Positions 1-64,000 of a DNA stretch of 64,000 nt are shown one piece after another (position 1 is the first letter of the stretch; the number at the start of each line of letters is the position of its first letter). The stretch comes from Actinopolyspora xinjiangensis (lineage in GTDB: Bacteria > Actinomycetota > Actinomycetes > Mycobacteriales > Pseudonocardiaceae). The stretch is taken from NCBI RefSeq assembly GCF_900104475.1, contig NZ_FNJR01000008.1, positions 124,001-188,000 of the forward strand. Reading direction: 5' to 3'. Below the pieces are notes generated by a model. The model searched no databases. It had not been told where the DNA came from and saw only the letters and a program-made list of their open reading frames with translations. The position numbers and the translations under genes were made by a program.

Positions 1-1
1 C

Positions 2-1402
2 GGTGAGGACGGCATGCCGCTCTACCAGGTAGCGATGATGGAGGACGTCACCGACCGCAAGATGCTGCAGGATCGCCTGCGGCATCAGGCACTGCACGAT
101 CCGCTCACCGGACTGCCCAACCGCGCCCTGTTCCTGGAACGGCTCACCGAGGCCCTGCGGGAGGACTCGGAGACCACCGACGAGACCGACCGGGTCGCGC
201 TGTGCTACATGGACCTGGACGGTTTCAAGGTCATCAACGACAGTCTCGGGCACCACGTGGGCGACGACCTGCTGGTGACCGTGGCGGAACGTCTCGCCAC
301 CGCCGTACAGGGGGAGGACCGGCTGGTCGCGCGGATGGGCGGGGACGAGTTCGTGATCCTCATCCAGGGCTCCCGAGGCACGCAGCAGGCCATCGACGTG
401 GCCGACCACGTGCTGGAGACCCTGTCCTCCCCGATCCGGGTCGGCAACCAGGAACTCGCCGTCTCGGCCAGCATCGGAATCCTGGAACGCCCCACGGCGG
501 GGCAGACGCCCGCCGAGCTGATGCGCGACGCCGACGTCACGCTGTACTGGGCGAAGGCCGAGGGGAAGAACCGGTGGGCGCTGTTCGACACCGAGCGCAA
601 CGCCAGCGAGGTCGCGCAGTTCCGGCTCTCGGCCACCATGCCGGCTGCTCTGGAGCGCGAGGAGTTCTACGTCGACTACCAACCGCTGGTGGAACTCGGC
701 GAGTACGGCGTCTCCGGGGTGGAGGCGCTGGTGCGGTGGTGGCACCCGGAGCTGGGCAGGCTGGGGCCCGACCGGTTCATCGGTCTCGCCGAGGAGACCG
801 GGATGATCGTCTCGCTGGGGCGGTGGGTGCTGCGCAGGGCGTGCGAGCAGGCGAAGGCATGGCAGGACGAGTTCGGCCGGGACGCGCCTTTCATGAGCGT
901 GAACCTGGCCGTCCGACAGTCACGGGATCCCAACCTCGTCTCGGACGTCACCGAGATCCTGGAACAGACCGGCCTGGATCCCGCCAAGCTGCAGCTGGAG
1001 CTGACCGAGAGCGCGATCATGGGCACGGCGGACGAACCGCTCGAAGCCCTGCGCACCCTCTCGCGGATGGGAGTGCGCATCGCGATCGACGACTTCGGCA
1101 CCGGGTACTCCAACCTCGCCTACCTGCGGCACCTGCCGGTGCACGAGCTCAAGATCGCCGGTTCCTTCATGGAGGGATTGGCCGACAGCGAGCACATCGA
1201 CCCGGTGGACGCCCGGATCGTGAGCACCCTGGTGGACCTGGCGCACACGTTGGGGCTGACCGTCACGGCCGAGGGCGTGGAAACCCACGCGCAGGCCAAG
1301 CGGATGAGCGAGATCGGCTGTGAGACCGGGCAGGGATGGTTCTTCGCCAAACCGGGACCCCCGGACTCGGTACGGGAGCTGCTGACCGCGAAGGCTCGGT
1401 GA
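2..1402 (+). CDS. PAS-GGDEF-EAL cyclic-di-GMP enzyme (5' end outside the window)
   Basis: This is a dual-domain cyclic-di-GMP turnover protein. The reading frame is already open at base 2 and reads through a typical PAC tail (MMEDVTDRK), so the start and probably a PAS sensor lie upstream; the first ATG in the window, at 14, is unlikely to be the true start. Numbering from that ATG, GGDEF is intact at 109-113, so diguanylate cyclase activity is possible, but no RxxD inhibitory site precedes it. The EAL domain follows: EAL at 237-239, then ELTESA, DDFGTGYSNL and TAEGVET, so most metal and catalytic residues are present. The usual LKID is LKIA here: the lysine is kept and the aspartate is lost. 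Which activity dominates cannot be told from sequence. Confidence 0.9.
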   Translation, partial: GEDGMPLYQVAMMEDVTDRKMLQDRLRHQALHDPLTGLPNRALFLERLTEALREDSETTDETDRVALCYMDLDGFKVINDSLGHHVGDDLLVTVAERLATAVQGEDRLVARMGGDEFVILIQGSRGTQQAIDVADHVLETLSSPIRVGNQELAVSASIGILERPTAGQTPAELMRDADVTLYWAKAEGKNRWALFDTERNASEVAQFRLSATMPAALEREEFYVDYQPLVELGEYGVSGVEALVRWWHPELGRLGPDRFIGLAEETGMIVSLGRWVLRRACEQAKAWQDEFGRDAPFMSVNLAVRQSRDPNLVSDVTEILEQTGLDPAKLQLELTESAIMGTADEPLEALRTLSRMGVRIAIDDFGTGYSNLAYLRHLPVHELKIAGSFMEGLADSEHIDPVDARIVSTLVDLAHTLGLTVTAEGVETHAQAKRMSEIGCETGQGWFFAKPGPPDSVRELLTAKAR

Positions 1403-1572
1403 GGCCGTCCCGGGACGGCGGATTCCTCTCGCCGAGTGCCTGCCGTTCGAGTCCCGATTTCCGGGCTTAACGCCCGTCCGAGTGAACCGAGAGGGGACAT
1501 CCTCGCTCCGGCTTCCGGGAGGGGGCACGCCACCACGAGCGCCCATCGGGCAGGGCGGCCTCCTCCGGAGGA

Positions 1573-2424
1573 TCAGTCCTTCAGCTGTCGCTCCGCGCGG
1601 TTGATCACCGAGTGCACCGAAGCGTTGCCGTCACTGGTCACCCAGGAGACCCGGACGCTCGGGCGGACCTGCCTGCGCTGCAACCGCATCGGGCGAACCA
1701 CCGCACCGCGCGCACCCTCCGCGATCTCGTCACCGGTCCCACTGGGGTGTTCCACGACCACGGCGAACTCGTCCCCGCCGAAACGGGCGACGGTGTGCTC
1801 GTCGGCGACGCTCTGCCGCAGCCGTCCCGCCATCATGGTCAGCAACTCGTCGCCCTGCGCGAAACCGTACTCGACGTTGAACTGTTCGAGCCTGCGCACG
1901 TCCACGAGCACCAACGTTGTCAGGGTTCCCCGGCACCGGGCCCGCGCCAACGCCTGGTCGAGCCTGTCCAGCAGCAGCACCCGTCCCGGCAGCCCCGTCA
2001 GCGGATCGGTCAACCCCCGGGAGTGTGAGACTTCGGCCTCCACCGGCTGGAGGAACATCAGCACTCGTTGCTGCGAGCAGCTCCGGGTCGGCTGGTAGTC
2101 CATCCAGAGGTGGCCGGTCGGTTCGCCGTGCCGCGTGATCACCACGGGCGTGGACATACGGGTGCCGGTACGCAGCACCTGGCTGGTCAGATCGGTCCAG
2201 TCGGGCAGTCGCGCCCCGGTGCTGTCCCGCATCGCCCAGTCCGCCGGGCGCGAGCCGGTGAGCAGATCCGTGCGATCCAGCCGCAGCAGCTCCGCGGCCG
2301 CGTCGTTGGTGGCCAACACCTGACCCCGCTCGTCGGTGAGCATGAATCCGGCGGTCAGACCCATGATGAGTTCATCCCACACCCCAGTGAACTGGGATAC
2401 GCCAGTGGCATAGACAACACTCAT
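1573..2424 (-). CDS. PAS-GGDEF diguanylate cyclase
   Basis: A 283-residue soluble protein with an N-terminal PAS-like sensor (about residues 15-130) and a C-terminal GGDEF domain. The active-site loop RFGGDEF is intact (GGDEF 216-220), and the upstream metal and nucleotide-binding segment (LVDVRR, then GDELL) is recognisable, so it can plausibly make c-di-GMP from two GTP. The inhibitory RxxD position reads ADEH, so classic product inhibition is not expected. The domain ends about 60 residues after GGDEF, slightly short. A GGGAGGG ribosome site sits 9 nt before the ATG. It converges with the GGDEF-EAL gene, so a second c-di-GMP enzyme lies next door. Confidence 0.85.
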   Translation of the reverse strand: MSVVYATGVSQFTGVWDELIMGLTAGFMLTDERGQVLATNDAAAELLRLDRTDLLTGSRPADWAMRDSTGARLPDWTDLTSQVLRTGTRMSTPVVITRHGEPTGHLWMDYQPTRSCSQQRVLMFLQPVEAEVSHSRGLTDPLTGLPGRVLLLDRLDQALARARCRGTLTTLVLVDVRRLEQFNVEYGFAQGDELLTMMAGRLRQSVADEHTVARFGGDEFAVVVEHPSGTGDEIAEGARGAVVRPMRLQRRQVRPSVRVSWVTSDGNASVHSVINRAERQLKD

Positions 2425-2877
2425 TCGGAGCTACCCTCCCCACCAGATGGAGCAGTGAATTTGAGCCTCCCCTCGCAACGGGATCGAATTCAAGAGCTCC
2501 ACTACCACACGACATGGTGTTTTTTCGCTGTGTTACTCACGTAGCGTCAACACTTCCGGTTTTTGAAAACAAAGTGTGATGATTTCGCAACATTTCGGAA
2601 ACGGCGAGACGAACCGTGGCGGGCCACCGGCCGAACGGCTCGACCTCCTAATCTGATTGGCACCTCGACCGCTGTCCGAGAACCCGTCCCTCCCTGCCGG
2701 AACGAGCCGAGTTGCCGACGGAACCAACCGGCCCGACCGAGCCGGAGCCGAGAGGTTCCCGAGCGGCGGGACACTGACGGGCGGGGTTCTCGGACCCGGT
2801 TGAACCAGCAGGACCAACAGGACGGTGGCAGCGTGCGGCCGACGACACAATTCCCCGAACGGGGATCACTTGCCGGA
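2425..2877. promoter_or_regulatory. Divergent intergenic region, AT-rich core
   Basis: This 450-bp region separates the divergent PAS-GGDEF and GT87 genes. The stretch around 2510-2595 is clearly richer in A/T than its surroundings and probably holds both promoters. An open frame from 2563 runs into the glycosyltransferase, but its N-terminal 90 or so codons encode a Pro/Arg-rich sequence without protein character. I see no defined operator. Confidence 0.4.
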
Positions 2878-4224
2878 ATGGTGTACCGACACCGAAAAAT
2901 ACTCTGCGTGATCGCTCTGTGTGAGTTCTTCGCGCTCGTCCTGGTCTCGGCCATCGATCCCCACGCTCACATCGACGGCGAGGTCTACCAGATCGGAGCG
3001 CGCGCCTGGCTCAACGGGCAACCGCTCTACCACGATCTCCCCCCTACCAGCGTGGGGCTGCACCTGCCGTTCATCTACCCGCCGTTCGCCGCCTTCGTGT
3101 TCGTCCCGCTGGCTCTGGTGCCCAAACCGGCGGCCGTCGCCATGATCATGCTCGTCAGCCATGTCGCGCTGCTGGCGACCCTGTACGTGACGCTCCGGGC
3201 CGCGGACTTCGCCCCCGCGAACCGACGTCGTGCCCTGCTGGTCGCCGCGGCGGTGCTGCCGCTGGCGACCCTCGCCGAACCGGTGCGCGAAACCCTCACC
3301 TACGCGCAGATCAACCTGGTGCTGATGGCGTTGGTGGCGGTCGACTGCCTGTGGCGCGTGGACGGCCGACGCCCGCTGCCCTACCCCAGGGGACTGCTGC
3401 TGGGCATCGCCGCCGGGCTCAAACTCACACCGGCCGTGTTCCTGCTGTTCTTCCTGCTGCGCAGAGACCTGCGGGCGATCGTGACCACCCTGCTGACCTT
3501 CCTCGCGACCGTGGCGCTGGGCTTCCTGCTCGCCTTCGACGACGCACGCGAGTTCTGGCTGCACGAGGTCTTCGCCAGCAGTGACGTGTCGTTCGGACCA
3601 CAGTTCACCGGGGACGCCTCGATCTACGCGGGCAACGTCTCGCTGCGCTCGCTGCTGAGCAAGCTGACCGTGCCGGAACCCTGGCTGACCCTCTGCCTCG
3701 GCGCATTGATCGTGCTGATGGCGGGATTGGCGATCTTCGGGATGCTGTCCGCGTTGCGTCCGCGTGACGGGCGGCCCCGGGACCACTCGACCGCACTGGT
3801 GATCAATGCCGTGTTCGGCCTGCTGGTCTCGCCGATCTCCTGGTCGCACCACTGGGTGTGGATAGTGCCCGGGCTGATGCTGCTGTTCGGACGGGGCTAC
3901 ACCCGTCGGAACTGGCCCCTGCTGATCTCGCTCGGGGTCGCGGCGGAGCTGTACCTGATCGGGCCGCACTGGCTGGTTCCGCAGGGGGACGGCAAGGAAC
4001 TCACCTGGAACCTCTTCGAGCACCTGCTCGGCAACGCCTACGTGTACCTGGGTGTCGGCTTCCTGCTCTACCGGGCCTGGCTGGGCCTGCGGGAGCGCGG
4101 TTCGGCGGATGCTCCACCCGCGTCGGTCCCGCCCTCCGGCGAGTCCGAGGAGCGCGCCGGTTCCGAGGAAGCCGATGCCCCGACGATCGAGGGCTCGGCC
4201 ACATCGGGCGGTGCCGGGAGCTGA
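2878..4224 (+). CDS. GT87-family (DUF2029) polyprenyl-phosphate-mannose-type membrane glycosyltransferase
   Basis: A 448-residue integral membrane protein with about ten hydrophobic helices and an N-terminal extracytoplasmic loop carrying DPHAHIDGEVYQIGARAWL, the acidic region typical of DUF2029/GT87 enzymes. Family members such as PimE use polyprenyl-phosphate mannose as donor for envelope glycolipids; the acceptor here is unknown. The last 45 residues form an acidic Ser/Pro/Glu-rich cytoplasmic tail. I chose ATG 2878 because MVYRHRK leads straight into the first helix. GTG 2833, preceded by a GGACGG-like site, would add 15 residues and is the main alternative. A strong terminator follows. 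Confidence 0.8.
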   Translation: MVYRHRKILCVIALCEFFALVLVSAIDPHAHIDGEVYQIGARAWLNGQPLYHDLPPTSVGLHLPFIYPPFAAFVFVPLALVPKPAAVAMIMLVSHVALLATLYVTLRAADFAPANRRRALLVAAAVLPLATLAEPVRETLTYAQINLVLMALVAVDCLWRVDGRRPLPYPRGLLLGIAAGLKLTPAVFLLFFLLRRDLRAIVTTLLTFLATVALGFLLAFDDAREFWLHEVFASSDVSFGPQFTGDASIYAGNVSLRSLLSKLTVPEPWLTLCLGALIVLMAGLAIFGMLSALRPRDGRPRDHSTALVINAVFGLLVSPISWSHHWVWIVPGLMLLFGRGYTRRNWPLLISLGVAAELYLIGPHWLVPQGDGKELTWNLFEHLLGNAYVYLGVGFLLYRAWLGLRERGSADAPPASVPPSGESEERAGSEEADAPTIEGSATSGGAGS

Positions 4225-4330
4225 GTGTCCCCTCCGCCGGGCGGCGGGGACGGGAACCGGGAGCGCGGCCCATCCCCGCGGGAGCACCGACCGCACCTCG
4301 CTCCCACCGGGTCCGCCCCCCGAACGACAA

Positions 4331-4365
4331 CCGGGGCCGGGGAGTTCCCAGCTCCCCGGCCCCGG
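4331..4365. terminator. Bidirectional terminator hairpin
   Basis: A perfect 14-bp inverted repeat (arms 4331-4344 and 4352-4365) with a 7-nt loop lies between the convergent GT87 gene and the secreted-protein gene. Its position and strength fit a shared terminator; there is no T-run, as is common in high-GC actinomycetes. Confidence 0.75.
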
Positions 4366-4438
4366 TGGTGCCGCCCTGCGAGGACCGACAATCGCCAAAC
4401 GGTCCGCGCGGGCACCGGAACGCGTACCTCCGGTGTGG

Positions 4439-5920
4439 TCAGACCCGGCTGTACGCCTGCCGCGGCCACGCCTCGTTGTTCGCGGCGCCGGCCTTCGGCA
4501 TGCCCTCGGTGTCCAGTGCGGGCAGCGGATAGGTGTGCCCGTCGAGTACATCGGTCTTCGAGGCGCCGCTGAGCACCGGCAGCGCCATCCCCACCGCCGG
4601 AGCGGCGCCCCGGGCACTGGGCCGCTCGCGGAACGGGTTGGCGGCCACCTGCTCGCGCTCCGGCAGTGCGGTCGTCAACTCGTCCACCACCCGCACCACC
4701 ACGGGCGAGAGCTCGGGGGTATCGGTGAAGGCCACCTCGGACGGCTCGGAGCCGTGCTCCGCCAGGGCGGCGGTGCCGTCGACGGTCAACTCGCGGGCGA
4801 TACGGGAGAAGCTGCCCGTCTCGACGTTGCCGCCGAACGCGTTGAACTCCCGCAGCGGTTCAGCCACGCCGGGGTCGCCGTCCGTCGAGGGCACCTCGCT
4901 CACCAGTAGCTCCGGGGCGACCAGCGCGGGAACCTCCTCGGCCCGCTGGAGCGCCTCGTCGGGCAGCTGGAGTGGTGCGGACTCCTCACCCCGGTGGTGC
5001 TCGCCGCCGGTCCGAGCCGAGAGTGCCGAACGCAGCGACTCGCGCGGCACCGTGCGCAGATCGGGTCCCGTGTCGAGCCCGGAACGGGTGAGGTCGATCG
5101 AGTCGGTGGCGAGCAGTCCCGAACGAACTCCGGGGGCCTCGCTGGAGGCCGTGCCGGACACGCCTCCCCGAGGAGCGGCCAGTTCCGGGGCGACAGCCGG
5201 GTCGTGCGCCGGGGTGACCAGCGCGGGCAGGATCGTCGCGGTGCTCTCGTCGACGTGACGCGCGCCTTCGACGAACGTCTCGACCACGTGGCCGATCGGG
5301 CCGGACCAGCTCAACGATCGGTGGAAGCCATCGGCGGGCCTGGACTCCTGCGCCGCGTGCCTTCCCCGCGAACGTTCCCGAGGCTGGGCCGTGAACGGAG
5401 CCTCGGACCGCACGTTGCCCGCACGCCCCACGTCGGTTCGCCAGGACAGCTCGGGCAGCTTGGTGGACAGTCCAGGGCGGGCGGGTTCGGTCGGGAATCC
5501 CTCGGCGGGCCCGGCCCTGGGCGGAATCCACTGCTGTTCGGTGGTGAACTCGGCGGTTTCCTCGAGGCCGGGGGAGGGAACGTCCGTGATGCGGGGGATT
5601 CGCTGGGTCGCTTCGTTGTCCCCTTCGGGCTGGACGTCCCGGATGGGTTCGACGACTCCCACCAGGGTGTCCGCCGTGGCGTTCGAAACCGTCTCGTGCC
5701 AGCCGCCGTCCCCTTCGGGGAACAGCTCGCCCGCGAAGCACAGTCCGCTGCGGCTGGGAGTGCCGTCCCCGGCCGCCTCGGCTGGGGTCAGCGGGTCACC
5801 GAGTGGCGAAGTGGGACGTTCTGGGCAGTTTCCGGACGCCGAGGCGACACCGGTACCGGCCGCGATCATCCCGCCGGTCACCAGGGCCGCTTGCATGCCT
5901 CGCCTTGCCCAAGTCTGCAT
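4439..5920 (-). CDS. Secreted low-complexity protein of unknown function
   Basis: A 493-residue protein with a clear Sec signal peptide: MQTWARRGMQAALVTGG, then a hydrophobic stretch and a likely cut after GVASASG. The mature part is acidic, rich in Pro, Glu, Ser and Arg, and has no recognisable domain; only two cysteines occur, both near the mature N terminus (NCPERP and GLCFAGEL). Start 5920 is set by the signal peptide and a strong GGAGGAGA ribosome site; the frame is open for 35 more codons upstream without support. The next gene upstream on the same strand encodes another secreted low-complexity protein, so the pair may act together at the envelope. Function is not inferred. Confidence 0.75.
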   Translation of the reverse strand: MQTWARRGMQAALVTGGMIAAGTGVASASGNCPERPTSPLGDPLTPAEAAGDGTPSRSGLCFAGELFPEGDGGWHETVSNATADTLVGVVEPIRDVQPEGDNEATQRIPRITDVPSPGLEETAEFTTEQQWIPPRAGPAEGFPTEPARPGLSTKLPELSWRTDVGRAGNVRSEAPFTAQPRERSRGRHAAQESRPADGFHRSLSWSGPIGHVVETFVEGARHVDESTATILPALVTPAHDPAVAPELAAPRGGVSGTASSEAPGVRSGLLATDSIDLTRSGLDTGPDLRTVPRESLRSALSARTGGEHHRGEESAPLQLPDEALQRAEEVPALVAPELLVSEVPSTDGDPGVAEPLREFNAFGGNVETGSFSRIARELTVDGTAALAEHGSEPSEVAFTDTPELSPVVVRVVDELTTALPEREQVAANPFRERPSARGAAPAVGMALPVLSGASKTDVLDGHTYPLPALDTEGMPKAGAANNEAWPRQAYSRV

Positions 5921-6140
5921 GGAACTCTCCTCCGATTCCTTTCCCGCGATACAGGGGTGCCCCTGAACGCAAGTTTCGAGAAAACTGCGATTGCCGAATG
6001 TCCTGATCGAGCGGAACCGGACCACGGTTCCGGGAACCCTCAGGGGGCGGTCATCACGGCGGGTGGCAACACTTCCCGGAAAGACGGTGAGTGGTGATCA
6101 CTCGAACCGTCCGGGACGAACCGCCGTGGCGAAACGAGAA

Positions 6141-7307
6141 TCAGTCGGGGGTCGTACCCGGCTGCGGACCTTCGGAGTCCGCGGGGTCGTAGACGTTGGC
6201 GCGCGTTATGGCGCCGAGTGAGGGGACAGCGCCCCTGGAAGCGGGGAGCGAGTCACCGAGGCCGTAACCGTTGTGCGAGCCGCTGCCGGAAGTAGTGGTG
6301 TCCGTGGCGCAGCCGCAGTCACCGGACGGGAAGGGCGGCTTCCCGCCGGGTGTCTTCGAGGGCGAACCGTCGCGTTCGTGGCGTGACTCCTCGCCGAGCC
6401 AGGTCCGGCTCCGCTCCGAGACGGTGAACACGGAGGTGGTGCGGGAATCGGCGTCCGCGTCCCGCGCGGTGGAATCCTGCGATGTGATCTCGACCTGGGG
6501 CGGCGCGAGACGCGTTCCCGCAGGACGAGTCAGCGGTTCTCCGGGTATGCCGGTACTTCCGGACTCGCCCGCACCGGTCTCCCTGCCCGAGGCGGAGACG
6601 GTTTCGCGCAGCGAGTCCCGCAACCCGCCCAGACCGGACTCGACGGCCCCGGACAGCGAGTCCTCGCCAGTGGCACCGGAAACCACGGTTCCCGCCACCC
6701 GCTCGACGGGGCGCAGCAACGGATCGACGCCACGCCGAACGTCACGCAGCCCGTCGGAAACGGAACCGGAGAGCCGGTCGGTGGTCCCGGCGAGTCCGCC
6801 GGACTCCAGCACCGTGCGGACCGGCCCCTCGTTGGAGTCGTTCTCGGGCGCGGATCCCCCGGACACGGACGCGTCCGACCGCTCCGTCGTCCGACTTCCG
6901 GAGTCCTCGTCGTCACCGGACGCCTTGGAATCCACAGTGGTCTTACGGGCGGTTCCGTCCGTACCCAGCGCACGGGAGAGCGTCGACACCGGCCCCGAAG
7001 CTCCGTCGGCGGGCTCGGCCGCCGTTCCGGTGTCACTCGAACGGCCGGTGACACTCGAACGGGCAGCACCGTCGTGCTCCGCGTCCCCGGGGACGGCGTC
7101 CCCGGAGCCCTCGCCCACAGGACGTATCAGCGCTCCGACCTGGCGGAGCGTGCCGCCCTCGGAGTGCTCCGCCGACGCGACCGCCGACGCGGAGCCGAAC
7201 AGCCAGGCGGCGGATATACCGGCCACGGTCCCTCCGACGACGACCAGCGCACGCGACAGCCACCGCCGTTGGCGGTCGACCGTCGACCACTGCTCGCCAC
7301 CGGACAT
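6141..7307 (-). CDS. Secreted or membrane-anchored Ser/Gly-rich protein with CGCATDTT tail motif
   Basis: A 388-residue protein. After a short charged N terminus comes one hydrophobic segment (about residues 17-45, ending ASAVASAEHS), a signal peptide or anchor. The body is rich in Ser, Gly, Asp and Thr and probably disordered, with weak repeats of a GLxxLRDSLRE type around the middle. Near the C terminus is a distinctive patch: GGKPPFPSGDCGCATDTT, followed by a GSGSHNGYGLGD stretch. Similar tails occur in actinobacterial exported proteins of unknown role (from memory, not searched). GAAGGAGG precedes the ATG. It shares strand and general character with the next gene downstream (4439-5920), about 220 bp away. 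Confidence 0.7.
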   Translation of the reverse strand: MSGGEQWSTVDRQRRWLSRALVVVGGTVAGISAAWLFGSASAVASAEHSEGGTLRQVGALIRPVGEGSGDAVPGDAEHDGAARSSVTGRSSDTGTAAEPADGASGPVSTLSRALGTDGTARKTTVDSKASGDDEDSGSRTTERSDASVSGGSAPENDSNEGPVRTVLESGGLAGTTDRLSGSVSDGLRDVRRGVDPLLRPVERVAGTVVSGATGEDSLSGAVESGLGGLRDSLRETVSASGRETGAGESGSTGIPGEPLTRPAGTRLAPPQVEITSQDSTARDADADSRTTSVFTVSERSRTWLGEESRHERDGSPSKTPGGKPPFPSGDCGCATDTTTSGSGSHNGYGLGDSLPASRGAVPSLGAITRANVYDPADSEGPQPGTTPD

Positions 7308-7525
7308 GAACTCCGCGGCCTCCTTCGAACAGCGTTCCCGCCACGACGCGCCACGGATCGGAACGACCGACCGTTCCGTCTCCGAGTCCTACTCGGCCAC
7401 CCCGAAGCCGGACGACGAAGTCCCGTCGGCTCGGCGGGCGACCGGGTCGAACCACGCCCGGCGGATTGCCGACGATCACTCTTCCAAAGACTCCCCCCTT
7501 TTCGCATTCGCGCGGCACTCAGTTC

Positions 7526-7540
7526 GTCACATCGTGTGAC
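7526..7540. promoter_or_regulatory. Inverted repeat in divergent promoter region
   Basis: GTCACA-TCG-TGTGAC forms a perfect 6-bp-arm inverted repeat in the 328-bp region between the divergent secreted-protein and PerM-type genes. The size and placement suit a dimeric regulator, but I cannot assign one; the half-site order is opposite to a CRP box. Confidence 0.35.
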
Positions 7541-7635
7541 AGATCGGGGTTCGAGCGAGACCACGAGCCCGGACTTCCGCCACTCGAGGCAGTGAATCAC
7601 CACTGTGATCCACCGGATGCGGATACGGTTGCGGT

Positions 7636-8778
7636 GTGAGTGCCTTCAAGGTCACGGAGTCGGACGAGGCGGCCAAGGTTCCGACCTCGCTGCGGGTAGC
7701 GGCCGCCATCGGCTGGCGCACGTTGGTCGTCCTCGGCATGCTGTACGCCCTCGGATGGCTGGTCGGCAGGCTTTCCGTGGTGGTCATCCCGGTAGCGGTC
7801 GCCCTGCTGCTGTCCGCCCTGCTCGCGCCGGCCGTCTCGGCGCTCGTCAAGCTGCGCGTACCGCGCGGGGTGGCCACCGGCGTCGTGCTGGTCGGGGGGC
7901 TGGCCGCGGTCGGCGGCATCCTCACGTTCGTCATCAACGCGTTCATCGCGGGACTGCCGGACCTCAGGGAACAGCTGACGGCGAGCCTGAACACCATCCG
8001 GGATTGGGCCGCCACCGGCCCGCTGCACCTCAGCGAGGGGCAGATCAACGATTACCTGGACCAGGCGGGGAACTGGCTGGAGAACAACCAGCAGCGGATC
8101 ACCAACGGAGCACTGGCCACGGCCACCACCTTCGGCAGCTTCCTGACCGGGATGCTGCTGATGCTGTTCACCCTGATCTTCTTCCTGCACGACGGCAGGC
8201 GGATCTGGCTGTTCCTGCTGGGGCCGTTGCCGGAACCGCTGCGTTCCCGGCTCGACCTGGCGGGAACGCGGGGATTCGACTCCCTGGTCGGCTACATCCG
8301 GGCTACCGGATTGGTGGCGGTCGGGGACGCGCTGGGAATCGGCATCGGACTGGCGATCATAGGTGTTCCGCTGGTGGTGCCGCTCGCGGCGCTGGTTTTC
8401 CTCGCGGCCTTCATACCGATCGTCGGAGCGATCGCCTCGGGAGCGGTGGCGATACTCGTCGCCCTGGTCGCGAAGGGACCGATCGCGGCGCTGCTGACGC
8501 TGGGCGTGGTCCTGGGCGTGCAGCAGCTCGAGGGCAATGTGCTGCAACCACTGCTGATAGGGCGCGCGGTGCGGCTGCACCCGCTCGCCGTGGTGCTGGC
8601 GATCAGCGTGGGGGCGATCGTCGCGAACATCATCGGGACGCTGCTGGCCGTGCCGGTGCTGGCCGTGCTCAGCTCCGCCGTGCGGGCACTGGTGGATAGC
8701 GGAAGGACGGAGGACTCCGAGCCGGAGTCGGAGGCGGAGTCGAACTCCCAGTCCGCGACCGGGGAAGCCGCGGAGTGA
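7636..8778 (+). CDS. AI-2E transporter/PerM-family membrane protein
   Basis: A 380-residue integral membrane protein of the AI-2E transporter (PerM/TqsA) family, with about seven to eight helices in the usual 2+1+5 layout. There is an N-terminal helix pair (LSVVVIPVAVALLLSALLAP), a long extracytoplasmic loop rich in polar residues, then a helix bundle containing VGDALGIGIGLAIIGVPLV and a QQLEGNVLQPLLIGRAV segment that is a family hallmark. Members export small molecules or act in Na+/H+ exchange; the substrate here is unknown. GTG 7636 is the only sensible start. It has no good Shine-Dalgarno, so translation may be leaderless. The C-terminal 30 residues are acidic and Ser/Glu-rich. Confidence 0.85.
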   Translation: MSAFKVTESDEAAKVPTSLRVAAAIGWRTLVVLGMLYALGWLVGRLSVVVIPVAVALLLSALLAPAVSALVKLRVPRGVATGVVLVGGLAAVGGILTFVINAFIAGLPDLREQLTASLNTIRDWAATGPLHLSEGQINDYLDQAGNWLENNQQRITNGALATATTFGSFLTGMLLMLFTLIFFLHDGRRIWLFLLGPLPEPLRSRLDLAGTRGFDSLVGYIRATGLVAVGDALGIGIGLAIIGVPLVVPLAALVFLAAFIPIVGAIASGAVAILVALVAKGPIAALLTLGVVLGVQQLEGNVLQPLLIGRAVRLHPLAVVLAISVGAIVANIIGTLLAVPVLAVLSSAVRALVDSGRTEDSEPESEAESNSQSATGEAAE

Positions 8779-8785
8779 ACGCTCC

Positions 8786-8828
8786 TCCCACCGCGCGGCG
8801 GATTCCCCAACGAACCACCGCGCGGGAG
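8786..8828. terminator. Possible terminator between convergent genes
   Basis: CTCCC...GCGCGG at 8786-8798 and CCGCGCGGGAG at 8818-8828 can pair with a three-base bulge. This lies between the convergent PerM-type and GGEEF genes and may end both transcripts. Confidence 0.4.
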
Positions 8829-8880
8829 GCTCCACACCGGAGAACACCCGGAGAGCCGGGCGTCCGAGCGGACGCAACCT

Positions 8881-10077
8881 CTAGGCGAGGCTGACGGCGT
8901 TACGCCCACCGGCCTTGGCGCTCAGCAACGCGGCGTCGGCCGCCACCAGCAGGTCCTCCAACTCGTAGCCCACCCGTTCGGTGGCGGCGACCCCGATGCT
9001 GACGGTCAGGTCGTCGAGCACGCGGTGGGCTCCTCGCATGTCCTGGGCGGGCACGGACAACGAGGCGGTGGAGCCGCGGATGCGGTAGGCCACCTCGGAC
9101 GCGGCCCGGATGTCGGCCTCGGGAAGCAGCACCACGAACTCCTCACCACCGAACCGTCCGACCAGGTCGCCCTTGCGGACGCTGCCGCGCAGCATCAACG
9201 CCATCGAGGCCAGGGCCGCGTCTCCCGCGAGGTGTCCGAGCTCGTCGTTCACGCGCTTGAAGTGGTCGAGATCGAGCAGCAGGACGGCCGCCCGTTGTTT
9301 CCGGGAACGGGCCCGGCTCAGCTCGGCGCGCGCCAGCTTGTCCCAGTGCACCGCGTTGACGAGCCCGGTCTTGCCGTCCCGCTGCGCCGAGCGGCGCCAT
9401 TGCGGTAGCTGACCGGCCATGTCCAGCAGCGCCATCGGCGGCGCGGCGAGCAGGGCGCTGGCCGGGTGGAACTCCATCGCCACGGCCAGCAGCATGCCGA
9501 GGGTGACGGCGACGATGCCCAGCAGCACGTCGATCGGGTCTCCCAGAACGTCGGACCTGGACGCCCTCGGCCTGCGGAGTCTGAGCCCGACCGCCACGAT
9601 CACCGCGCGCAGCGACAGCAGGGTCACCGAGGCGGACAGCAGCAACACCGGAGTCCACTGGGGATCGTGCCACCCGAGCACGGCACGGGCCGCGAAGGTG
9701 GCCGAGACGGTGGCGGCCGTGACGAACATCCAGCGGTGCGGCTGGTCCCGCACGTCGAGGACGCCGTGCAGCGCCGGTCCCAGCAACAGCAGCACGAGCA
9801 GGTTCGGTGGCAGCGTCAGCAGCCCGCTCACGAGGTAGCAGATGTGGATCGTCCAGGGATCCCGGCGCACCTCCTCGCGCAGCTGGATGGACAACGAGGT
9901 CCCGACGATCACGAGACCCGCGGTGAACGCGAGCGTTCCGAAACGGTGCAGCGTGTCGGCGGCCGGAGGAGCGGTGGTCAGGATGACCACGAACACCAGT
10001 GACACCGCCACGGCCTGCACCGCGAGCACGTAGACCAGTGCCGCGGGCCTGAGCCTCCACAGTGGCCAGTCCCCCAT
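8881..10077 (-). CDS. Membrane-bound diguanylate cyclase (GGEEF) with inhibitory site
   Basis: A 398-residue protein: six to seven transmembrane helices (about residues 10-235) followed by a complete GGDEF-type domain. The metal-binding segment LLLDLDHFKRVND and the GGEEF loop (310-314) are intact. RKGD sits exactly five residues before GGEEF and fits the RxxD product-inhibition site, so this is the one cyclase of the three in the window expected to be feedback-inhibited. The N-terminal region probably senses a membrane-linked signal. I start at ATG 10077 because of a strong GGGAGGAG ribosome site and because the upstream 51 codons of the longer frame lack protein character. It is divergent from the histidine kinase. 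Confidence 0.88.
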   Translation of the reverse strand: MGDWPLWRLRPAALVYVLAVQAVAVSLVFVVILTTAPPAADTLHRFGTLAFTAGLVIVGTSLSIQLREEVRRDPWTIHICYLVSGLLTLPPNLLVLLLLGPALHGVLDVRDQPHRWMFVTAATVSATFAARAVLGWHDPQWTPVLLLSASVTLLSLRAVIVAVGLRLRRPRASRSDVLGDPIDVLLGIVAVTLGMLLAVAMEFHPASALLAAPPMALLDMAGQLPQWRRSAQRDGKTGLVNAVHWDKLARAELSRARSRKQRAAVLLLDLDHFKRVNDELGHLAGDAALASMALMLRGSVRKGDLVGRFGGEEFVVLLPEADIRAASEVAYRIRGSTASLSVPAQDMRGAHRVLDDLTVSIGVAATERVGYELEDLLVAADAALLSAKAGGRNAVSLA

Positions 10078-10514
10078 GAATCTCTCACTCCTCCCGAGCG
10101 GGAGCGTCGCACAGATCCGACCGAGCCTGAAGTCACAACCTGTGATTCCGATACTTCGTGACGTAGCTCTCGTCGTGAACCACCCACCCCTTTCGGATGC
10201 CGTTGCCCCCCGAGAGGTTCCAACGGGCACGCCGGGAGGTCCGGGGCGTTCCTCACGGGACCGACGACCGAATCACCACGAGCACGTGGATCACCGATTC
10301 CGGAAGAGAATCGGTTCGCCGACCCCACTCCAAGACGAATAAGATTCATAACTGGCTCGTCAGCTCGTCGGACCGTGCGGAGGTGAGATCGCGTCGCGGG
10401 ACGCGAACCGTCACGAGAGCCCACGACCGAGACACCGAAGACTGGAACGAAGTGCCCCGCGCTCTCGTCGATAGGTATGGCCCTGGCAAGTTCGCCGGAA
10501 AGGAACGCCGAAGA
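10078..10514. promoter_or_regulatory. Divergent intergenic region
   Basis: About 440 bp between the divergent diguanylate cyclase and histidine-kinase genes. An A/T-rich patch at about 10325-10355 is the likely promoter area for the kinase operon. I see no RNA gene or clear operator. Confidence 0.35.
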
Positions 10515-11819
10515 GTGGGCAGCACGGGTAACGACAGCACGGACGGACTCCGAGACCGGACCAGATGGTCGAGGATGTGGCGAACACTCACCACGACCGG
10601 CGGTTCCGAACAAGCCACCCCGCCGCACGGCAACACCCCCGACGAACAGGCGGAACCCGTCCCGGACGGCCGAATCCCGCTGTGGCGCGCGCACAACGGG
10701 CTGCGCGTGCTGGCCCTGATCTACGCCTTCACCTGGTTCTGCGTCCTGCTTCCCGAGTACCGCAGTCCGGTGGGGGCATCGGTGATCATGGCGGCGATGG
10801 TGTGCTGGACCACCTACACCATCTGGCGGTACAGCAAGCCTTCCGGACGCACGAGAACGCTGGTGCTGGTGGACCAGGCCGTCACGATGACGCTGTTCGG
10901 ACTCTGCTACTTCGTGCTGACCGAGCACCAGATGGACCAGGGACTGCCGACGGTGGTCACCATCTGGCACGCCTCCATGGTCACCGTCGCGGCGGTACGG
11001 TTCGGCATCCCTGGAGGATTCGCCAGCGGCGCCGTCGCGGCGGCCGCCAACTTCGCCATGCGCGGCTACATCGACGCCAACATGTGGATGGACACGGTGC
11101 TGCACCTGGCGATCGGCCTGCTGCTGGGCCTCGCCTCCGAGACCGCCGAACATTCCACGCGACGTCTCGCGAGGGCACTGCGCACCGAGGCGGCCACGGC
11201 CGAACGCGAACGGCTGGCGCGGGACATCCACGACAGCGTGCTGCAGGTGCTGGCGCGAGTGCGCAGGAGAGGCGGCGAACTCGGCGGCGAAGCCGCCGAA
11301 CTCGCCGCCCTCGCCGGGGAGCAGGAAACGGCGCTGCGCAATCTGATCTCCACCGGTCCGGCCGAACGGGGCGAGACGAGCACCGACCTGGCCGCACGGC
11401 TGCGGGTACTCGCCGGAACGAGGGTGAACGTCTCGGTACCGGCCACCGAGGTCACGCTGCCGGCGGAGACGGTCTCCGCGTTGTTCTCGGTCACCCGCGA
11501 AGCCGTCCAGAACGTCGAGGACCACACCGGACCGGAGACGCACACCTGGGTGCTGTTGGAGGACCTGGGCTCCGAGATCGTACTCAGCATCCGGGACAAC
11601 GGCCCGGGAATCCCGGACGGAAGGCTGGAGGAAGCGGCAGCGGCGGGAAGAATGGGTGTCGCGCAGTCGATCCGTGGCCGAGTGGAGAGCCTCGGTGGAA
11701 GTATCGCGCTGGACACTTCGGTGGGTGAGGGCACCGAGTGGGAGATCCGCCTCACTCGCGCCGACGGACGGGAGAACGACCACGCGCACAGTGGTGAACG
11801 GGCGCGGGAGAAGCACTGA
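10515..11819 (+). CDS. NarL-type sensor histidine kinase
   Basis: A 434-residue membrane histidine kinase of the HisKA_3 class. Five or six hydrophobic helices (about residues 60-205) are followed by a coiled linker, the phosphoacceptor motif ARDIHDSVLQ (His239) and a HATPase_c domain with LFSVTREAVQNVEDH (N box) and DNGPGIPDG (G box). It should autophosphorylate and pass phosphate to the response regulator 227 bp downstream. GTG 10515 is preceded by AAGGA at 10-nt spacing; ATG 10575 is an alternative. The longer frame from 10197 has no support. The sensed signal is unknown, as the sensor is almost entirely membrane-embedded. Confidence 0.85.
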   Translation: MGSTGNDSTDGLRDRTRWSRMWRTLTTTGGSEQATPPHGNTPDEQAEPVPDGRIPLWRAHNGLRVLALIYAFTWFCVLLPEYRSPVGASVIMAAMVCWTTYTIWRYSKPSGRTRTLVLVDQAVTMTLFGLCYFVLTEHQMDQGLPTVVTIWHASMVTVAAVRFGIPGGFASGAVAAAANFAMRGYIDANMWMDTVLHLAIGLLLGLASETAEHSTRRLARALRTEAATAERERLARDIHDSVLQVLARVRRRGGELGGEAAELAALAGEQETALRNLISTGPAERGETSTDLAARLRVLAGTRVNVSVPATEVTLPAETVSALFSVTREAVQNVEDHTGPETHTWVLLEDLGSEIVLSIRDNGPGIPDGRLEEAAAAGRMGVAQSIRGRVESLGGSIALDTSVGEGTEWEIRLTRADGRENDHAHSGERAREKH

Positions 11820-12046
11820 CCGCACTCCTCCGCCCGCCACGGCGGAGCACTCGCCCCCACGAGCACTCGCTCCGGGAAACCCACGTCGAACGGGCGTTCC
11901 CGGTACGCACCCGGGCTCCTCGTGGGAGCGTGGCAGAGCAGGACCCGAGACGGTGCGAGCCGCGAGGGTGGTCGCGCTGCCCGGCGCGCCGGAACCCCGC
12001 TCCGGCTCGCCGAGACGGCGGGAAGGCATCAGTGAGGAGCGAGAGC

Positions 12047-12724
12047 ATGACTGGCTCGGAGATTTCGGTAATGGTGGTCGACGACCACCCGATCTGGCGA
12101 GACGGGGTGGCGCGTGATCTGACCGAACGGGGGTTCCGGATAAGCGCGACCACCGGCGATGCCGTCTCGGCACTGCGCATCTCGCGAACCGTGCACCCCG
12201 ACGTGGTGCTGATGGACCTCAATCTGGGAGACACCTCGGGCGTGGAGGCCACACGCCAGATCACCCAGGAGATTCCCGGAACCAGAGTGCTGGTGCTCTC
12301 CGCCAGCGGGGAGCACGCGGACGTGCTGGAGGCGGTCAAGGCCGGGGCCTCCGGGTACCTGGTGAAGTCGGCCTCCGTTGACGAGCTGGTGGACGCGGTG
12401 CGGCGCACCGCCGTGGGGGACGCGGTGTTCACCGCCGGTCTGGCGGGTCTGGTGCTCGGGGAGTACCGGCGCATGGCGGTGACCCCCGGCGACTCGGACC
12501 CCGAACCACCGCGGCTGACCGACCGGGAAACGGACGTGCTGCGCCAGGTCGCCAAGGGCCTCACCGCGCGCCAGATCGCGAACAAGCTGGTGATCTCGCA
12601 TCGCACGGTCGAGAACCACGTGCAGTCCACACTGCGCAAACTGCAGTTGCACAATCGCGTGGAACTCGCCCGCTACGCGATCGAGCACGGCCTGGACCAG
12701 GAGGGCGAGGCATCATCCGAGTGA
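12047..12724 (+). CDS. NarL/LuxR-family response regulator
   Basis: A 225-residue two-domain regulator. The receiver domain has the acidic pair VVDDHP, phosphoacceptor Asp57 (VLMDLNL) and the conserved lysine in GYLVKSAS. The C-terminal LuxR helix-turn-helix contains LTDRETDVLRQVAKGLTARQ and SHRTVENHVQSTLRKL. The start is set by GAGGAGCGAG just before ATG 12047; the extra upstream codons in the open frame overlap a non-coding stretch. It is the cognate partner of the preceding kinase, and the order kinase then regulator is standard for this family. Targets cannot be read from the sequence. Confidence 0.9.
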   Translation: MTGSEISVMVVDDHPIWRDGVARDLTERGFRISATTGDAVSALRISRTVHPDVVLMDLNLGDTSGVEATRQITQEIPGTRVLVLSASGEHADVLEAVKAGASGYLVKSASVDELVDAVRRTAVGDAVFTAGLAGLVLGEYRRMAVTPGDSDPEPPRLTDRETDVLRQVAKGLTARQIANKLVISHRTVENHVQSTLRKLQLHNRVELARYAIEHGLDQEGEASSE

Positions 12725-12740
12725 CGCACGACATGCTCCC

Positions 12741-12767
12741 GTTGCCCCGTCCGGGGACGGAGGCAAC
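12741..12767 (+). terminator. Terminator hairpin after the response regulator
   Basis: GTTGCCCCGTCC (12741-12752) pairs with GGACGG-A-GGCAAC (12755-12767), a 12-bp stem with one bulged A, 17 bp after the response-regulator stop codon. Confidence 0.6.
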
Positions 12768-12784
12768 CGGTTCCGATCAGCTCA

Positions 12785-12804
12785 CTCCGGCCTGAAGGCC
12801 GGAG
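12785..12804. repeat. Compact hairpin resembling a TnpB-element end
   Basis: CTCCGGCCT-GA-AGGCCGGAG is a perfect 9-bp inverted repeat followed by CTTGCGCCGATTCCC. It may be a second terminator, or a leftover from the 3' end of an IS200/IS605-type TnpB element, whose ends often carry such GGCC-TGAA-GGCC stems. No tnpB frame is left beside it. Confidence 0.35.
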
Positions 12805-13080
12805 CTTGCGCCGATTCCCAGGTCACCGGTAGGGGCATCCACCTCGTGGGAGCGGCTACCGCTGGTTCGAACTCCGCCGAGGCACCCCGCGAGCCGGCCG
12901 ATCGGCCCCCTTCTCCCGGAGCCCGGGGACGACGCCGGGGACCGGAGAAGTGGCCGAGCTCCTCGCCGGTGTCGCCGATGACGTGGCCACAGCACCGTGA
13001 CGATGTAGCACAGCCCCGAGAACCGGCGCGGATCCACCCGCCGCGTTCGGGTCACCGAACGTGCCGAAACCGGCCGGTTC

Positions 13081-13194
13081 GTGCGGGGCGCGGCGGTGCG
13101 CGACGTCGAGATTCCCTCGGGCGGGGACTTCACCACCACCGACGCCCGGTGGGCCGCGTTCGTCGACGCGATGAAGGCCGTGCGGTTCGAGCGG
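13081..13194 (+). pseudogene. DUF397 protein relic
   Basis: This frame encodes AAVRDVEIPSGG followed by RWAAFVDAMKAVRFE, which closely follows the C-terminal half of DUF397 proteins (AVRDS-x-P-x-G, then W-x-AF-x-x-x-K-x-x-x-F). Stop codons lie shortly upstream at 12979-12981 and 13006-13008, and the N-terminal SGxxxxCVEVA part is not recognisable, nor is the XRE-type partner gene. I read it as a decayed fragment. The similarity is judged by eye only. Confidence 0.45.
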
Positions 13195-13396
13195 CCGGAC
13201 CGACAGGAGCCGCTCAGGTTCACCGAGGTCGCCCTCCGGTGCCGCGAAGCACTACCCACTGTGGTCGCGAGTGTTCGGGACGGACTCCACCTGTCGGCGC
13301 TGGTGGCGCCCGCCCCGGCAACGATTCCCGTTCCGAGAGCCGCTTCGGCGATCGAACCGGCCCCGGATCGGACGAGTCGTACCGGCCCCTCCGGAC

Positions 13397-15034
13397 CTAC
13401 TCGAACGCCGCACGCGCCGCGGCCTTGGCCGTGGCGACGTCCGGCGCGGCCAACGCGTCCCTGGCCGCCCGCTCACAGGCCCGCAGCGACACCCCAGCCA
13501 GCGCGGATCCCACGGCGGGAACGGCCGTGGCGACCATGGAGAGGCTGCGCACGCCGAGCCCCACGAGCACCCGGCCCAACAGCGGATCGGCAGCCGCCTC
13601 ACCGCACACTCCGACCGGCTTGCCCGTCTCGGCACCTGCCCTGCCGATCATCGCGATCAACCGCAGCAGGGCCGGCTGCCAGGGATCGTTCAGCCCCGCC
13701 AGCGCACCGAGCTGCCGATCGGCGGCGAACACGTACTGCGCCAGGTCGTTGGTACCGACACTGACGAAATCGACCGCCTCGAGCAGCTCGGAGGCGATCA
13801 ACGCTGCCGCGGGGATCTCGACCATCACCCCCGCCCGCGTGATTCCCGCCGTCCTGGCCCGCTCGGTGAACCAGGCCGCCTCCTCCGGGGTAGCCACCAT
13901 CGGGGCCATCACCGAGACCTCGGCTCCCGAGTCCTCGGCGGCCGCGGCGATGGCCTCCAGCTGCCGGTCGAGCACGTCCGGCCGGTCGAACGCCACCCGC
14001 AGACCGCGCACCCCCAGGGCCGGGTTCGGCTCGGCACCGGTGTCCAGGAAGCCCAACGGCTTGTCGGCCCCCGCGTCCAGCGTCCGCACCACCACCGGTT
14101 TGCCCGCGAAGGGTTCGAGCACCTCCGCGTAGGCGGCGCGCTGCGTGGCGACGTCCGGTTCGTCCTGCGCCGCGAGGTAGCAGAACTCGGTGCGGAACAA
14201 CCCGACCCCCTCCGCCCCCGCGGAGACGGCGGCCGTGGTGTCCGCCGCCGCGCCCACGTTGGCCAGGATCTTGACCCGCTCCCCGTCCGAGGTTCCGCCG
14301 TCGCCGGTCCACCCGGTCGTGTCGATCCGTTCGGGGGAACGCACCTCGACCGGCTCCTCCGACAGCGAGACGGTGCCACCGTCCCCGTCCACCTCCGCCG
14401 CGACCGCCGAGGTCTCCGCCAGCAGCCCGCGTACCGCGACCACGGCGGGGATGCCGAGCGAGCGGGCGAGGATGGCGGTGTGGCTGGTGGGGCCGCCCTC
14501 CTCGGTCACCAGGGCGAGCACCAGATCCGGATCGAGGTCGGCGGTGTCCGCCGGAGCCAGGTCGCGGGCCAGCAGCACGCTGGGTTCCAGCAGGGTGGGT
14601 ACGCCGGGAGGCCGCACCCCGAGCAGCTCGGCGATGATCCTGTCCCGCACGTCGTGCACGTCACGCACCCGCTCGGCCAGGTACCCACCGGTGGCTCGCA
14701 GCGATTCGGCGAACTCGTTGGCGGCCTCCAGCACAGCGCGGGGGGCGGGCAGTCCGCGCTGGTTGACCAGCTGCTCGGCGCGGGAACTCAGCGAGGGGTC
14801 CATCGCCATGGCGGCGGTGGTCTCCAGCACCGCCTTGGCGTCGCCCTCGACCCCGGCGGCGCGCGCGAACAGACCGTTGGCCACTGTCTCGGCGGCGGGT
14901 GAGATGCGCGCGGCCTCGGCTGACGGATCCGTCACCGCGGGGGAAGCGGGGGGTTCCGGCAACGGCTCGGCGACCCGGACGACCGGGCCCGCGGCTCGAC
15001 CATCGCTGACACCGACACCACTCAATCTCAACAT
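13397..15034 (-). CDS. ptsI: Phosphoenolpyruvate-protein phosphotransferase (PTS enzyme I)
   Basis: A 545-residue enzyme I, which takes phosphate from PEP and passes it to HPr in the sugar phosphotransferase system. The N-terminal PEP-utiliser and HPr-binding domains contain the phosphorylated histidine (GGPTSHTAILARS, His185). The C-terminal PEP-binding barrel has GLFRTEF, the basic loop VRTLDAGADKP, VMVEIPAA, SVGTNDLAQY and the active-site cysteine GVCGEAA. Length is normal. ATG 15034 gives the canonical N terminus LRLSGVGVS. No ptsH or enzyme II gene is nearby, so the partners are elsewhere. A perfect DasR-type palindrome overlaps the start codon, implying control by a GntR-family amino-sugar regulator. 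Confidence 0.93.
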   Translation of the reverse strand: MLRLSGVGVSDGRAAGPVVRVAEPLPEPPASPAVTDPSAEAARISPAAETVANGLFARAAGVEGDAKAVLETTAAMAMDPSLSSRAEQLVNQRGLPAPRAVLEAANEFAESLRATGGYLAERVRDVHDVRDRIIAELLGVRPPGVPTLLEPSVLLARDLAPADTADLDPDLVLALVTEEGGPTSHTAILARSLGIPAVVAVRGLLAETSAVAAEVDGDGGTVSLSEEPVEVRSPERIDTTGWTGDGGTSDGERVKILANVGAAADTTAAVSAGAEGVGLFRTEFCYLAAQDEPDVATQRAAYAEVLEPFAGKPVVVRTLDAGADKPLGFLDTGAEPNPALGVRGLRVAFDRPDVLDRQLEAIAAAAEDSGAEVSVMAPMVATPEEAAWFTERARTAGITRAGVMVEIPAAALIASELLEAVDFVSVGTNDLAQYVFAADRQLGALAGLNDPWQPALLRLIAMIGRAGAETGKPVGVCGEAAADPLLGRVLVGLGVRSLSMVATAVPAVGSALAGVSLRACERAARDALAAPDVATAKAAARAAFE

Positions 15035-15046
15035 GGTCTAGACCAT
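15033..15046. promoter_or_regulatory. dre-like operator (DasR/GntR-HutC type) at ptsI
   Basis: ATGGTCTAGACCAT is a perfect 14-bp palindrome identical to the core TGGTCTAGACCA of the Streptomyces DasR-responsive element. DasR represses pts and chitin/GlcNAc genes and is released by amino-sugar phosphates. Its left half includes the ptsI start codon, so binding would block initiation directly. Confidence 0.75.
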
Positions 15047-16030
15047 ACCTCTCGAACGGGAGTTCCCGCGACGCCGAACCTCGCGCCGCCCACAGGCACA
15101 CGGCACCACGAAACCGCCCCGGACGAAACCGGACCTCCCTCAAGCCGGAGCGAACAGCACCGGGCACGGAAGGGAACTTACTTCACTCGAACGGAGCAAC
15201 CGATCATCGACAATAGGTAACTCCTGAGTAGCCGCACGGATCCCCATCCCTCGTACTGACCAGCAGGCTGGAGACATGACACAACGAAATGTGACGCACT
15301 CGCGAACCATCGAGCCCACCCCGGCACACGTGGTGGGCACGGCCGACCGCACTTGCCGAGCGGTACTGGGCGAGCCGGTGGACACCAGCGCCGTTCCCCC
15401 GGAGACGATCCCGAAGGCAGCCACCGCGAGCACCCCCCGGAGTGCCGTGAGGAACACGACGAGCACTCGGCGGATGCTCGCGGTTCGGCTCCCCGACCCC
15501 GGCGGACGGTTACCCAGACACCACTTCGACTCTCGGGGACGGCACCCGGGAACGGGGCGCCGTCCTGTCGGAACCGGTTGAGCACTTTCGCACGATTCGC
15601 GGATTTCGAACCGAATCCCGCCGCCTGATACACCCCCAATCGGGGGTTATTGGGCACGAAGTCGCATCATTTCCGGCTTCGTTGGCGTCACACTGGAATG
15701 GTTGCAGCTCGTCGATATCGCGCCATCGGCGATCGCAACAGCCGGGGCCGGTCGTGAAGCCCCCCGTACGGCCGACCCCGGCCTTCGACCACGGTCGTCG
15801 AACCCGCCCACCGGGATTTGAGAACCACCGCGAACGAGCCGGGCGTCCGTCGAAGTGGTACGGCGTCCCTTTCCGCCCCGGAACCTTCCGGTCCGGACAG
15901 GACGGACAGACCGTTCCGGAGCGGGGTACCGCCGCCGTGCGCGGACGGAAGCCGCACCGCATCGGAACGCCTCACCGGCTTCCCGCCAACGCGGTGGAAG
16001 ACTCAGGAACCGGAACCACGCAACCGTTCA
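15047..16030. other. Long region without a convincing gene
   Basis: Nearly 1 kb between ptsI and the IS607-type element. Overlapping open frames occur on both strands, as expected at high GC. The best are a minus-strand frame ending at 15140 with a hydrophobic N terminus (VVFLTALRGVLAVAAFG) and a plus-strand frame from 15276 behind GGAG; neither looks like a known protein and they exclude each other. Some segments (about 15170-15300 and 15590-15710) are lower in GC. It may be eroded coding DNA. Confidence 0.4.
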
Positions 16031-16150
16031 CTAGAATATGGAAAGTTGTTCTGGTGACTTGGCGGATTGCTCCACCATGGTTGGCCCAGCGTCGGTGTGG
16101 CGCTGGGTCTTCCCGTGGCGATACCCGTCGCCAGCGTGGCTGGTCTTACG
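16031..16150 (-). ncRNA. Candidate omega RNA (TnpB guide scaffold) at the tnpB 3' end
   Basis: The last 120 bp of tnpB hold a dense set of hairpins: CCCAGCG/CGCTGGG (16085-16091 and 16101-16107), TGGCGA/TCGCCA (16116-16121 and 16128-16133) and CCAGC/GCTGG (16131-16135 and 16139-16143); the last two share bases and are alternatives. In this family the guide RNA overlaps the tnpB 3' end and runs past the element end into flanking DNA, here below 16031. The precise RNA ends are inferred. Confidence 0.5.
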
Positions 16151-17410
16151 TGGGTTTCCAGCGGGCGTGTTTTCCGTCCCGACGCAACTCGCCGTGGACG
16201 CCGTCAGGCCCGCGAGGTTGCGGGCCGCATTGAGGTCGCGATCAGCGGTGTGGCCGCAGTGATCGCAGGTGAAGGTCCGCTCTGACAGGCGCAGTTCGGC
16301 TTTCACCACGCCACAGTCCGAGCAGGTTTTCGAGCTGGGGTAGAACCGGTCGGCCAGGATCATGGCGCGGCCGTGCCAGGTGGTTTTGTAGTCGAGTTGG
16401 CGCCGTAGCTCGCCCATCCCCACGTCGCCGATGTGGCGAGCCAACCGACGGTTGCGTTTCATGCCCTCGACGTTGAGGTTTTCCACCGCGATCGTGTCGT
16501 ACTCGCGCACGAGTCGGGTGGAGAGTTTGTGCAGCCCGTCGCGGCGGGCGTTGGACACCCGCGCGTGCAGTCTCGATACGTGCCGCTGGGTCTTGCGCCA
16601 CCTGTTCGATGGGGGTCGCTTCGTGCGTTTATCCGGCCCTACGCGCCTGGCGGCTTGCCGTTGTAGGCGGCGAAGTTGGCGTTGCGTACGGTCGAGGTGT
16701 TTGGGGTTGGCGATGGTTTCCCCGGTGGACAGCACCGCGAGTTCTTTCACTCCGAGGTCGATACCCACGGTTCCTCCGCGTGTGGCGGGTGCGGGCTCGG
16801 TCTTGGTGATCTCCACCGAGAACGACACGTGCCACCGGCCGCGCTGAAACGACACGGTGGCCGACCGGATACGGGCGGTTCCGCGTTCGACGTGGCGGGC
16901 GAGTTTGCGGGTGGACTCGTGGGTACGCACCGTGCCAATACGCGGAAGCTTGGCATGGCGGCGGTCTGAATCGGACAGCCCGAACGATCCGGTGGTGAAC
17001 CGGCACGAAGACCGGTGACGCTTGGACTTGAACTGGGGGAACCCGACCCTGCGACCGGCGCGTTTTCCGGTTCGGGACTTGTGCCAGTTGTCCAGCGCGG
17101 TCGCGAGGTTCACCAGCCCGGACGAGTACGCTTCCTTGGAGTTCTCGCCCCACCACGGGGCCGCTTCGTTTTTGGTCGCGTTCCAGGCTTTCCGTAGGCC
17201 GTAGGCCGACCAGTTCATCGTCGGCGTGAGGTCGTCCTCGGCCACATCGTAGGATCGTTCGGTGTCCCGCTGGTTCATCACGGCCTTGACCTGCGCGAGC
17301 GCCCAGTTGTAGGCGAACCGCGCCGCGCCACAGTGCGACGACAACATGGCTCGCTGCTGCGGCGTGGGATCGAGAGCGAACTGGTACGCCTGCACCACCG
17401 TGCTGCTCAT
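16031..17410 (-). CDS. tnpB: TnpB RNA-guided endonuclease of the IS607-type element
   Basis: A 459-residue TnpB. The N-terminal domain begins VVQAYQFALDPTPQQ, with the HCGAARFAYNWAL motif. The RuvC nuclease has its three acidic residues in GIDLGVKELA, AVENLNVEGM and TADRDLNAARNL, and the zinc ribbon is CSDCG...CDHCG. TnpB nucleases, guided by an omega RNA from the element's 3' end, cut the donor site and favour transposon retention. The start at 17410 follows GGAGGTGA, and its ATGA overlaps the tnpA stop, implying translational coupling. The C-terminal 55 residues after the RuvC domain are basic/polar and probably overlap the guide-RNA scaffold. Confidence 0.93.
   Translation of the reverse strand: MSSTVVQAYQFALDPTPQQRAMLSSHCGAARFAYNWALAQVKAVMNQRDTERSYDVAEDDLTPTMNWSAYGLRKAWNATKNEAAPWWGENSKEAYSSGLVNLATALDNWHKSRTGKRAGRRVGFPQFKSKRHRSSCRFTTGSFGLSDSDRRHAKLPRIGTVRTHESTRKLARHVERGTARIRSATVSFQRGRWHVSFSVEITKTEPAPATRGGTVGIDLGVKELAVLSTGETIANPKHLDRTQRQLRRLQRQAARRVGPDKRTKRPPSNRWRKTQRHVSRLHARVSNARRDGLHKLSTRLVREYDTIAVENLNVEGMKRNRRLARHIGDVGMGELRRQLDYKTTWHGRAMILADRFYPSSKTCSDCGVVKAELRLSERTFTCDHCGHTADRDLNAARNLAGLTASTASCVGTENTPAGNPRKTSHAGDGYRHGKTQRHTDAGPTMVEQSAKSPEQLSIF
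16035..16043. repeat. Terminal inverted copy, right end of the IS607-type element
   Basis: AATATGGAA, the exact reverse complement of the copy at 17998-18006. It lies in the codons for the last residues of TnpB (LSIF). Confidence 0.55.
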
Positions 17411-17976
17411 CGGGGTGTCACCTCCGCCGCCTTCATCGCTGCTTTCGCGCGCTTGGCCGCAGACCGGCGACCGTACAACCGGGCGCACATGCTGGTGAGC
17501 ACCTCGGTCACGTCGCGCACCAGGTCGTCTTCCACGTCGGCGTCGTTGAGCACGACGATCCGGCGGGACTGGGCGGACAACGCGGCTTCGAGGTGTTCCA
17601 CCCCGAACCTGGCCAGCCGTTCACGGTGCTCCACCACGATCGTGGTCGCAGTCGGGTCGGCCAGCAGCTTCGCCAGCTTGTTCCGGTTGCCGTTCAATCC
17701 GGACCCGATCTCGGTGATGGTCGAATCGAGCGCAATCCCACGTCGGGCGCACTCCTGAGCAACCCGACCAACTTGCCGGTCAAGATCGTCATGCTGGTCC
17801 GCGCTGGACACCCGGCAGTACGCCACGGTTCGCCCATCCTCAGTGGTGGGAGGTTCGACCAGGATCGTGCCGGTGTCGAGTTGACGTGCGGGCACAGGCA
17901 GGGTTCCCGCACGGAACCAGTTCCATGCGGTTCGGTACGTGACGCCCTGCCCGCGCGCCCACTCACTCAACTTCAT
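17407..17976 (-). CDS. tnpA: IS607-family serine-recombinase transposase
   Basis: A 189-residue transposase with the IS607 arrangement: an N-terminal MerR-like helix-turn-helix (MKLSEWARGQGVTYRTAWNW) before the catalytic serine-recombinase domain, the reverse of ordinary resolvases. The nucleophile serine lies in VAYCRVSSADQ, and the family arginines follow in VEHRERLARFG. It should mobilise the element through a double-strand-break strand exchange with little target specificity. I take ATG 17976 as start because it gives the canonical MKLSEWA; in-frame ATGs at 17985 and 18003 exist, and the last overlaps the terminal inverted repeat. It overlaps tnpB by 4 bp. Confidence 0.9.
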   Translation of the reverse strand: MKLSEWARGQGVTYRTAWNWFRAGTLPVPARQLDTGTILVEPPTTEDGRTVAYCRVSSADQHDDLDRQVGRVAQECARRGIALDSTITEIGSGLNGNRNKLAKLLADPTATTIVVEHRERLARFGVEHLEAALSAQSRRIVVLNDADVEDDLVRDVTEVLTSMCARLYGRRSAAKRAKAAMKAAEVTPR

Positions 17977-17997
17977 GCTTGACATTTCAACACGAAA

Positions 17998-18006
17998 TTC
18001 CATATT
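17998..18006. repeat. Terminal inverted copy, left end of the IS607-type element
   Basis: TTCCATATT, matching in inverted orientation the copy at 16035-16043. It lies in an AT-rich stretch between tnpA and the glutaredoxin-like gene. Confidence 0.55.
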
Positions 18007-18013
18007 TTTCTAT

Positions 18014-18409
18014 TCACGATGGAACAGCACGCAACCCCATCGCACGCAGCGCGCCGTCCACGAGCCCGGGCTCGCTGTCCGGCAACGCACCGGGCGCGTG
18101 TTCGGCGGCCGCCGCGCGTACCGCCTCCGCCGAGGGGTTGACCGCCGACCACGACCAGGGGCCGATCACCACGGTGGGCACCGTCTCGTTGCCGTCGGCC
18201 AGTTCCCGGACCGTGGCGGCGGCCCGCTCGTCCTGCCAGATGTCGCTCTCCTCGAAACGCACCCCGTGCCTGCGCAGTCCGGCACGCAGCGAGACGCAGA
18301 ACGGGCATCCCGGACGGGTGTAGACGAGCACGCTCCCCTCCGCACCCGGCACGTGGTCCGATCCGGCCGTTTCCCCCGCCCGGGGGGCCTCATCGTCCTG
18401 TCGAGACAT
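18014..18409 (-). CDS. Glutaredoxin/mycoredoxin-like thiol-disulfide protein
   Basis: A 131-residue protein with one thioredoxin-fold domain: LVYTRPGCPFC supplies a CxxC redox motif (CPFC), and TVPTVVIG supplies the cis-proline loop. It resembles actinobacterial glutaredoxin-like and mycoredoxin proteins that reduce mixed disulfides with mycothiol; the physiological partner is not shown. The first 25 residues are polar and probably disordered, and the C-terminal 45 residues continue past the fold core. Two adjacent ATGs follow GGAGGTGGCG; I use 18409, with 8-nt spacing. An IS607-type element sits immediately after its stop codon. Confidence 0.8.
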   Translation of the reverse strand: MSRQDDEAPRAGETAGSDHVPGAEGSVLVYTRPGCPFCVSLRAGLRRHGVRFEESDIWQDERAAATVRELADGNETVPTVVIGPWSWSAVNPSAEAVRAAAAEHAPGALPDSEPGLVDGALRAMGLRAVPS

Positions 18410-18624
18410 CATCGCCACCTCCATCGCACTCGCCGTCGCCCCCGGCGCGGTTCGGCGGCTGTCCCCGCTCCCACCACGGCCGCGGACGACGCGACATCCG
18501 TTCCCGGCCCGCCCCGCTCGTCGAAGTCGCCGGTGCGACCCCATTCCCCGGCACCGCCCTCCCCGGGACTCACCACGGCGCATCCGGCTCAGGGTACTCA
18601 CACCGGTCAACGCACCGATTCCAG

Positions 18625-18774
18625 CTACTCCCGGAACCGACCGACGAGGAACAGGCCGTAGTCGATGGCCGGTTCGGGCTCGAGCTGGCTCGCCACGTTG
18701 ACCGCGAACGTGTCGAACCGGGCAAACAGCGCGATCAGGTGCGACAGGCCCAACGAGCGAGCACCGCCGCATCC
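18625..18774 (-). pseudogene. MMPL (RND-type) transporter relic
   Basis: Read on the minus strand from 18774, this frame gives LFARFDTFAVNVAS and then AIDYGLFLVGRFRE, the signature fourth-to-fifth helix region of MMPL-family lipid exporters, followed by TAG where the family has a second Glu (FREE) and then LESVR. Only about 45 residues are recognisable, and nothing MMPL-like is visible upstream or downstream. The rest has been deleted or has decayed. A TetR-family gene next door is the usual companion of such exporters. Confidence 0.6.
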
Positions 18775-18951
18775 CGACCAGCAGGCGGTCCGCGCCGGCA
18801 TGCGAGAGCTCTCCAGGAGGAGAACAACACGGACCTCCGACCGTGCGGTCCGGGCCGTACAGTGGCGACGACCCGGCGACTCCCGAGTTAACGAGGTTTA
18901 CTGAATCCCCCTGTGGCGACGGACCCCGAAAAGCACCCCATGGAGTGACCC

Positions 18952-19710
18952 ATGAACGAAGTCACTCGACGTGAACAGCTGCGCGCGGCCACGGAACTCG
19001 ACATCCGCAGGCACGCCCGCGAACTGCTGGTCCGCGAGGGACAGGAAGCGGTGACGCTGCGCGCGATCGCACGCGAGCTCGGAATCACCGCACCGGCGCT
19101 GTACCGCTACTACGACTCCCGCGAGGACCTGCTGGCCCGGCTCGCCGAGGACATCTGCGGCGATCTGTCCACGGAGTTGAACGAGACGATGCGCGATGTC
19201 GACGACGAGCACCTGAGCAAGGTGTTCGCGGTCTGCCGTGGTTTCCGGCGCTGGGCGCTGGCCCACCCACGGGAGTTCGCGCTGGTGTTCGCCACCCCGG
19301 CGAACACCGGAGGCGGGAGGCCGGGCGCCGAGCAGCGGGACTCACCGCACGACCCGGCCGAGTCCACCACGCGCGGCGACGAGCTGGGGAGCGTGTTCCT
19401 GAGCGTGGTCGGACCGCTCATGGCGGAGGGCGTGACCAACTCACCACCCCCTTCGGTCCCCGACGAACTACGCGAGGGACTCGCGGACAGCCAGCGCGAC
19501 CTGGCCACCGCCTTCAACACGCACGGCATCGAGATGCCCCCCGAAGCGGTCAGCGCCGAGGCCGTCTACATGCTGCTGCGCTGGTGGGCCAGGCTCTACG
19601 GCCAGGTGGCTCTGGAGGTGTTCGAGAAGTTCCCCTTCGACGTCAGCCATGCCGACCGGTTGTTCGAGTCCGTGTTGGAGGAGCTCGGCCGGGAGTCCGG
19701 GCTCCGCTGA
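18952..19710 (+). CDS. TetR/AcrR-family transcriptional regulator (WHG-type C domain)
   Basis: A 252-residue repressor-type protein. The N-terminal helix-turn-helix reads VTLRAIARELGITAPALYRYYDSREDLLARL, summarised here by its recognition helix APALYRYYDSRE. The C-terminal domain, with FRRWALAHPREFALVFATP and later LRWWARLYGQVALEVF, matches the WHG subfamily. Ligand and targets are unknown. GGAGTGACCC precedes the ATG. A decayed MMPL fragment upstream on the other strand suggests it once controlled a divergent exporter. The acyl-CoA oxidase gene converges from the other side. Confidence 0.88.
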   Translation: MNEVTRREQLRAATELDIRRHARELLVREGQEAVTLRAIARELGITAPALYRYYDSREDLLARLAEDICGDLSTELNETMRDVDDEHLSKVFAVCRGFRRWALAHPREFALVFATPANTGGGRPGAEQRDSPHDPAESTTRGDELGSVFLSVVGPLMAEGVTNSPPPSVPDELREGLADSQRDLATAFNTHGIEMPPEAVSAEAVYMLLRWWARLYGQVALEVFEKFPFDVSHADRLFESVLEELGRESGLR

Positions 19711-19836
19711 CAAATTCCCGCCCGCGGTTTCGGGGCTGTCCCGTGCCAGTCGCGGAGCGGGACGTCCGCCCTCGGTCGCCGGCCGGTCGCCCCGCTCCTC
19801 AGCCCCTTCACGCCGACGCCCCGCCCGGTGCGGCGA

Positions 19837-19856
19837 GGCCCGGAAGTGCCCGGGCC
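19837..19856. terminator. Short terminator between convergent genes
   Basis: GGCCCGG (19837-19843) and CCGGGCC (19850-19856) form a 7-bp stem just below the acyl-CoA oxidase stop codon, between convergent genes. Confidence 0.45.
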
Positions 19857-19858
19857 GC

Positions 19859-21823
19859 TCAGCGCGTTCCGGGCTGCTCACCGGTGGCTATCGGCGCGCT
19901 CAGCCACTGGCGGGGCGTGCCGAACGCGGCGACCAGTTCGACAGCGTGCGGCCGCAAGCCCCGGCACAACGCGTTGACGGCCTCGGTGACGGACTTGGAA
20001 CGGCGCGCGCTGATCCGCTCGTGCTCCAGGAACCAGCCGCGATCGGCCTCGATGTTGGACAGCACGTACAGATCGCACAACCGTTCCAGCAGCACCGCCC
20101 CGGCGGAATCGGCGCAGCGCTCGATCCCGGCCACGAACGCCTCCAGCACGACGCGGTCGATGTGCACCCGCGCGGCGCGCAGCACGTGGTCCTGCGCGTC
20201 GTTGAACACCTCGAACGGATCGGCGTCCCCGGAACCGGCGCGCCGCAGTCTGCGGGCCACCCCGTCCAGCACGTGCCGTTCACGGTCCTCGAACATTCGC
20301 AGTTGCCACCCCCGGTCGAACAGCGCGTCCTCGTCGTCCCGGACGGGGGAGGCGTCCACCAGGCGCTGGATCAGCGAGCGGGCGGCGGTCCGCTCGATCA
20401 CGGTCCCCACGAACTGATCGGCGACGTAACGCGCCATGCCCAGCGTGCCGAGCTCGTCGAAGCTCTCGCGGTAACCGGTCAGCAGCCCCTTGGCCACGAG
20501 CTGCAGCAACACCGTGTTGTCGCCCTCGAAGGTGGTGAACACGTCGGTGTCGGCCTTCAATCCGGCGAGCTGGTTCTCGGCCAGATAGCCGGAGCCGCCG
20601 CAGGCCTCGCGGCAGTCCTGGATGGTTCGAGTGGCGTGCCAGGTGGTCACCGCCTTGAGCCCGGCGGCGCGGGACTCCAGCTCGCGCTGGGCGCGGCCCT
20701 CGGGATCGTCGGCGGTCGAAGCTCGATGCAGGTCGTGCAGCGTGGTGACCAGCTCCTCCTGCGCGAAGTGCAGCGCGAAGGAGGTGGCCAGCGCGGGCAG
20801 CAGTTTTCGCTGGTGCGCCAGGTAGTCCAGCACCGGTTTCTCGGCTCCGGTCCGGGGATTGGTGAACTGACGCCGGGTGTCGCCGTAACGCAGCGCGATC
20901 TCCAGCGAGAGCTTGGTCGCCGCCCCCGCAGTGCCCGCCACCGAGACCCGGCCGGTGATCAGGGTGCCGAGCATGGTGAAGAAGCGCTTGTTGACTCCTT
21001 CTATCGGGCTGCTGTAGCTGCCGTCCTCGGCGACGTCGCCGTAGCGGTTCAACAGCGCTTGCCGTGGAACCCTCACCCGGTCGAAGGCGATCCTGCCGTT
21101 GTCCACCCCGTTGAGTCCGGCCTTGCGGCCGCAGTCGGACAATCGCACACCCGGCATCGGGTTCCCGTCGCCGTCGCGGATGGGCACGAGCAGGGCGTGC
21201 ACCCCGTGGTTCTCCGTGCCGCCGTCGGAGGTGGGGGTGTGCAGCTGCGCGAAGACAACCGCGGTGCGCCCGTCGCGGGCGGCGTTGCCGATGTAGTCCT
21301 TGCGGGCGGACTCGTCCGGGGTGTGCACCACGAACTCGGCCGTTTCCGGCTCGTAGACGGCCGTGGTGCCGAGGTGCTGCACGTCCGAGCCGTGCCCGGT
21401 CTCGGTCATCGCGAAACAGCCGGGCTCCGACAAGTCCATTACGGCCCGAAGGTGCTCCCGGTGGTGACGTTCGGTGCCGAGCGCGGTGACCGCCCCACCG
21501 AACAGTCCCCATTGGACTCCCGATTTGACCATCAGCGAGAGATTGCCCGCCAGCATCTCCATGGCTACCACCGAACCGCCACGATCACCGGAACCGCCGT
21601 ACTCGACGGGAAAACCGATGCGGACGATCTCGCTGCCGGCCAACCGCCGCAGCTGTTCGAAGGTGTGCGCCCGGTGCGACTCGGTGTCCAGACCGTCACC
21701 GGTGGGCAGGGGCTCGGCCTCCAAGAAGCCGCGGACCCGCTCACGGATCTCGCCCCAGCGACCGTCCAGTGACTCGCGCAGCTTCGCGGGATCGAACTCC
21801 GCGGGGATGCTCGGGGTCCGCAT
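19859..21823 (-). CDS. Acyl-CoA oxidase (ACOX-type flavoenzyme)
   Basis: A 654-residue enzyme of the acyl-CoA oxidase family, which introduces the trans-2 double bond in acyl-CoA and passes electrons to O2, giving H2O2. The acyl-CoA dehydrogenase-like core has CFAMTETGHGSDVQ (flavin and substrate binding) and KAGLNGVDNGRIAFDRV. The C-terminal oxidase part has CREACGGSGYL and TFEGDNTVLLQLVAKGLL, which carries the catalytic glutamate region. The length (about 650) separates it from ordinary dehydrogenases (about 380). ATG 21823 follows GGAGGACGT; the longer open frame upstream is not supported. It is single-gene, so the pathway context is unknown. Confidence 0.92.
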   Translation of the reverse strand: MRTPSIPAEFDPAKLRESLDGRWGEIRERVRGFLEAEPLPTGDGLDTESHRAHTFEQLRRLAGSEIVRIGFPVEYGGSGDRGGSVVAMEMLAGNLSLMVKSGVQWGLFGGAVTALGTERHHREHLRAVMDLSEPGCFAMTETGHGSDVQHLGTTAVYEPETAEFVVHTPDESARKDYIGNAARDGRTAVVFAQLHTPTSDGGTENHGVHALLVPIRDGDGNPMPGVRLSDCGRKAGLNGVDNGRIAFDRVRVPRQALLNRYGDVAEDGSYSSPIEGVNKRFFTMLGTLITGRVSVAGTAGAATKLSLEIALRYGDTRRQFTNPRTGAEKPVLDYLAHQRKLLPALATSFALHFAQEELVTTLHDLHRASTADDPEGRAQRELESRAAGLKAVTTWHATRTIQDCREACGGSGYLAENQLAGLKADTDVFTTFEGDNTVLLQLVAKGLLTGYRESFDELGTLGMARYVADQFVGTVIERTAARSLIQRLVDASPVRDDEDALFDRGWQLRMFEDRERHVLDGVARRLRRAGSGDADPFEVFNDAQDHVLRAARVHIDRVVLEAFVAGIERCADSAGAVLLERLCDLYVLSNIEADRGWFLEHERISARRSKSVTEAVNALCRGLRPHAVELVAAFGTPRQWLSAPIATGEQPGTR

Positions 21824-22166
21824 ACGTCCTCCAGCTCGTCCGGCTACCGCCCTCCGGGTTCCCCGTGGCGGGAGTGCCGAACCAGTCTGGCGCTTCCGGA
21901 GGCGCTGAGCGCGGCGACCCCGAGCTCCCGCCACCCGGCGGTCCCCGTGTCGCCGCCGACGAGCGTTCCGGGCCGCCCGCCGTTCGAGCCCGGTTCCCCG
22001 GCTCGGGCGCGGCGCGTCGAGGTTCCGGGGCCGCCCGAGGCAGCGGCCCAACGGCACACGACGCCCGGTCCGCAGCGGCAGCGGCAACGGCGGAGGTGAG
22101 GCTCGCTCGGCGATTTCCGGTCGTTTGTCGATCCCCCGGATCGGTTGATCAGGACCGTTGAGCGGC
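21824..22166. other. Intergenic region without a recognised gene
   Basis: About 340 bp of very GC-rich DNA between the acyl-CoA oxidase start and the terminator of the RTX-repeat gene. It should hold the oxidase promoter. I see no conserved frame, repeat or RNA. Confidence 0.35.
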
Positions 22167-22201
22167 GAGCGCGGGCCGGGGCGTCGCCTCGGCCCGCGCT
22201 C
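22167..22201 (-). terminator. Terminator of the RTX-repeat gene
   Basis: GAGCGCGGGCCG (22167-22178) pairs perfectly with CGGCCCGCGCTC (22190-22201), a 12-bp stem with an 11-nt loop, 25 bp beyond the stop codon. Confidence 0.75.
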
Positions 22202-22226
22202 CTGGACGACACGACGAACTCAGGCG

Positions 22227-22724
22227 TCAGCCCCTGCCGTAGTAGGGGATCTCGCAGTTGACGACCTCGTCGTCGAGGTCGGCGTTGTACCGGTCGACAC
22301 CGGGGCCGCAGTCGATGACGTCGGCCTCGTCGTCGGAGCCGAGCTCGTCGGACATCACGATGTCGTCGCCGGGACCGGCGTAGAGGTAGTCCTCACCAGG
22401 TCCACCGTGCAGGAAGTCGTCACCGTTGCCACCCCGGATGACGTCATTGCCGGAGTTGCCGAAGAGGCTGTCGTGGGCGGCCTTGCCGAAGATGACGTCG
22501 AAACCGCCACGCCCCTTGATCACGTCCTCACCAGACGTGCCGTGCAGCCCGTCCGGACCGGCGGTTCCCTCCACGTGGTTCTGCTCGTCCGCAGCCGTCG
22601 AGAGGGTAGGCTGGTCCTGGGCAGGCGCGGCCGCGGCCAACGGCGCGCCGACCACCAGAGCAGCCGCGGCGATTCCGGTGCCAACCAGTCCGGTCAGGCC
22701 GGTTCTCGTGCGAGTGGTGCGCAA
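22227..22724 (-). CDS. Small secreted RTX-repeat calcium-binding protein
   Basis: A 165-residue exported protein. The N terminus has a clear Sec signal peptide (GLVGTGIAAAALVVG, cut near AAAA-PAQDQ). The mature chain is about eight tandem RTX nonapeptides of the GGxGxDxux type: GTAGPDGLH, GTSGEDVIK, GRGGFDVIF, GKAAHDSLF, GNSGNDVIR, GGNGDDFLH, GGPGEDYLY, AGPGDDIVM. Such repeats fold into a Ca2+-filled parallel beta roll. Two cysteines near the C terminus (IDCGPG and VNCEIP) may form a disulfide cap. The start is TTG 22724, chosen because AAAGGAGCG lies at ideal spacing and because it opens the signal peptide; no nearby ATG or GTG fits. There is no catalytic domain, so it is probably structural or adhesive. 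Confidence 0.85.
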   Translation of the reverse strand: MRTTRTRTGLTGLVGTGIAAAALVVGAPLAAAAPAQDQPTLSTAADEQNHVEGTAGPDGLHGTSGEDVIKGRGGFDVIFGKAAHDSLFGNSGNDVIRGGNGDDFLHGGPGEDYLYAGPGDDIVMSDELGSDDEADVIDCGPGVDRYNADLDDEVVNCEIPYYGRG

Positions 22725-22743
22725 AGCGGTTCGCTCCTTTCGG

Positions 22744-22786
22744 CCGTGCGATCGGCTCTCCGCTAGCCCCGGGACCGATCGCACGG
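22744..22786 (-). promoter_or_regulatory. Long hairpin in the RTX gene leader
   Basis: Perfect 12-bp arms, CCGTGCGATCGG (22744-22755) and CCGATCGCACGG (22775-22786), with a 19-nt loop, end a few bases before the Shine-Dalgarno of the TTG-started RTX gene. It could be an RNA switch, an mRNA-stabilising stem or a protein-binding palindrome. The rest of the 390-bp region up to the helicase gene shows no other clear element. Confidence 0.5.
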
Positions 22787-23111
22787 TTCGTCGCTTTCCG
22801 TATTTCACCCCCGGTGACGCACAAGATCCGGAGCGGGTTGAGTCGAGATCGAAAAAAGTTCGCGAACCGGCGCGCTCGACCTCCACCACCCCGCACGAGT
22901 GACACACGAGCGACACCGGCCGTAACCACATCCCCCTCGATCGGGCAGGCAACGGTTCAACGACGATTCCTCGAACGCGGCCCCGATGTCGGACCACCGT
23001 GATAGGAACCCCGCGGAAGGTAATGGCCTCACTACGCTGGGGTCTCGCCTCGTCCGGACACATCTCTCGGGACGACGGCGACGGGGTCGTTTCGGAACAG
23101 GACTGACAGGC

Positions 23112-26100
23112 ATGGACGTCTTCGGGGTTCGTGAGAAACTCATCCAGGACTACCGCCAGTACACATCGAGTTTCGTGAACCCGCGGGACCGGCGACTCAA
23201 CGAGCACGTCACGCGCCGCATGGACTCGGGGGAGCAGTGGCCCGACCCGTGGCTGTCGTTGAACCCGAACTTCGCGCACGGTGGTTCGATCTCCGATCTG
23301 GTGCGCGACGGCACGCTGCATCCGGAGTGCGCGAACATCTTCCGGATCAAGAACTCCGTCGACGATCCGGGCGAGCGGGAGCTGCGGCTGCACCAGCACC
23401 AGCTGGACGCCATCCGAACCGCGGCCGAGGGGGACAGTTACGTACTCACCACCGGAACCGGCTCCGGCAAGAGCCTCGGCTACATAATCCCGGTGGTCGA
23501 CCGGGTGCTGCGGATGCGCGACAACGAGGGCGCCAGGAGCGGCATCAAGGCGATCGTGGTCTACCCGATGAACGCGCTGGTCAACAGCCAGCGCGAGGAG
23601 CTGGCGAAGTTCCTCAAGCACGGCTACCCGGAGAACGGGGAGCCGGTCACTTTCGAGCAGTACACCGGTCAGAACTCCGACGAAGAGCGCCGCAGGGTCT
23701 TCGAGAACCCGCCGGACATTCTGCTCACCAACTACATGATGTTGGAGCTGCTGCTCACCCGCCCCAACGAGCGGAAGCATCTCACCCAGGCCGCGCGGGG
23801 GCTACGCTTCCTGGTGCTGGACGAGCTGCACACCTACCGGGGCAGGCAGGGCGCCGACGTCGCGTTGCTGACCCGCAGGCTGCGGGACTCCTGCTCGGCC
23901 GAGAACCTGCAGTGCGTGGGCACCTCGGCGACCATGTCCACCGAAGAGGACCACCAGCGGCAGCGCGCGGACGTGGCCGAGGTCGCTTCCCGGCTGTTCA
24001 GCACGGACATTTCTCCCGAACGGATCATCACCGAGACGCTGCGGCGCGCCACGCGCGAGACGAATCCGGAACGCTTGGAGCTGCGCGCGCGGGTGGCGAA
24101 CTCGTTACTCCCCGCGGCGAACTACGAGTCGGTGGTCAACGACCCGCTCGTGGGCTGGCTGGAGTCCTTCTTCGGCGTGGAAGAGGAGTGGGGCACGAAG
24201 CGCCTGACGCGCCGGGATCCGCGGACGGTCACCGAAGCCGTCTCCCGCCTGGCCAAGGACACCGGTCTCGACGAGGAAAGCTGCGGGCGGGCCATTCGGG
24301 ACACGCTGGAGCAGGTCACCCGAGTGCGTGATCCGGAAACCGGGCGTCCCGCCTTCGCCTTCCGGATCCACCAGTTCCTGTCCAAAGGCGACAACGTCTA
24401 CGTCAGCATCGAATCTCCCGAGCAGCGCTACATCACCAGCCGTTACCAGCAGGTGGTTCCGGAGGCTCCCGATAAGGCGCTGGTGTCGCTGGCGTTCTGC
24501 CGCGAGTGCGGCCAGGAATACCTGAGCGTCGCCAGGGAGAAGGACGACGACGGCACCGTCCGGTACCGGAGCAGGCAGCACAACGACGCAGGCGGCGGGG
24601 ACGCGGCCAGCGGCTACCTCTTCATCACCGATGATCCGGAACACACCTGGCCGGAGACCCGCGACCGGGTGCTCGCCGACAGCAGGGTGCCGGATTCCTG
24701 GCTGACCACCTCCGCGGACGGCGTCCCCACGCTGATCAGCAGCCGCGAGAAGTACCTGCCGCACAGCGTGCACGTGGATGTCGACGGCACCGAGACCACG
24801 CGGGACCAGGGGTTGCGCGCCGCCTACGTGCCCAGCCCGTTCCAGTTCTGCCTGCGCTGCAAGGTCACCTACGAGCAGACCCGCAACCAGGACTTCGCCA
24901 AGCTGGCCACGTTGAGCGCGGAGGGGCGCAGCTCGGCGATGTCGGTGGTCAGTTCCAGCGTGGTGCGCAGCCTGCGGCAGGTCGACGACCCCGAGTTCCG
25001 CGAAGAGTCGCGCAAGCTGCTGACCTTCGTGGACAATCGGCAGGACGCCAGCCTGCAGGCCGGCCACCTCAACGATTTCGCCCAGGTCACCCAGCTGCGT
25101 GCTGCGCTGTACCGCGCGCTGGTCGAGGCCGAGGACGGCGTGATCACCTACGACGAGGTCGCCCACCGGGTCAGCGAAACCCTGGGGGTGGAGCTGTCGG
25201 ACTTCGCCGAGGATCCGCAGGCCCCGCCCAAGCTGCGCCAGAAGGCCTGGGGCGCCCTGCGCGCGGTGCTCGAGTACCGGTTGTATCTGGATCTGGAGCG
25301 CGGCTGGCGGGTGACCATGCCGAATCTGGAGCAGACCGGGCTGCTGCGCGTCGACTACGACGGGGTGGACGAGCTGGCCGCGCAGGAGGAACGCTGGAGC
25401 GATTGCCATCCGGCGCTGCGGGAGGACACCCCGGAGCACCGCGCGTCGCTGTGCCGGATCCTGCTGGACGAGTTGCGTCGCGTGCTGGCGGTGGATGCTC
25501 CTCCGCTCACCGAGCAGGGCTTCGAGAAGATCAAACGGCTCAGCGACCAGAACCTGTCCGACCCGTGGGCGCTTTCCGAGAACGAGAACCCTCCGGTCGT
25601 CGGCACCGCCTACCCCGGTCCCAGCGCCCGGAGGAACAAGCGGGAGGAGCTGTACCTGTCCGGCCGCGGCGCGTTCGGCCGCTTCCTCCGCAGGGACAAT
25701 CAGTTCCCCGGGCTGGCGGAGCGGTTGGACGTGGACGGTGCGCAGCGGGTCATCGAGGACCTGCTGGAACAGCTGCACAACGCCGGTGTGCTCCTGCAGG
25801 CGGTCTCCCCGAAGGAGTCGGGGGTGCCGGGGTACCGGTTGAAGTCGGGCAGGATCCTCTGGCAGCTGGGCGACGGGCACAGCGGGGCGAGCGATCCGCT
25901 GCGCCGGAACACCCGGGACGGTCGGGGCCCGCGGGTCAACCCGTTCTTCCGGGATCTCTACAGCGGCGAGTCCGCCACCTTCGAGGGCCTGCGGGCCCGG
26001 GAGCACACCGCCCAGGTGCCCGCGGATCTCCGCGAGGAGCGCGAGAAGGAGTTCCGCAGCGGCAAGCTGCAGCTGCTGTACTGCTCGCCGACCATGGAGC

Positions 26101-28328
26101 TGGGCATCGACATCGCCAGCCTCAACGCGGTGGGCATGCGCAACGTTCCGCCGACCCCGGCGAACTACGCCCAGCGCAGTGGTCGTGCCGGACGTTCGGG
26201 CCAGCCCGCGCTGGTGGTGACCTACTGCGCCCCGGGCAACGCGCACGACCAGTACTACTTCCGGAACAGCAAGCAGATGGTGGCGGGCTCGGTCGCCCCG
26301 CCCCGGCTGGACCTCACCAACGAGGAGCTGCTGCGTTCCCACGTACACGCCATCTGGCTCGCCGAGACCGGGCAGGGGATGCAGGGCTCGCTCGGGGGGT
26401 TGCTGGATCTCGACGGCGACGAGCCCTCGCTGGAGCTACTCGACGAGGTGCGCTCGACTATCTCGGACGGCGGGGCGCAGCGACGGGCCGTGGCCCAGGC
26501 CCAGCGGCTGGTCGCGGATCTGCTGCCTCAGCTACGCACCACCTCGTGGTGGCACGACAACTGGATCCAGCAGGTGGTGCGGGATGCCCCGCGCAATTTC
26601 GACCGGGCCTGCGACCGGTGGCGTGACCTGTACCGTTCGGCGCTGCACGAGCGGGCGAAGCAGCACGAGATCGTCGGGGACCAGTCGGCGAACAAGAAGA
26701 AGCGCAACAACGCCGCCTCGCGGCGGCGGGACGCGGAGACCCAGCTACGGCTGCTGCTCAACGAGGAGGGCGACGCCGGGCAGAGCGACTTCTCCCCGTA
26801 CCGCTACCTCGCATCCGAGGGGTTCCTGCCGGGGTATTCCTTCCCGCGGTTGCCGCTGGCGGCCTACATCCCGGGCAGGCACGGCGCGAGCACCGGCGGC
26901 GAGTACCTCCAGCGTCCGCGCTTCCTCGCGGTCCGCGAGTTCGGCCCGGGTGCGCTCATATACCACGAGGGCGCGCGCTACCAGGTGACCAGTGTGCAAA
27001 CCCCGCCGACCAGCGCGGGCAGCAACGCCCTGGACACCAGGCAGGCCCGCTTCTGCGGAGGCTGCGGCTACCTGCACGAGCGCGATGTCGGCACGGACGT
27101 CTGCGACGCCTGCGGAAGGCAGCTCGGGGCGGTCACTTCGGGGCTGCTGCGGTTGCAGACCGTCTACACCCGCAGGCGGGAGCGCATCTCCTCCGACGAG
27201 GAGGAGCGCAGGCGCGCCGGTTTCGAGCTGCACACTTCGTACCGCTTCAACGAGCACGGTGGCCAGCCCGGTCGCATCGACGCCGTCGCGGGCATCGGGA
27301 ACGAGCGGGCGCTGGAACTGTCCTACGGGGACACGGCCACGGTCCGGGTGACCAACTACGGCCGGGCGCGGCGCAAGGACCGCAGCGACACCGGGTACTG
27401 GCTGGACCCGGTCACCGGCAAGTGGTTGTCCGACAGCAAGAAGGCCGAGCGAACTCCCGACGAGAACGAGCTGTCCTCCACCGACGACGCCGTGACCAGG
27501 CAGAAGGTCATCCCCTACGTGGAGGATCACCGCAACATCCTGGTGCTGCGGCTGCCCGTCGAGGTGCGGCGCAAGACCGCCACCAGCCTGATGGTGGCCC
27601 TGGAACGCGGCATCGAGCGAACGTTCCAGCTGGAGGACTCGGAGTTGGATGCCGAGTTGCTGCCGGACGACGAGCACCGGGGGCGTGCGCTGCTGGTGGA
27701 AAGCGCCGAGGGCGGCGCCGGGGTGCTGCGGCGGCTGGTGGACGAGCCGAACGCGTTGTCCAGGGTCGCCGAGACGGCGCTGAAGCTGATGCACTTCGAC
27801 CCGGAGACCGGGGCGGATCTGGGCACTTCCGAGTACTTCCCGGAGGCCTGCGAGCTGGCCTGCTACGACTGCCTGCTGTCCTACTCCAACCAGGGAGTGC
27901 ACAGCGACATCGACCGCCACGCGATCCGGGACCAGCTGCGCAAGCTGCGCGCCGCGTGGGTGACGCGCGGGTCCGGGGGACGCGACCGCACCGAGCAGCT
28001 GCGTCGGCTCGTGGAGGCCTGCGACAGCGAGCTGGAACGGGAGTTCCTGCACTGGCTGGATCAGCGGGAGCTGCGGGTGCCGGACGAGGCACAGCCCCTG
28101 GTGGAGGCGGCCGAGACCCGACCGGATTTCGTCTACCATCTGTCCAGCGGCAGCGTCGCGGTCTTCGTGGACGGCCCGGTGCACGACAACGGGCGTACCG
28201 CCGAGCGGGACGAGGAAGCCGAGGAACGCCTGTTCGACCTGGGCTGGCACGTCGTGCGGGTGCGCCACGACGAGGACTGGGCCGAGACGGTGCGGCGCCA
28301 TCCGAGCGTGTTCGGCGAGCACCGGTAG
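23112..28328 (+). CDS. Large DEAD/DEAH-box helicase with DUF1998 and C-terminal nuclease-like domain (DruE-like)
   Basis: A 1738-residue superfamily-2 helicase, first gene of the island operon. Motifs: Walker A TGTGSGKS (114-121), DELH (237-240), GTSAT (270-274), and motif [10 protein letters not shown] from 1021. A zinc ribbon follows (C1315xxC1318...C1331xxC1334), then a DUF1998 region with [14 protein letters not shown] and the cysteine cluster C1580-C1584-C1587. The final 70 residues read PDFVY...VFVDGPVHD...[14 protein letters not shown], with Asp1672, Asp1687 and His1691 placed as in Vsr/DUF559-type nuclease folds. Size and layout fit DruE, the signature Druantia protein, and partly a DrmA/DrmB fusion from DISARM. 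ATG 23112 gives the family-like N terminus [11 protein letters not shown] predicted DNA translocase or restriction subunit in defence; not proven. Confidence 0.85.
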
Positions 28329-28404
28329 TGCCGCCGCGACCGCGTTCCGAAACTTCCGCACGGGGTGGGTCGACCCGTGCGGGCAGATCGACAGGAGGAA
28401 TCGC

Positions 28405-31245
28405 GTGACCACGACCTTCGATGCGGGCTCGCTCGTGTCCGCGCGGGGCCGCGAGTGGGTGGTGCTGCCGGAGTCCGAGCCGGACTTCCTGGTGCTGCGC
28501 CCGCTGGGAGGTTCGGACACCGACCGCACGGCGGTGCTTCCCGAGCTGGAGACGGTCGAGCCCGCCAGTTTCCCGTACCCCACGCCGGAGGAGGCCGGGG
28601 ACGCGGCCAGCGCGGGGCTGCTGCGCACCGCCTTGCGCGCCGGGTTCCACTCGACGGCCGGGCCGTTGCGTTCGCTGGCTTCGCTGGCGGTGGAACCGCG
28701 GCCCTACCAGCTGGTTCCGCTGTTGATGGCGCTGCGCCAGGAGGTCACTCGGCTGCTGATCGCCGATGATGTGGGTATCGGCAAAACGGTCGAGGCCGGG
28801 ATGATCGCCGCCGAGCTATTGGCCCAGGGCGAGGCACGCGGGGTGGCGGTGCTGTGCAGTCCGGCGCTGGCGGAGCAGTGGCAGCGCGAGCTGCACGAGA
28901 AGATGGGCATCGAGGCGGAGCTGGTGCTGCCCAGCACGGTCACCCGGCTGGAACGCGGTCTGCTGACCACCGAATCGCTGTTCGGCAAGTACCCGAACGT
29001 GGTGGTGTCCACCGATTTCGTCAAGTCCCAGCGCCGCAGGGACGAGTTCGTGCGTTCCTGCCCGGATCTGGTGATCGTCGACGAGGCGCACACCTGCGTG
29101 ACCGATGACGGCCAGGGCAACACCGGCACCACCCAGCGCTACGAGCTGGTGCGAGGGCTGGCGGCGGACAGCTCGCGGCATCTGGTGCTGGCCACGGCCA
29201 CCCCGCACAGCGGCAAGGAGGAGCGGTTTCGCAACCTGATCGGGCTGCTGGATCCGGAGCTGGCCGAGCTCGATCTGGAGTCACCGGAGAACCGGGAGCG
29301 GCTGGCTCGGTATTTCGTACAGCGCCGCCGTGGTGACATCCGCCGTTTCCTGGACGAGGAGACCCCGTTCCCCAGCGATCGGCAGTCCAGGGAGGAGCCC
29401 TACTCGCTGACCGGGGAGTACCGCGCGCTGTTCGACCGGGTGTTGGATTACGCCCGCGAGGTGGTACACGACAGCGGTTCCGGGAACGTGCGGCAGCGGG
29501 TGCGGTACTGGTCGGCGCTGGCGCTGCTGCGTGCCCTGGCCTCTTCGCCGCGGGCCGCCGCGGCCACGCTGCGCACCAGGGCTCGCAACGCCGACGCGAA
29601 CACCCCGGACGAGGCGGATGCGCTGGGGCGCACGGCCGTGCTGGACGTGGCCCACGAGGACGCGGGGCTGGAGGCCGCCGACATCACGCCCGGTGCCGAC
29701 GACACCGACGAGTCCGATGATCCCCACCGGCGGCGGCTGCTGGACATGGCCCGCACGGCCGAGAAGCTCCAGGGACCCGAACGGGACAGCAAGCTCGCTG
29801 CGGTGCTGAGCACGGTGCGTTCGCTGCTCGCCGAGGGCTACACCCCCATCGTGTTCTGCCGGTTCATCGACACCGCCGAGTACGTGGCCGAGTATCTCGC
29901 CCCGCTGCTTCCGGCCAAGACGGACGTGCGCTGCGTGACCGGCACGCTGCCTCCGGAGGAGCGTGAGGCGCGGGTGGAGCGGCTGGCGCACGGTGAGCAC
30001 CGTCCGGTGCTGATCGCCACCGACTGCCTCTCGGAGGGCGTGAACCTGCAGGAGGTGTTCGACGCGGTGGTGCACTACGACCTCGCGTGGAACCCCACCC
30101 GCCACGAGCAGCGCGAGGGCCGAGTGGACCGGTTCGGCCAGCGCCGCGACGTGGTGCGCGCGGTCACCTTGTACGGCAGCGACAACGGTGTCGACGGGGT
30201 GGTGCTGGACGTGCTGATCCGCAAGCACGAGCGCATCCGCAAGGCGCTGGGGGTGTCCGTCCCGGTTCCGGACGGCACCGACCAGGTGGTGGAGGCGCTG
30301 CTGGAGGGTGTGCTGCTGCGGCGGGGCGATCCGGAGCAGCTCACGCTGGAGGGCATCGCCGAGGACAGCCGCGCCGGGCTGAACCAGCGGTGGGACAGCG
30401 CGGTCGAGCAGGAACGCCAGTCCCCCACCAAGTACGCCCAACGCACCATCCGTCCGGAGGAAGTCTCCCGCGAGCTCGCCGAGATCCGCGCCGGGCTGGG
30501 CGACCGCGGGGAAGTGCGGCGGCTGGTGTGGCGGTCGCTGCGGGAGCTCGATTCGAGCGTGACCGACACCGCCGACGGGTTCACCGCCACCACCGGACCG
30601 CTGCCGGTGGGGCTGCGTGAGAACCTGTCCCGCGGGCGTCGCGAACCGCTGGTTTTCCACGAGGACGTGCCGATCCCCCCGGGTGACGCACACCTGGATC
30701 GCACCGATCCGAACGTGGCCGCCATCGCCCGTTACGTGCTGGATTCCGCGCTCGATCCGCTGCTGGCAGCGGACAAGCGGCCCGCGAGCCGCTGCGGAGT
30801 GCAGCGCACCCGTGCCGTGGCCAAGCGGACCACCATGCTGCTGACGCGGTTCCGGTTCCATCTCACCCTGCCGGGCAGGGACGGGCCGCGTCCGCTGGTG
30901 GCCGAGGACGCGCAGGTGCTGGCTTTCCGGGGTCGCCCGGACGAGCCCGAGTGGCTCACCGAGCAGGAGGTCTCCGAGCTGCTCGCGGCCGAGCCCAGCG
31001 GCAACATCCCGCCGGATCAGGCCAGGGAGTTCCTGCGCCGCTCGTTGGACGGGCTTCCGGGGCTGGAACCCACCCTGGACGAGAAGGCCGACGAGCTCGC
31101 CGCGCGGCTGCGTGAGTCGCACCTGCGGGTACGCGAGGCCGCGGGCAGGCGGGTGCGCCGCCAGGTCACCGTCACCGCCCACAAACCCGCCGATGTGCTC
31201 GGCGTTTACGTCTACCTCCCGGATACGTCAGGAGGCGCCCAGTGA
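28405..31245 (+). CDS. SNF2-type DNA helicase (DrmD/BrxHII-like)
   Basis: A 946-residue HepA/RapA-like SNF2 helicase. The N-terminal 100 residues form a small beta-rich domain ([14 protein letters not shown]). The ATPase core has [12 protein letters not shown] (Lys127), DEAH (226-229) and LATATPHSG. The second lobe has [12 protein letters not shown] and [11 protein letters not shown] (from 569), and about 330 further residues form a charged C-terminal region. The closest characterised types are DrmD of class 1 DISARM and BrxHII of type 3 BREX, which also sit beside a large adenine methylase. AGGAGGAATCGC precedes GTG 28405, 76 bp after the helicase. Its TGA overlaps the methylase GTG (GTGA), so the two are translationally coupled. 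Confidence 0.88.
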
Positions 31246-34200
31246 GTTCGCCCTCGTTCACTTCCGTACGCGTCGCGGGCGGGCTGCTACCCGCCGATCT
31301 GTTCGGCCGGATGGTCGAGGGGACCGATCTTCCCGGCGTCGACCCGACCGACTACCACCTGCTGCCGGGCGAGTCGGTGCGCCGGGACGCCTCCCGCAAG
31401 TGGGAGTACCTCACCGGCGTCTGGTCCGCGTTCAAGGCCGAGCTGGACCGCGCGGGGGAGAACGCGCCGACCACCGGCATCACCAGGGAGCGCTGGCTGC
31501 TGGTGCTGCTGCGCGAGTTGGAGTTCGGCAGGGTGCCCAGTACCCCCAGCGGCGGGTTGACCGTGGGCGAGCGCGCGTTCCCGGTCAGCCACAGCTGGGA
31601 GAACGTGCCGCTGCATCTGCTCGGCTGGGGGGTGGATCTGGACCGCCGCACCAAAGGCCAGGCGGGTGCGGCCGCTTCCGCTCCGCAGTCGATGGTGCAG
31701 GAGCTGTTGAACGCCTCGGACGAGCACCTGTGGGCGGTGTTGTCCAACGGTCGGCGGCTGCGGCTGCTGCGGGACTCCACTTCGCTGGTCGGCTCCGCCT
31801 ACGTGGAGTTCGATCTGGAGGCCATGTTCGACGGTGAGCTGTTCAGCGATTTCGTGCTGCTTTACCTGCTGGTTCACCAGTCCCGCTTCGAGGTGCGCGA
31901 CGCGGCTGTCGGCCCGGCGTCCTGCTGGCTGGAGCGTTGGCGCGAGCTCGCCGAGGAGCAGGGCAGCCGGGTGCGTGAGCGGCTGCGCGAGGGCGTGGAG
32001 CACGCTCTGGAGACGTTGGGGACCGGACTGCTGCGCCATCCGGACAACAGGTTGCTGCGTTCCAAGCTGGCTTCCGGCGAGCTCTCCCGAATGAGCTACA
32101 ACCACGCACTGCTGCGGCTGGCCTACCGGATGCTGTTCTGGTTCGTCGCCGAGGACCGCGGTGCGCTGCTGGATCCCGATGCCGATACGACCGTGCGGCA
32201 GCGCTATCAGGAGTTCTTCTCCTCGGCACGGCTGCGCGAGCTGGCCCGCAGGCGGCGCGGCGATCGGCACGGGGATCGTTGGCAGCAGGTGCGGCTGGTC
32301 TTCGACGGGTTGGGGCGCGAGGGCGGCAGGCCCGAACTGGGGTTGTACGGCCTGGGTGGGCTGTTCGATCTCGACGGCAACGACGAGCCGATCGAGGGTT
32401 CGGCCGCCGTAGGCGGCGCGGCCGGGTTGCCGCGCGCCGCGCTGGCCAATGAGGACCTGTTGGCGGTGGTTCGTTCGCTGTCGCTGTTCCAGGATCGGGA
32501 CGGCGATGTCCGCAGGATGGTGGATTTCCGCAATCTGGGGGCCGAGGAGTTGGGCAGCGTCTACGAGTCGCTGCTGGAGCTGCATCCGCAGCACGATCCG
32601 GCGGACAACACGTTCACGCTGGAGGCCGCCGCCGGTAACGAACGCAAGACCACCGGTTCCTACTACACGCCGGACGCGCTGATCCAGCGGCTGCTGGACA
32701 GCACGTTGGATCCGGTGCTGGACGAGGCGCAGCAGGCGGCCGACCCGGCTGAGGCGCTGTTGAACGTGACGGTGTGCGATCCGGCTTGTGGTTCGGGGCA
32801 CTTCCTGGTGGCGGCAGCGCGGCGGATCGCCAAGCGACTGGCGGCGGTGGAAAGCGAGGAGGACGAACCTTCGCCGGACGTGGTGCGGCGGGCGCTGCGC
32901 CGGGTGGTGGCCCGGTGCATCCACGGGGTGGACGTGAATCCGATGGCCGCCGAGTTGGCCAAGGTGGCGTTGTGGCTGGCGGCGATGGAGCCGGGCAAGC
33001 CGCTGTCGTTCCTGGACGCCAACATCCGGGTGGGCAACTCGCTGTTGGGAACCACGCCGAGGTTGCTGGCCGAGGGGGTGCCCAACGCGGCGTTCAAGGC
33101 GCTGGACGGCGATGACAAGCAGATCGTCAAGAATCTGCTGAATCAGAACAAGAAGGACCACTCGGGGCACGTCGATCTGTTCAGCAGCGGTGTGCCGCTG
33201 CGCAACACCGAGCTGGCACGGGAGACCTCGCGGGTCACCTCGGCGGTGCCGGACGAGCTCGGGCAGGTGCGCGAGCAGCGGCGGCGGCTGGAGAACCTGG
33301 AAAAGCGGCACCGCGAGCGGGACAAGCTGCCCGCCGACGCCTGGTGTGCCGCGTTCGTGCAGCACAAGACCTCCGAAACCTGGGATCGAGTGGTCACCCA
33401 GGGAAAGCTGCAAGGGCTCGGCGAACAGGAGCAGAACCTGCTCACTTCGGCCACCGCCGAGGAGGTGCGGCGGCTGGCCGCCGAGTACGGCTTCTTCCAC
33501 TGGCATCTGGAGTTCCCGCACATCTTCCGCGTGCCGGAGCGGGAGGCCCCGGACAATCCGGAGACCGGCTGGAGCGGCGGCTTCTCCTGCGTGCTGGGCA
33601 ATCCGCCGTGGGATCGGGTGAAGCTGCAGGAGCAGGAGTTCTTCGCGCCGCGTGACGCGGAGATCGCCAAGGCCCCGAACGCCAATCAGCGCAAGAAGCT
33701 CATCGACGCGCTGGCCGAGAGCTCCGAGCTCGCCGATCGCAAGCTCCACGAGGAGTATCTCGCCGCGTGTCGCCGCGCGGACGGTACGAGCCGGTTGTTG
33801 CGCGATTCCGGGCGCTATCCGCTGACCGGGCGCGGGGACGTGAACACCTACCAGGTGTTCGCGGAGAACGACCGGACGATCATCTCGGGGCGGGGGCGTA
33901 CCGGGGTGGTGCTGCCCACCGGGATCGCCACCGATGCCACCACCCAGTACTTCTTCCGGGATCTGGTGGAAAGCGCCGGCATCGCCTCGCTGTACGACTT
34001 CGAGAATCGCAACAAGCTCTTCGCCGATGTGGACAGCCGATTCAAGTTCTGCCTGCTGACGATGAGCGGGCGGCAGGTGCGGGAGGAGGCCGCGGACTTC
34101 GCCTTCTTCGCCCACGAGGTGGCGGATCTGGACAAGCCGGATGTGCGGTTCGCGCTGAAGCCGGACGAGATCACGCTGCTGAATCCGAACACGGGCACGC

Positions 34201-35276
34201 TGCCGGTGTTCCGCTCCCGCAGGGACGCCGAGATCACCCTGGGCATCTACAAGCGGGTTCCGGTGCTGGTCGACGAGAACTCCCCGGAGGGCAACCCCTG
34301 GGGGGTGTCGTTCTCGACCATGTTCCACATGTCCAACGACTCGCACCTGTTCCACACCCGCGAGGAGCTGGAAGCCGACGGTTGGCAGCTCGACGGCAAC
34401 GTCTTCGTGCGCGGCGAAGACCGGATGCTGCCGCTCTACGAAGCCAAGATGATCCACCACTACGACCACCGCTGGGCGACCTACGAGGGTGATTCGACGC
34501 GCGACGTGGAGCTCGCGGAGAAGCGGGATCCCGAGTTCGCTCCCATGCCGCGTTACTGGGTGGCCCGCCAGGAGGTGGACAAGCGTCTGGCTGGCAAGTG
34601 GGACCGCGGCTGGCTCCTCGGCTGGCGCGACATCTGCCGCAGTACCGACGAACGGACCACCATCGCTACCTCTTTCCCACTGAGAGCGGTGGGAAACAAC
34701 CTTCCCATCATGCTCGCAAACCAGGAAGACGCTCGCACTATTGCTTGCCTGCAAGCAAACTTAACCGCGTTTGCACTGGACTATCCGGCTAGACTTAAAG
34801 TCGGAGGAACACACCTCAACTATTTTGTGTACCAGCAACTCCCTGTACTTCCTCCGTCTGACTACCACGAATATTCGCCTTGGAATCAGAAGACGGACGT
34901 GTGCTCCTGGGTGAGTAGAAACGTCCTCGAACTCACCTACACCGCCTGGGACATGGCGCCGTTCGCCGCGGACCTGGGTGATGAGGGCCCGCCGTTCCGG
35001 TGGGACGAGCAGCGGCGCGAACTGCTGCGTGCCGAGCTGGACGCGGCGTACTTCCACCTGTACGGCGTCGAGCGGGACGATGTGGACTACATCATGGAGA
35101 CCTTTCCGATCGTGCGCCGCAAGGACGAGCAGGCCCACGGCGAGTTCCGCACCAAGCGGTTGATCCTGGAGATCTACGACGCGATGGCCGAGGCCATCCG
35201 AACCGGCGAGCCCTACGAGACCGTGCTGGACCCACCGCCGGGTCGGGGCCCGCGCCACCCGGCCCGCGCCCACTGA
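31242..35276 (+). CDS. Large N6-adenine DNA methyltransferase (PglX/DrmMI/Eco57I-like)
   Basis: A 1344-residue class I methyltransferase. After about 450 N-terminal residues of unknown fold come SYYTPDALIQRLL, SAM-binding motif I DPACGSGHF (513-521) and the catalytic NPPW (787-790), the N6-adenine signature. The C-terminal half should contain target recognition. I see no nuclease motif, so it is methylase-only, as in BREX (PglX) and DISARM class 1 (DrmMI), where host methylation marks self DNA. The start GTG 31242 overlaps the SNF2 stop and follows GGAGG. A segment at about 34670-34910 is much richer in A/T and uses rarer codons than the rest of the gene, suggesting a recombined patch. A shared terminator follows. 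Confidence 0.88.
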   Translation: MSSPSFTSVRVAGGLLPADLFGRMVEGTDLPGVDPTDYHLLPGESVRRDASRKWEYLTGVWSAFKAELDRAGENAPTTGITRERWLLVLLRELEFGRVPSTPSGGLTVGERAFPVSHSWENVPLHLLGWGVDLDRRTKGQAGAAASAPQSMVQELLNASDEHLWAVLSNGRRLRLLRDSTSLVGSAYVEFDLEAMFDGELFSDFVLLYLLVHQSRFEVRDAAVGPASCWLERWRELAEEQGSRVRERLREGVEHALETLGTGLLRHPDNRLLRSKLASGELSRMSYNHALLRLAYRMLFWFVAEDRGALLDPDADTTVRQRYQEFFSSARLRELARRRRGDRHGDRWQQVRLVFDGLGREGGRPELGLYGLGGLFDLDGNDEPIEGSAAVGGAAGLPRAALANEDLLAVVRSLSLFQDRDGDVRRMVDFRNLGAEELGSVYESLLELHPQHDPADNTFTLEAAAGNERKTTGSYYTPDALIQRLLDSTLDPVLDEAQQAADPAEALLNVTVCDPACGSGHFLVAAARRIAKRLAAVESEEDEPSPDVVRRALRRVVARCIHGVDVNPMAAELAKVALWLAAMEPGKPLSFLDANIRVGNSLLGTTPRLLAEGVPNAAFKALDGDDKQIVKNLLNQNKKDHSGHVDLFSSGVPLRNTELARETSRVTSAVPDELGQVREQRRRLENLEKRHRERDKLPADAWCAAFVQHKTSETWDRVVTQGKLQGLGEQEQNLLTSATAEEVRRLAAEYGFFHWHLEFPHIFRVPEREAPDNPETGWSGGFSCVLGNPPWDRVKLQEQEFFAPRDAEIAKAPNANQRKKLIDALAESSELADRKLHEEYLAACRRADGTSRLLRDSGRYPLTGRGDVNTYQVFAENDRTIISGRGRTGVVLPTGIATDATTQYFFRDLVESAGIASLYDFENRNKLFADVDSRFKFCLLTMSGRQVREEAADFAFFAHEVADLDKPDVRFALKPDEITLLNPNTGTLPVFRSRRDAEITLGIYKRVPVLVDENSPEGNPWGVSFSTMFHMSNDSHLFHTREELEADGWQLDGNVFVRGEDRMLPLYEAKMIHHYDHRWATYEGDSTRDVELAEKRDPEFAPMPRYWVARQEVDKRLAGKWDRGWLLGWRDICRSTDERTTIATSFPLRAVGNNLPIMLANQEDARTIACLQANLTAFALDYPARLKVGGTHLNYFVYQQLPVLPPSDYHEYSPWNQKTDVCSWVSRNVLELTYTAWDMAPFAADLGDEGPPFRWDEQRRELLRAELDAAYFHLYGVERDDVDYIMETFPIVRRKDEQAHGEFRTKRLILEIYDAMAEAIRTGEPYETVLDPPPGRGPRHPARAH

Positions 35277-35316
35277 GCCGCCACGGCCGCCGTGCCCCGC
35301 ACGAGCCGCCCGGACG

Positions 35317-35363
35317 AACCGGGACGGCCCCCGGATTTCCCTCCGGATCGGGCCGTCCCGGTT
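35317..35363. terminator. Strong bidirectional terminator at the island's convergent junction
   Basis: AACCGGGACGGCCC (35317-35330) and GGGCCGTCCCGGTT (35350-35363) form a perfect 14-bp stem. The loop contains a further CCGGA/TCCGG pairing. It lies between the convergent methylase and DUF262 genes. Confidence 0.8.
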
Positions 35364-35445
35364 CTGCCCGCGACCGGAACCACCGCATCGGGTGAGCTTC
35401 GGGAATCAGCCGAGCGGACCGGCCCGCGCATTCTTCAGACACCGC

Positions 35446-37320
35446 TCAGGGCCGGTAGTCCTCCAGGCGGGCCGGATCCCAGATTCGATCGACCAGGGCC
35501 CGGACCAGCTTGCTCCGCTCCTCGTGCTCGGCCTTGCCGAACCGTTCGTAAGGCCGGAACGGCAGGCCGGACCGCTCCACGAAGGAGTTGAACCGGGGCT
35601 GATGCTGGTAGGCCGCGCTGGTCAGGCTCGCCGCGTAGAGGTTCTGCTTCGCGTAGTGCGGCGCCTTCCGCTCGAACGGCTTGTCCTGGTAGCTGCGGTT
35701 CACATCGGCGGGCAGCAGCACCAGACCTGCGACATGGTTACGCCACAGGTCGAAGTCCTCGCGAGTCGGGAACTCCTCGGCGTAGAGCTCGTAGTCGTCG
35801 GGCCAGATGTGCTCGATGTCCCACGGGTTCCTCAGGTTCCGGTCCACCAGTTCGGCGAAGCGGTCGGGCTTCCCCGCCTCCCGCTCGGTGTAGGCAGTCA
35901 ACCGGGCCAGCAGGTGGTAGATGTAGCGCTTGCTGAACTGGTTCAGCCCGAGTCCCGCGATGCCGTGCCGGTAGCGGCTCGAACTCCCGTCGAACGACAC
36001 GTCGGCCTCGTCCTGATCCAGCTTCGAACGCAGGGTGTCGATCAGCTCCGGCAACGACATACCCCGGATGTCGCGGCACAGCAACCACATGGCGTAGTTA
36101 ACGCTCGAATAATTGATCCGGATGTAGTTGGCGGCACGGCGCATCACCCAGATGTCGAGGTAGGTCGCGGTCGCCGCGAGCTTGCGGCGCACGGTCTCGT
36201 CGTCGTCACCGACCCGCAGCGGTGCGAGGAGGACGGTGTTCTGCCAGGTGAACTCGTTGTGCGCGTTGTAGAACACCGGCTCGAGGCCGGGGGTGTAGTC
36301 GCGCGAGGCCTCCAACACCTTCCGGTAAGCCCGTGCGAAGAACGGCATATCGCTGGTCATCAGGGCTAGGTTGCGCTTCGCGTCGCCTATGCCGACGCGG
36401 TCGGTGTTGTCCCGGACCCAGCGGTGGAACGTGGAGCCGATCAGTTCCCAGTCGCGGTCGATGGCACCCGCACGACGCTCCCGGATCGACTCGGCGTACT
36501 TGGCACGCAGCCACGCCTTGACGAAGGTGGCGTCGCGTTCGGCGTCGGGATCGGGTTCCCAGGAAGTCAGGTCCAGCAGAGTCCTCTTCCAGACGCGGTT
36601 CGCGTTCGCCCGCTCGTCCGCGTCCTCCACCGCCCCCAGCAGATACGCCTTCAGCATGTCCACCGGGCTCAGTGGTTTCCCCCGGTCGTTCATAGTCTCG
36701 AAGATCGAGTACGCGTGCGCGTCGGTCTCGGTCACGATCTCGATCAGGCCGACATTGCCGATCAGCCAGTAGACGAACGGTTCCAGTCCGTCACCGAGCT
36801 CGCCCGCCGGATCGATCGACACGAGGTCGTTGTACCGGGCGACGATCGTCTGGATCGACTCGTCCTTGCCCTCGGCGTCGTAGTCCTCACCCTCGAACAA
36901 CGCCTTGAGCACCGGAACGCGCTCGGCGATGTCGAGGTTGAACTTCGGTTCGCCGTAGTCGTCGGAGAAGATCAACGGCTCCACCGTGGAAGTCACCCTG
37001 AGACCGCGCTCCTGTGCCTGCCGGTACAGGTGGATGAGCAGCAACGTCAGGGACGTGACCCGCTGCTGGCCATCGACCAGGTAGCTCTTGTTGCCGCGCT
37101 TGGTCACGATGATCGAACCGAGGAAGTAGTCGCCGTAACCACTGGCGTCCCGCGGTGTGTCGCCGGTGCGGTAGAACGTCGAGAACCTGTTCTGCAGATC
37201 GCTCACCAGTTCTTCGAGGTTCTCCCGATCCCACTTGTACTCCCGCTGGTACTCGTCGATCGCGAAGGAACGGGACTGCAGCAGCTCTCTGATCGTGCGG
37301 TAGTGCGGCGTGATGCTCAT
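35446..37320 (-). CDS. DUF262-DUF1524 protein (GmrSD-like, predicted type IV restriction)
   Basis: A 624-residue fusion. The N-terminal DUF262 domain begins with FAIDEYQREYKW and carries the hallmark DGQQR (83-87) of ParB/Srx-fold NTPases. The C-terminal DUF1524 domain is an HNH-type nuclease with WDIEHIWPDD (His504), then LWRNHVAGLVLLP and NRSYQDKPFERK, supplying the His, Asn and Lys of the motif. GmrSD uses this pairing to cleave glucosylated hydroxymethylcytosine DNA, while BrxU and SspE use it beside BREX or phosphorothioate systems. Convergence on the helicase-methylase operon suggests a supplementary nuclease that attacks modified phage DNA; this is inference. GAGGGAG precedes the ATG. 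Confidence 0.88.
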   Translation of the reverse strand: MSITPHYRTIRELLQSRSFAIDEYQREYKWDRENLEELVSDLQNRFSTFYRTGDTPRDASGYGDYFLGSIIVTKRGNKSYLVDGQQRVTSLTLLLIHLYRQAQERGLRVTSTVEPLIFSDDYGEPKFNLDIAERVPVLKALFEGEDYDAEGKDESIQTIVARYNDLVSIDPAGELGDGLEPFVYWLIGNVGLIEIVTETDAHAYSIFETMNDRGKPLSPVDMLKAYLLGAVEDADERANANRVWKRTLLDLTSWEPDPDAERDATFVKAWLRAKYAESIRERRAGAIDRDWELIGSTFHRWVRDNTDRVGIGDAKRNLALMTSDMPFFARAYRKVLEASRDYTPGLEPVFYNAHNEFTWQNTVLLAPLRVGDDDETVRRKLAATATYLDIWVMRRAANYIRINYSSVNYAMWLLCRDIRGMSLPELIDTLRSKLDQDEADVSFDGSSSRYRHGIAGLGLNQFSKRYIYHLLARLTAYTEREAGKPDRFAELVDRNLRNPWDIEHIWPDDYELYAEEFPTREDFDLWRNHVAGLVLLPADVNRSYQDKPFERKAPHYAKQNLYAASLTSAAYQHQPRFNSFVERSGLPFRPYERFGKAEHEERSKLVRALVDRIWDPARLEDYRP

Positions 37321-37658
37321 GCTTCTCCCTCGTCGGCAGGCAGGCGCGTCGTCCGGTCGGCGGCCGCTGCGTCGTGATCCTCTTCGCCGCCTCGGCCCTC
37401 GCGACGGGGAGTCGCGGGACTTTCCGTCTCAGCGGGGGGACGACCTCGATCGGACTTCGGGAAACCAACGTCGTTCGAAAGTATCAGCGACCCGACCACA
37501 CGGGCGGCGCTCCGGGACGATCCCGCCACACTCCCGACACCACCGAGTACGACACCGCCGACCGACGCCCAACCTCCGGCGGCGAACCGGAAACCGCGAG
37601 ATACCCGACCCCACGAACCTTGGCGTCCCGTACGGCCGCACCCCACCGCGCACGAGAA

Positions 37659-37695
37659 CGGCCCCGGCCCCGCCGAAACGGCGGAACCGGGGCCG
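37659..37695 (-). terminator. leuS terminator
   Basis: CGGCCCCGG (37659-37667) and CCGGGGCCG (37687-37695) flank an inner CGCCG-AAA-CGGCG stem. It sits about 90 bp after the leuS stop in the 464-bp gap before the DUF262 gene; I see no gene in that gap, which should also hold the DUF262 promoter. Confidence 0.65.
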
Positions 37696-37784
37696 CACGC
37701 GCTCTCACCGGTCCACAGCGGACTCACCCCGCCCGCGCGACCGGACACCGGAACCGGATCTCAACCGGCCAATCAGCCGAACGG

Positions 37785-40697
37785 TCAGCCGACCACGTTG
37801 ACCAGCCGCCCGGGGACGACGATCACCTTGCGCGGCTCCGCACCGCCCAGCAGTTCGACGACCCTGCTGTCGGCCAGCGCGGCGGCTCGGATCTCGTCCT
37901 GCTCCGCGGTCGCCGATACGGTCATCCTGGAGCGCACCTTGCCGTTGAACTGGATCGGGTACTCGATCGTGTCATCGACCAGGTACTGCTCGTCCGCCTC
38001 CGGGAACGGTCCGTGCACCAGACTCCGCTCGTGCCCCAGCCGGTACCACAGCTCCTCGGCCAGGTGCGGGGTCAGTGGAGCAACCAGCAGCACCATCGGC
38101 TCCATCACCGCGCGCGGCGGACCGGCCGCGCCCGAGTAGGTCTTGGTCACCCGGTTGTTGAGCTCGATCAGCTTGGCCACGGCGGTGTTGAACTGCAACC
38201 CGTCGTAGTCCTCACGGACCCCGGCGATGGTCTTGTGCAGCGCACGCAGCATCTCGACGTCGGGCTCCTCCTCGGTGACCCGCGACAGCCCGGTCCACTC
38301 GTCGACGACGTTGCGCCACAGCCGCTGCAGGAACCGGTGCGAGCCGACCACGTCCTTGGTGGCCCACGGCCGGGAGGCGTCCAACGGACCCATGGACATC
38401 TCGTAGAGCCGCAGCGTGTCCACGCCGTAGGCGTCGGCCATCTCCTCGGGAGACACCGAGTTCTTCAGGCTCTTGCCCATCTTGCCGTACTCGCGGTTGA
38501 CCTCCTCGTCGCCGTGGAAGTACCTGCCGTCCCGCTCGACGACCTCCTCGGCGGGCACGTAGACCCCGCGCGAGTCGGTGTAGGCATAGGCCTGGATGTA
38601 GCCCTGGTTGTACAACCGCCGGTACGGCTCCTCGGCCGAGACGTACCCCAGGTCGTAGAGCACCTTCTGCCAGAACCGGGCGTAGAGCAGGTGCAGCACG
38701 GCGTGCTCCACCCCGCCGACGTAGAGGTCCAGGCCACCCGGATCGTTCGCGCCGTGCCGGTCGGGGCGCGGCCCCATCCAGTACCGCTCGTTCTCCGGAT
38801 CGACGAACCGCTCCTCGTTGTCCGGGTCGATGTAGCGCAGCTGGTACCAGCACGAACCGGCCCACTGGGGCATCACGTTGGTGTCGCGGTGGTAGTGCTT
38901 GAGCCCGTCGCCGAGGTCGAGCTCCACCTCGGCCCAGTCGGTGGCCTTGGACAGCGGCGGCTCGGGCCTGCTGTCCGCGTCGTCGGGGTCGTAGGTGCGC
39001 GGGGAGTACTCGGCCACCTCCGGCAGCTCCACCGGCAGCTGGTCCTCCGGCAGTCCCAGGGGGGTTCCGTCGGTGTCGTAGACGATCGGGAACGGCTCGC
39101 CCCAGTAGCGCTGCCGCGCGAACAGCCAGTCGCGCAGCTTGTACTGCACGCTTCCCTTGCCGTGGCCGTGCTGCTCCAGCCAGGAGACGACCTTGCGCTT
39201 GGCGTCGTCGACGGAGAGGCCGTCGAGGCTCAGCCCCGTGGTCTCCGAGGAGGAGTTGATCGCGGGGCCGTCGCCGGTGTATGCCTCGCCGTCGAAATCG
39301 GCGGGGGGCTCGACGGTGCGCACGATGGGCAGCCCGAACTCGGTGGCGAACTCCCAGTCCCGCTGGTCCTGGGCGGGAACGGCCATGATCGCGCCGGTCC
39401 CGTAGCTCAGCAGCACGTAGTCGGCGGTGAACACCGGGACGCGCTCACCGTTGACCGGGTTGACCGCGTGCAGACCGGTGAACACGCCGGTCTTGTCCTT
39501 GTTCTCCTGCCGGTCCAGTTCGGACTTCGCCGCGGCGAACCGCCGGTACTCGGCGACCGCCTCGGCCGGACCCGAGTACCCGCCGGTCCAGCGCGGGTCG
39601 GTTCCGGACTGCCACTCGCCGAATCCCTCGGGGGCCGCGAGGATCTCGTCGACCAGCGGGTGCTCCGGAGCGAGCACCATGTAGGTGGCACCGAACAGGG
39701 TGTCCGGCCTGGTGGTGAACACCTCGACCGTCTCGTCCCGGCCCTCCAGCGCGAAGCGCACGTCGGCGCCCTGGGAACGGCCGATCCAGTTGCGCTGCAT
39801 GGTCTTGACCTTGTCCGGCCATTCCAGCCGGTCCAGATCGTCGACCAGCCGGTCGGCGTAGGCGGTGATCCGCATCATCCACTGCTTGAGGTTGCGGCGG
39901 AACACCGGGAAGTCGCCGCGCTCGCTGAGCCCCTCGGCGGTGACCTCCTCGTTGGCGACCACGGTGCCCAGGCCGGGGCACCAGTTCACCGGCGCCTCGG
40001 AGAGGTAGGCCAGCCGGTAGGAGTCGATGATCTCGCGCTGTCGCTGCCGGGTGAGCTCCTCCCACGGGGTGCCCTCCGGCGTGGCGCGCTCACCGGAGGC
40101 GAACTCCGCTTCGAGCTCGCTGATCGGGCGAGCACGCCCCCTGCCCTGATCGGCTTCGGTGTCGTACCAGGCGTGGAAGATCCGCAGGAAGATCCACTGC
40201 GTCCACTTGTAGAACTCGACGTCGGTGGTGGCGACCCGGCGGCGCTCGTCGTGGCCGAGCCCGAGCCTGCGGATCTGCGTCAGGTAGCGCTCGATGTTGT
40301 TCTCGGTGGTGGTCCGGGGGTGCGTACCGGTCTGCACCGCGTACTGCTCGGCGGGGAGCCCGAAGGCGTCGAACCCCATGGTGTGCAGCACGTTGCGCCC
40401 CAGCATCCGGTGGTAGCGCGCGTAGACGTCACTGCCGATGAAACCGAGGGGGTGCCCCACGTGCAGTCCGGCCCCCGAGGGGTAGGGGAACATGTCCTGC
40501 ACGAACAGCTTCTCGGACGCGGCGTCCTCCCCGCGCAACGGCCCCACCGGGTTGGCGGCGTGGTAGCTGCCGAGCTCCTCCCAGCGCCGCTGCCAGGTGC
40601 GCTCGATCTCCCCCGCGATGCCCGCGGTGTACCGGAACGGGGGCGTGTCGTCGCCCGCACCGTCCGTGCCCTGTGAGTTCCGTTCCGCGCCACTCAT
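37785..40697 (-). CDS. leuS: Leucyl-tRNA synthetase
   Basis: A 970-residue class I aminoacyl-tRNA synthetase that charges tRNA-Leu. It has the HIGH-type motif in [15 protein letters not shown], the CP1 editing domain ([21 protein letters not shown]) with its conserved threonine-rich and GTGAIMAVP loops, the leucine-specific segment, and KMGKSLKNS as KMSKS motif. The C-terminal anticodon-binding region ends [11 protein letters not shown]...[13 protein letters not shown]. The start at ATG 40697 follows AAGGAA; the open frame extends far upstream through the leader region but without coding character. A leader ORF and terminator hairpin upstream on the same strand indicate attenuation control. 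Essential housekeeping gene. Confidence 0.96.
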
Positions 40698-40782
40698 CGT
40701 GTGCGTTTCCTTCCCTAGTCCGTCGCCGGCGAATCGCCGGGTAACGCTCCGGGCGACCCGTCGGTGTGCCGCCCCGGAAACT

Positions 40783-40817
40783 AAAAACCCCTCATCCCTG
40801 ACCGGGCATGAGGGGTT
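40783..40817 (-). terminator. Attenuator-type terminator in the leuS leader
   Basis: On the minus strand AACCCCTCAT and ATGAGGGGTT form a perfect 10-bp stem (arms 40808-40817 and 40786-40795) followed directly by TTT, giving a five-base T-run. No minus-strand gene lies upstream that it could terminate, since the neighbour is divergent, so it acts on the leuS leader transcript. It ends about 85 nt before the leuS start. Confidence 0.7.
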
Positions 40818-40840
40818 GCCGCGCCGAGGATCGACTCGCC

Positions 40841-40888
40841 TCAGCGCGGCTTCGTAAGCAGTCGGGCGGTGGCCACGACCCACAGCAT
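40841..40888 (-). CDS. Putative leuS leader peptide (15 codons)
   Basis: A tiny frame encodes [15 protein letters not shown], with three Leu codons including a CTG-CTT pair. TACGCT, a plausible -10 box, lies 6 nt before the ATG, as in leaderless actinobacterial transcripts. The stop codon region GCCGCGCTGAGG can pair with CCTCGGCGCGGC just downstream, and the terminator hairpin follows. Together this fits ribosome-mediated attenuation responding to charged tRNA-Leu. The ORF is too short to be proven by sequence alone, and the Leu content is modest. Confidence 0.5.
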
Positions 40889-41124
40889 AACCGGAGCGTA
40901 AAGCGCGGTGTCCGGGGTGGGAACCCCGGAGGAGCGCCGGGTGGCACCGGGAAACGCCGCGAGACGCCCCCGTCTCGCGGTCGCGGCGAGGGCCGCGGGC
41001 CGCGGGCCGCGAGAGCAGAGCACCGCCTCCCGTGTGAGGCGACCTACCCGCTCGCGATGTGCTCCCACCCACCCCTCGGCGGTGCTGCCCGGAGACCACG
41101 AGGACCGAGTCGTAGGCTGGCGGG

Positions 41125-41658
41125 GTGGCACTTGCATCGTTGATCATCGTGTGTGCCGTCGTGATCGCCGCCGGGTGCGCCGCGCTGGCCCTCGGTTGGC
41201 TCGGGTTGCGCGGCACCCTGCCCCGCAACCGCTACGTGGGAGTGCGGACTCCGGCGGCGCTGCGGGACGACGAGACCTTCCGCCTCGCCAACCGGGTGGC
41301 CGCCCCGCCGATCCTCGCCTCGGGCGCGATCGCCGTGGTGGTGGGAGGCTGCCTGGCCGTGCTGGGAGGCACCGGCACGGGTTGGCTGATCACGGGGATC
41401 GGTGTGTTCGGCGCCCTGGTGCTGCTCGTGGCGGGAGGAGTGCTCGGCGGACGCGCGGCGGCCGCCGCACCCGAACCGTCGGGCTGTGCCGTCTGCTCCA
41501 CCGCGTCCGGGAAGGACGTCCCCCCGGCGAGTGGCGGGGGCGGCTGTGCCGCCGCCGGACTGTGCTCGGCCGCGGGCGGATGTTTCGCGGCCACGGCGAC
41601 CGCGCCACCCGGCGGGCCCGGTGGTAACGGGAGTCCCGCCGCCTCGGGCGGAGCGTGA
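41125..41658 (+). CDS. SdpI-family membrane protein with Cys-rich tail
   Basis: A 177-residue protein. The first 110 residues are three hydrophobic helices around [25 protein letters not shown], the motif shared by actinobacterial SdpI-like (immunity/DUF3784-like) proteins. The remaining 65 residues are Gly/Ala/Pro-rich and carry five cysteines (GCAVCS, then [14 protein letters not shown]), unusual for the family. GTG 41125 lies about 6 nt after TAGGCT, which could be a -10 box for a leaderless mRNA. It is divergent from leuS and convergent with the YqgE gene. The role in toxin immunity known for SdpI is not established for such homologues. Confidence 0.7.
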
Positions 41659-41687
41659 GTCCACCTCCACCGCTCCGGAGCGCCCGG

Positions 41688-42260
41688 TCAGTTGAGCTGG
41701 ACGTCCCCGGGATGTGTGGCCAGAAACGCCAGCGGTGGCCCCTGCCTGCGCAGCACCCTGGCCCAGAGGTTCGCGTCGGGCGGCGCGATCACGTCTTCCG
41801 GCAGGGCGGGGAACACGTGCCAGTCGCCCCGCTCGATCTCACCGGCCAGTTGTTGCCTGCCCCAGCCGGCGTAGCCCGCGAAGAAGCGCATCCCCCGCGC
41901 TTGGCCGGCCAGCTCGTCCGGATCACCGTCGAGGTCCACCAGCCCCACCGGCCCGTTCACGCCGACCACGCCGGTGAACTCCTCGGCGTCCACACCGGTC
42001 CGCAGCGCGGCGAGGCAGATAGCTGTGCGCTGCTCGACGGGTCCGCCGACGAAGAGCGACGGCGGTTCACTGGCGAGTTCACTCCACTTGGGCAGCACGT
42101 CGTGCACCGGTATCTCGCTGGGCCGGTTGAGCACCACGCCGAGGGTCCCCTCCTCGTGATGGTGAATGACGAAGACCACCGCCCGGCGGAAGTTGTCGTC
42201 CTGCAGAGTGGGCGCCGCGACCAGCAGCGTCCCCGGTTTCACATCCGCGTCGGATCCCAC
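41688..42260 (-). CDS. YqgE/AlgH family protein (UPF0301)
   Basis: A 190-residue protein of the DUF179 family, recognised by GTLLVAAPTLQDDNFRRAVV near the N terminus, HHEEGTLGVVLNRP, LFVGGPVEQ and the FAGYAGWGRQQLAGEIERG segment before a tryptophan. The biochemical role of this family is unknown despite wide conservation. GTG 42260 is the start that keeps the canonical N terminus; an overlapping ATG at 42268 is out of frame. In Mycobacterium this family member is found beside leuS and a MarR gene, and the same neighbours occur here. Confidence 0.9.
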   Translation of the reverse strand: MGSDADVKPGTLLVAAPTLQDDNFRRAVVFVIHHHEEGTLGVVLNRPSEIPVHDVLPKWSELASEPPSLFVGGPVEQRTAICLAALRTGVDAEEFTGVVGVNGPVGLVDLDGDPDELAGQARGMRFFAGYAGWGRQQLAGEIERGDWHVFPALPEDVIAPPDANLWARVLRRQGPPLAFLATHPGDVQLN

Positions 42261-42396
42261 TCACCCATGATCTCACTAGCGGGAGGTGTGCGGGAGCTCC
42301 GTCACCTAGGGGAGTGCGGGAACACCGCTCGCCGGGCGCGTCCGCACGCTCCGGTGCCCGGCCGATGCCGGGTGAGGCGGCCGGAACGGGTTCCGA

Positions 42397-42804
42397 TCAG
42401 TCGGCGGACATTTTGCCCAGGATACGGTGCAGCTCCCGGCGCTCCGAGTCGCTGATCCTGTCGAGCAGCTCGCTGTCCACTGCTTCGGCCACCGGAGCAC
42501 TGGCGCGCAGTTCGGTGCGCCCCTGGTCGGTCAGCTCCACGAGGCGGCGGCGCCGATCCGCCGGGTCGACGGTACGGCTGATCAGACCGCGCTGTTCCAT
42601 GCGCGTCAGCAACGAGGCCAGAGTGGCCTTGTCGATGGCCGCGTGGTGGCCGAGCTGGCTCTGCTCGATGCCGGGAGTCCGTTCGGTCTCGCTGAGCACC
42701 GCGTACTGGACCTTGGTCAGCCGGGGCAGGTGGGTCTGCCAGTACGCGGCGTGCTCCTGCATCACCCGGCGCATCAGGTGGAAGACGGGTTTGTCGAGCT
42801 CCAC
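42397..42804 (-). CDS. MarR-family transcriptional regulator
   Basis: A 135-residue winged-helix regulator. The core is LTKVQYAVLSETERTPGIEQ, then the recognition helix region AAIDKATLASLLTRMEQRGL and the wing DPADRRRRLVELT, all typical MarR features. Ligand and targets are unknown. GTG 42804 is preceded by GGAAGTGA at about 8 nt. It is a short single-gene unit between yqgE and the CCA-transferase gene on the same strand. The 130 bp upstream include GCACGA...TCGTGC half sites that could be an autoregulatory operator, though this is weak. Confidence 0.88.
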   Translation of the reverse strand: MELDKPVFHLMRRVMQEHAAYWQTHLPRLTKVQYAVLSETERTPGIEQSQLGHHAAIDKATLASLLTRMEQRGLISRTVDPADRRRRLVELTDQGRTELRASAPVAEAVDSELLDRISDSERRELHRILGKMSAD

Positions 42805-42937
42805 TTGGGGTCACTTCCGGGTCGGTTACCGGTGTGGTCCGAATCCTAGTGCCGCCCGTCGAAGCGACGATTCCGCGAGAACTCGACGGTAGCAGTGAGC
42901 ACGATTACCGAGTACTCGTGCCGACTAATAATGCCGT

Positions 42938-44455
42938 CTACTGTTCCGGAGGCTCGATCCCCTGCTCGCGGGCCCAGCGGTGTAGCTCGGCGATCGCGTC
43001 CTCGCGCTCCAGCGGCCCCTGGTCCAGCCGGACCTCCTTCAGGTGACGCCACGCCTGCCCGACGAGCGGCCCGGGTTCGATACCCAGCAGCCGGATGATC
43101 TCGTTGCCGTCCAGGTCGGGCCGGACTCTGGCCAGATCCTCCTCCTCGGCGATGCGCTGGATCCGTGCTTCCAGGTCGTCGTAGGAGCGCTGCAGCGCCC
43201 GTGCCTTGCGCTTGTTGCGGGTGGTGCAGTCGGCGCGGACGAGCTTGTGCAGCTTCGGCAGCAGGTGCCCCGCGTCGTTGACGTAGCGGCGGACCGCCGA
43301 GTCGGTCCAGTTCCCCTCGCCGTAGCCGTGGAAGCGCAGGTGCAGGTAGACCAGGTCGGAGACGTCGGAAACGATCTCCTTGGAGTACCGCAGCGCGCGG
43401 AGCCGCTTGCGGGTCATCTTGGCGCCGACGACCTCGTGGTGGTGAAAGCTCACCCCACCTCCCGGCTCGAAGCGGCGCGTGGCCGGCTTGCCGATGTCGT
43501 GCAGCAGCGCGGCCAGTCGCAGCACCAGGTCCGGCTCACCGTCCGGGTCGTCGGCCCGTTCCAGGTCGACCGCCTGATCCAGTACTACCAGTGAGTGAAA
43601 ATAAACGTCCTTGTGCTGATGGTGTTCGTCGATCTCCAGCCGCATCGCGGGCAACTCGGGCAGCACGTGGTCGGCCAGGCCGGTGTCGACCAGCAGTTCC
43701 ACTCCCCGCCTGGGGTGCCTGCCACAGAGCAGCTTGGAGAGCTCGGCCTGCACCCGCTCCGGGGTGATGCGCTCGATCTCGGCGGCCATCCGGCGCATCG
43801 CGTCGAGCACCCGCTCGGTCGGCTCGAACCCCAGCTGCGCCGCGAACCTGGCGGCCCGCAGCATCCGCAGCGGGTCGTCCGCGAAGGACTCCTCCGGCGG
43901 GGCGGGGGTGTCCAGTCGCTGCTCCACGGCGTCGCGCAGTCCGCCGTGCGGATCGACGAACTCACCGGTGGAGAGCTCGACGGCCATCGCGTTGACGGTG
44001 AAGTCCCGGCGCAGCAGGTCACCGGAGATCGAGTCGCCGAAGACCACCTCGGGGTTGCGGCTGGAGCGGTCGTAGGTGTCCGCCCGGAACGTCGTGATCT
44101 CCACCGTGACGCCGTGCCGGTAGGCGCCCAGAGTGCCGAACTCGATCCCGGTGTCCCACACGGTCTCGGCCCAGTCCGCCAGCAGCCGCCGCACCCGCTC
44201 CGGGCGCGCCTCGGTGGTGAAGTCGAGGTCACCGCCGAGTCGCCCCAGCAGGGCGTCGCGCACACTGCCGCCGACGATGTACAGGGAGCATCCCTCGGCG
44301 GCGAACAGCTCGGCGAGTTCGCGGGCGGTCGGTGCCAGCCGTGACAACTCCCGCACCACGTTGTGCTGTGCCGTCCGCGCGGCACTCACGTCCGGGGTGT
44401 CGGCCTGCGCGGCGGAGTCCTGGGAGCCGGCGGCGTCGTAAACGGAAGGGGACAC
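42938..44455 (-). CDS. pcnA: CCA-adding tRNA nucleotidyltransferase
   Basis: A 505-residue class II nucleotidyltransferase that adds or repairs the 3' CCA of tRNAs. The catalytic domain has YIVGGSVRDALLGR and the metal-binding GGDLDF, then RRDFTVNAMAVEL and DDPLRMLRAARFAAQLGF (neck region with the base-selecting arginine). A C-terminal HD domain has LRLAALLHDIGKPATRR and a later HLRFHGYG, as in actinobacterial enzymes; HD versions have phosphohydrolase activity in other bacteria. GTG 44455 lies about 10 nt after a TACCCT -10-like hexamer. It is divergent from the NUDIX gene, the same arrangement as Rv3907c-Rv3908 in Mycobacterium tuberculosis. Confidence 0.94.
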   Translation of the reverse strand: MSPSVYDAAGSQDSAAQADTPDVSAARTAQHNVVRELSRLAPTARELAELFAAEGCSLYIVGGSVRDALLGRLGGDLDFTTEARPERVRRLLADWAETVWDTGIEFGTLGAYRHGVTVEITTFRADTYDRSSRNPEVVFGDSISGDLLRRDFTVNAMAVELSTGEFVDPHGGLRDAVEQRLDTPAPPEESFADDPLRMLRAARFAAQLGFEPTERVLDAMRRMAAEIERITPERVQAELSKLLCGRHPRRGVELLVDTGLADHVLPELPAMRLEIDEHHQHKDVYFHSLVVLDQAVDLERADDPDGEPDLVLRLAALLHDIGKPATRRFEPGGGVSFHHHEVVGAKMTRKRLRALRYSKEIVSDVSDLVYLHLRFHGYGEGNWTDSAVRRYVNDAGHLLPKLHKLVRADCTTRNKRKARALQRSYDDLEARIQRIAEEEDLARVRPDLDGNEIIRLLGIEPGPLVGQAWRHLKEVRLDQGPLEREDAIAELHRWAREQGIEPPEQ

Positions 44456-44546
44456 GGCCGTCCAGGGTATCGGCCCCGGACGAAGCGACCACGGCGGTCA
44501 CCGCACGCGGGTGATCAGCGCCGAACCGGAGTGTGCTCGAAGTCAT

Positions 44547-44562
44547 GATCATTATTATGATC
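44547..44562. promoter_or_regulatory. AT-rich inverted repeat between pcnA and the NUDIX gene
   Basis: GATCAT-TATT-ATGATC is a perfect 6-bp-arm inverted repeat in an unusually AT-rich spot of the 215-bp divergent promoter region. It is a candidate operator or DNA-unwinding element; the binding protein is unknown. Confidence 0.35.
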
Positions 44563-44670
44563 GCGTCATCAGTAGTCCGGACGGGTGAGTAGGCACCACG
44601 GCGGATGGACCGCGCCACGACGGGTTCCGAGAACGACGGTTACCCGTCCGGTCGCATTACCATCGGCTAC

Positions 44671-45204
44671 ATGCCCCCTCCGCCCGGTCGCTCCGGCGGC
44701 TCCCGATCGAAGCGTCGGGGTCCGCGGCGGCGGCGCGGACTGCGGACGGTGGACGAGACCTCGGCCGGTGGGTTGGTCGTCGACAGCGGGTGGGACAACG
44801 CCGCCGTCATCGGCCGGTCGGACCGACGGGGACGGTTGCTGTGGTCGCTGCCAAAGGGCCACATCGAGACCGGCGAAACGCCGGAGGAGACCGCCGTGCG
44901 GGAGGTCTCCGAGGAGACAGGCATCATCGGACGGGTAATCCGACCGATCGGGACGATCGACTACTGGTTCGTCGCCGACAACCGGCGGGTGCACAAGACC
45001 GTGCACCACTTCCTGCTGGTTGCCGTGGGCGGCGACCTCTCCGACGAGGACGTGGAGGTCACCGAGGTGGCTTGGATGCCGCTTGGTGAGCTGGACAGGG
45101 CTCTGGCCTACGACGACGAGCGCAGGCTCGTCCAGCACGCGATCGCGATGTTCGGGCCCGGCCCGGGCGACGCGGAGTTCGGCATCGGGACGGAGCACGG
45201 ATGA
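44671..45204 (+). CDS. NUDIX hydrolase (MutT4/Rv3908-like)
   Basis: A 177-residue NUDIX pyrophosphohydrolase. The full NUDIX box is present, from [16 protein letters not shown] to VSEETGI, matching Gx5Ex7REUxEExGU, so it should hydrolyse a nucleoside diphosphate linked to another group. The first 30 residues are basic and Pro/Gly/Arg-rich. ATG 44671 comes 7 nt after TACCAT, suggesting a leaderless transcript; ATG 44605 would add 22 residues of poor quality. Its TGA overlaps the ATG of the DUF6049 gene, so the NUDIX-DUF6049 pair is one operon, as in mycobacteria. The substrate cannot be named. Confidence 0.88.
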
Positions 45205-47633
45205 CTCGGCGCGCCGGTCACGCCCTCAGGCCGACGGGGACCTGGTTACGTCTCGCCCTCCTCGCGGCGGTCAGCTCGCTGTTGCTGGCCCTCGTCCCCC
45301 CGGCCACCCCGGCTGCCGCGGCACGCACCGCCGACCGGGTCGAGATAGCCGTTTCCTCGGTCACCCCCCTGATGGTGCGGGGGAGCTCGCCGAACGAACT
45401 GACGATCAGCGGAACCGTCCACAACACAGGCGACCGCACACTTCGCGACCTCGAGATGCGGTTGCAGCGCGGCAAGGCACGCGCCACCCACGCCAGCGTG
45501 ATCAAGGCGTTGCGGGATCGCGCTGTGACCGCCGCCGCGCGGACCAGGTTCGAACCGGTGGCCACGACGCTGCCGCCCGGTGCGCGCACGGAGTTCGAAC
45601 TCCGGGTGAAGCTGACTGGCACCGACTATCGATCGTTACGGATCGAGGCACCGGGGATCTATCCGCTGCTGCTCAACGTCAACGGTGATCTCGCCCAGGG
45701 GCGACGGGCCCGGGTCGGCTCCACGCGGTTCATGCTTCCGGTGCTGTCACCACCCGGCGGTTCCCCGGAGGCACCGCAGGAACCCACCCCCGTGACCACC
45801 CTGATCCCGCTGGTCGACTACCCGCGCATGGTCCAGCAGCGGTTGCCGGGCAGACCCACCATCCTCACCGACGACCGGCTCGCCGAGTCCCTCGCCCCGG
45901 GAGGCAGGTTGTTCGGCCTGGTCCAGGCGGTCTCCGAGGAGGTTCCCGCCGACGAGCCGCTGAGCAGAGGGCTGTGCTTCGCGGTGGACCCGGACCTCGT
46001 CGTCACGGCCAGAGCCATGGTCGAGGGCTACCGCGTGCGGCAGGACGACGGCGGCACGGTACGGGGCACCGGTTCACAAGCGGCCCGCGAATGGCTGGAC
46101 AAGCTGCGCACGGTGACCGAGGGGCGCTGTGTGATCTCGCTGCCCTACAGCGACGCGGACGTGGTGGCGCTCGGGCGAGCCGGGCTGCCCGACCTGATCG
46201 AGGGAGCACTCGACGGATCTGAAGCGGTGAGCCGCGAACTGGGGACCGACGTCCGCGAGGACGTCCTCTGGCCGGTGGACGGCGCGCTGGACGAATCGGC
46301 CGCCACCCAGCTGGCGAGCACAACGGTGGACACGGTGCTGATGCACCCCGACTCGCTGGCGAGTACCGACGGTTCGCTGCGACCGGTGGAGCTGCGCACC
46401 GGAGCCCCGGACCACACGCCGACAGCCAGAGTGATCGACCCCCTGCTGACCGACGCGCTCAACCCGATGCGCGCGCGGAGCGCGGCCAACTCCACCCGGC
46501 TCGCCCCACTGGGGGACGCCACGCCCTCGGTGATGGACGGGTTGGCGAGCCTGACGTTCCGCTCCCGGGCCGCGGCGGTGCCCGGCACCACGATCGTGGC
46601 TCCTCCCCGCCGGTGGAACCCTGACGAGGGCGAGTTGCGCGACTTCCTCACCGGACTGAGGACACTGCGCCAGGCCGGTTTCGTACAGCCGACCGCCCTG
46701 CCCCGTTCCGACGGCTCGGCCGGGCAAGAGGGCTCGGTCGGCGCGGGGGAGAAAACCACCGGCGACACCGAGAGCCCCCCGCGGGCGGCGATCACCTATC
46801 CGGCGGGCAGCGCCGCCGACGAGATCCCGCAGCGGATTCTCCGGAAGCTGGCGGCCCAGAACTACCGGGTGGGCGAGCTCTACCGCGCGGCCGCGCGTGA
46901 GCCCGCGAAGAACGTCGCCCCGGCCAGCGTGACCACCCCGCTGCGCAACGGTCTGCTGCGGGGAGCGTCCAGTGCGTGGCGCGGTGAGAGCCGGACCGCC
47001 CGGAAGTGGGTGGGGACGGCGGAGCGCACCCTGCAGGGAGTCCTGAACGGCGTCCGGCTGGGCAACCCCACACCGATCTCGCTGACCTCCAGCAACGGCA
47101 AGCTGCCCGTGACCGTGGTCAACGACCTGCCGGTGACCATCTGGTTCGAACTGCACGTGGACAGCCCGCGCGGGGTTCGGGTGGACGACCTCGGGCGGCT
47201 GAAGGTCCCCGCCAACGGCAAACGCCAGTTCCTGCCGAAACTGCACGCCGAGCGCGCGGGCAAGTTCACGGTGGATGTGACCCTGCGCACCGAGGGCGGC
47301 ACGAAGCTGGGCAGGACCCAGCGGCTGCGGGTGGACTCGAACGCCTACGGCGCGGTCTCACTGATCATCACGATCAGCGGCGCGGCGCTGCTCGTGCTGC
47401 TGTCCGGCAGACGCGTCGTCCGACGGATCAGGTCCCGTGGCCGAACGAGCGGGACCACCGACGGTGCGACGACCGGGGCGGAGCCGAAACGAGCCGACGG
47501 CGCCGGGGATCAACCGGTTCCGGAACTCGCGGACGAGACCGGCGGAACGGGGGCCGTCCCCCAGCGGAACGGCGACGAGCACGAGGGCGGCCCGGAGCAC
47601 CCGACCACCGAGAATGATCCACAACAGAGCTGA
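45201..47633 (+). CDS. DUF6049-family envelope protein (Rv3909-like)
   Basis: An 810-residue exported protein. A signal peptide ([17 protein letters not shown], cut near [10 protein letters not shown]) is followed by a beta-rich domain beginning [12 protein letters not shown], a large central region, and a C-terminal beta domain ([13 protein letters not shown]). It ends with one membrane helix ([16 protein letters not shown]) and a basic then acidic cytoplasmic tail of about 75 residues. It is therefore a type I membrane protein with most of its mass outside. Position between the NUDIX gene and murJ is conserved in Mycobacterium (Rv3909), pointing to an envelope-assembly role, but no activity is known. 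It overlaps the NUDIX gene by ATGA. Confidence 0.85.
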
Positions 47634-47867
47634 GACCCTGTGCGCGGGCCCGTCCGGCGAACTCACCGCCCGTCTCCGGTCGAACCGGCTCGCGTCGGGG
47701 CGCGGAGTGGCACGTCCCACAGGGGTGGTGGGCCGCACGACGAGCGTGGCGGAGTGACTCCTCACCCCTTCCCACCCGAAAAGCCGAGCCCTCACGTGCC
47801 GAAGCCTCGGCTAGGCTGGGCGGGTTGCACACGTACGGGTGAGCAGGCCGATCGAAGGAATGAGTTG

Positions 47868-49799
47868 GTGCACGGAGACGACCGCGCCGGATACCCCGGT
47901 TCCGGGGGAAGGCCCGGTGGGGAGGACGCCCACCCCACGGAACCGATCCCGCGGGTGACGGGCTCTCCGACACCCCCCGCTGCGGCACCGGGCACGGGCC
48001 CGCCCGGCGACGTCGCGGAACTGACCCAACCGATTCCGACCGTCGGCCAGGGCCCCGGCAACGTTCGTGCGGAGCAGCACACCGAGGTCATCCCCAGCGT
48101 CGACGACAGAGCCGAGCACGTGACTCTCGACTCCCGATCCGAACTCCCCGGGCAGGCCGATCCGCCCGAGCGGGACGGAACCTCCGAACCCCGACAAAGC
48201 GGCGGCGGGAAGTCGCTGCTCAAAGCCAGCGGTTCGATGGCCGTCGCCACGCTGATCAGCCGGATCACCGGGTTCGGCTGGAAGCTCGTGCTGGCCTACA
48301 CCATCGGGTTCAGCGTGGCCAACGACTCGTTCACCGTGGCCAACACGCTGCCGACCAGCATCTTCGAGCTGCTCATCGGCGGAGTGCTCACCAGCGTGAT
48401 CGTTCCGGTGCTGGTGCGCGCCCAGAAGTCCGATCCCGACGGTGGCCAGGCCTACGTGCGGAAGCTGCTCGCCGCCTCGGGGCTGGTGCTGGCACTGGGC
48501 ACGCTGCTGTCGCTGCTCGCCGCACCGGGGCTGGTGTGGCTTTACATGGGCGACTCCGACAAGGCCAATCCGGAACTGGCCACCGCCTTCGCCTACCTGC
48601 TGCTGCCGCAGATCCTGTGCTACGGAGCCAGCGCGCTGTTCGGGGCGCTGCTGCAGTCCAAGCAGATCTTCGGCCCTCCCGCGTGGGCTCCCGTGATGAA
48701 CAACGTGGTCATCCTCGCCACTCTCGGCGTCTACACCCTCCTACCGGGAGAACTGACCGTGAACCCGGTGCGGATGACCGACGCGCACCTGCTCACGCTG
48801 GGCATCGGGGTCAGTTGCGGCGTGCTGGCACAGGCGTGCGTGCAGATTCCGGCGCTGCGTAGGACCGGTCTGAGTTTCCTTCCCAGGTTGGGCTGGGACT
48901 CCCGGTTGTCCGAGTTCGGCGGGATGACGCTGTGGATGCTCGGCTACGTAGGGGTCAGCCAGATCGGGTTGCTGGCGCTGTCGCGCGTGGCGACCGCCGC
49001 CGACCCCGGGGCGTGGTCCATCTACAACTACGTGTGGATGCTGCTGCAGCTGCCCTACGGGGTCATCGGGTTCTCGGTGATGACCGCGATCCTGCCGCGC
49101 ATGAGCGCCGCGGCGGCGGACGGGGACCACGAGCGGATGATCGGCGACCTGTCGCTGGGCAACCGGCTCTCCACCGTCTCGCTGCTGCCGATCAGCGCGG
49201 TCATGACCGCGCTCGGCGTGCCGATCGCCATGGCGCTGTTCTCGATCAAGGACGGCATAGGTTCGGTCGAACAGCTCGGGGTGGCGCTGGCGATCTCCTC
49301 GTTCGGCGTGCTGCCCTTCGCGATCACCATGATGCAGATGCGCGCCTTCTACTCGCTCAAGGACGCGCGAACCCCCACACTGATCATGGTCGTGATGACC
49401 GTTGCCAAGGTGTTACTCGCGATGGCGGTGGCGAACACGCTGCCCGCGGAGAGCGTGGTGCTGGGGATCACGTTCACGAACTCGTTCACCTTCGTCATAG
49501 GTTCGTTCGTCGGTGAGCTCTGGCTGCGCAGCAGGCTCGGACCGCTCGGCAGCCGCAGGTTTCTGAGCACTCTGGCCAGAACGCTGGCGGCTTCCGTCGC
49601 CGGTGGCGCGTTCGCCTGGCTGGTGAGCGTGGGCATCGACACCGCGATTCCCGCGGCAGGCGCCGTGATCGGCTGGCTGCAGGTGGTGTTCGGCGGCACT
49701 ATCGGGCTGGCCGCCACATTCGGTGTGATGTGGCTGCTGCGGGTCGAGGAACTGCGGCCCGCGTTCAACCGAATCACGGGTCTGCTGCGTCGCCGCTGA
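47868..49799 (+). CDS. murJ: Lipid II flippase MurJ
   Basis: A 643-residue MurJ/MviN, which flips undecaprenyl-linked lipid II across the membrane for peptidoglycan synthesis. About 14 transmembrane helices start at MAVATLISRITGFGWKLVL, with the family motifs PTSIFELLIGGVLTSVIVP, QIFGPPAWAPVMNN and LPYGVIGFSVMTAILPRMS. About 120 N-terminal residues are polar, Pro/Glu-rich and likely disordered. GTG 47868 follows AAGGA at 8 nt; the open frame from 47640 is not supported. In Mycobacterium the homologue (Rv3910) carries a C-terminal pseudokinase on the same chain; here that part is the next gene. It is 235 bp after the DUF6049 gene. Confidence 0.94.
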   Translation: MHGDDRAGYPGSGGRPGGEDAHPTEPIPRVTGSPTPPAAAPGTGPPGDVAELTQPIPTVGQGPGNVRAEQHTEVIPSVDDRAEHVTLDSRSELPGQADPPERDGTSEPRQSGGGKSLLKASGSMAVATLISRITGFGWKLVLAYTIGFSVANDSFTVANTLPTSIFELLIGGVLTSVIVPVLVRAQKSDPDGGQAYVRKLLAASGLVLALGTLLSLLAAPGLVWLYMGDSDKANPELATAFAYLLLPQILCYGASALFGALLQSKQIFGPPAWAPVMNNVVILATLGVYTLLPGELTVNPVRMTDAHLLTLGIGVSCGVLAQACVQIPALRRTGLSFLPRLGWDSRLSEFGGMTLWMLGYVGVSQIGLLALSRVATAADPGAWSIYNYVWMLLQLPYGVIGFSVMTAILPRMSAAAADGDHERMIGDLSLGNRLSTVSLLPISAVMTALGVPIAMALFSIKDGIGSVEQLGVALAISSFGVLPFAITMMQMRAFYSLKDARTPTLIMVVMTVAKVLLAMAVANTLPAESVVLGITFTNSFTFVIGSFVGELWLRSRLGPLGSRRFLSTLARTLAASVAGGAFAWLVSVGIDTAIPAAGAVIGWLQVVFGGTIGLAATFGVMWLLRVEELRPAFNRITGLLRRR

Positions 49800-49935
49800 C
49801 GGCGGCGTCACGTACTCTCGAACGGGGAGTCTCTACGGCGGGGCGGACGGGATCATCGTGGGCCACGGCCGCCCTTGGCAGAGCGGGGTCCGCGTTCGGC
49901 GACCCTTGCCGACGGGAAGAATCGGGAGACGGCAG

Positions 49936-51576
49936 GTGAGCGGAAAACCGACCGAGCAGCCGGGTGCCGGACAGCACGAGGACACGATCCACGACGACCG
50001 AACAGTACGTCGGCAGGACACCGCGAGTACGGCACGCGCATCGGAGCCGCGACTCGCGCCGGGCGCGGTACTCGATCACGGTCGATATCGGCTGCTCGCC
50101 AAGGTCGGTTCGGACAGTCGTTGCAACGCTCAGCTCTGGCGGGCCAAGGACGGCGTGCTCGGACGCGACGTGGCCCTGACCATCATCGTCGGTGACAGTT
50201 CCGACACCACGCAGACCTCGGACGCGCGCCGCACGCTGGAACGCGCGATGCACGCGAGCACGTTCAACCACGCGGGCGTGGCCAGGGTGCTCGACGTGGT
50301 CAGCAGCGCACCGGGTGATCCGGACGGCGTGCTGGGCATCGTGATCGCCGAGTGGACCCACGGCAGCGACCTGACCGAGCTGATCTCGGACGGTCCCCTG
50401 GCGCCCGGCACCGCGGCCAGACTGCTGCAACCGCTGGCCGCGGCCGTCGAGGCCGCGCACCACGCGGGACTGGTACTGGGCATCGACCACCCGCAGCGGG
50501 TACGGGTGACCGGTGACGGCGAGATCAGGATGGCGTTTCCGGGCCCGATGCCGGACGCGGGCTCGGGGGAGGACGTCCGCGGGCTGGGCGCCGTGCTGTA
50601 CCTGCTGCTGACCGGCCGCTGGGCACTGTCCGGCAGCCCGGAAGGGGTCTCCTCCGCTCCCGCCGGCCCGGACGGCACCGTCGTCTCACCCCGCACGCTG
50701 CGCCCTGCCATCCCGCTGGAACTGTCCACGGTGGCGGTACGCGCCCTGGGCAGTCCGGAGTCGAACGGGACCACGGGAGGAGTGCGCACCGGAGCGGCCG
50801 TGCTGCGCGTACTGGAGCAGTACGCGCAGCAGGAGGTCGGCGAGGCGGTGATGCACTCGGCCCCCGCCGGGGTGGAGGCACGCGGCAACGAGATCTGGCA
50901 GCGCGAGGATCCCAAGCCCGATCCGGGCAGAAGACGCAAGCTGATCTACGGCGTCGGGGCGGTGGGGCTGGTGACGCTCTTCGTCGTCAGCTGGCTGGCC
51001 TCCATGCTGATCGGCATGTTCGTGGGCCCCACCGAGCCCTCCGGTCCGTCGGAGGTGGTGGGCAACGAGCAGGACGACAGCTCCCAGCGGCAGCCGTCCC
51101 GGTCCGAGGAGAGCTCGGCCCCCGAGCCGAAACCGGTGGCCGTGACCGACTCGGACGTGTTCGTCACCGAGCAGGACCGGGACAACCGGGACGAGATCGA
51201 CCTGGTGCACGACGATGACCCGGCCACCAGCTGGCAGACCGACGGCTACAACGACCAGCTCGGAACGGGTTTCAAGAGCGGTATCGGGATCGTGCTCACC
51301 CTGGACCACCCCGTGAAACTCACCGAAGTGGACGTGACCTCTCCCAGTTCGGGGACGGAGCTGGAGGTCCGGGCCGCCTCGGACGATTCCCCCCGGCTGT
51401 CGGACGCGCCTGTCATCGGCGAGGGGGAGATCCGCGAGGAGACCACCAGCATCCCGGTCGAGACCGACGAGACCACTTCGCACGTGCTCGTCTGGATAAC
51501 CGGACTGTCCCCGGGGGACCGGTACAGCTCCCAGATCGACGAGATCGAGGTGCACGGCATCGGCGGACAGGCGTGA
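49936..51576 (+). CDS. Membrane pseudokinase with extracellular discoidin-like domain
   Basis: A 546-residue protein. Residues from about 40 to 310 form a Ser/Thr-kinase-like domain that has lost its catalytic residues: the VAIK lysine is replaced (DVALTIIV), the HRD loop reads LGIDHPQRV and there is no DFG. One membrane helix (GLVTLFVVSWLASMLIG) leads to an extracellular part with an acidic linker and a beta-sandwich resembling F5/8-type discoidin domains (DDDPATSWQTDGYN, later DRYSSQIDEIEVHG). This matches the C-terminal half of mycobacterial MviN, where phosphorylation by PknB recruits FhaA to restrain lipid II flipping. GTG 49936 follows GGGAG. It probably partners MurJ encoded just upstream. 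Confidence 0.85.
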   Translation: MSGKPTEQPGAGQHEDTIHDDRTVRRQDTASTARASEPRLAPGAVLDHGRYRLLAKVGSDSRCNAQLWRAKDGVLGRDVALTIIVGDSSDTTQTSDARRTLERAMHASTFNHAGVARVLDVVSSAPGDPDGVLGIVIAEWTHGSDLTELISDGPLAPGTAARLLQPLAAAVEAAHHAGLVLGIDHPQRVRVTGDGEIRMAFPGPMPDAGSGEDVRGLGAVLYLLLTGRWALSGSPEGVSSAPAGPDGTVVSPRTLRPAIPLELSTVAVRALGSPESNGTTGGVRTGAAVLRVLEQYAQQEVGEAVMHSAPAGVEARGNEIWQREDPKPDPGRRRKLIYGVGAVGLVTLFVVSWLASMLIGMFVGPTEPSGPSEVVGNEQDDSSQRQPSRSEESSAPEPKPVAVTDSDVFVTEQDRDNRDEIDLVHDDDPATSWQTDGYNDQLGTGFKSGIGIVLTLDHPVKLTEVDVTSPSSGTELEVRAASDDSPRLSDAPVIGEGEIREETTSIPVETDETTSHVLVWITGLSPGDRYSSQIDEIEVHGIGGQA

Positions 51577-51716
51577 CCGGGACGGGGAGTGCCATCCGCG
51601 AAGGAGCCCCTCCGAGACAGTCCTGAACCGTGTTCGCTTCCGCTGGCAGGGACGTGAGAGGTGCTCTGACCAATCTGGTGGATGTGTAACAGCGCACGAT
51701 CAGTAGGGTTCGTGGC

Positions 51717-52325
51717 GTGTCAGAAACCGCCAGTTCGGATGCCGATCTCATAGCGGCTCACCTCTCCGGGGACCGGCAGGCGTTCTCCGAGCTCTTCCGG
51801 CGGCACCGTGACCGGCTGTGGTCGGTGGCCCTTCGGACGATGCGCGACCCGGACGAAGCCGCCGACGCGCTGCAGGACGCGATGATCTCCGCGTTCCGCA
51901 ACGCGGGCTCGTTCCGCTCCGAGTCCAGGGTCACCACCTGGCTGCACCGGATCGTGGTCAACGCCTGCCTGGATCGAATACGCAGACGTCGGACCCGGGC
52001 CACCGTCCCACTGCCGGACAACGGGCCGGGCGAACCAGCACACCCGCACGACAGAATCGCCGAGCACGACACCCGAATGGTCGTATCGGACGCGCTCGGC
52101 GAGCTGCCGGAGGATCAACGAGCGGCTATCGTGCTCGTGGACGTCGAGGGATATCCGGTCTCGGAAGCGGCACGGATGCTCGGCGTGGCCGAAGGAACCG
52201 TGAAAAGCCGCTGCGCCCGAGGCCGGATCAAGTTGGCACAACTTCTCGGGCATCTGCGGAACCCGAACACGGATACGCACGTCTCAGACGAAGGCATGGC
52301 CACGCGTCGACGGGAGGGACGATGA
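51717..52325 (+). CDS. sigM: ECF RNA polymerase sigma factor SigM
   Basis: A 202-residue extracytoplasmic-function sigma factor. Region 2 has FSELFRRHRDRLWSVALRT and DPDEAADALQDAM, with the -10-recognising TWLHRIVVNACLDRIRRRR. Region 4 has LPEDQRAAIVLVDVEGYPVSE and GVAEGTVKSRCARGRIKL. Gene order before trxBA identifies it as the SigM orthologue (Rv3911). GTG 51717 lies 7 nt after TAGGGT, so it is probably leaderless. The stop overlaps the start of the anti-sigma gene (ATGA), coupling the two. Confidence 0.93.
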   Translation: MSETASSDADLIAAHLSGDRQAFSELFRRHRDRLWSVALRTMRDPDEAADALQDAMISAFRNAGSFRSESRVTTWLHRIVVNACLDRIRRRRTRATVPLPDNGPGEPAHPHDRIAEHDTRMVVSDALGELPEDQRAAIVLVDVEGYPVSEAARMLGVAEGTVKSRCARGRIKLAQLLGHLRNPNTDTHVSDEGMATRRREGR

Positions 52326-53260
52326 GTGGCGAGGATCGGCGTGCCGGTGAGCTGGGCGGACCGGAGTGGTCCCCGGAGATGCTCGCCGAACTGCACGCGG
52401 GAGCGCTCGACGAGGAGACCGCGGCGAGGCTGCGGCCCGCGACAAGCGCTGATCCGGCGGCCGCGGCGGTCCTGACCGCGCTGGAGACGACGCGGACCCA
52501 GCTGGCGGAGCAGGTCGCCGTCGAGATCCCGGAGGAGGTGGCGGCCCGCATCGAACGATCGCTGGCCGCCGAACCCCTCCCGGTGGCCGCGGACGGCGCG
52601 GGCGAACAGCGGGCGCGGCACGCTGCCGAGTCCCGGTGGCCCGACCAGGAGCACGACGACGTGGCTCCGGCGGCGGGAGGAACGCACACCTCCGCCGGGA
52701 ACCGGACTGCCGAGGACACCGACGCCGACCGGGAACCGGCGGAGGCGGAACCGGCTGAAGTGATCGGCATCGGACGCGCTTCGGGGCGCCGTGGTGGGCG
52801 GCGCCGCCGACGGTTCACCTGGGGATCGGGCCTGGTGGCGGCCGCCGCTGCCGTGCTGGCCGTGGTGCTGGTGACGTCGCCGGGCGAACAGCCGGGCGAG
52901 GACCGGGCCGACGACACCGGGGCCGGACCACCGGCTGCCTCCGACCCCTCCGATCCACCGCTGGCACTGACGGGGGAGCGGGCGACCCTGAACGGGCGAC
53001 AGCTGCGGGCCGTGCTGTCCTCCTCCGAGCAGTACGCGGCTCCGCTGGAAGACCCGCGCCGGCTGCTGCGGTGTTTACAGGCCAACGGAGTCTCGGACAG
53101 CGACCCCATGGGAGCCCAGCGGATCACCTTCAACGGCGAACCGGCTCAGTTGATGGTGCTGTCGACCGGAAAGGTCGGCCAGTTCCGGTTATTGACGGTC
53201 GGTACCGACTGCGGTCCGGGCAACCCGGCCACCATGTCGGACACCCTGATCGGGGGGTGA
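52322..53260 (+). CDS. Membrane anti-sigma-M factor (Rv3912-like)
   Basis: A 312-residue single-pass membrane protein. The cytoplasmic N-terminal part (EWSPEMLAELHAGALDEETA, an anti-sigma-domain-like helix set without a zinc HxxxCxxC) is followed by an acidic linker, an arginine stop-transfer cluster (GRRGGRRRRRFTW), one helix (LVAAAAAVLAVVLV) and an extracellular domain with two cysteines (LLRCLQANG and TDCGPG). It should hold SigM at the membrane until released. The start overlaps sigM by 4 bp, the usual arrangement for sigma/anti-sigma pairs. The gene's high Ala/Gly/Glu content is in the linker. Confidence 0.85.
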   Translation: MSGEDRRAGELGGPEWSPEMLAELHAGALDEETAARLRPATSADPAAAAVLTALETTRTQLAEQVAVEIPEEVAARIERSLAAEPLPVAADGAGEQRARHAAESRWPDQEHDDVAPAAGGTHTSAGNRTAEDTDADREPAEAEPAEVIGIGRASGRRGGRRRRRFTWGSGLVAAAAAVLAVVLVTSPGEQPGEDRADDTGAGPPAASDPSDPPLALTGERATLNGRQLRAVLSSSEQYAAPLEDPRRLLRCLQANGVSDSDPMGAQRITFNGEPAQLMVLSTGKVGQFRLLTVGTDCGPGNPATMSDTLIGG

Positions 53261-53442
53261 GCGGAGTAGCACGAACCGCTCCCAACCCGCTCGCGAGCGC
53301 GACGCCGCGCGCCCGCCCTCACGAGGGCACCGAAACGGCCGCCCGACGACGGAGGAGTCTGGCTCGGTGGTACCGCCGATCCGACCCGCTCCGCGGCACC
53401 ACCGGTCCAGCATGTGGGCGCGGGCACTCACCCGAGCGGTGC

Positions 53443-53471
53443 GGGAACAACCGACACCTAGTATCACGTTG
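53443..53471 (+). promoter_or_regulatory. SigH/SigR-type promoter of trxBA
   Basis: GGGAAC at 53443-53448 and CGTTG at 53467-53471, 18 bases apart, match the -35 (SGGAAC) and -10 (SGTTS) consensus for the thiol-oxidative-stress sigma factors SigH (Mycobacterium) and SigR (Streptomyces), which control trxB in both genera. It lies about 60 bp before the trxB start. Confidence 0.65.
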
Positions 53472-53530
53472 ACGATGATGCGCGCGGACACCGACCACGC
53501 GCGAACGACGTGACCGAGGGAAGGGGCGCG

Positions 53531-54544
53531 GTGACTGGCGACGTCCGGAACCTGATCATCGTTGGCTCCGGCCCTGCCGGCTACACCGCTGCGGTGTACG
53601 CGGCAAGGGCGGAGCTGCGACCGCTGGTCTTCGAGGGCACCCAATACGGCGGTGAACTCATGACCACTACCGATGTGGAGAACTATCCCGGTTTCTCCGA
53701 CGGGATCATGGGCCCTGAGCTCATGGAACAGTTCCGCTCGCAGGCGCAACGCTTCGGAGCGGAGCTCAAGACCACCGACGTCGAGGAGATCGATCTCGGC
53801 GGCCCGGTCAAGACCGTCAGGGCCGGTGGCGCGGAGTACCGCGCCAAGGCCGTGATCCTGGCGATGGGCGCGGCGGCGCGCTACGTCGGTGTCCCCGGCG
53901 AGGACCGGTTGCTGGGACGCGGCGTGTCCGCGTGCGCCACCTGCGACGGGTTCTTCTTCCGCGACCAGGACATCGCCGTGGTCGGCGGCGGCGACTCCGC
54001 CATGGAGGAGGCCACCTTCCTCACCCGGTTCGCGAACTCGGTGACCATCCTGCACCGCCGCGAGGAGTTCCGCGCTTCCAAGATCATGCTCGAACGCGCG
54101 CGTTCGAACGAGAAGATCCACTGGCGCACGAACACCGTCGTCACCGAGGTCAACGGCGAGGGAACCGTCTCCGGGCTGACCGTGCGGGACACCGTCACGG
54201 GGGAGGAGTCGCAGCTGCCGGTGACGGGCATGTTCGTCGCGATCGGGCACGACCCGCGCAGCAAGCTCGTCGCCGACCAGGTCGAGGTGGACGAAGAGGG
54301 CTATGTGCGGGTCAAGCACCCCTCCACCGCGACCAACATCCCCGGCGTCTTCGCCGCGGGTGATCTGGTGGACAAGACGTACCGGCAGGCTGTCACGGCT
54401 GCCGGTTCGGGCTGCTCGGCGGCCATCGACGCGGAGCGTTGGCTGGCCGAACACGAGGCCTCCGAGGAGGCCGAGGTCGCGCCGGAACTCGTCGGTGGCG
54501 GATACGGCGCCGCCGCCGAGGCCGACACCGCGGCAGCCCACTGA
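53531..54544 (+). CDS. trxB: Thioredoxin reductase
   Basis: A 337-residue low-molecular-weight flavoprotein that reduces thioredoxin with NADPH. FAD binding: [19 protein letters not shown]. The redox-active disulfide CATC lies in [11 protein letters not shown], and NADPH binding in [28 protein letters not shown] closes the FAD site. GTG 53531 follows GGGAAGGGG; GTG 53510 would add seven residues. The C-terminal 25 residues are Glu/Ala-rich and variable. A SigH/SigR-type promoter lies upstream, and trxA follows 104 bp later. Confidence 0.95.
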
Positions 54545-54648
54545 AGGCCGCGGGAACGCTGATCCGACCGCGCCCCGCGTGAGCACCCGCGCACGGGCGG
54601 GGCGGCGATCACCCCCGTAACGACCCGAGCACCGAGTAAGGAGCGAAC

Positions 54649-54975
54649 ATGGCAGCCAAGCCGGTTACCGTTGATTCCGAGTCGTTCAAGAGCGAGGTCC
54701 TCAACAGCGACAAGCCCGTCCTGGTGGACTTCTGGGCCACCTGGTGCGGCCCCTGCAAGATGGTTGCCCCCGTCCTGGAGGAGATCGCCTCCGAGCACGA
54801 GGACAAGATCACCATCGCCAAGCTGGACATCGACCAGAACCCCGGCGTCGCACGCGACTACCAGGTGATGTCGGTTCCCACGATGCTGCTGTTCTCCAAC
54901 GGGGAACCGGTCAAGCAGATCGTGGGCGCCAAGCCGAAGGACCAGCTGCTCTCGGACATCTCCGACTACCTGTGA
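54649..54975 (+). CDS. trxA: Thioredoxin
   Basis: A 108-residue classical thioredoxin with active site WCGPC in FWATWCGPCKMVAP, the buried Asp in PVLVDFWA and the cis-proline loop SVPTMLLF. It is the disulfide reductant regenerated by the TrxB encoded just upstream and supplies electrons to many cytoplasmic enzymes. AAGGAG precedes the ATG. A hairpin overlapping the stop codon ends the operon. Confidence 0.96.
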   Translation: MAAKPVTVDSESFKSEVLNSDKPVLVDFWATWCGPCKMVAPVLEEIASEHEDKITIAKLDIDQNPGVARDYQVMSVPTMLLFSNGEPVKQIVGAKPKDQLLSDISDYL

Positions 54976-54997
54976 AACGCCTCGCGGGGCGTTTCAC
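54972..54997 (+). terminator. trxA terminator
   Basis: GTGAAACGCC (54972-54981) and GGCGTTTCAC (54988-54997) form a 10-bp stem that begins within the trxA stop codon. Confidence 0.7.
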
Positions 54998-55024
54998 CCC
55001 CGACCGCGGCACACGAGCGGTCCC

Positions 55025-55067
55025 GCACGAGATCCCACCGTCCCGACGGGGTGGTGGGATCTCGTGC
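55025..55067 (+). terminator. Second, stronger terminator after trxA
   Basis: GCACGAGATCCCACC (55025-55039) and GGTGGGATCTCGTGC (55053-55067) form a perfect 15-bp stem with a 13-nt loop, giving a tandem terminator with the preceding hairpin. Confidence 0.7.
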
Positions 55068-55261
55068 GTACGGGCGGGGAGCGGAGCCGACCAGGCTAGC
55101 GGAACGTGCCGGAACGGCGACACTGCGGCCCGTGGCGCCACGCCGACGGCGACAAGGCACAATGCTTCGTAGCGGACCGCATCCGAATAAACTGATACTT
55201 GGGGGTAATGACACGTCGTTAGCACCGGTCGAGGCCGGTGCCTGAATCGAGCGAGGAGTGC

Positions 55262-56413
55262 ATGCAGCTGCTCCACCGCGGTGACGTCGGCCCGGCCGTA
55301 TCCGAGATTCGCAACGTTCTCGCCACACTGGGTCTTTTACCACCACCGAACGGCCACGTGGGGCCTGCCACCTACGACGAGTCGGTGGAACACGCGGTAC
55401 GCACCTTTCAACAGCAGCGGGGACTGATAACCGACGGTGTCGTCGGTCCCGCCACGTACCGAGCGCTCACGGACGCCAAATGGCGACTGGGCGACCGCTC
55501 GCTCGCCTACTTCGTGTCCCGCCCCATCAGCGGCGACGATGTGTTCGCCCTGCAGGAGAGGCTGCTCGAACTGGGCTACGACGCCGGTCGGCCGGACGGG
55601 ATATTCGGCAGGCAGACCGAGCACGCGCTGCGGAACTTCCAGCGCGAGTACGCGTTGAACTCCGACGGCATCTGCGGACCGGCCACGCTGCGCTCCCTGC
55701 GACAACTGGCTCCGAAGGTGCGCGGCGGGCGCCCGGTCTACCTGCGGGAGCAGGAGAAGGTGCGCCGTGCGGGGCCGAGGCTGCGCGGCAAACGCATCGT
55801 GATCGACCCCGGCCACGGGGGAAACGACCGGGGCGCGGTGGTCAACGGCGTGGCCGAGGCCGATCTGGCCTGGGACTTCGCCCGCAGGCTGGAGGGCCGC
55901 ATGGTGGCCACCGGCATGGAGGCGCTGATCTCCCGGGGACCGAACTCCTGCCCGGCCGACGCCGACCGGGCGGCGTTCGCCAACGAGGCCGGTGCGGACC
56001 TGTTCCTGTCACTGCACGTGGACGCCAACCGTTCGCAGCAGGCGCAGGGGGTGGCCACCTTCCACTTCGGCACCGGCAACGGGACCACCTCGAACGTGGG
56101 GGAGGCGCTGGCGGGCTTCCTGCAACGCGAGGTCGTGGCCCGCACCGCCATGCTGGACTGCCGCACCCACCCGAAGAGCTGGGAGGTCCTGCGCTGGACG
56201 AAAATGCCCGCCGTGCGCATCGAGGCGGGCTACCTGAGCAATCCGCAGGACCGGGCCCGGCTGCTGGATCCCGGTTTCCGCGACGTGGTCGCGGAGGCGG
56301 TGCTGGTGGCGGTCAAACGACTCTACCTGCTGGGCAAGGACGACCAGCCGACCGGCACGTTCACCTTCGACGACCTGCTGCGCTACGAGCTCAGCCGAGC
56401 CGAGGGCGCCTGA
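55262..56413 (+). CDS. cwlM: CwlM-type peptidoglycan amidase homologue
   Basis: A 383-residue protein: two tandem peptidoglycan-binding domains (about residues 1-140, each ending DGxxGPAT or DGICGPAT) followed by an amidase_3 domain. The zinc ligands and catalytic residues of N-acetylmuramoyl-L-alanine amidases appear present (DPGHGG, NGVAEADL, LSLHVDANRS and RIEAGYLSN). There is no signal peptide. In mycobacteria the cytoplasmic homologue CwlM (Rv3915) is phosphorylated by PknB and activates MurA, so the same regulatory role is likely here. ATG 55262 follows GAGGAGTG; the frame is open eight codons further upstream. The position after trxA is conserved. Confidence 0.9.
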   Translation: MQLLHRGDVGPAVSEIRNVLATLGLLPPPNGHVGPATYDESVEHAVRTFQQQRGLITDGVVGPATYRALTDAKWRLGDRSLAYFVSRPISGDDVFALQERLLELGYDAGRPDGIFGRQTEHALRNFQREYALNSDGICGPATLRSLRQLAPKVRGGRPVYLREQEKVRRAGPRLRGKRIVIDPGHGGNDRGAVVNGVAEADLAWDFARRLEGRMVATGMEALISRGPNSCPADADRAAFANEAGADLFLSLHVDANRSQQAQGVATFHFGTGNGTTSNVGEALAGFLQREVVARTAMLDCRTHPKSWEVLRWTKMPAVRIEAGYLSNPQDRARLLDPGFRDVVAEAVLVAVKRLYLLGKDDQPTGTFTFDDLLRYELSRAEGA

Positions 56414-56548
56414 GCGGCGAACGAACGAGCGGCTCTCCGTGCTGCCGAAACACCACTGAGAAGCCACGGCCCCGGGCGTCAGAAGCGGTGTCCGGGACAA
56501 CGCCGGCCATCCGGCCGAACCGGGCGGTGAGAAGACCTCGGCCGGGTC

Positions 56549-57166
56549 TCACCCCCGCTGGAGAGTCGGAAAGGCCCAGAAGCCGGTGGACAGGCGCCGC
56601 AACGCCGCTTCCACCTCCTCTTTCCAGGAGATCGCGTCGTCGAGCTCCAGCCGGAGCCGGGGCCATTCGGGGTGCGGGCGAACCGTCTCGAAGCCGACAC
56701 CGCGCAGGAAGGCCGCGGGCAGCACGCAGGGTGCGGCGGCCCGCTCGGCGCCGAAGGCCTCGACCGCCCGCACACCGCGCCCGGCCAGGTCCCGGGCCGC
56801 CTCCCGGACCAGCAGGCGGCCCAGGCCGTTGCCCACATGGGACTTCTCGACCCGCAACGCGGTCAGCAGCACGGCGTCGCTGCCGACCGGCCCACTCGGG
56901 AAGGACCGAACGGCGGGTACGGACCCCGGCGGCGCGTAGAGCACGTATCCGGCGGGCTCATCGTCGACGTAGGCGACGTGCCCGCAACGCCCCCACTCCA
57001 GCAGCACGGCGGATATCCAGGCCTCCTTCTCGAGTTCGGTCTGGCCGAACTCCGCGGCCTGCCGCCCGGCCTCGGGCGTGAGCTCCCAGAAAACACAGCC
57101 ACGACAGGCCGAGGGAAGAACCGGCAGCTCGTCGAGCTCCAGGCCGATCACCCGCCGTGTCACACG
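56549..57166 (-). CDS. GNAT-family acetyltransferase (Rv3916c-like)
   Basis: A 205-residue protein with a GNAT fold: the acetyl-CoA-binding region LRVEKSHVGNGLGRLLV fits the R/QxxGxG/A motif. A conserved N-terminal patch, PSACRGCVFWELTPEA, is typical of this actinobacterial subfamily and includes a CxxC. The acceptor is unknown. GTG 57166 follows GGGAGG; the open frame extends 36 codons upstream through Arg/Ser-rich sequence that is unlikely to be coding. Its place between cwlM and the parAB region is conserved in Mycobacterium. Confidence 0.8.
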   Translation of the reverse strand, partial: RVTRRVIGLELDELPVLPSACRGCVFWELTPEAGRQAAEFGQTELEKEAWISAVLLEWGRCGHVAYVDDEPAGYVLYAPPGSVPAVRSFPSGPVGSDAVLLTALRVEKSHVGNGLGRLLVREAARDLAGRGVRAVEAFGAERAAAPCVLPAAFLRGVGFETVRPHPEWPRLRLELDDAISWKEEVEAALRRLSTGFWAFPTLQRG

Positions 57167-57439
57167 ACCTCCCACCACACCGTCGGCCCCGCCCCACCGC
57201 CGAAACCGGGCCGAACTCCGCATCGACCGCGCACCGATACGCGAAAAGCGGGGCGGGGTCACACCACTCGACACGAGTAGTGATTTCGCTCACTGTCGGC
57301 GACGATTGTACGAGGCGGACGTTACACAACCGAGAACCTCACACGATGTACCGGTTAGAATCGCCGGATCAAATCCGGTCCGAAGTCCCGGCGCGACCGG
57401 TGCCGATCACACGGCGCACCACCGACCCTGGAGCGCGCA

Positions 57440-58804
57440 ATGTCCGATCACTCGAACCAGCCGAACGAGAGCCCCGATCCGGAGAAGACCGGCACGCCGG
57501 TTCCGGCCACAGGGGCGGCGATGGGCAACCTCGACACTCACTCCGCACGGTATGCCGAGCGCACAGCGGGGATGACGGCTTCGGAGATCAGAGCGCTCTT
57601 CGCGGTGGCCAGCAGGCCGGAAGTGGTTTCGCTGGCGGGCGGAATGCCCAACCTGGCCGCGCTTCCGCTGGAGTCGTTGTCCGAGGAAGTGGCCCGGCTG
57701 GTCACCGAGCAGGGGCAGACGGCGCTGCAGTACGGTTCGGCGCACGGCGTGCCGGAGCTTCGCGAGCAGATCTGCGAGATCATGGCGCTGGAGGGCATCT
57801 CGGCCCACCCGGACGACGTGATGGTCACCGTGGGGTCGCAGATGGCCCTGGACCTGGTCACCAGGATCTTCACCGACCCCGGTGACGTGGTGCTGGCCGA
57901 GGGACCCTCCTACGTGGGGGCCATGGGCGCGTTCTCCACCTACCAGGCCGACGTGGTGCACGTGGCCATGGACGAGCACGGCCTGCACCCCGACGCGCTG
58001 CGCGGCGCGATCGAGGAGGTGCACGGGCAGGGCCGGACCATCAAGTTCCTCTACACGATCCCGAACTTCCACAACCCGGCCGGTGTCACGCTGTCCGAGG
58101 AGCGCCGCCCGGAGATCCTGGAGATCTGCGCTCGGCACGGCATCCTGGTACTGGAGGACAACCCCTACGGACTGCTCGGCTTCGAGGGCCGGACCTATTC
58201 CTCGCTGCGCTCGCTGGACCCCGACAACGTGGTGTACCTGGGGTCGTTCTCCAAGACCTTCGCCTCCGGGCTGCGGGTCGGCTGGGTGTTGGCACCGCAC
58301 GCCGTCCGCGAGAAGCTCGTGCTCGCGGCCGAGTCGGCGACGCTGTGCCCGCCGACGCTGAACCAGATGATCGTCTCGCGCTACCTGAGCACGCACGACT
58401 GGCTCGGGCAGATCAAGAGCTTCCGCGAACAGTACCGGGAACGCAGGGACGCGATGCTCAGCGCCCTGGAGCAACACATGCCCGCCGGGTGCGACTGGAC
58501 CCGGCCCGAGGGCGGCTTCTTCGTGTGGTTCACCGCCCCCGAAGGGGTGGACACCAAGGCGATGCTGCCGCGCGCGGTCACCCAACGGGTGGCCTACGCC
58601 TCCGGAACCGGTTTCTACCGGGACGGGCTGGGCACCAGGCAGATGCGGCTCTCCTTCTGCTACCCGACGCCGGAACGCATCCACGAGGGCGTGCGCAGGC
58701 TGGCCAACACGCTCAACGAGGAACTGGACCTGCTGCGCACCTTCGGGTCGAGGGGCGGCCGCGAGCTGTCCGGACCGCAGACCCCCTCGCCGGACACCGC
58801 CTGA
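57440..58804 (+). CDS. PLP-dependent aminotransferase, 2-aminoadipate/LysN-like class I
   Basis: A 454-residue fold-type I aminotransferase. The core has VSLAGGMPNLAALP, LQYGSAHGVPELREQI, LYTIPNFHNPAGVTL, the PLP-ring aspartate in VLEDNPYGLLGF, the Schiff-base lysine in LGSFSKTFASGLRVGW and the carboxylate-binding arginine near MRLSFCYPTPE. It resembles the stand-alone aminotransferases related to MocR C-terminal domains and LysN; the amino-acid substrate is not clear. No GntR domain is fused. TGGAG precedes ATG 57440 at 7 nt. A Rho-independent terminator with a T-run follows. Confidence 0.88.
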   Translation: MSDHSNQPNESPDPEKTGTPVPATGAAMGNLDTHSARYAERTAGMTASEIRALFAVASRPEVVSLAGGMPNLAALPLESLSEEVARLVTEQGQTALQYGSAHGVPELREQICEIMALEGISAHPDDVMVTVGSQMALDLVTRIFTDPGDVVLAEGPSYVGAMGAFSTYQADVVHVAMDEHGLHPDALRGAIEEVHGQGRTIKFLYTIPNFHNPAGVTLSEERRPEILEICARHGILVLEDNPYGLLGFEGRTYSSLRSLDPDNVVYLGSFSKTFASGLRVGWVLAPHAVREKLVLAAESATLCPPTLNQMIVSRYLSTHDWLGQIKSFREQYRERRDAMLSALEQHMPAGCDWTRPEGGFFVWFTAPEGVDTKAMLPRAVTQRVAYASGTGFYRDGLGTRQMRLSFCYPTPERIHEGVRRLANTLNEELDLLRTFGSRGGRELSGPQTPSPDTA

Positions 58805-58891
58805 GCGGCCGCGCGGGCCGGGGCCCGCTTCGGCGGGTGGAAGAGAACTCGCCGGGACCGTCCGGGCCGGCGCTCCGCCCTGCCTTCGGAG

Positions 58892-58919
58892 CGTGCGGGG
58901 CCGCACGGGTAGGTTTTTT
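58892..58919 (+). terminator. Rho-independent terminator of the aminotransferase gene
   Basis: CGTGCGG (58892-58898) and CCGCACG (58901-58907) form a short stem followed by a six-T run at 58914-58919, a rare classic terminator in this GC-rich window. Confidence 0.65.
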
Positions 58920-58933
58920 CGTACTGGTTCGGT

Positions 58934-58967
58934 AAGTCCGTCACACGCTGCTCGGTGTGACGGACTT
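58934..58967. promoter_or_regulatory. Perfect inverted repeat upstream of the ddl-like gene
   Basis: AAGTCCGTCACAC (58934-58946) and GTGTGACGGACTT (58955-58967) form a 13-bp perfect stem with an 8-nt spacer, ending only 18 bp before the TTG start of the ligase gene. It may be a second terminator, a 5'-UTR hairpin or an operator. Confidence 0.5.
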
Positions 58968-58985
58968 CGTCATGCAGGAGTCCAC

Positions 58986-59936
58986 TTGAGCGATCGCTGG
59001 GTTGCCGTACTTTCCGGAGGACTGTCGCACGAGCGCGACGTCTCGCTGCGCTCCGGCCGCAGACTTTCCGCGGCGCTGCGCTCCGCCGGGCTCACCGTGA
59101 CCGAGCTGGACGCCGACCACGAACTGCTCCACCGGCTGAACGTCGAGCGTCCGGAGGCCGTGCTGGTCGCGTTACACGGCGGTGAGGGGGAGAACGGAGC
59201 GATTCAGTCCATTTTGGAATTGCTCGACATCCCCTACGTGGGCACCGACCCGAGGGCCTGCCGCCGAGCGTGGGACAAGCCGACAGCCAAGGCCGAGCTC
59301 GCCCGGGCCGGGTTGACGACTCCGGAATGGATGGTGCTGCCGCAGTCCACCTTCCGCGAGCTCGGTGCCCACCCGGTGCTGGACTCTCTGGTGGACAAGC
59401 TCGGCCTCCCGCTGATGCTCAAGCCGGTCCAGGGCGGTTCCGCTCTGGGGGCGCGCGTGGTCCGGGACCCCTCGGAACTGCCCTCCGCGATGATGGGGGC
59501 GTTCTCCTATGGGGACACCGTCCAGGTCGAGAAGCTGGTGGAGGGGACCGAGATAGCGATCGGCGTGTTGGAGGATTCCGACGGCCCGCACGCGCTGCCG
59601 GCGGTACGGATCGAGCCCTCGCGGGGGATCTTCGACTACACGGCGCGTTACACGGCGGGGCTGACGAGCTACCAGGCCCCCGCCGAACTCCCCGAGGACG
59701 TGGCCCGGCGGGCCTCGGAGCTGGCGATCTCCGCGCACCGGCTGCTGGGATTGCGGGACATCTCCCGCACGGACGCGATCGTGGACGCCTCCGGCGAGGT
59801 TCACTTCCTGGAGGTGAACGTCTCACCGGGACTGACCGCGACGTCGCTGTTGCCGATGGCGATCGAAGCGGACGGGCGGGGACTCGGAGAGGTCTTCGAC
59901 GGGCTGGTCGAACGTGCGATCGAACGGCGAAGCTAA
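58986..59936 (+). CDS. ddl: D-alanine--D-alanine ligase family protein
   Basis: A 316-residue ATP-grasp enzyme like D-Ala-D-Ala ligase, which makes the dipeptide end of the peptidoglycan stem. N-terminal VLSGGLSHERDVSLRSG, the ATP-grasp core LMLKPVQGGSALGARVV, the omega loop FDYTARYTAGLTSYQ and the Mg/ATP site EVNVSPGLTATSLLP are present. Several family residues differ: the usual HG-x-x-GEDG is HGGEGENG, and GSSVG is GSALG. It may therefore be a paralogue with altered substrate preference rather than the main Ddl. TTG 58986 follows AGGAG at 5 nt and starts at the canonical N terminus; no in-frame ATG is suitable. Confidence 0.82.
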   Translation: MSDRWVAVLSGGLSHERDVSLRSGRRLSAALRSAGLTVTELDADHELLHRLNVERPEAVLVALHGGEGENGAIQSILELLDIPYVGTDPRACRRAWDKPTAKAELARAGLTTPEWMVLPQSTFRELGAHPVLDSLVDKLGLPLMLKPVQGGSALGARVVRDPSELPSAMMGAFSYGDTVQVEKLVEGTEIAIGVLEDSDGPHALPAVRIEPSRGIFDYTARYTAGLTSYQAPAELPEDVARRASELAISAHRLLGLRDISRTDAIVDASGEVHFLEVNVSPGLTATSLLPMAIEADGRGLGEVFDGLVERAIERRS

Positions 59937-59948
59937 TGGTATCGACTT

Positions 59949-59974
59949 CGCCGCGTTTCACGTGAAACGCGGCG
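59949..59974. promoter_or_regulatory. parS: parS site 1 (extended palindrome)
   Basis: The parS core GTTTCACGTGAAAC (59955-59968) sits inside a 26-bp perfect palindrome with CGCCGC/GCGGCG flanks, just after the ddl-like gene. The 435-bp gap 59937-60371 contains this site and the parB terminator; I see no gene in it. Confidence 0.92.
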
Positions 59975-60085
59975 CGAGGCTCGAGCTGGCACTCCTCCGG
60001 AAAACACCATCCGGAACAGAACGTCACCGTGACGGAATAATACCGCACCCAACGGCCTTTGATTCAACTCACCGCTGGAGCGTGC

Positions 60086-60109
60086 CGGGGCAGTGGTCGC
60101 ACTGCCCCG
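60086..60109 (-). terminator. Possible terminator of the parAB operon
   Basis: CGGGGCAGT (60086-60094) and ACTGCCCCG (60101-60109) form a perfect 9-bp stem with a 6-nt loop. It is some 260 bp beyond the parB stop codon, between convergent genes. Confidence 0.5.
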
Positions 60110-60371
60110 CTGTGCGACGCCTTCGACCAGCGAGCCGAAACCGCCACGGCGAATCACAGTCGTCACCATGCGCCTCGGGCAGCGTCGATTTCTCACGAAA
60201 TCGCCGCTCCGGCATCCTCGCAGTCGGCGCCGTCGCGGGTTCTCTCGTGCGGCTCCCGCGAGGACGCCGGAGACGTTGTGTAGGTCGCTACCCGATGTCG
60301 CCGGACCCGCAGCGAGAGCCGTGCGAGAGGTTCCGCCACCCACACCGCCAAGCAAACCGAGCCGCCGACAA

Positions 60372-61370
60372 TCAATCCCCCAACAGAAGTTCGGTGAGTC
60401 GTCGTAGATCGTCCGAGGAGCCGAACTCCACGACTATGCGTCCCTTCCGCTGGCCGGACTCGATCTTGACCTTGGTGTCCAGCCAGTCCGAGAGACGCTC
60501 CTGAAGTTCCTCCGCACCGGGGAGCTCCATCTTGGAACGCTGCTTGGGTTTGGGCTTTTCCGGTGCTTCCCGCTTCTTGAGCGTTACCTGCTCCTCAGCC
60601 GCTCGCACGGAGAGCCCTTCGGCGACGATACGGGTGGCGACCTCCTCCTGCGCCTGCGCGTCGTCCAGGCTGAGCAGTGCCCGCGCGTGCCCGGCAGCGA
60701 GCACTCCCGCCGCCACCCGACGTTGCACGGGCAACGGCAACCGGAGCAGACGAATCGTGTTGGTGATGACCGGCCTGCTGCGCCCGATCCGATCGGCGAG
60801 CTCGTCGTGGGTGACTTCGAACTCCTCCAACAACTGCTGGTAGGCCGAAGCCTCTTCCAACGGGTTGAGCTGCACCCGGTGGATATTCTCCAGCAGTGCG
60901 TCCCGCAGCAGCGCGTCGTCCTTGGTCTGCCGGACGATGGCGGGCAGCGTGGCGAGGCCGGCCTGTTGCGCCGCTCGCCAGCGCCGCTCACCCATGATGA
61001 GCTCGTAGTGCCGACCGTCCTCGAGCTGACGCACCACGATGGGCTGCATCAAGCCGAACTCCTTGATGGAGTGTTCCAACTCGGCGAGCGCGTCCTCATC
61101 GAACACCTGGCGCGGCTGCCGCGGGTTGGGCGTTATCGCCGAGATGTCGACCTCGCGGTAGACGGCACCGGCGACTCCCTCGCTCGTTTCACGTGAAACC
61201 GCCGGCTCCGTAGCGGCGACGGCGACCGGGGGAGCGGTGTCCGTGTCCGTCCCTTCAGAAATCGTCACCGTGTCGGAATCACTCATACTCCGCGCCGCCG
61301 GCTCGTCCTCCGGGGCACTGGGGATGAGTGCGGCCAGACCCCGGCCCAAACCACCACGACGCTCGGTCAT
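60372..61370 (-). CDS. parB: Chromosome-partitioning protein ParB
   Basis: A 332-residue ParB, the CTP-dependent clamp that loads at parS and spreads on origin DNA. The N terminus [12 protein letters not shown] interacts with ParA. The CTPase domain has PNPRQPR and [13 protein letters not shown], the helix-turn-helix [23 protein letters not shown] binds parS, and the C-terminal dimer domain ends [16 protein letters not shown]. Start ATG 61370 overlaps the parA stop (ATGA), so the two are translationally coupled. A perfect parS lies within its coding sequence, producing the peptide VSRET in the disordered linker after the N-terminal motif. Confidence 0.96.
61186..61199. promoter_or_regulatory. 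parS: parS site 2, inside parB
   Basis: GTTTCACGTGAAAC, exact core palindrome, encoding VSRET in the linker of ParB. Confidence 0.92.
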
Positions 61371-62368
61371 GACGTCTTCCTCTCCGCACCGCGCTCGGCG
61401 ATCTCACGAGCAGCGTCCAGGTAACTCATGGAACCCCGCGAGCCGGGGTCGTAACTCAGCACGGTCTGCCCGAAGCCGGGAGCCTCGGAAATCTTGACGC
61501 TTCTGGGGATGACGGTGCGCAACGCCCGCTCACCGAAGTAGCCGCGCACTTCCTGGGCGACCTGTTCGGCGAGCTTGGTTCGGCCGTCGTACATGGTCAA
61601 CAGCACGGTGGAGACGTTGAGCCCGGGGTTGAGGTAGGACTGCACCAGTTCGATGTTGTTGATCAGTTGGCTCAGGCCTTCCAGCGCGTAGTACTCGCAC
61701 TGGATCGGGATCACCACCTCGTGCGCCCCGACGAGCGCGTTCACCGTGAGCAACCCGAGCGAGGGAGGGCAGTCGATGAACACGTAGTCGTAGTCCAGCT
61801 CGTCGAGCACGGCCGGGCGCAGCGCCTCACGCAGCCGCGCCTCGCGGGCGACCATGCTGACGAGCTCGACCTCGGCGCCCGCCAGGTCGACCGTGGCGGG
61901 CACGCAGCTCAGGTTCTCCGACTGCGTACTGGTGGCCGCGGCCTCCGCGACCCCGATCTCACCGAGCAGGAGCTGGTAGACCGAAGGCACACCCGACTGG
62001 TGATCGACCCCGAGCGCGGTACTGGCGTTGCCCTGCGGGTCGAGATCGATGACCAGCACCCGCAGTCCCTGTACCGCCAGCGCGGTGGCGAGGTTCACCG
62101 TGCTGGTCGTCTTGCCCACGCCGCCCTTCTGGTTGGCGACGGTCATGATCCTGCGTTGGTCGGGGCGGGGCAGCCGAGCCACCCCCGCCGGTGAGGTCGT
62201 GGTGGACCGCTTGGCCTCCTCCGGCAGGGGAGTCCAGCCGATCCGTTCGGAACCGGCTTCCTCGGCCTGTGCGCCGTCTCCCGCCACAGCAGGGAAGCGC
62301 ATCCCACCCACGGAACGACTCCTGGTTTCACGTGAAACATCATCGGTCTGGTTCGATTCCGGGCTCAC
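61367..62368 (-). CDS. parA: Chromosome-partitioning ATPase ParA
   Basis: A 333-residue Walker-type ATPase that segregates origins with ParB. The deviant Walker A is [15 protein letters not shown]; Walker A' is [12 protein letters not shown] and Walker [10 protein letters not shown]. An N-terminal extension of about 80 residues, rich in polar residues, precedes the ATPase and carries VSRET, encoded by an embedded parS. GTG 62368 gives best spacing to AAAGGA; GTG 62374, overlapping the rsmG stop as GTGA, is an alternative. Gene order rsmG-parA-parB is the standard origin-proximal arrangement. Confidence 0.95.
62325..62338. promoter_or_regulatory. parS: parS site 3, inside parA
   Basis: GTTTCACGTGAAAC, exact core palindrome, encoding VSRET near the ParA N terminus. 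Confidence 0.92.
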
Positions 62369-62370
62369 CG

Positions 62371-63150
62371 TCACCGTTCCTTTCTGCTCCGCCGGTTGTC
62401 CGGCCGACGTGTCCGCCCCCCGCGAGCTCGCTTCCCGGAGCCGACGGAACGCGAGGTGGACGCCGAACGCCGCACCACGACGACGTTGGCCGGAGTCTCC
62501 AGCACATCCGCTCCACAATCACGTACCTCGGCCGAGTCACCACCACGACGAACGATCGCGGCACGATCGCGCTCCAGCTCCTCGACCGCACTGGCTCCTT
62601 TCTGCGCGAGCAGCCATCCACCGGGACGTAGCAGCGGTAGACACCATTCGGCGAGCCGCTCCAACGAACTCACCGCCCGAGCCACGACGAAATCCTGATC
62701 GTGCAGCCGGGTGCGGACGGCCTTGTCCTCCGCTCGTCCCCGCACCACCGTCACGGACAGTTCCAGATCATCCGTCAGTTCCTCCAGCCACGCGACCCGA
62801 CGCGCCATCGGTTCCAGCAGTGTGACGGCCAGATCCGGACGAGCGATCGCGAGCGGTATACCGGGCAGCCCCGCTCCGGAGCCGACATCCACCACCGTGG
62901 CCTCTCGTGGCAGCAACTCGTGCAGCACGGCCGAGTTGTAAATGTGGCGCTCCCAGAGCCGGTCTCCCTCCCGAGGACCGATCAAGCCACGTCGCACGCC
63001 ATCCGTCAAGAGGCGTTCCGCGAACTCCCTCACCAGTGACGCCCGATCACCGAAAATCATCCGCTCCGGTGACATCCACTCCGCCCCTTGTGCGGCTTCA
63101 CCCGTATCGTCGTCGGCCGGGAAGGGCCCGACCGGTCTCTCATCATCCAA
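62371..63150 (-). CDS. rsmG: 16S rRNA (guanine-N7)-methyltransferase RsmG
   Basis: A 259-residue SAM-dependent methyltransferase that modifies G527 of 16S rRNA; loss gives low-level streptomycin resistance in other bacteria. The family core includes REGDRLWERHIYNSAVL, SAM motif I VVDVGSGAGLPGIPLAIARPD, RGRAEDKAV and VVARAVSSLERLAEWCLPLLRPGG. The C-terminal 35 residues are very basic (GKRARGGRTRRPDNRRSRKER in outline) and may aid rRNA binding. The start is uncertain: TTG 63150 follows AGAGG at 7 nt, while ATG 63075 gives a length closer to mycobacterial homologues. The stop overlaps or abuts parA. Confidence 0.92.
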   Translation of the reverse strand: MDDERPVGPFPADDDTGEAAQGAEWMSPERMIFGDRASLVREFAERLLTDGVRRGLIGPREGDRLWERHIYNSAVLHELLPREATVVDVGSGAGLPGIPLAIARPDLAVTLLEPMARRVAWLEELTDDLELSVTVVRGRAEDKAVRTRLHDQDFVVARAVSSLERLAEWCLPLLRPGGWLLAQKGASAVEELERDRAAIVRRGGDSAEVRDCGADVLETPANVVVVRRSASTSRSVGSGKRARGGRTRRPDNRRSRKER

Positions 63151-63199
63151 CAGTCCGCCTCTTCGACACCCCGGTTGCGATCCCGTTCATCATAGTGTC

Positions 63200-63213
63200 G
63201 TTTCACGTGAAAC
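63200..63213. promoter_or_regulatory. parS: parS site 4
   Basis: GTTTCACGTGAAAC, exact core palindrome, in the 372-bp rsmG-jag intergenic region (63151-63522), which has no gene but also holds another parS, an AT-rich inverted repeat and the jag terminator. Confidence 0.92.
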
Positions 63214-63250
63214 ACGGCTCGAAGGCGAACACGAACCCAACCGGCCACCA

Positions 63251-63267
63251 AAAATGAATAATATTCA
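63251..63267. promoter_or_regulatory. AT-rich inverted repeat between parS sites
   Basis: AATGAAT-AAT-ATTCATT, perfect 7-bp arms, is the most AT-rich spot in this GC-rich area. It may be part of the rsmG promoter or an operator; no binding protein is assigned. Confidence 0.4.
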
Positions 63268-63352
63268 TTTACTGTCTCGGCAGTCGCCGCGTGGCACCCC
63301 TCACCCATCGAACCGGAGTGAACAGCGCACCGTGGCTCCCGCCCACAGGGCG

Positions 63353-63366
63353 GTTTCACGTGAAAC
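63353..63366. promoter_or_regulatory. parS: parS site 5
   Basis: GTTTCACGTGAAAC, exact core palindrome, 153 bp from site 4 in the same intergenic region. Confidence 0.92.
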
Positions 63367-63447
63367 ACCCCGCCGGTTCCAGCGCGCGATCCACCCCGGC
63401 GGCGCACCTCTCGACCGAAGCACGACCGAACCTCCCCGGACACAACA

Positions 63448-63478
63448 CTGCCCCTGTGACGCGAGATCACAGGGGCAG
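63448..63478 (-). terminator. Terminator of the jag operon
   Basis: CTGCCCCTGTGA (63448-63459) and TCACAGGGGCAG (63467-63478) form a perfect 12-bp stem with a 7-nt loop, 45 bp beyond the jag stop codon. Confidence 0.75.
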
Positions 63479-63522
63479 CATCGCAACGACCGAGCGGAGC
63501 GGAAGAGCTACACGCCGAACAC

Positions 63523-63999
63523 TCACCCGACCCGGTAAACGATCACACGCCTGCTCGGCGGTTCCCCCTCGCCTTCACTGGTGACTCCCGAGACGGTCGC
63601 GACCGCGTCGTGGACCACCTTGCGCTCGAAGGGACTCATCGGGCGCAGCCGCTGGGTCTTGCCGGTACTGGCGACCTTCTCCGCCGTCCGGCGCCCGAGG
63701 TCGCTGAGCTCGTTGCGCCGGTTCGCGCGCCAGCCCGCGATGTCCAGCATCAGCCTGCTGCGCACCCCGGTCTCCTGCTGCACGGCCAGCCGGGTGAGCT
63801 CCTGCACCGCTTCGAGGACCTCGCCCTGCGAACCGACGAGCTTCTCGAGATCCTTGCCACCGTCCACGCTCACCACGGCCCGGCCCGACTCCACATCCAG
63901 ATCGATGTCACCGTCGTAGTCGAGCAGGTCCAACAGCCGTTCCAGGTAGTCACCGGCGATATCGCCTTCACGCACCAGATCGGCTTCGCTCCTGGCCAT
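63523..63999 (-). CDS. jag: Jag/KhpB-family RNA-binding protein (start may lie outside the window)
   Basis: At least 158 residues with a KH domain (DIDLDVESGRAVVSVDG, then GSQGEVLEAVQELTRLAV) and a C-terminal R3H domain (LRPMSPFERKVVHDAV), as in Jag/KhpB/EloR proteins that bind RNA and affect cell elongation. The last usable ATG, 63999, touches the window edge. Mycobacterial homologues carry an acidic N-terminal extension before the segment matching LVREGDIAGDYLERLLD, so the true start is probably beyond 64000. The upstream neighbour is expected to be yidC, then rnpA and rpmH, leading to dnaA. Confidence 0.88.
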   Translation of the reverse strand: MARSEADLVREGDIAGDYLERLLDLLDYDGDIDLDVESGRAVVSVDGGKDLEKLVGSQGEVLEAVQELTRLAVQQETGVRSRLMLDIAGWRANRRNELSDLGRRTAEKVASTGKTQRLRPMSPFERKVVHDAVATVSGVTSEGEGEPPSRRVIVYRVG

Positions 64000-64000
64000 C

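Follow-up and report, generated by a model that had tools for sequence, protein, structure and literature searches.

Gene content of the locus

Between genes for an acyl-CoA oxidase and leucyl-tRNA synthetase (leuS), the window (the whole stretch of 64,000 nucleotides analysed here, from Actinopolyspora xinjiangensis) holds three genes on one strand and a fourth that converges on them from about 170 bp away (Table 1). All four open reading frames are present as an earlier note on this DNA had given them, with a 76-bp gap between the first two genes, a 4-base overlap of the second and third, and the converging DUF262-DUF1524 gene; codon-position GC backs the coding status of each. The first frame reaches back to 22986, which would yield 1780 aa. 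The alignment of its relatives starts at approximately residue 43, and the ATG at 23112 yields 1738 aa.

Table 1. Features of the locus, in window coordinates
Feature	Position	Strand	Evidence
YprA-family helicase, ArmC equivalent, 1738 aa	23112..28328	+	Pfam, conserved motifs, tree
Predicted C-terminal Vsr/DUF559-like PD-(D/E)xK nuclease domain	27969..28325	+	Profile matches, RPD...VDG..H motif intact
BrxHII/DrmD-like SNF2-RapA helicase, ArmA equivalent, 946 aa	28405..31245	+	Pfam, identity, aligned residues
PglX-like N6-adenine DNA methylase, ArmB equivalent, 1344 aa	31242..35276	+	Pfam, NPPW
GmrSD (DUF262-DUF1524) Type IV restriction-like gene, 624 aa	35446..37320	-	Pfam, translation
Block common to window and congener G006: RTX-repeat-like gene and three ARMADA genes	22190..35395	+	blastn
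Leucyl-tRNA synthetase (leuS)	37785-41228	-	
Acyl-CoA oxidase	19859-22087	-	

Pfam domains above their cut-offs were DEAD, Helicase_C and MZB (DUF1998) in the first protein, SNF2-rel_dom and Helicase_C in the second, and Eco57I and N6_Mtase in the third. The convergent gene matched both GmrSD_N (116.5 bits, cut-off 33.2) and GmrSD_C (38.6 bits, cut-off 23), and its translation contains the stretches DGQQR and EHIWP..N, which we take to be the GmrSD-family motifs of those names. The families are borne out to which the earlier note had assigned the four proteins by these results. Other long frames nearby, such as 37374-40676 (+) and 19649-21772 (+), returned no family match in profile searches; the true genes there lie on the other strand and encode leucyl-tRNA synthetase and acyl-CoA oxidase, respectively. 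The kilobase upstream of the operon contains a small divergent RTX-repeat-like gene. Compared by blastn with 17 other loci, this kilobase gave nothing convincing beyond some 20 bases at the start of the YprA gene, and the tblastx pieces, being short, out of order and of mixed strand, were left unused.

Conserved residues and domains

ARMADA is an anti-phage system described by Bell et al. in a bioRxiv preprint of September 2025 (PMC12458937). In the account given there, its Type I consists of three genes, encoding two helicases and a DNA methylase, in the general order YprA, BrxHII-like, PglX-like; it is abundant in Actinomycetota and Pseudomonadota, and its cyanobacterial representatives have the gene order reversed. 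For ARMADA II of E. coli, the same text reports that defence needs all four genes, the ATPase motif in each of the two matching helicases and the methylase's NPPW motif, and that infected cells survive. Further features of the Type I helicase are zinc-binding modules, placed between RecA1 and RecA2 and in the OB region, a BrxA-like helical domain that follows RecA1, and a long coiled-coil finger separating RecA2 from the OB fold.

Counterparts in the window of the residues that were mutated in E. coli are K120 and D237 in RecA1 of the YprA-family helicase (in which RecA2 could also be assigned), K127 (Walker A) and D226 (Walker B) of the second helicase, which align with K136 and D236 of E. 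coli ArmA, and G517 of the methylase SAM motif DPACGSGHF and N787 of its catalytic NPPW. All six are identical in the window. Of 67 ArmB relatives with scores of 700 bits or more, 66 have NPPW; the single DISARM DrmMI looked at has NPPF.

Beyond its ATPase core, the YprA-family helicase carries CxxC pairs at 463/466 and 580/583 and a double CxxC at 1315-1334 (C1315/C1318 and C1331/C1334), all of them kept in every row of a 33-row alignment. Zinc-ribbon profiles match this middle region weakly (most often Zn_Ribbon_1, in 9 of the 33 members, best E 0.038, Pfam). The MZB domain scores 30.8 bits against a cut-off of 24.2, and its cysteines 1580, 1584 and 1587 are invariant in 7 rows and in the 33. 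A BrxA-like domain was also sought, and hhalign with a 9-sequence BrxA profile gave E values of 0.14-0.21, no better than eight column shuffles.

The C-terminus of this protein is predicted to be a Vsr/DUF559-like PD-(D/E)xK nuclease fused to the helicase, which would supply a nuclease to a system that the earlier note took to need no separate nuclease gene. DUF559 and MTES_1575 matched the end of all 25 members searched, and Vsr that of five (E at most 1), the 25 being a subset of the 33; of the eight omitted, six have a decayed motif. Taken singly, the window's protein scores below the Pfam cut-offs, at 25.0 of 38.2 bits for DUF559 and 15.8 of 20.6 for MTES_1575, and the profile pairs its RPD motif with Vsr in 1cw0, though weakly (E 0.06).

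Phylogenetic placement and recurrence

The operon (23112-35276) very probably represents ARMADA Type I, a system already known, a label based on the order of the genes, their domains and trees with rows named in this analysis. In a 30-row YprA tree, the window groups with loci like its own in a clade of 19 rows (SH-aLRT 100), separate from Druantia, DISARM and the ARMADA II rows of E. coli and Streptomyces; the tree was built by a quick method, includes 14 of the 80 top-scoring sequences out of 562 confirmed relatives, and has long branches for the DISARM, the repair-type and some of the Druantia rows. The repair-type row, on a very long branch, was placed among Druantia and ARMADA II rows. 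Reversed-order rows from Natrinema and Thermus fall outside the 19-row clade, and could be Type I by the preprint's description. The ArmA tree places the window in a seven-row clade (100/100) apart from ARMADA II and DISARM. In the ArmB tree, a four-row clade including the window (99/99) sits within a seven-row clade supported at only 92/94.

The earlier note's proposal that the block should recur elsewhere was confirmed. Of 87 loci, 68 have the complete same-strand order; because the relatives were limited to the 80 best out of 562 confirmed ones, this sample is biased towards window-like, actinobacterial sequences. One locus, from Chroococcidiopsis, has the order reversed, in agreement with the preprint on Cyanobacteria. 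The block was incomplete in the other 18, of which 15 are cut by a contig end and three are not; L035, L054 and L108 extend 1.6-6.3 kb past the YprA gene and have no ArmA match. The counterparts of the second helicase in six other loci are 44-60% identical to it.

Within the family, ARMADA is patchy, occurring in 35 of 297 genomes, and ARMADA I is also found on plasmids. At the same site in a congener, G006, the DNA of the shared block is 90-93% identical by blastn, except at 34680-34924, where nothing aligned. Fourfold-site identity between the two genomes is 0.87-0.90 for the ARMADA genes but drops to 0.58-0.71 for the seven genes compared in the flanks, which indicates that the block has moved horizontally.

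Alternative readings of the locus

Could the operon instead be a DISARM class 1 system that has diverged and carries a fusion of DrmA with DrmB? The SNF2 helicase and the methylase do resemble DrmD (NCBIfam, 305.8 bits) and DrmMI (PADLOC, 208.5 bits). However, the first of these scores falls well short of its cut-off of 610 bits, there is no separate DrmB, and the genes scanned from acyl-CoA oxidase to leuS include no DrmC (a PLD gene). PADLOC models of DruE give the YprA protein much higher scores than those of DrmA do, and the trees likewise argue against DISARM, the ArmB tree alone being weak here. Nocardioides JS614 offers a direct comparison, since one of its plasmids bears both a DISARM set (drmD, methylase, drmA, drmB) and a separate ARMADA I operon: its DrmD and DrmMI are 25% (over 338 aa) and 30% (over 349 aa) identical to the window's proteins, against 60% and 49% for its ARMADA I genes. 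We consider a DISARM origin very improbable. Still less credence is given to a DNA-repair module built around an MrfA/YprA helicase and unconnected with defence. YprA homologues do include repair helicases, as the preprint describes (PMC12458937), but the patchy distribution, the plasmid locations, the signal of horizontal transfer and the methylase partner all speak against such a role, and the same genome has a separate YprA-like helicase of 863 aa.

A composite of four genes, in which the methylase shields the host from GmrSD or the two cooperate, follows the earlier note in counting GmrSD as part of the system. Its closeness to the operon favours this, as does an excess of proximity in the family: five of the 35 ARMADA genomes (this one included) have a GmrSD_N gene no more than 20 kb from ArmA, against 0.30 expected under random placement with one ArmA match used for each of G215 and G272, which have two. 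The simulated chance of at least five such genomes is 1e-5, and of at least four 1.2e-4. Such an excess is explicable, however, by the clustering of defence genes in islands, and the distance and side of the other near pairs vary. Amongst the 87 loci GmrSD was found near one, weakly (39 bits), by a single-query phmmer search that is insensitive and met many short flanks. The congeners largely settle the matter. Of ten congeneric genomes compared at this site, our own included, one has only ARMADA and three have only GmrSD; one has both and five have neither. The operon in G006 has no GmrSD, and G005, G008 and G009 carry a GmrSD orthologue (91-93% identical) with no operon at the site; in G005 and G009, no ArmA match was found anywhere in the genome at E of at most 1e-100. 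GmrSD was on this basis rejected as an ARMADA component, and the composite is highly improbable. ARMADA I and GmrSD are independent modules at a hot spot, and we are confident in the reading that joins an ARMADA Type I operon to an independent restriction gene at a shared acyl-CoA oxidase-leuS site.

Loss of the nuclease motif and possible mode of action

How ARMADA I acts can be set out only provisionally. ArmB would methylate adenines in a host motif. The SNF2/RapA and YprA helicases may form a DNA-surveillance complex which, by analogy with DruE and DISARM, would load on foreign DNA that lacks the mark or exposes 3' single-stranded DNA. The complex would then translocate along that DNA, which would be cut by the Vsr-like domain that terminates the YprA protein. 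We give this detailed scheme of methylation, surveillance and cleavage an even chance of being right.

The alternative is that the complex blocks or remodels phage DNA and does not cut it, the Vsr-like domain being an optional addition. BREX is thought to block phage DNA without cutting. Nuclease-motif residues, as read from the alignment, are lost in 19 of 86 YprA sequences (88 rows less L054 and L085, left out as truncated) of the same biased sample, by at least ten changes on a tree built with FastTree only. All 19 loci keep the Walker A and DELH of YprA, the GxGKT and DExH of ArmA, and the NPPW of ArmB. Cutting by this domain is thus apparently not universal. Loss of the methylase alone is, moreover, apparently not lethal to the host in E. 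coli ARMADA II, unlike in classical restriction-modification, because NPPW was needed and single-gene deletions were tested there (PMC12458937). Against this stand the window's own domain, one of the 67 among 86 in which the motif is kept, and the chance that a nuclease elsewhere compensates for the loss, although McrBC did not track it. Of the 65 loci whose downstream sequence reaches 8 kb or more, 16 have McrB- and/or McrC-like genes following ArmB (12 of them both), and a link to McrBC has already been reported (PMC11090510, PMC12458937). As a replacement for the lost nuclease they were rejected: by a stricter four-letter motif they accompany 7 of 24 decayed and 9 of 41 intact sequences (Fisher p 0.56). 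By a looser definition they accompany 7 of 19 sequences that lost the motif and, counting the window, 9 of 47 that kept it, the median p over independent pairs being 1.

Action without cutting is accordingly a possibility that we rate below the scheme above. Similarly tentative is the further reading that the core activity is a block of phage DNA by methylase and helicases, with no need for cutting, and that the Vsr-like nuclease is dispensable and has repeatedly decayed, the window bearing the nuclease-competent form. The repeated loss of the motif makes the need for cutting by ARMADA I testable through natural variants.

Comparison with known systems

The earlier note's interpretation is partly supported. 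Of the named systems by which it proposed to be judged, DISARM, BREX and Druantia, none fits; its claim of a distinct new type gives way to a named system that does, as gene order, domains and trees place the block in ARMADA Type I. The partners it listed as missing were likewise not seen among the genes scanned at the locus.

The best PADLOC model for the second gene is DpdE (PDLC02853, full length, 1055 bits). Membership of Dpd was nevertheless rejected, since the NCBIfam DpdE score of 203.6 is below its cut-off of 500 and a scan of 20 flanking proteins showed no 7-deazaguanine gene. BREX type 3, Druantia and ARMADA Type II were rejected on absent partners or a different gene order. For BREX type 3, neither PglZ nor BrxC turned up in the scanned genes of the acyl-CoA oxidase-leuS interval. 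Druantia shares the YprA-family helicase, and the first gene's best PADLOC matches are DruE models (361.5 bits); it matches DruE in pieces and falls outside the Druantia rows of the tree, and neither DruH nor DruA-D was found among the neighbouring genes scanned. Contig 22 of the same genome has a far better DruE match, at 639.6 bits. DISARM class 1 has relatives of the SNF2 helicase and PglX-like methylase in DrmD and DrmMI, but keeps DrmA and DrmB separate where the window joins helicase and DUF1998 in one protein, and here the earlier note was right to see a single DruE-like helicase in place of the pair.

ARMADA Type II (E. coli YZ3-11 plasmid, L167) has homologous ArmA, ArmB and ArmC, the first two 24-28% identical to the window's over parts. 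It is ordered ArmA-ArmB-ArmC-ArmD, the last being GajB-like with a RelE-like domain, whereas in the window the YprA gene comes first, there is no ArmD, and ArmB is followed by GmrSD and LeuRS. The convergent gene resembles the GmrSD/BrxU/SspE family in having both GmrSD_N and GmrSD_C, and stands here as a separate gene in a hot spot, with or without ARMADA; the terms GmrSD, DUF262 and DUF1524 do not occur in the main text of PMC12458937. From ARMADA Type I, by contrast, the operon differs in nothing that sequence comparison found: it has the gene order, the three protein families and the CxxC motifs, a DUF1998/MZB helicase with a C-terminal Vsr-like domain, an NPPW methylase and an actinobacterial host.

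The operon and its family

The operon matches the definition of ARMADA Type I, the anti-phage system of Bell et al. (bioRxiv, September 2025; PMC12458937), in which a YprA-family helicase gene is generally followed by BrxHII-like and PglX-like genes and, according to the same preprint, the YprA protein carries a DUF1998 module as well as a nuclease of Vsr type. We refer to the three products as the YprA protein (E. coli ArmC), ArmA and ArmB. An earlier note had described this operon and the gene converging on it correctly, the ORFs being as described and the domain calls backed by Pfam, PADLOC and NCBIfam. Its family reading was largely right, and its claim of a distinct type has been overtaken by the published definition (PMC12458937).

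Features of the window, with supporting evidence
Feature	Position	Strand	Evidence
EAL/GGDEF gene	14-1402		
TnpB/OrfB beside resolvase-type recombinase, ~4 kb left of the block shared with congener G006	16031-18003	-	Pfam OrfB_IS605, Cas12f1-like_TNB
Small RTX-type calcium-binding-repeat protein, divergent from operon	22227-22787	-	Pfam HemolysinCabind on longer ORF
DEAD/DUF1998 helicase (YprA protein), 1738 aa	23112-28328	+	ORF, Pfam, PADLOC, NCBIfam
SNF2/RapA-like helicase (ArmA), 946 aa	28405-31245	+	ORF, Pfam, PADLOC, NCBIfam
Adenine methylase (ArmB), 1344 aa	31242-35276	+	ORF, Pfam, PADLOC, NCBIfam
GmrSD-type gene, converging on operon	35446-37320	-	Pfam, PADLOC, NCBIfam

The YprA frame is open from 22986 already, and relatives align only from about residue 43. 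PADLOC model PDLC02853, named DpdE, covers the full length of ArmA (1055 bits), and ARMADA I genes annotated with PADLOC 2.0.0 may be wrongly labelled as Dpd.

Among 87 loci (seven on plasmids and the best 80 of 562 relatives among genome contigs), all three genes occurred in the same order and strand at 68, and in reversed order at one, in Chroococcidiopsis, as PMC12458937 gives for many cyanobacteria. Eighteen loci were incomplete (first gene only, n=8; first two, n=10), 15 of which run off their contig; no ArmA match was found 3' of the YprA gene in L035 (6.3 kb), L054 (1.6 kb) or L108 (2.8 kb). In the taxonomic family of the window, the second helicase is encoded by 35 of 297 genomes (E<=1e-100). 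Of the 65 loci that have 8 kb or more of downstream sequence, 16 carry McrB- and/or McrC-like genes 3' of ArmB, and 12 of these have both (L028, L037, L040, L047, L050, L051, L053, L061, L075, L078, L083, L112). At the Nocardioides JS614 locus (L028), ArmB and the McrB-like gene share a 4-base overlap. On a Ca. Chlorohelix plasmid (L031, 19116-23608), a 389-aa hypothetical protein and a four-helix-bundle protein are encoded between the ARMADA I genes.

The YprA tree of 30 rows, made by a quick method and with long branches for DISARM, repair-type YprA and some Druantia rows, places the window within a 19-row clade (SH-aLRT 100) that excludes the rows of ARMADA II (E. coli and Streptomyces), Druantia and DISARM; a repair-type YprA row is placed oddly among Druantia and ARMADA II rows, and the reversed-order Natrinema and Thermus rows pair outside the clade. 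The 12-row ArmA tree sets the window in a seven-row clade (100/100) apart from ARMADA II, DISARM DrmD, Natrinema and Thermus, and the 12-row ArmB tree nests a four-row clade (99/99) in a seven-row clade reaching only 92/94. The ARMADA I and II labels on these trees follow gene order, not the preprint's own Type I labels.

Genomic setting and the GmrSD-type gene

The operon is neighboured by chromosomal housekeeping genes: acyl-CoA oxidase on the left, and leucyl-tRNA synthetase, AlgH and PcnA on the right. At fourfold-degenerate sites, the three ARMADA genes are 0.87-0.90 identical to those of G006, against 0.58-0.71 for the seven flanking genes ACOX, LeuRS, AlgH, PcnA, MurJ, TrxB and Trx. Since identity is higher in the block than in its flanks, the block was most likely exchanged after the two species split. 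The RTX-repeat gene lies within this block (about 90% identity); its product apparently carries a signal peptide, as judged by eye, and has no PADLOC match. The EAL/GGDEF gene has no match in the compared G006 stretch. The TnpB/OrfB and recombinase genes presumably form an IS607-type element.

The earlier note had counted the GmrSD-type gene as part of the system. We compared the leuS-acyl-CoA oxidase interval in ten genomes of the genus, including that of the window (G000), which holds both ARMADA and GmrSD there. G006 has ARMADA without GmrSD, G005, G008 and G009 have a GmrSD orthologue (91-93% identical) without ARMADA, and G001, G002, G003, G004 and G007 have neither, a second search likewise finding no GmrSD_N gene at this hot spot in these five. 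This pattern indicates separate cargo of one hot spot, and such independent occurrence leaves GmrSD unsupported as a component. The sole result favouring the link is an excess of GmrSD_N genes within 20 kb of ARMADA, in five of 35 ARMADA-bearing family genomes (own included) against 0.30 expected under random placement; distance and side vary among these pairs, and we regard the excess as loose co-residence in islands. G008 also carries a more distant ARMADA I (YprA identity 54%) away from the hot spot.

Five size-matched ORFs (271, 126, 184, 504 and 140 aa) adjoin GmrSD at the hot spot in G005 (L162, 6918-10609) and G008 (L164, 9124-12815); PADLOC matches none of the G005 frames. Elsewhere in the window's own genome, contig C22 encodes a second YprA-family helicase (L176, 8303-13636, minus strand; DruE1 639.6 bits, DruE3 615 bits) adjoining an MzaA-like gene, and this region is probably a Druantia-type island; a second GmrSD_N gene lies about 39 kb away.

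Catalytic residues and the nuclease domain

The six residues mutated in E. coli ARMADA II are identical in the aligned window proteins (ArmA K127 and D226; ArmB G517 and N787, in NPPW; YprA K120 and D237), and in the reference plasmid (L167, strain YZ3-11) they stand at exactly the numbers given in PMC12458937. Five of the six mutations are there described as abolishing protection, the SAM-motif glycine giving partial loss. CxxC pairs are kept in 33 of 33 rows, in regions to which the preprint assigns zinc-binding modules; a BrxA-like domain was not recovered in the window YprA protein by sequence comparison.

The C-terminal 119 aa of YprA match DUF559 and REase_MTES_1575, the window alone falling below the cut-off and 25 of 25 members matching at E<=1; these 25 were picked from the 33-row set, leaving out eight rows, six with a decayed motif. 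The RPD motif of the family profile aligns weakly with Vsr (best E 0.06). PMC12458937 calls the Type I nuclease domain predicted active. In our alignment, 19 of 86 sequences (88 rows minus two truncated ones, the window included) have lost one or more of the motif residues D, D/E and H, and ten of the 19 are from Streptomyces. On a FastTree tree from which the nuclease domain was left out, the motif changes state at least 10 times. All 19 keep YprA Walker A and DELH, ArmB NPPW, and ArmA GxGKT and DExH box (DEVH in four). A limited literature search met no earlier report of such decay in ARMADA Type I.

Proposed mechanism and comparison with known systems

The best reading is of a DNA-surveillance complex that is guided by the methylase and combines two ATP-driven helicases with a fused nuclease: ArmB would mark host DNA, the complex would recognise unmarked DNA, and the Vsr-like domain would cut DNA. 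The repeated loss of the nuclease motif is a result against simple cutting, as far as alignments can indicate. What is established about the mechanism is indirect and comes from ARMADA II and DruE. E. coli ARMADA II is described as depending on each of its four genes as well as on the ATPase motifs and on NPPW, and its defence as non-abortive (PMC12458937); DruE, a relative, is reported to load on 3' ssDNA and to cleave DNA (PMC13192584).
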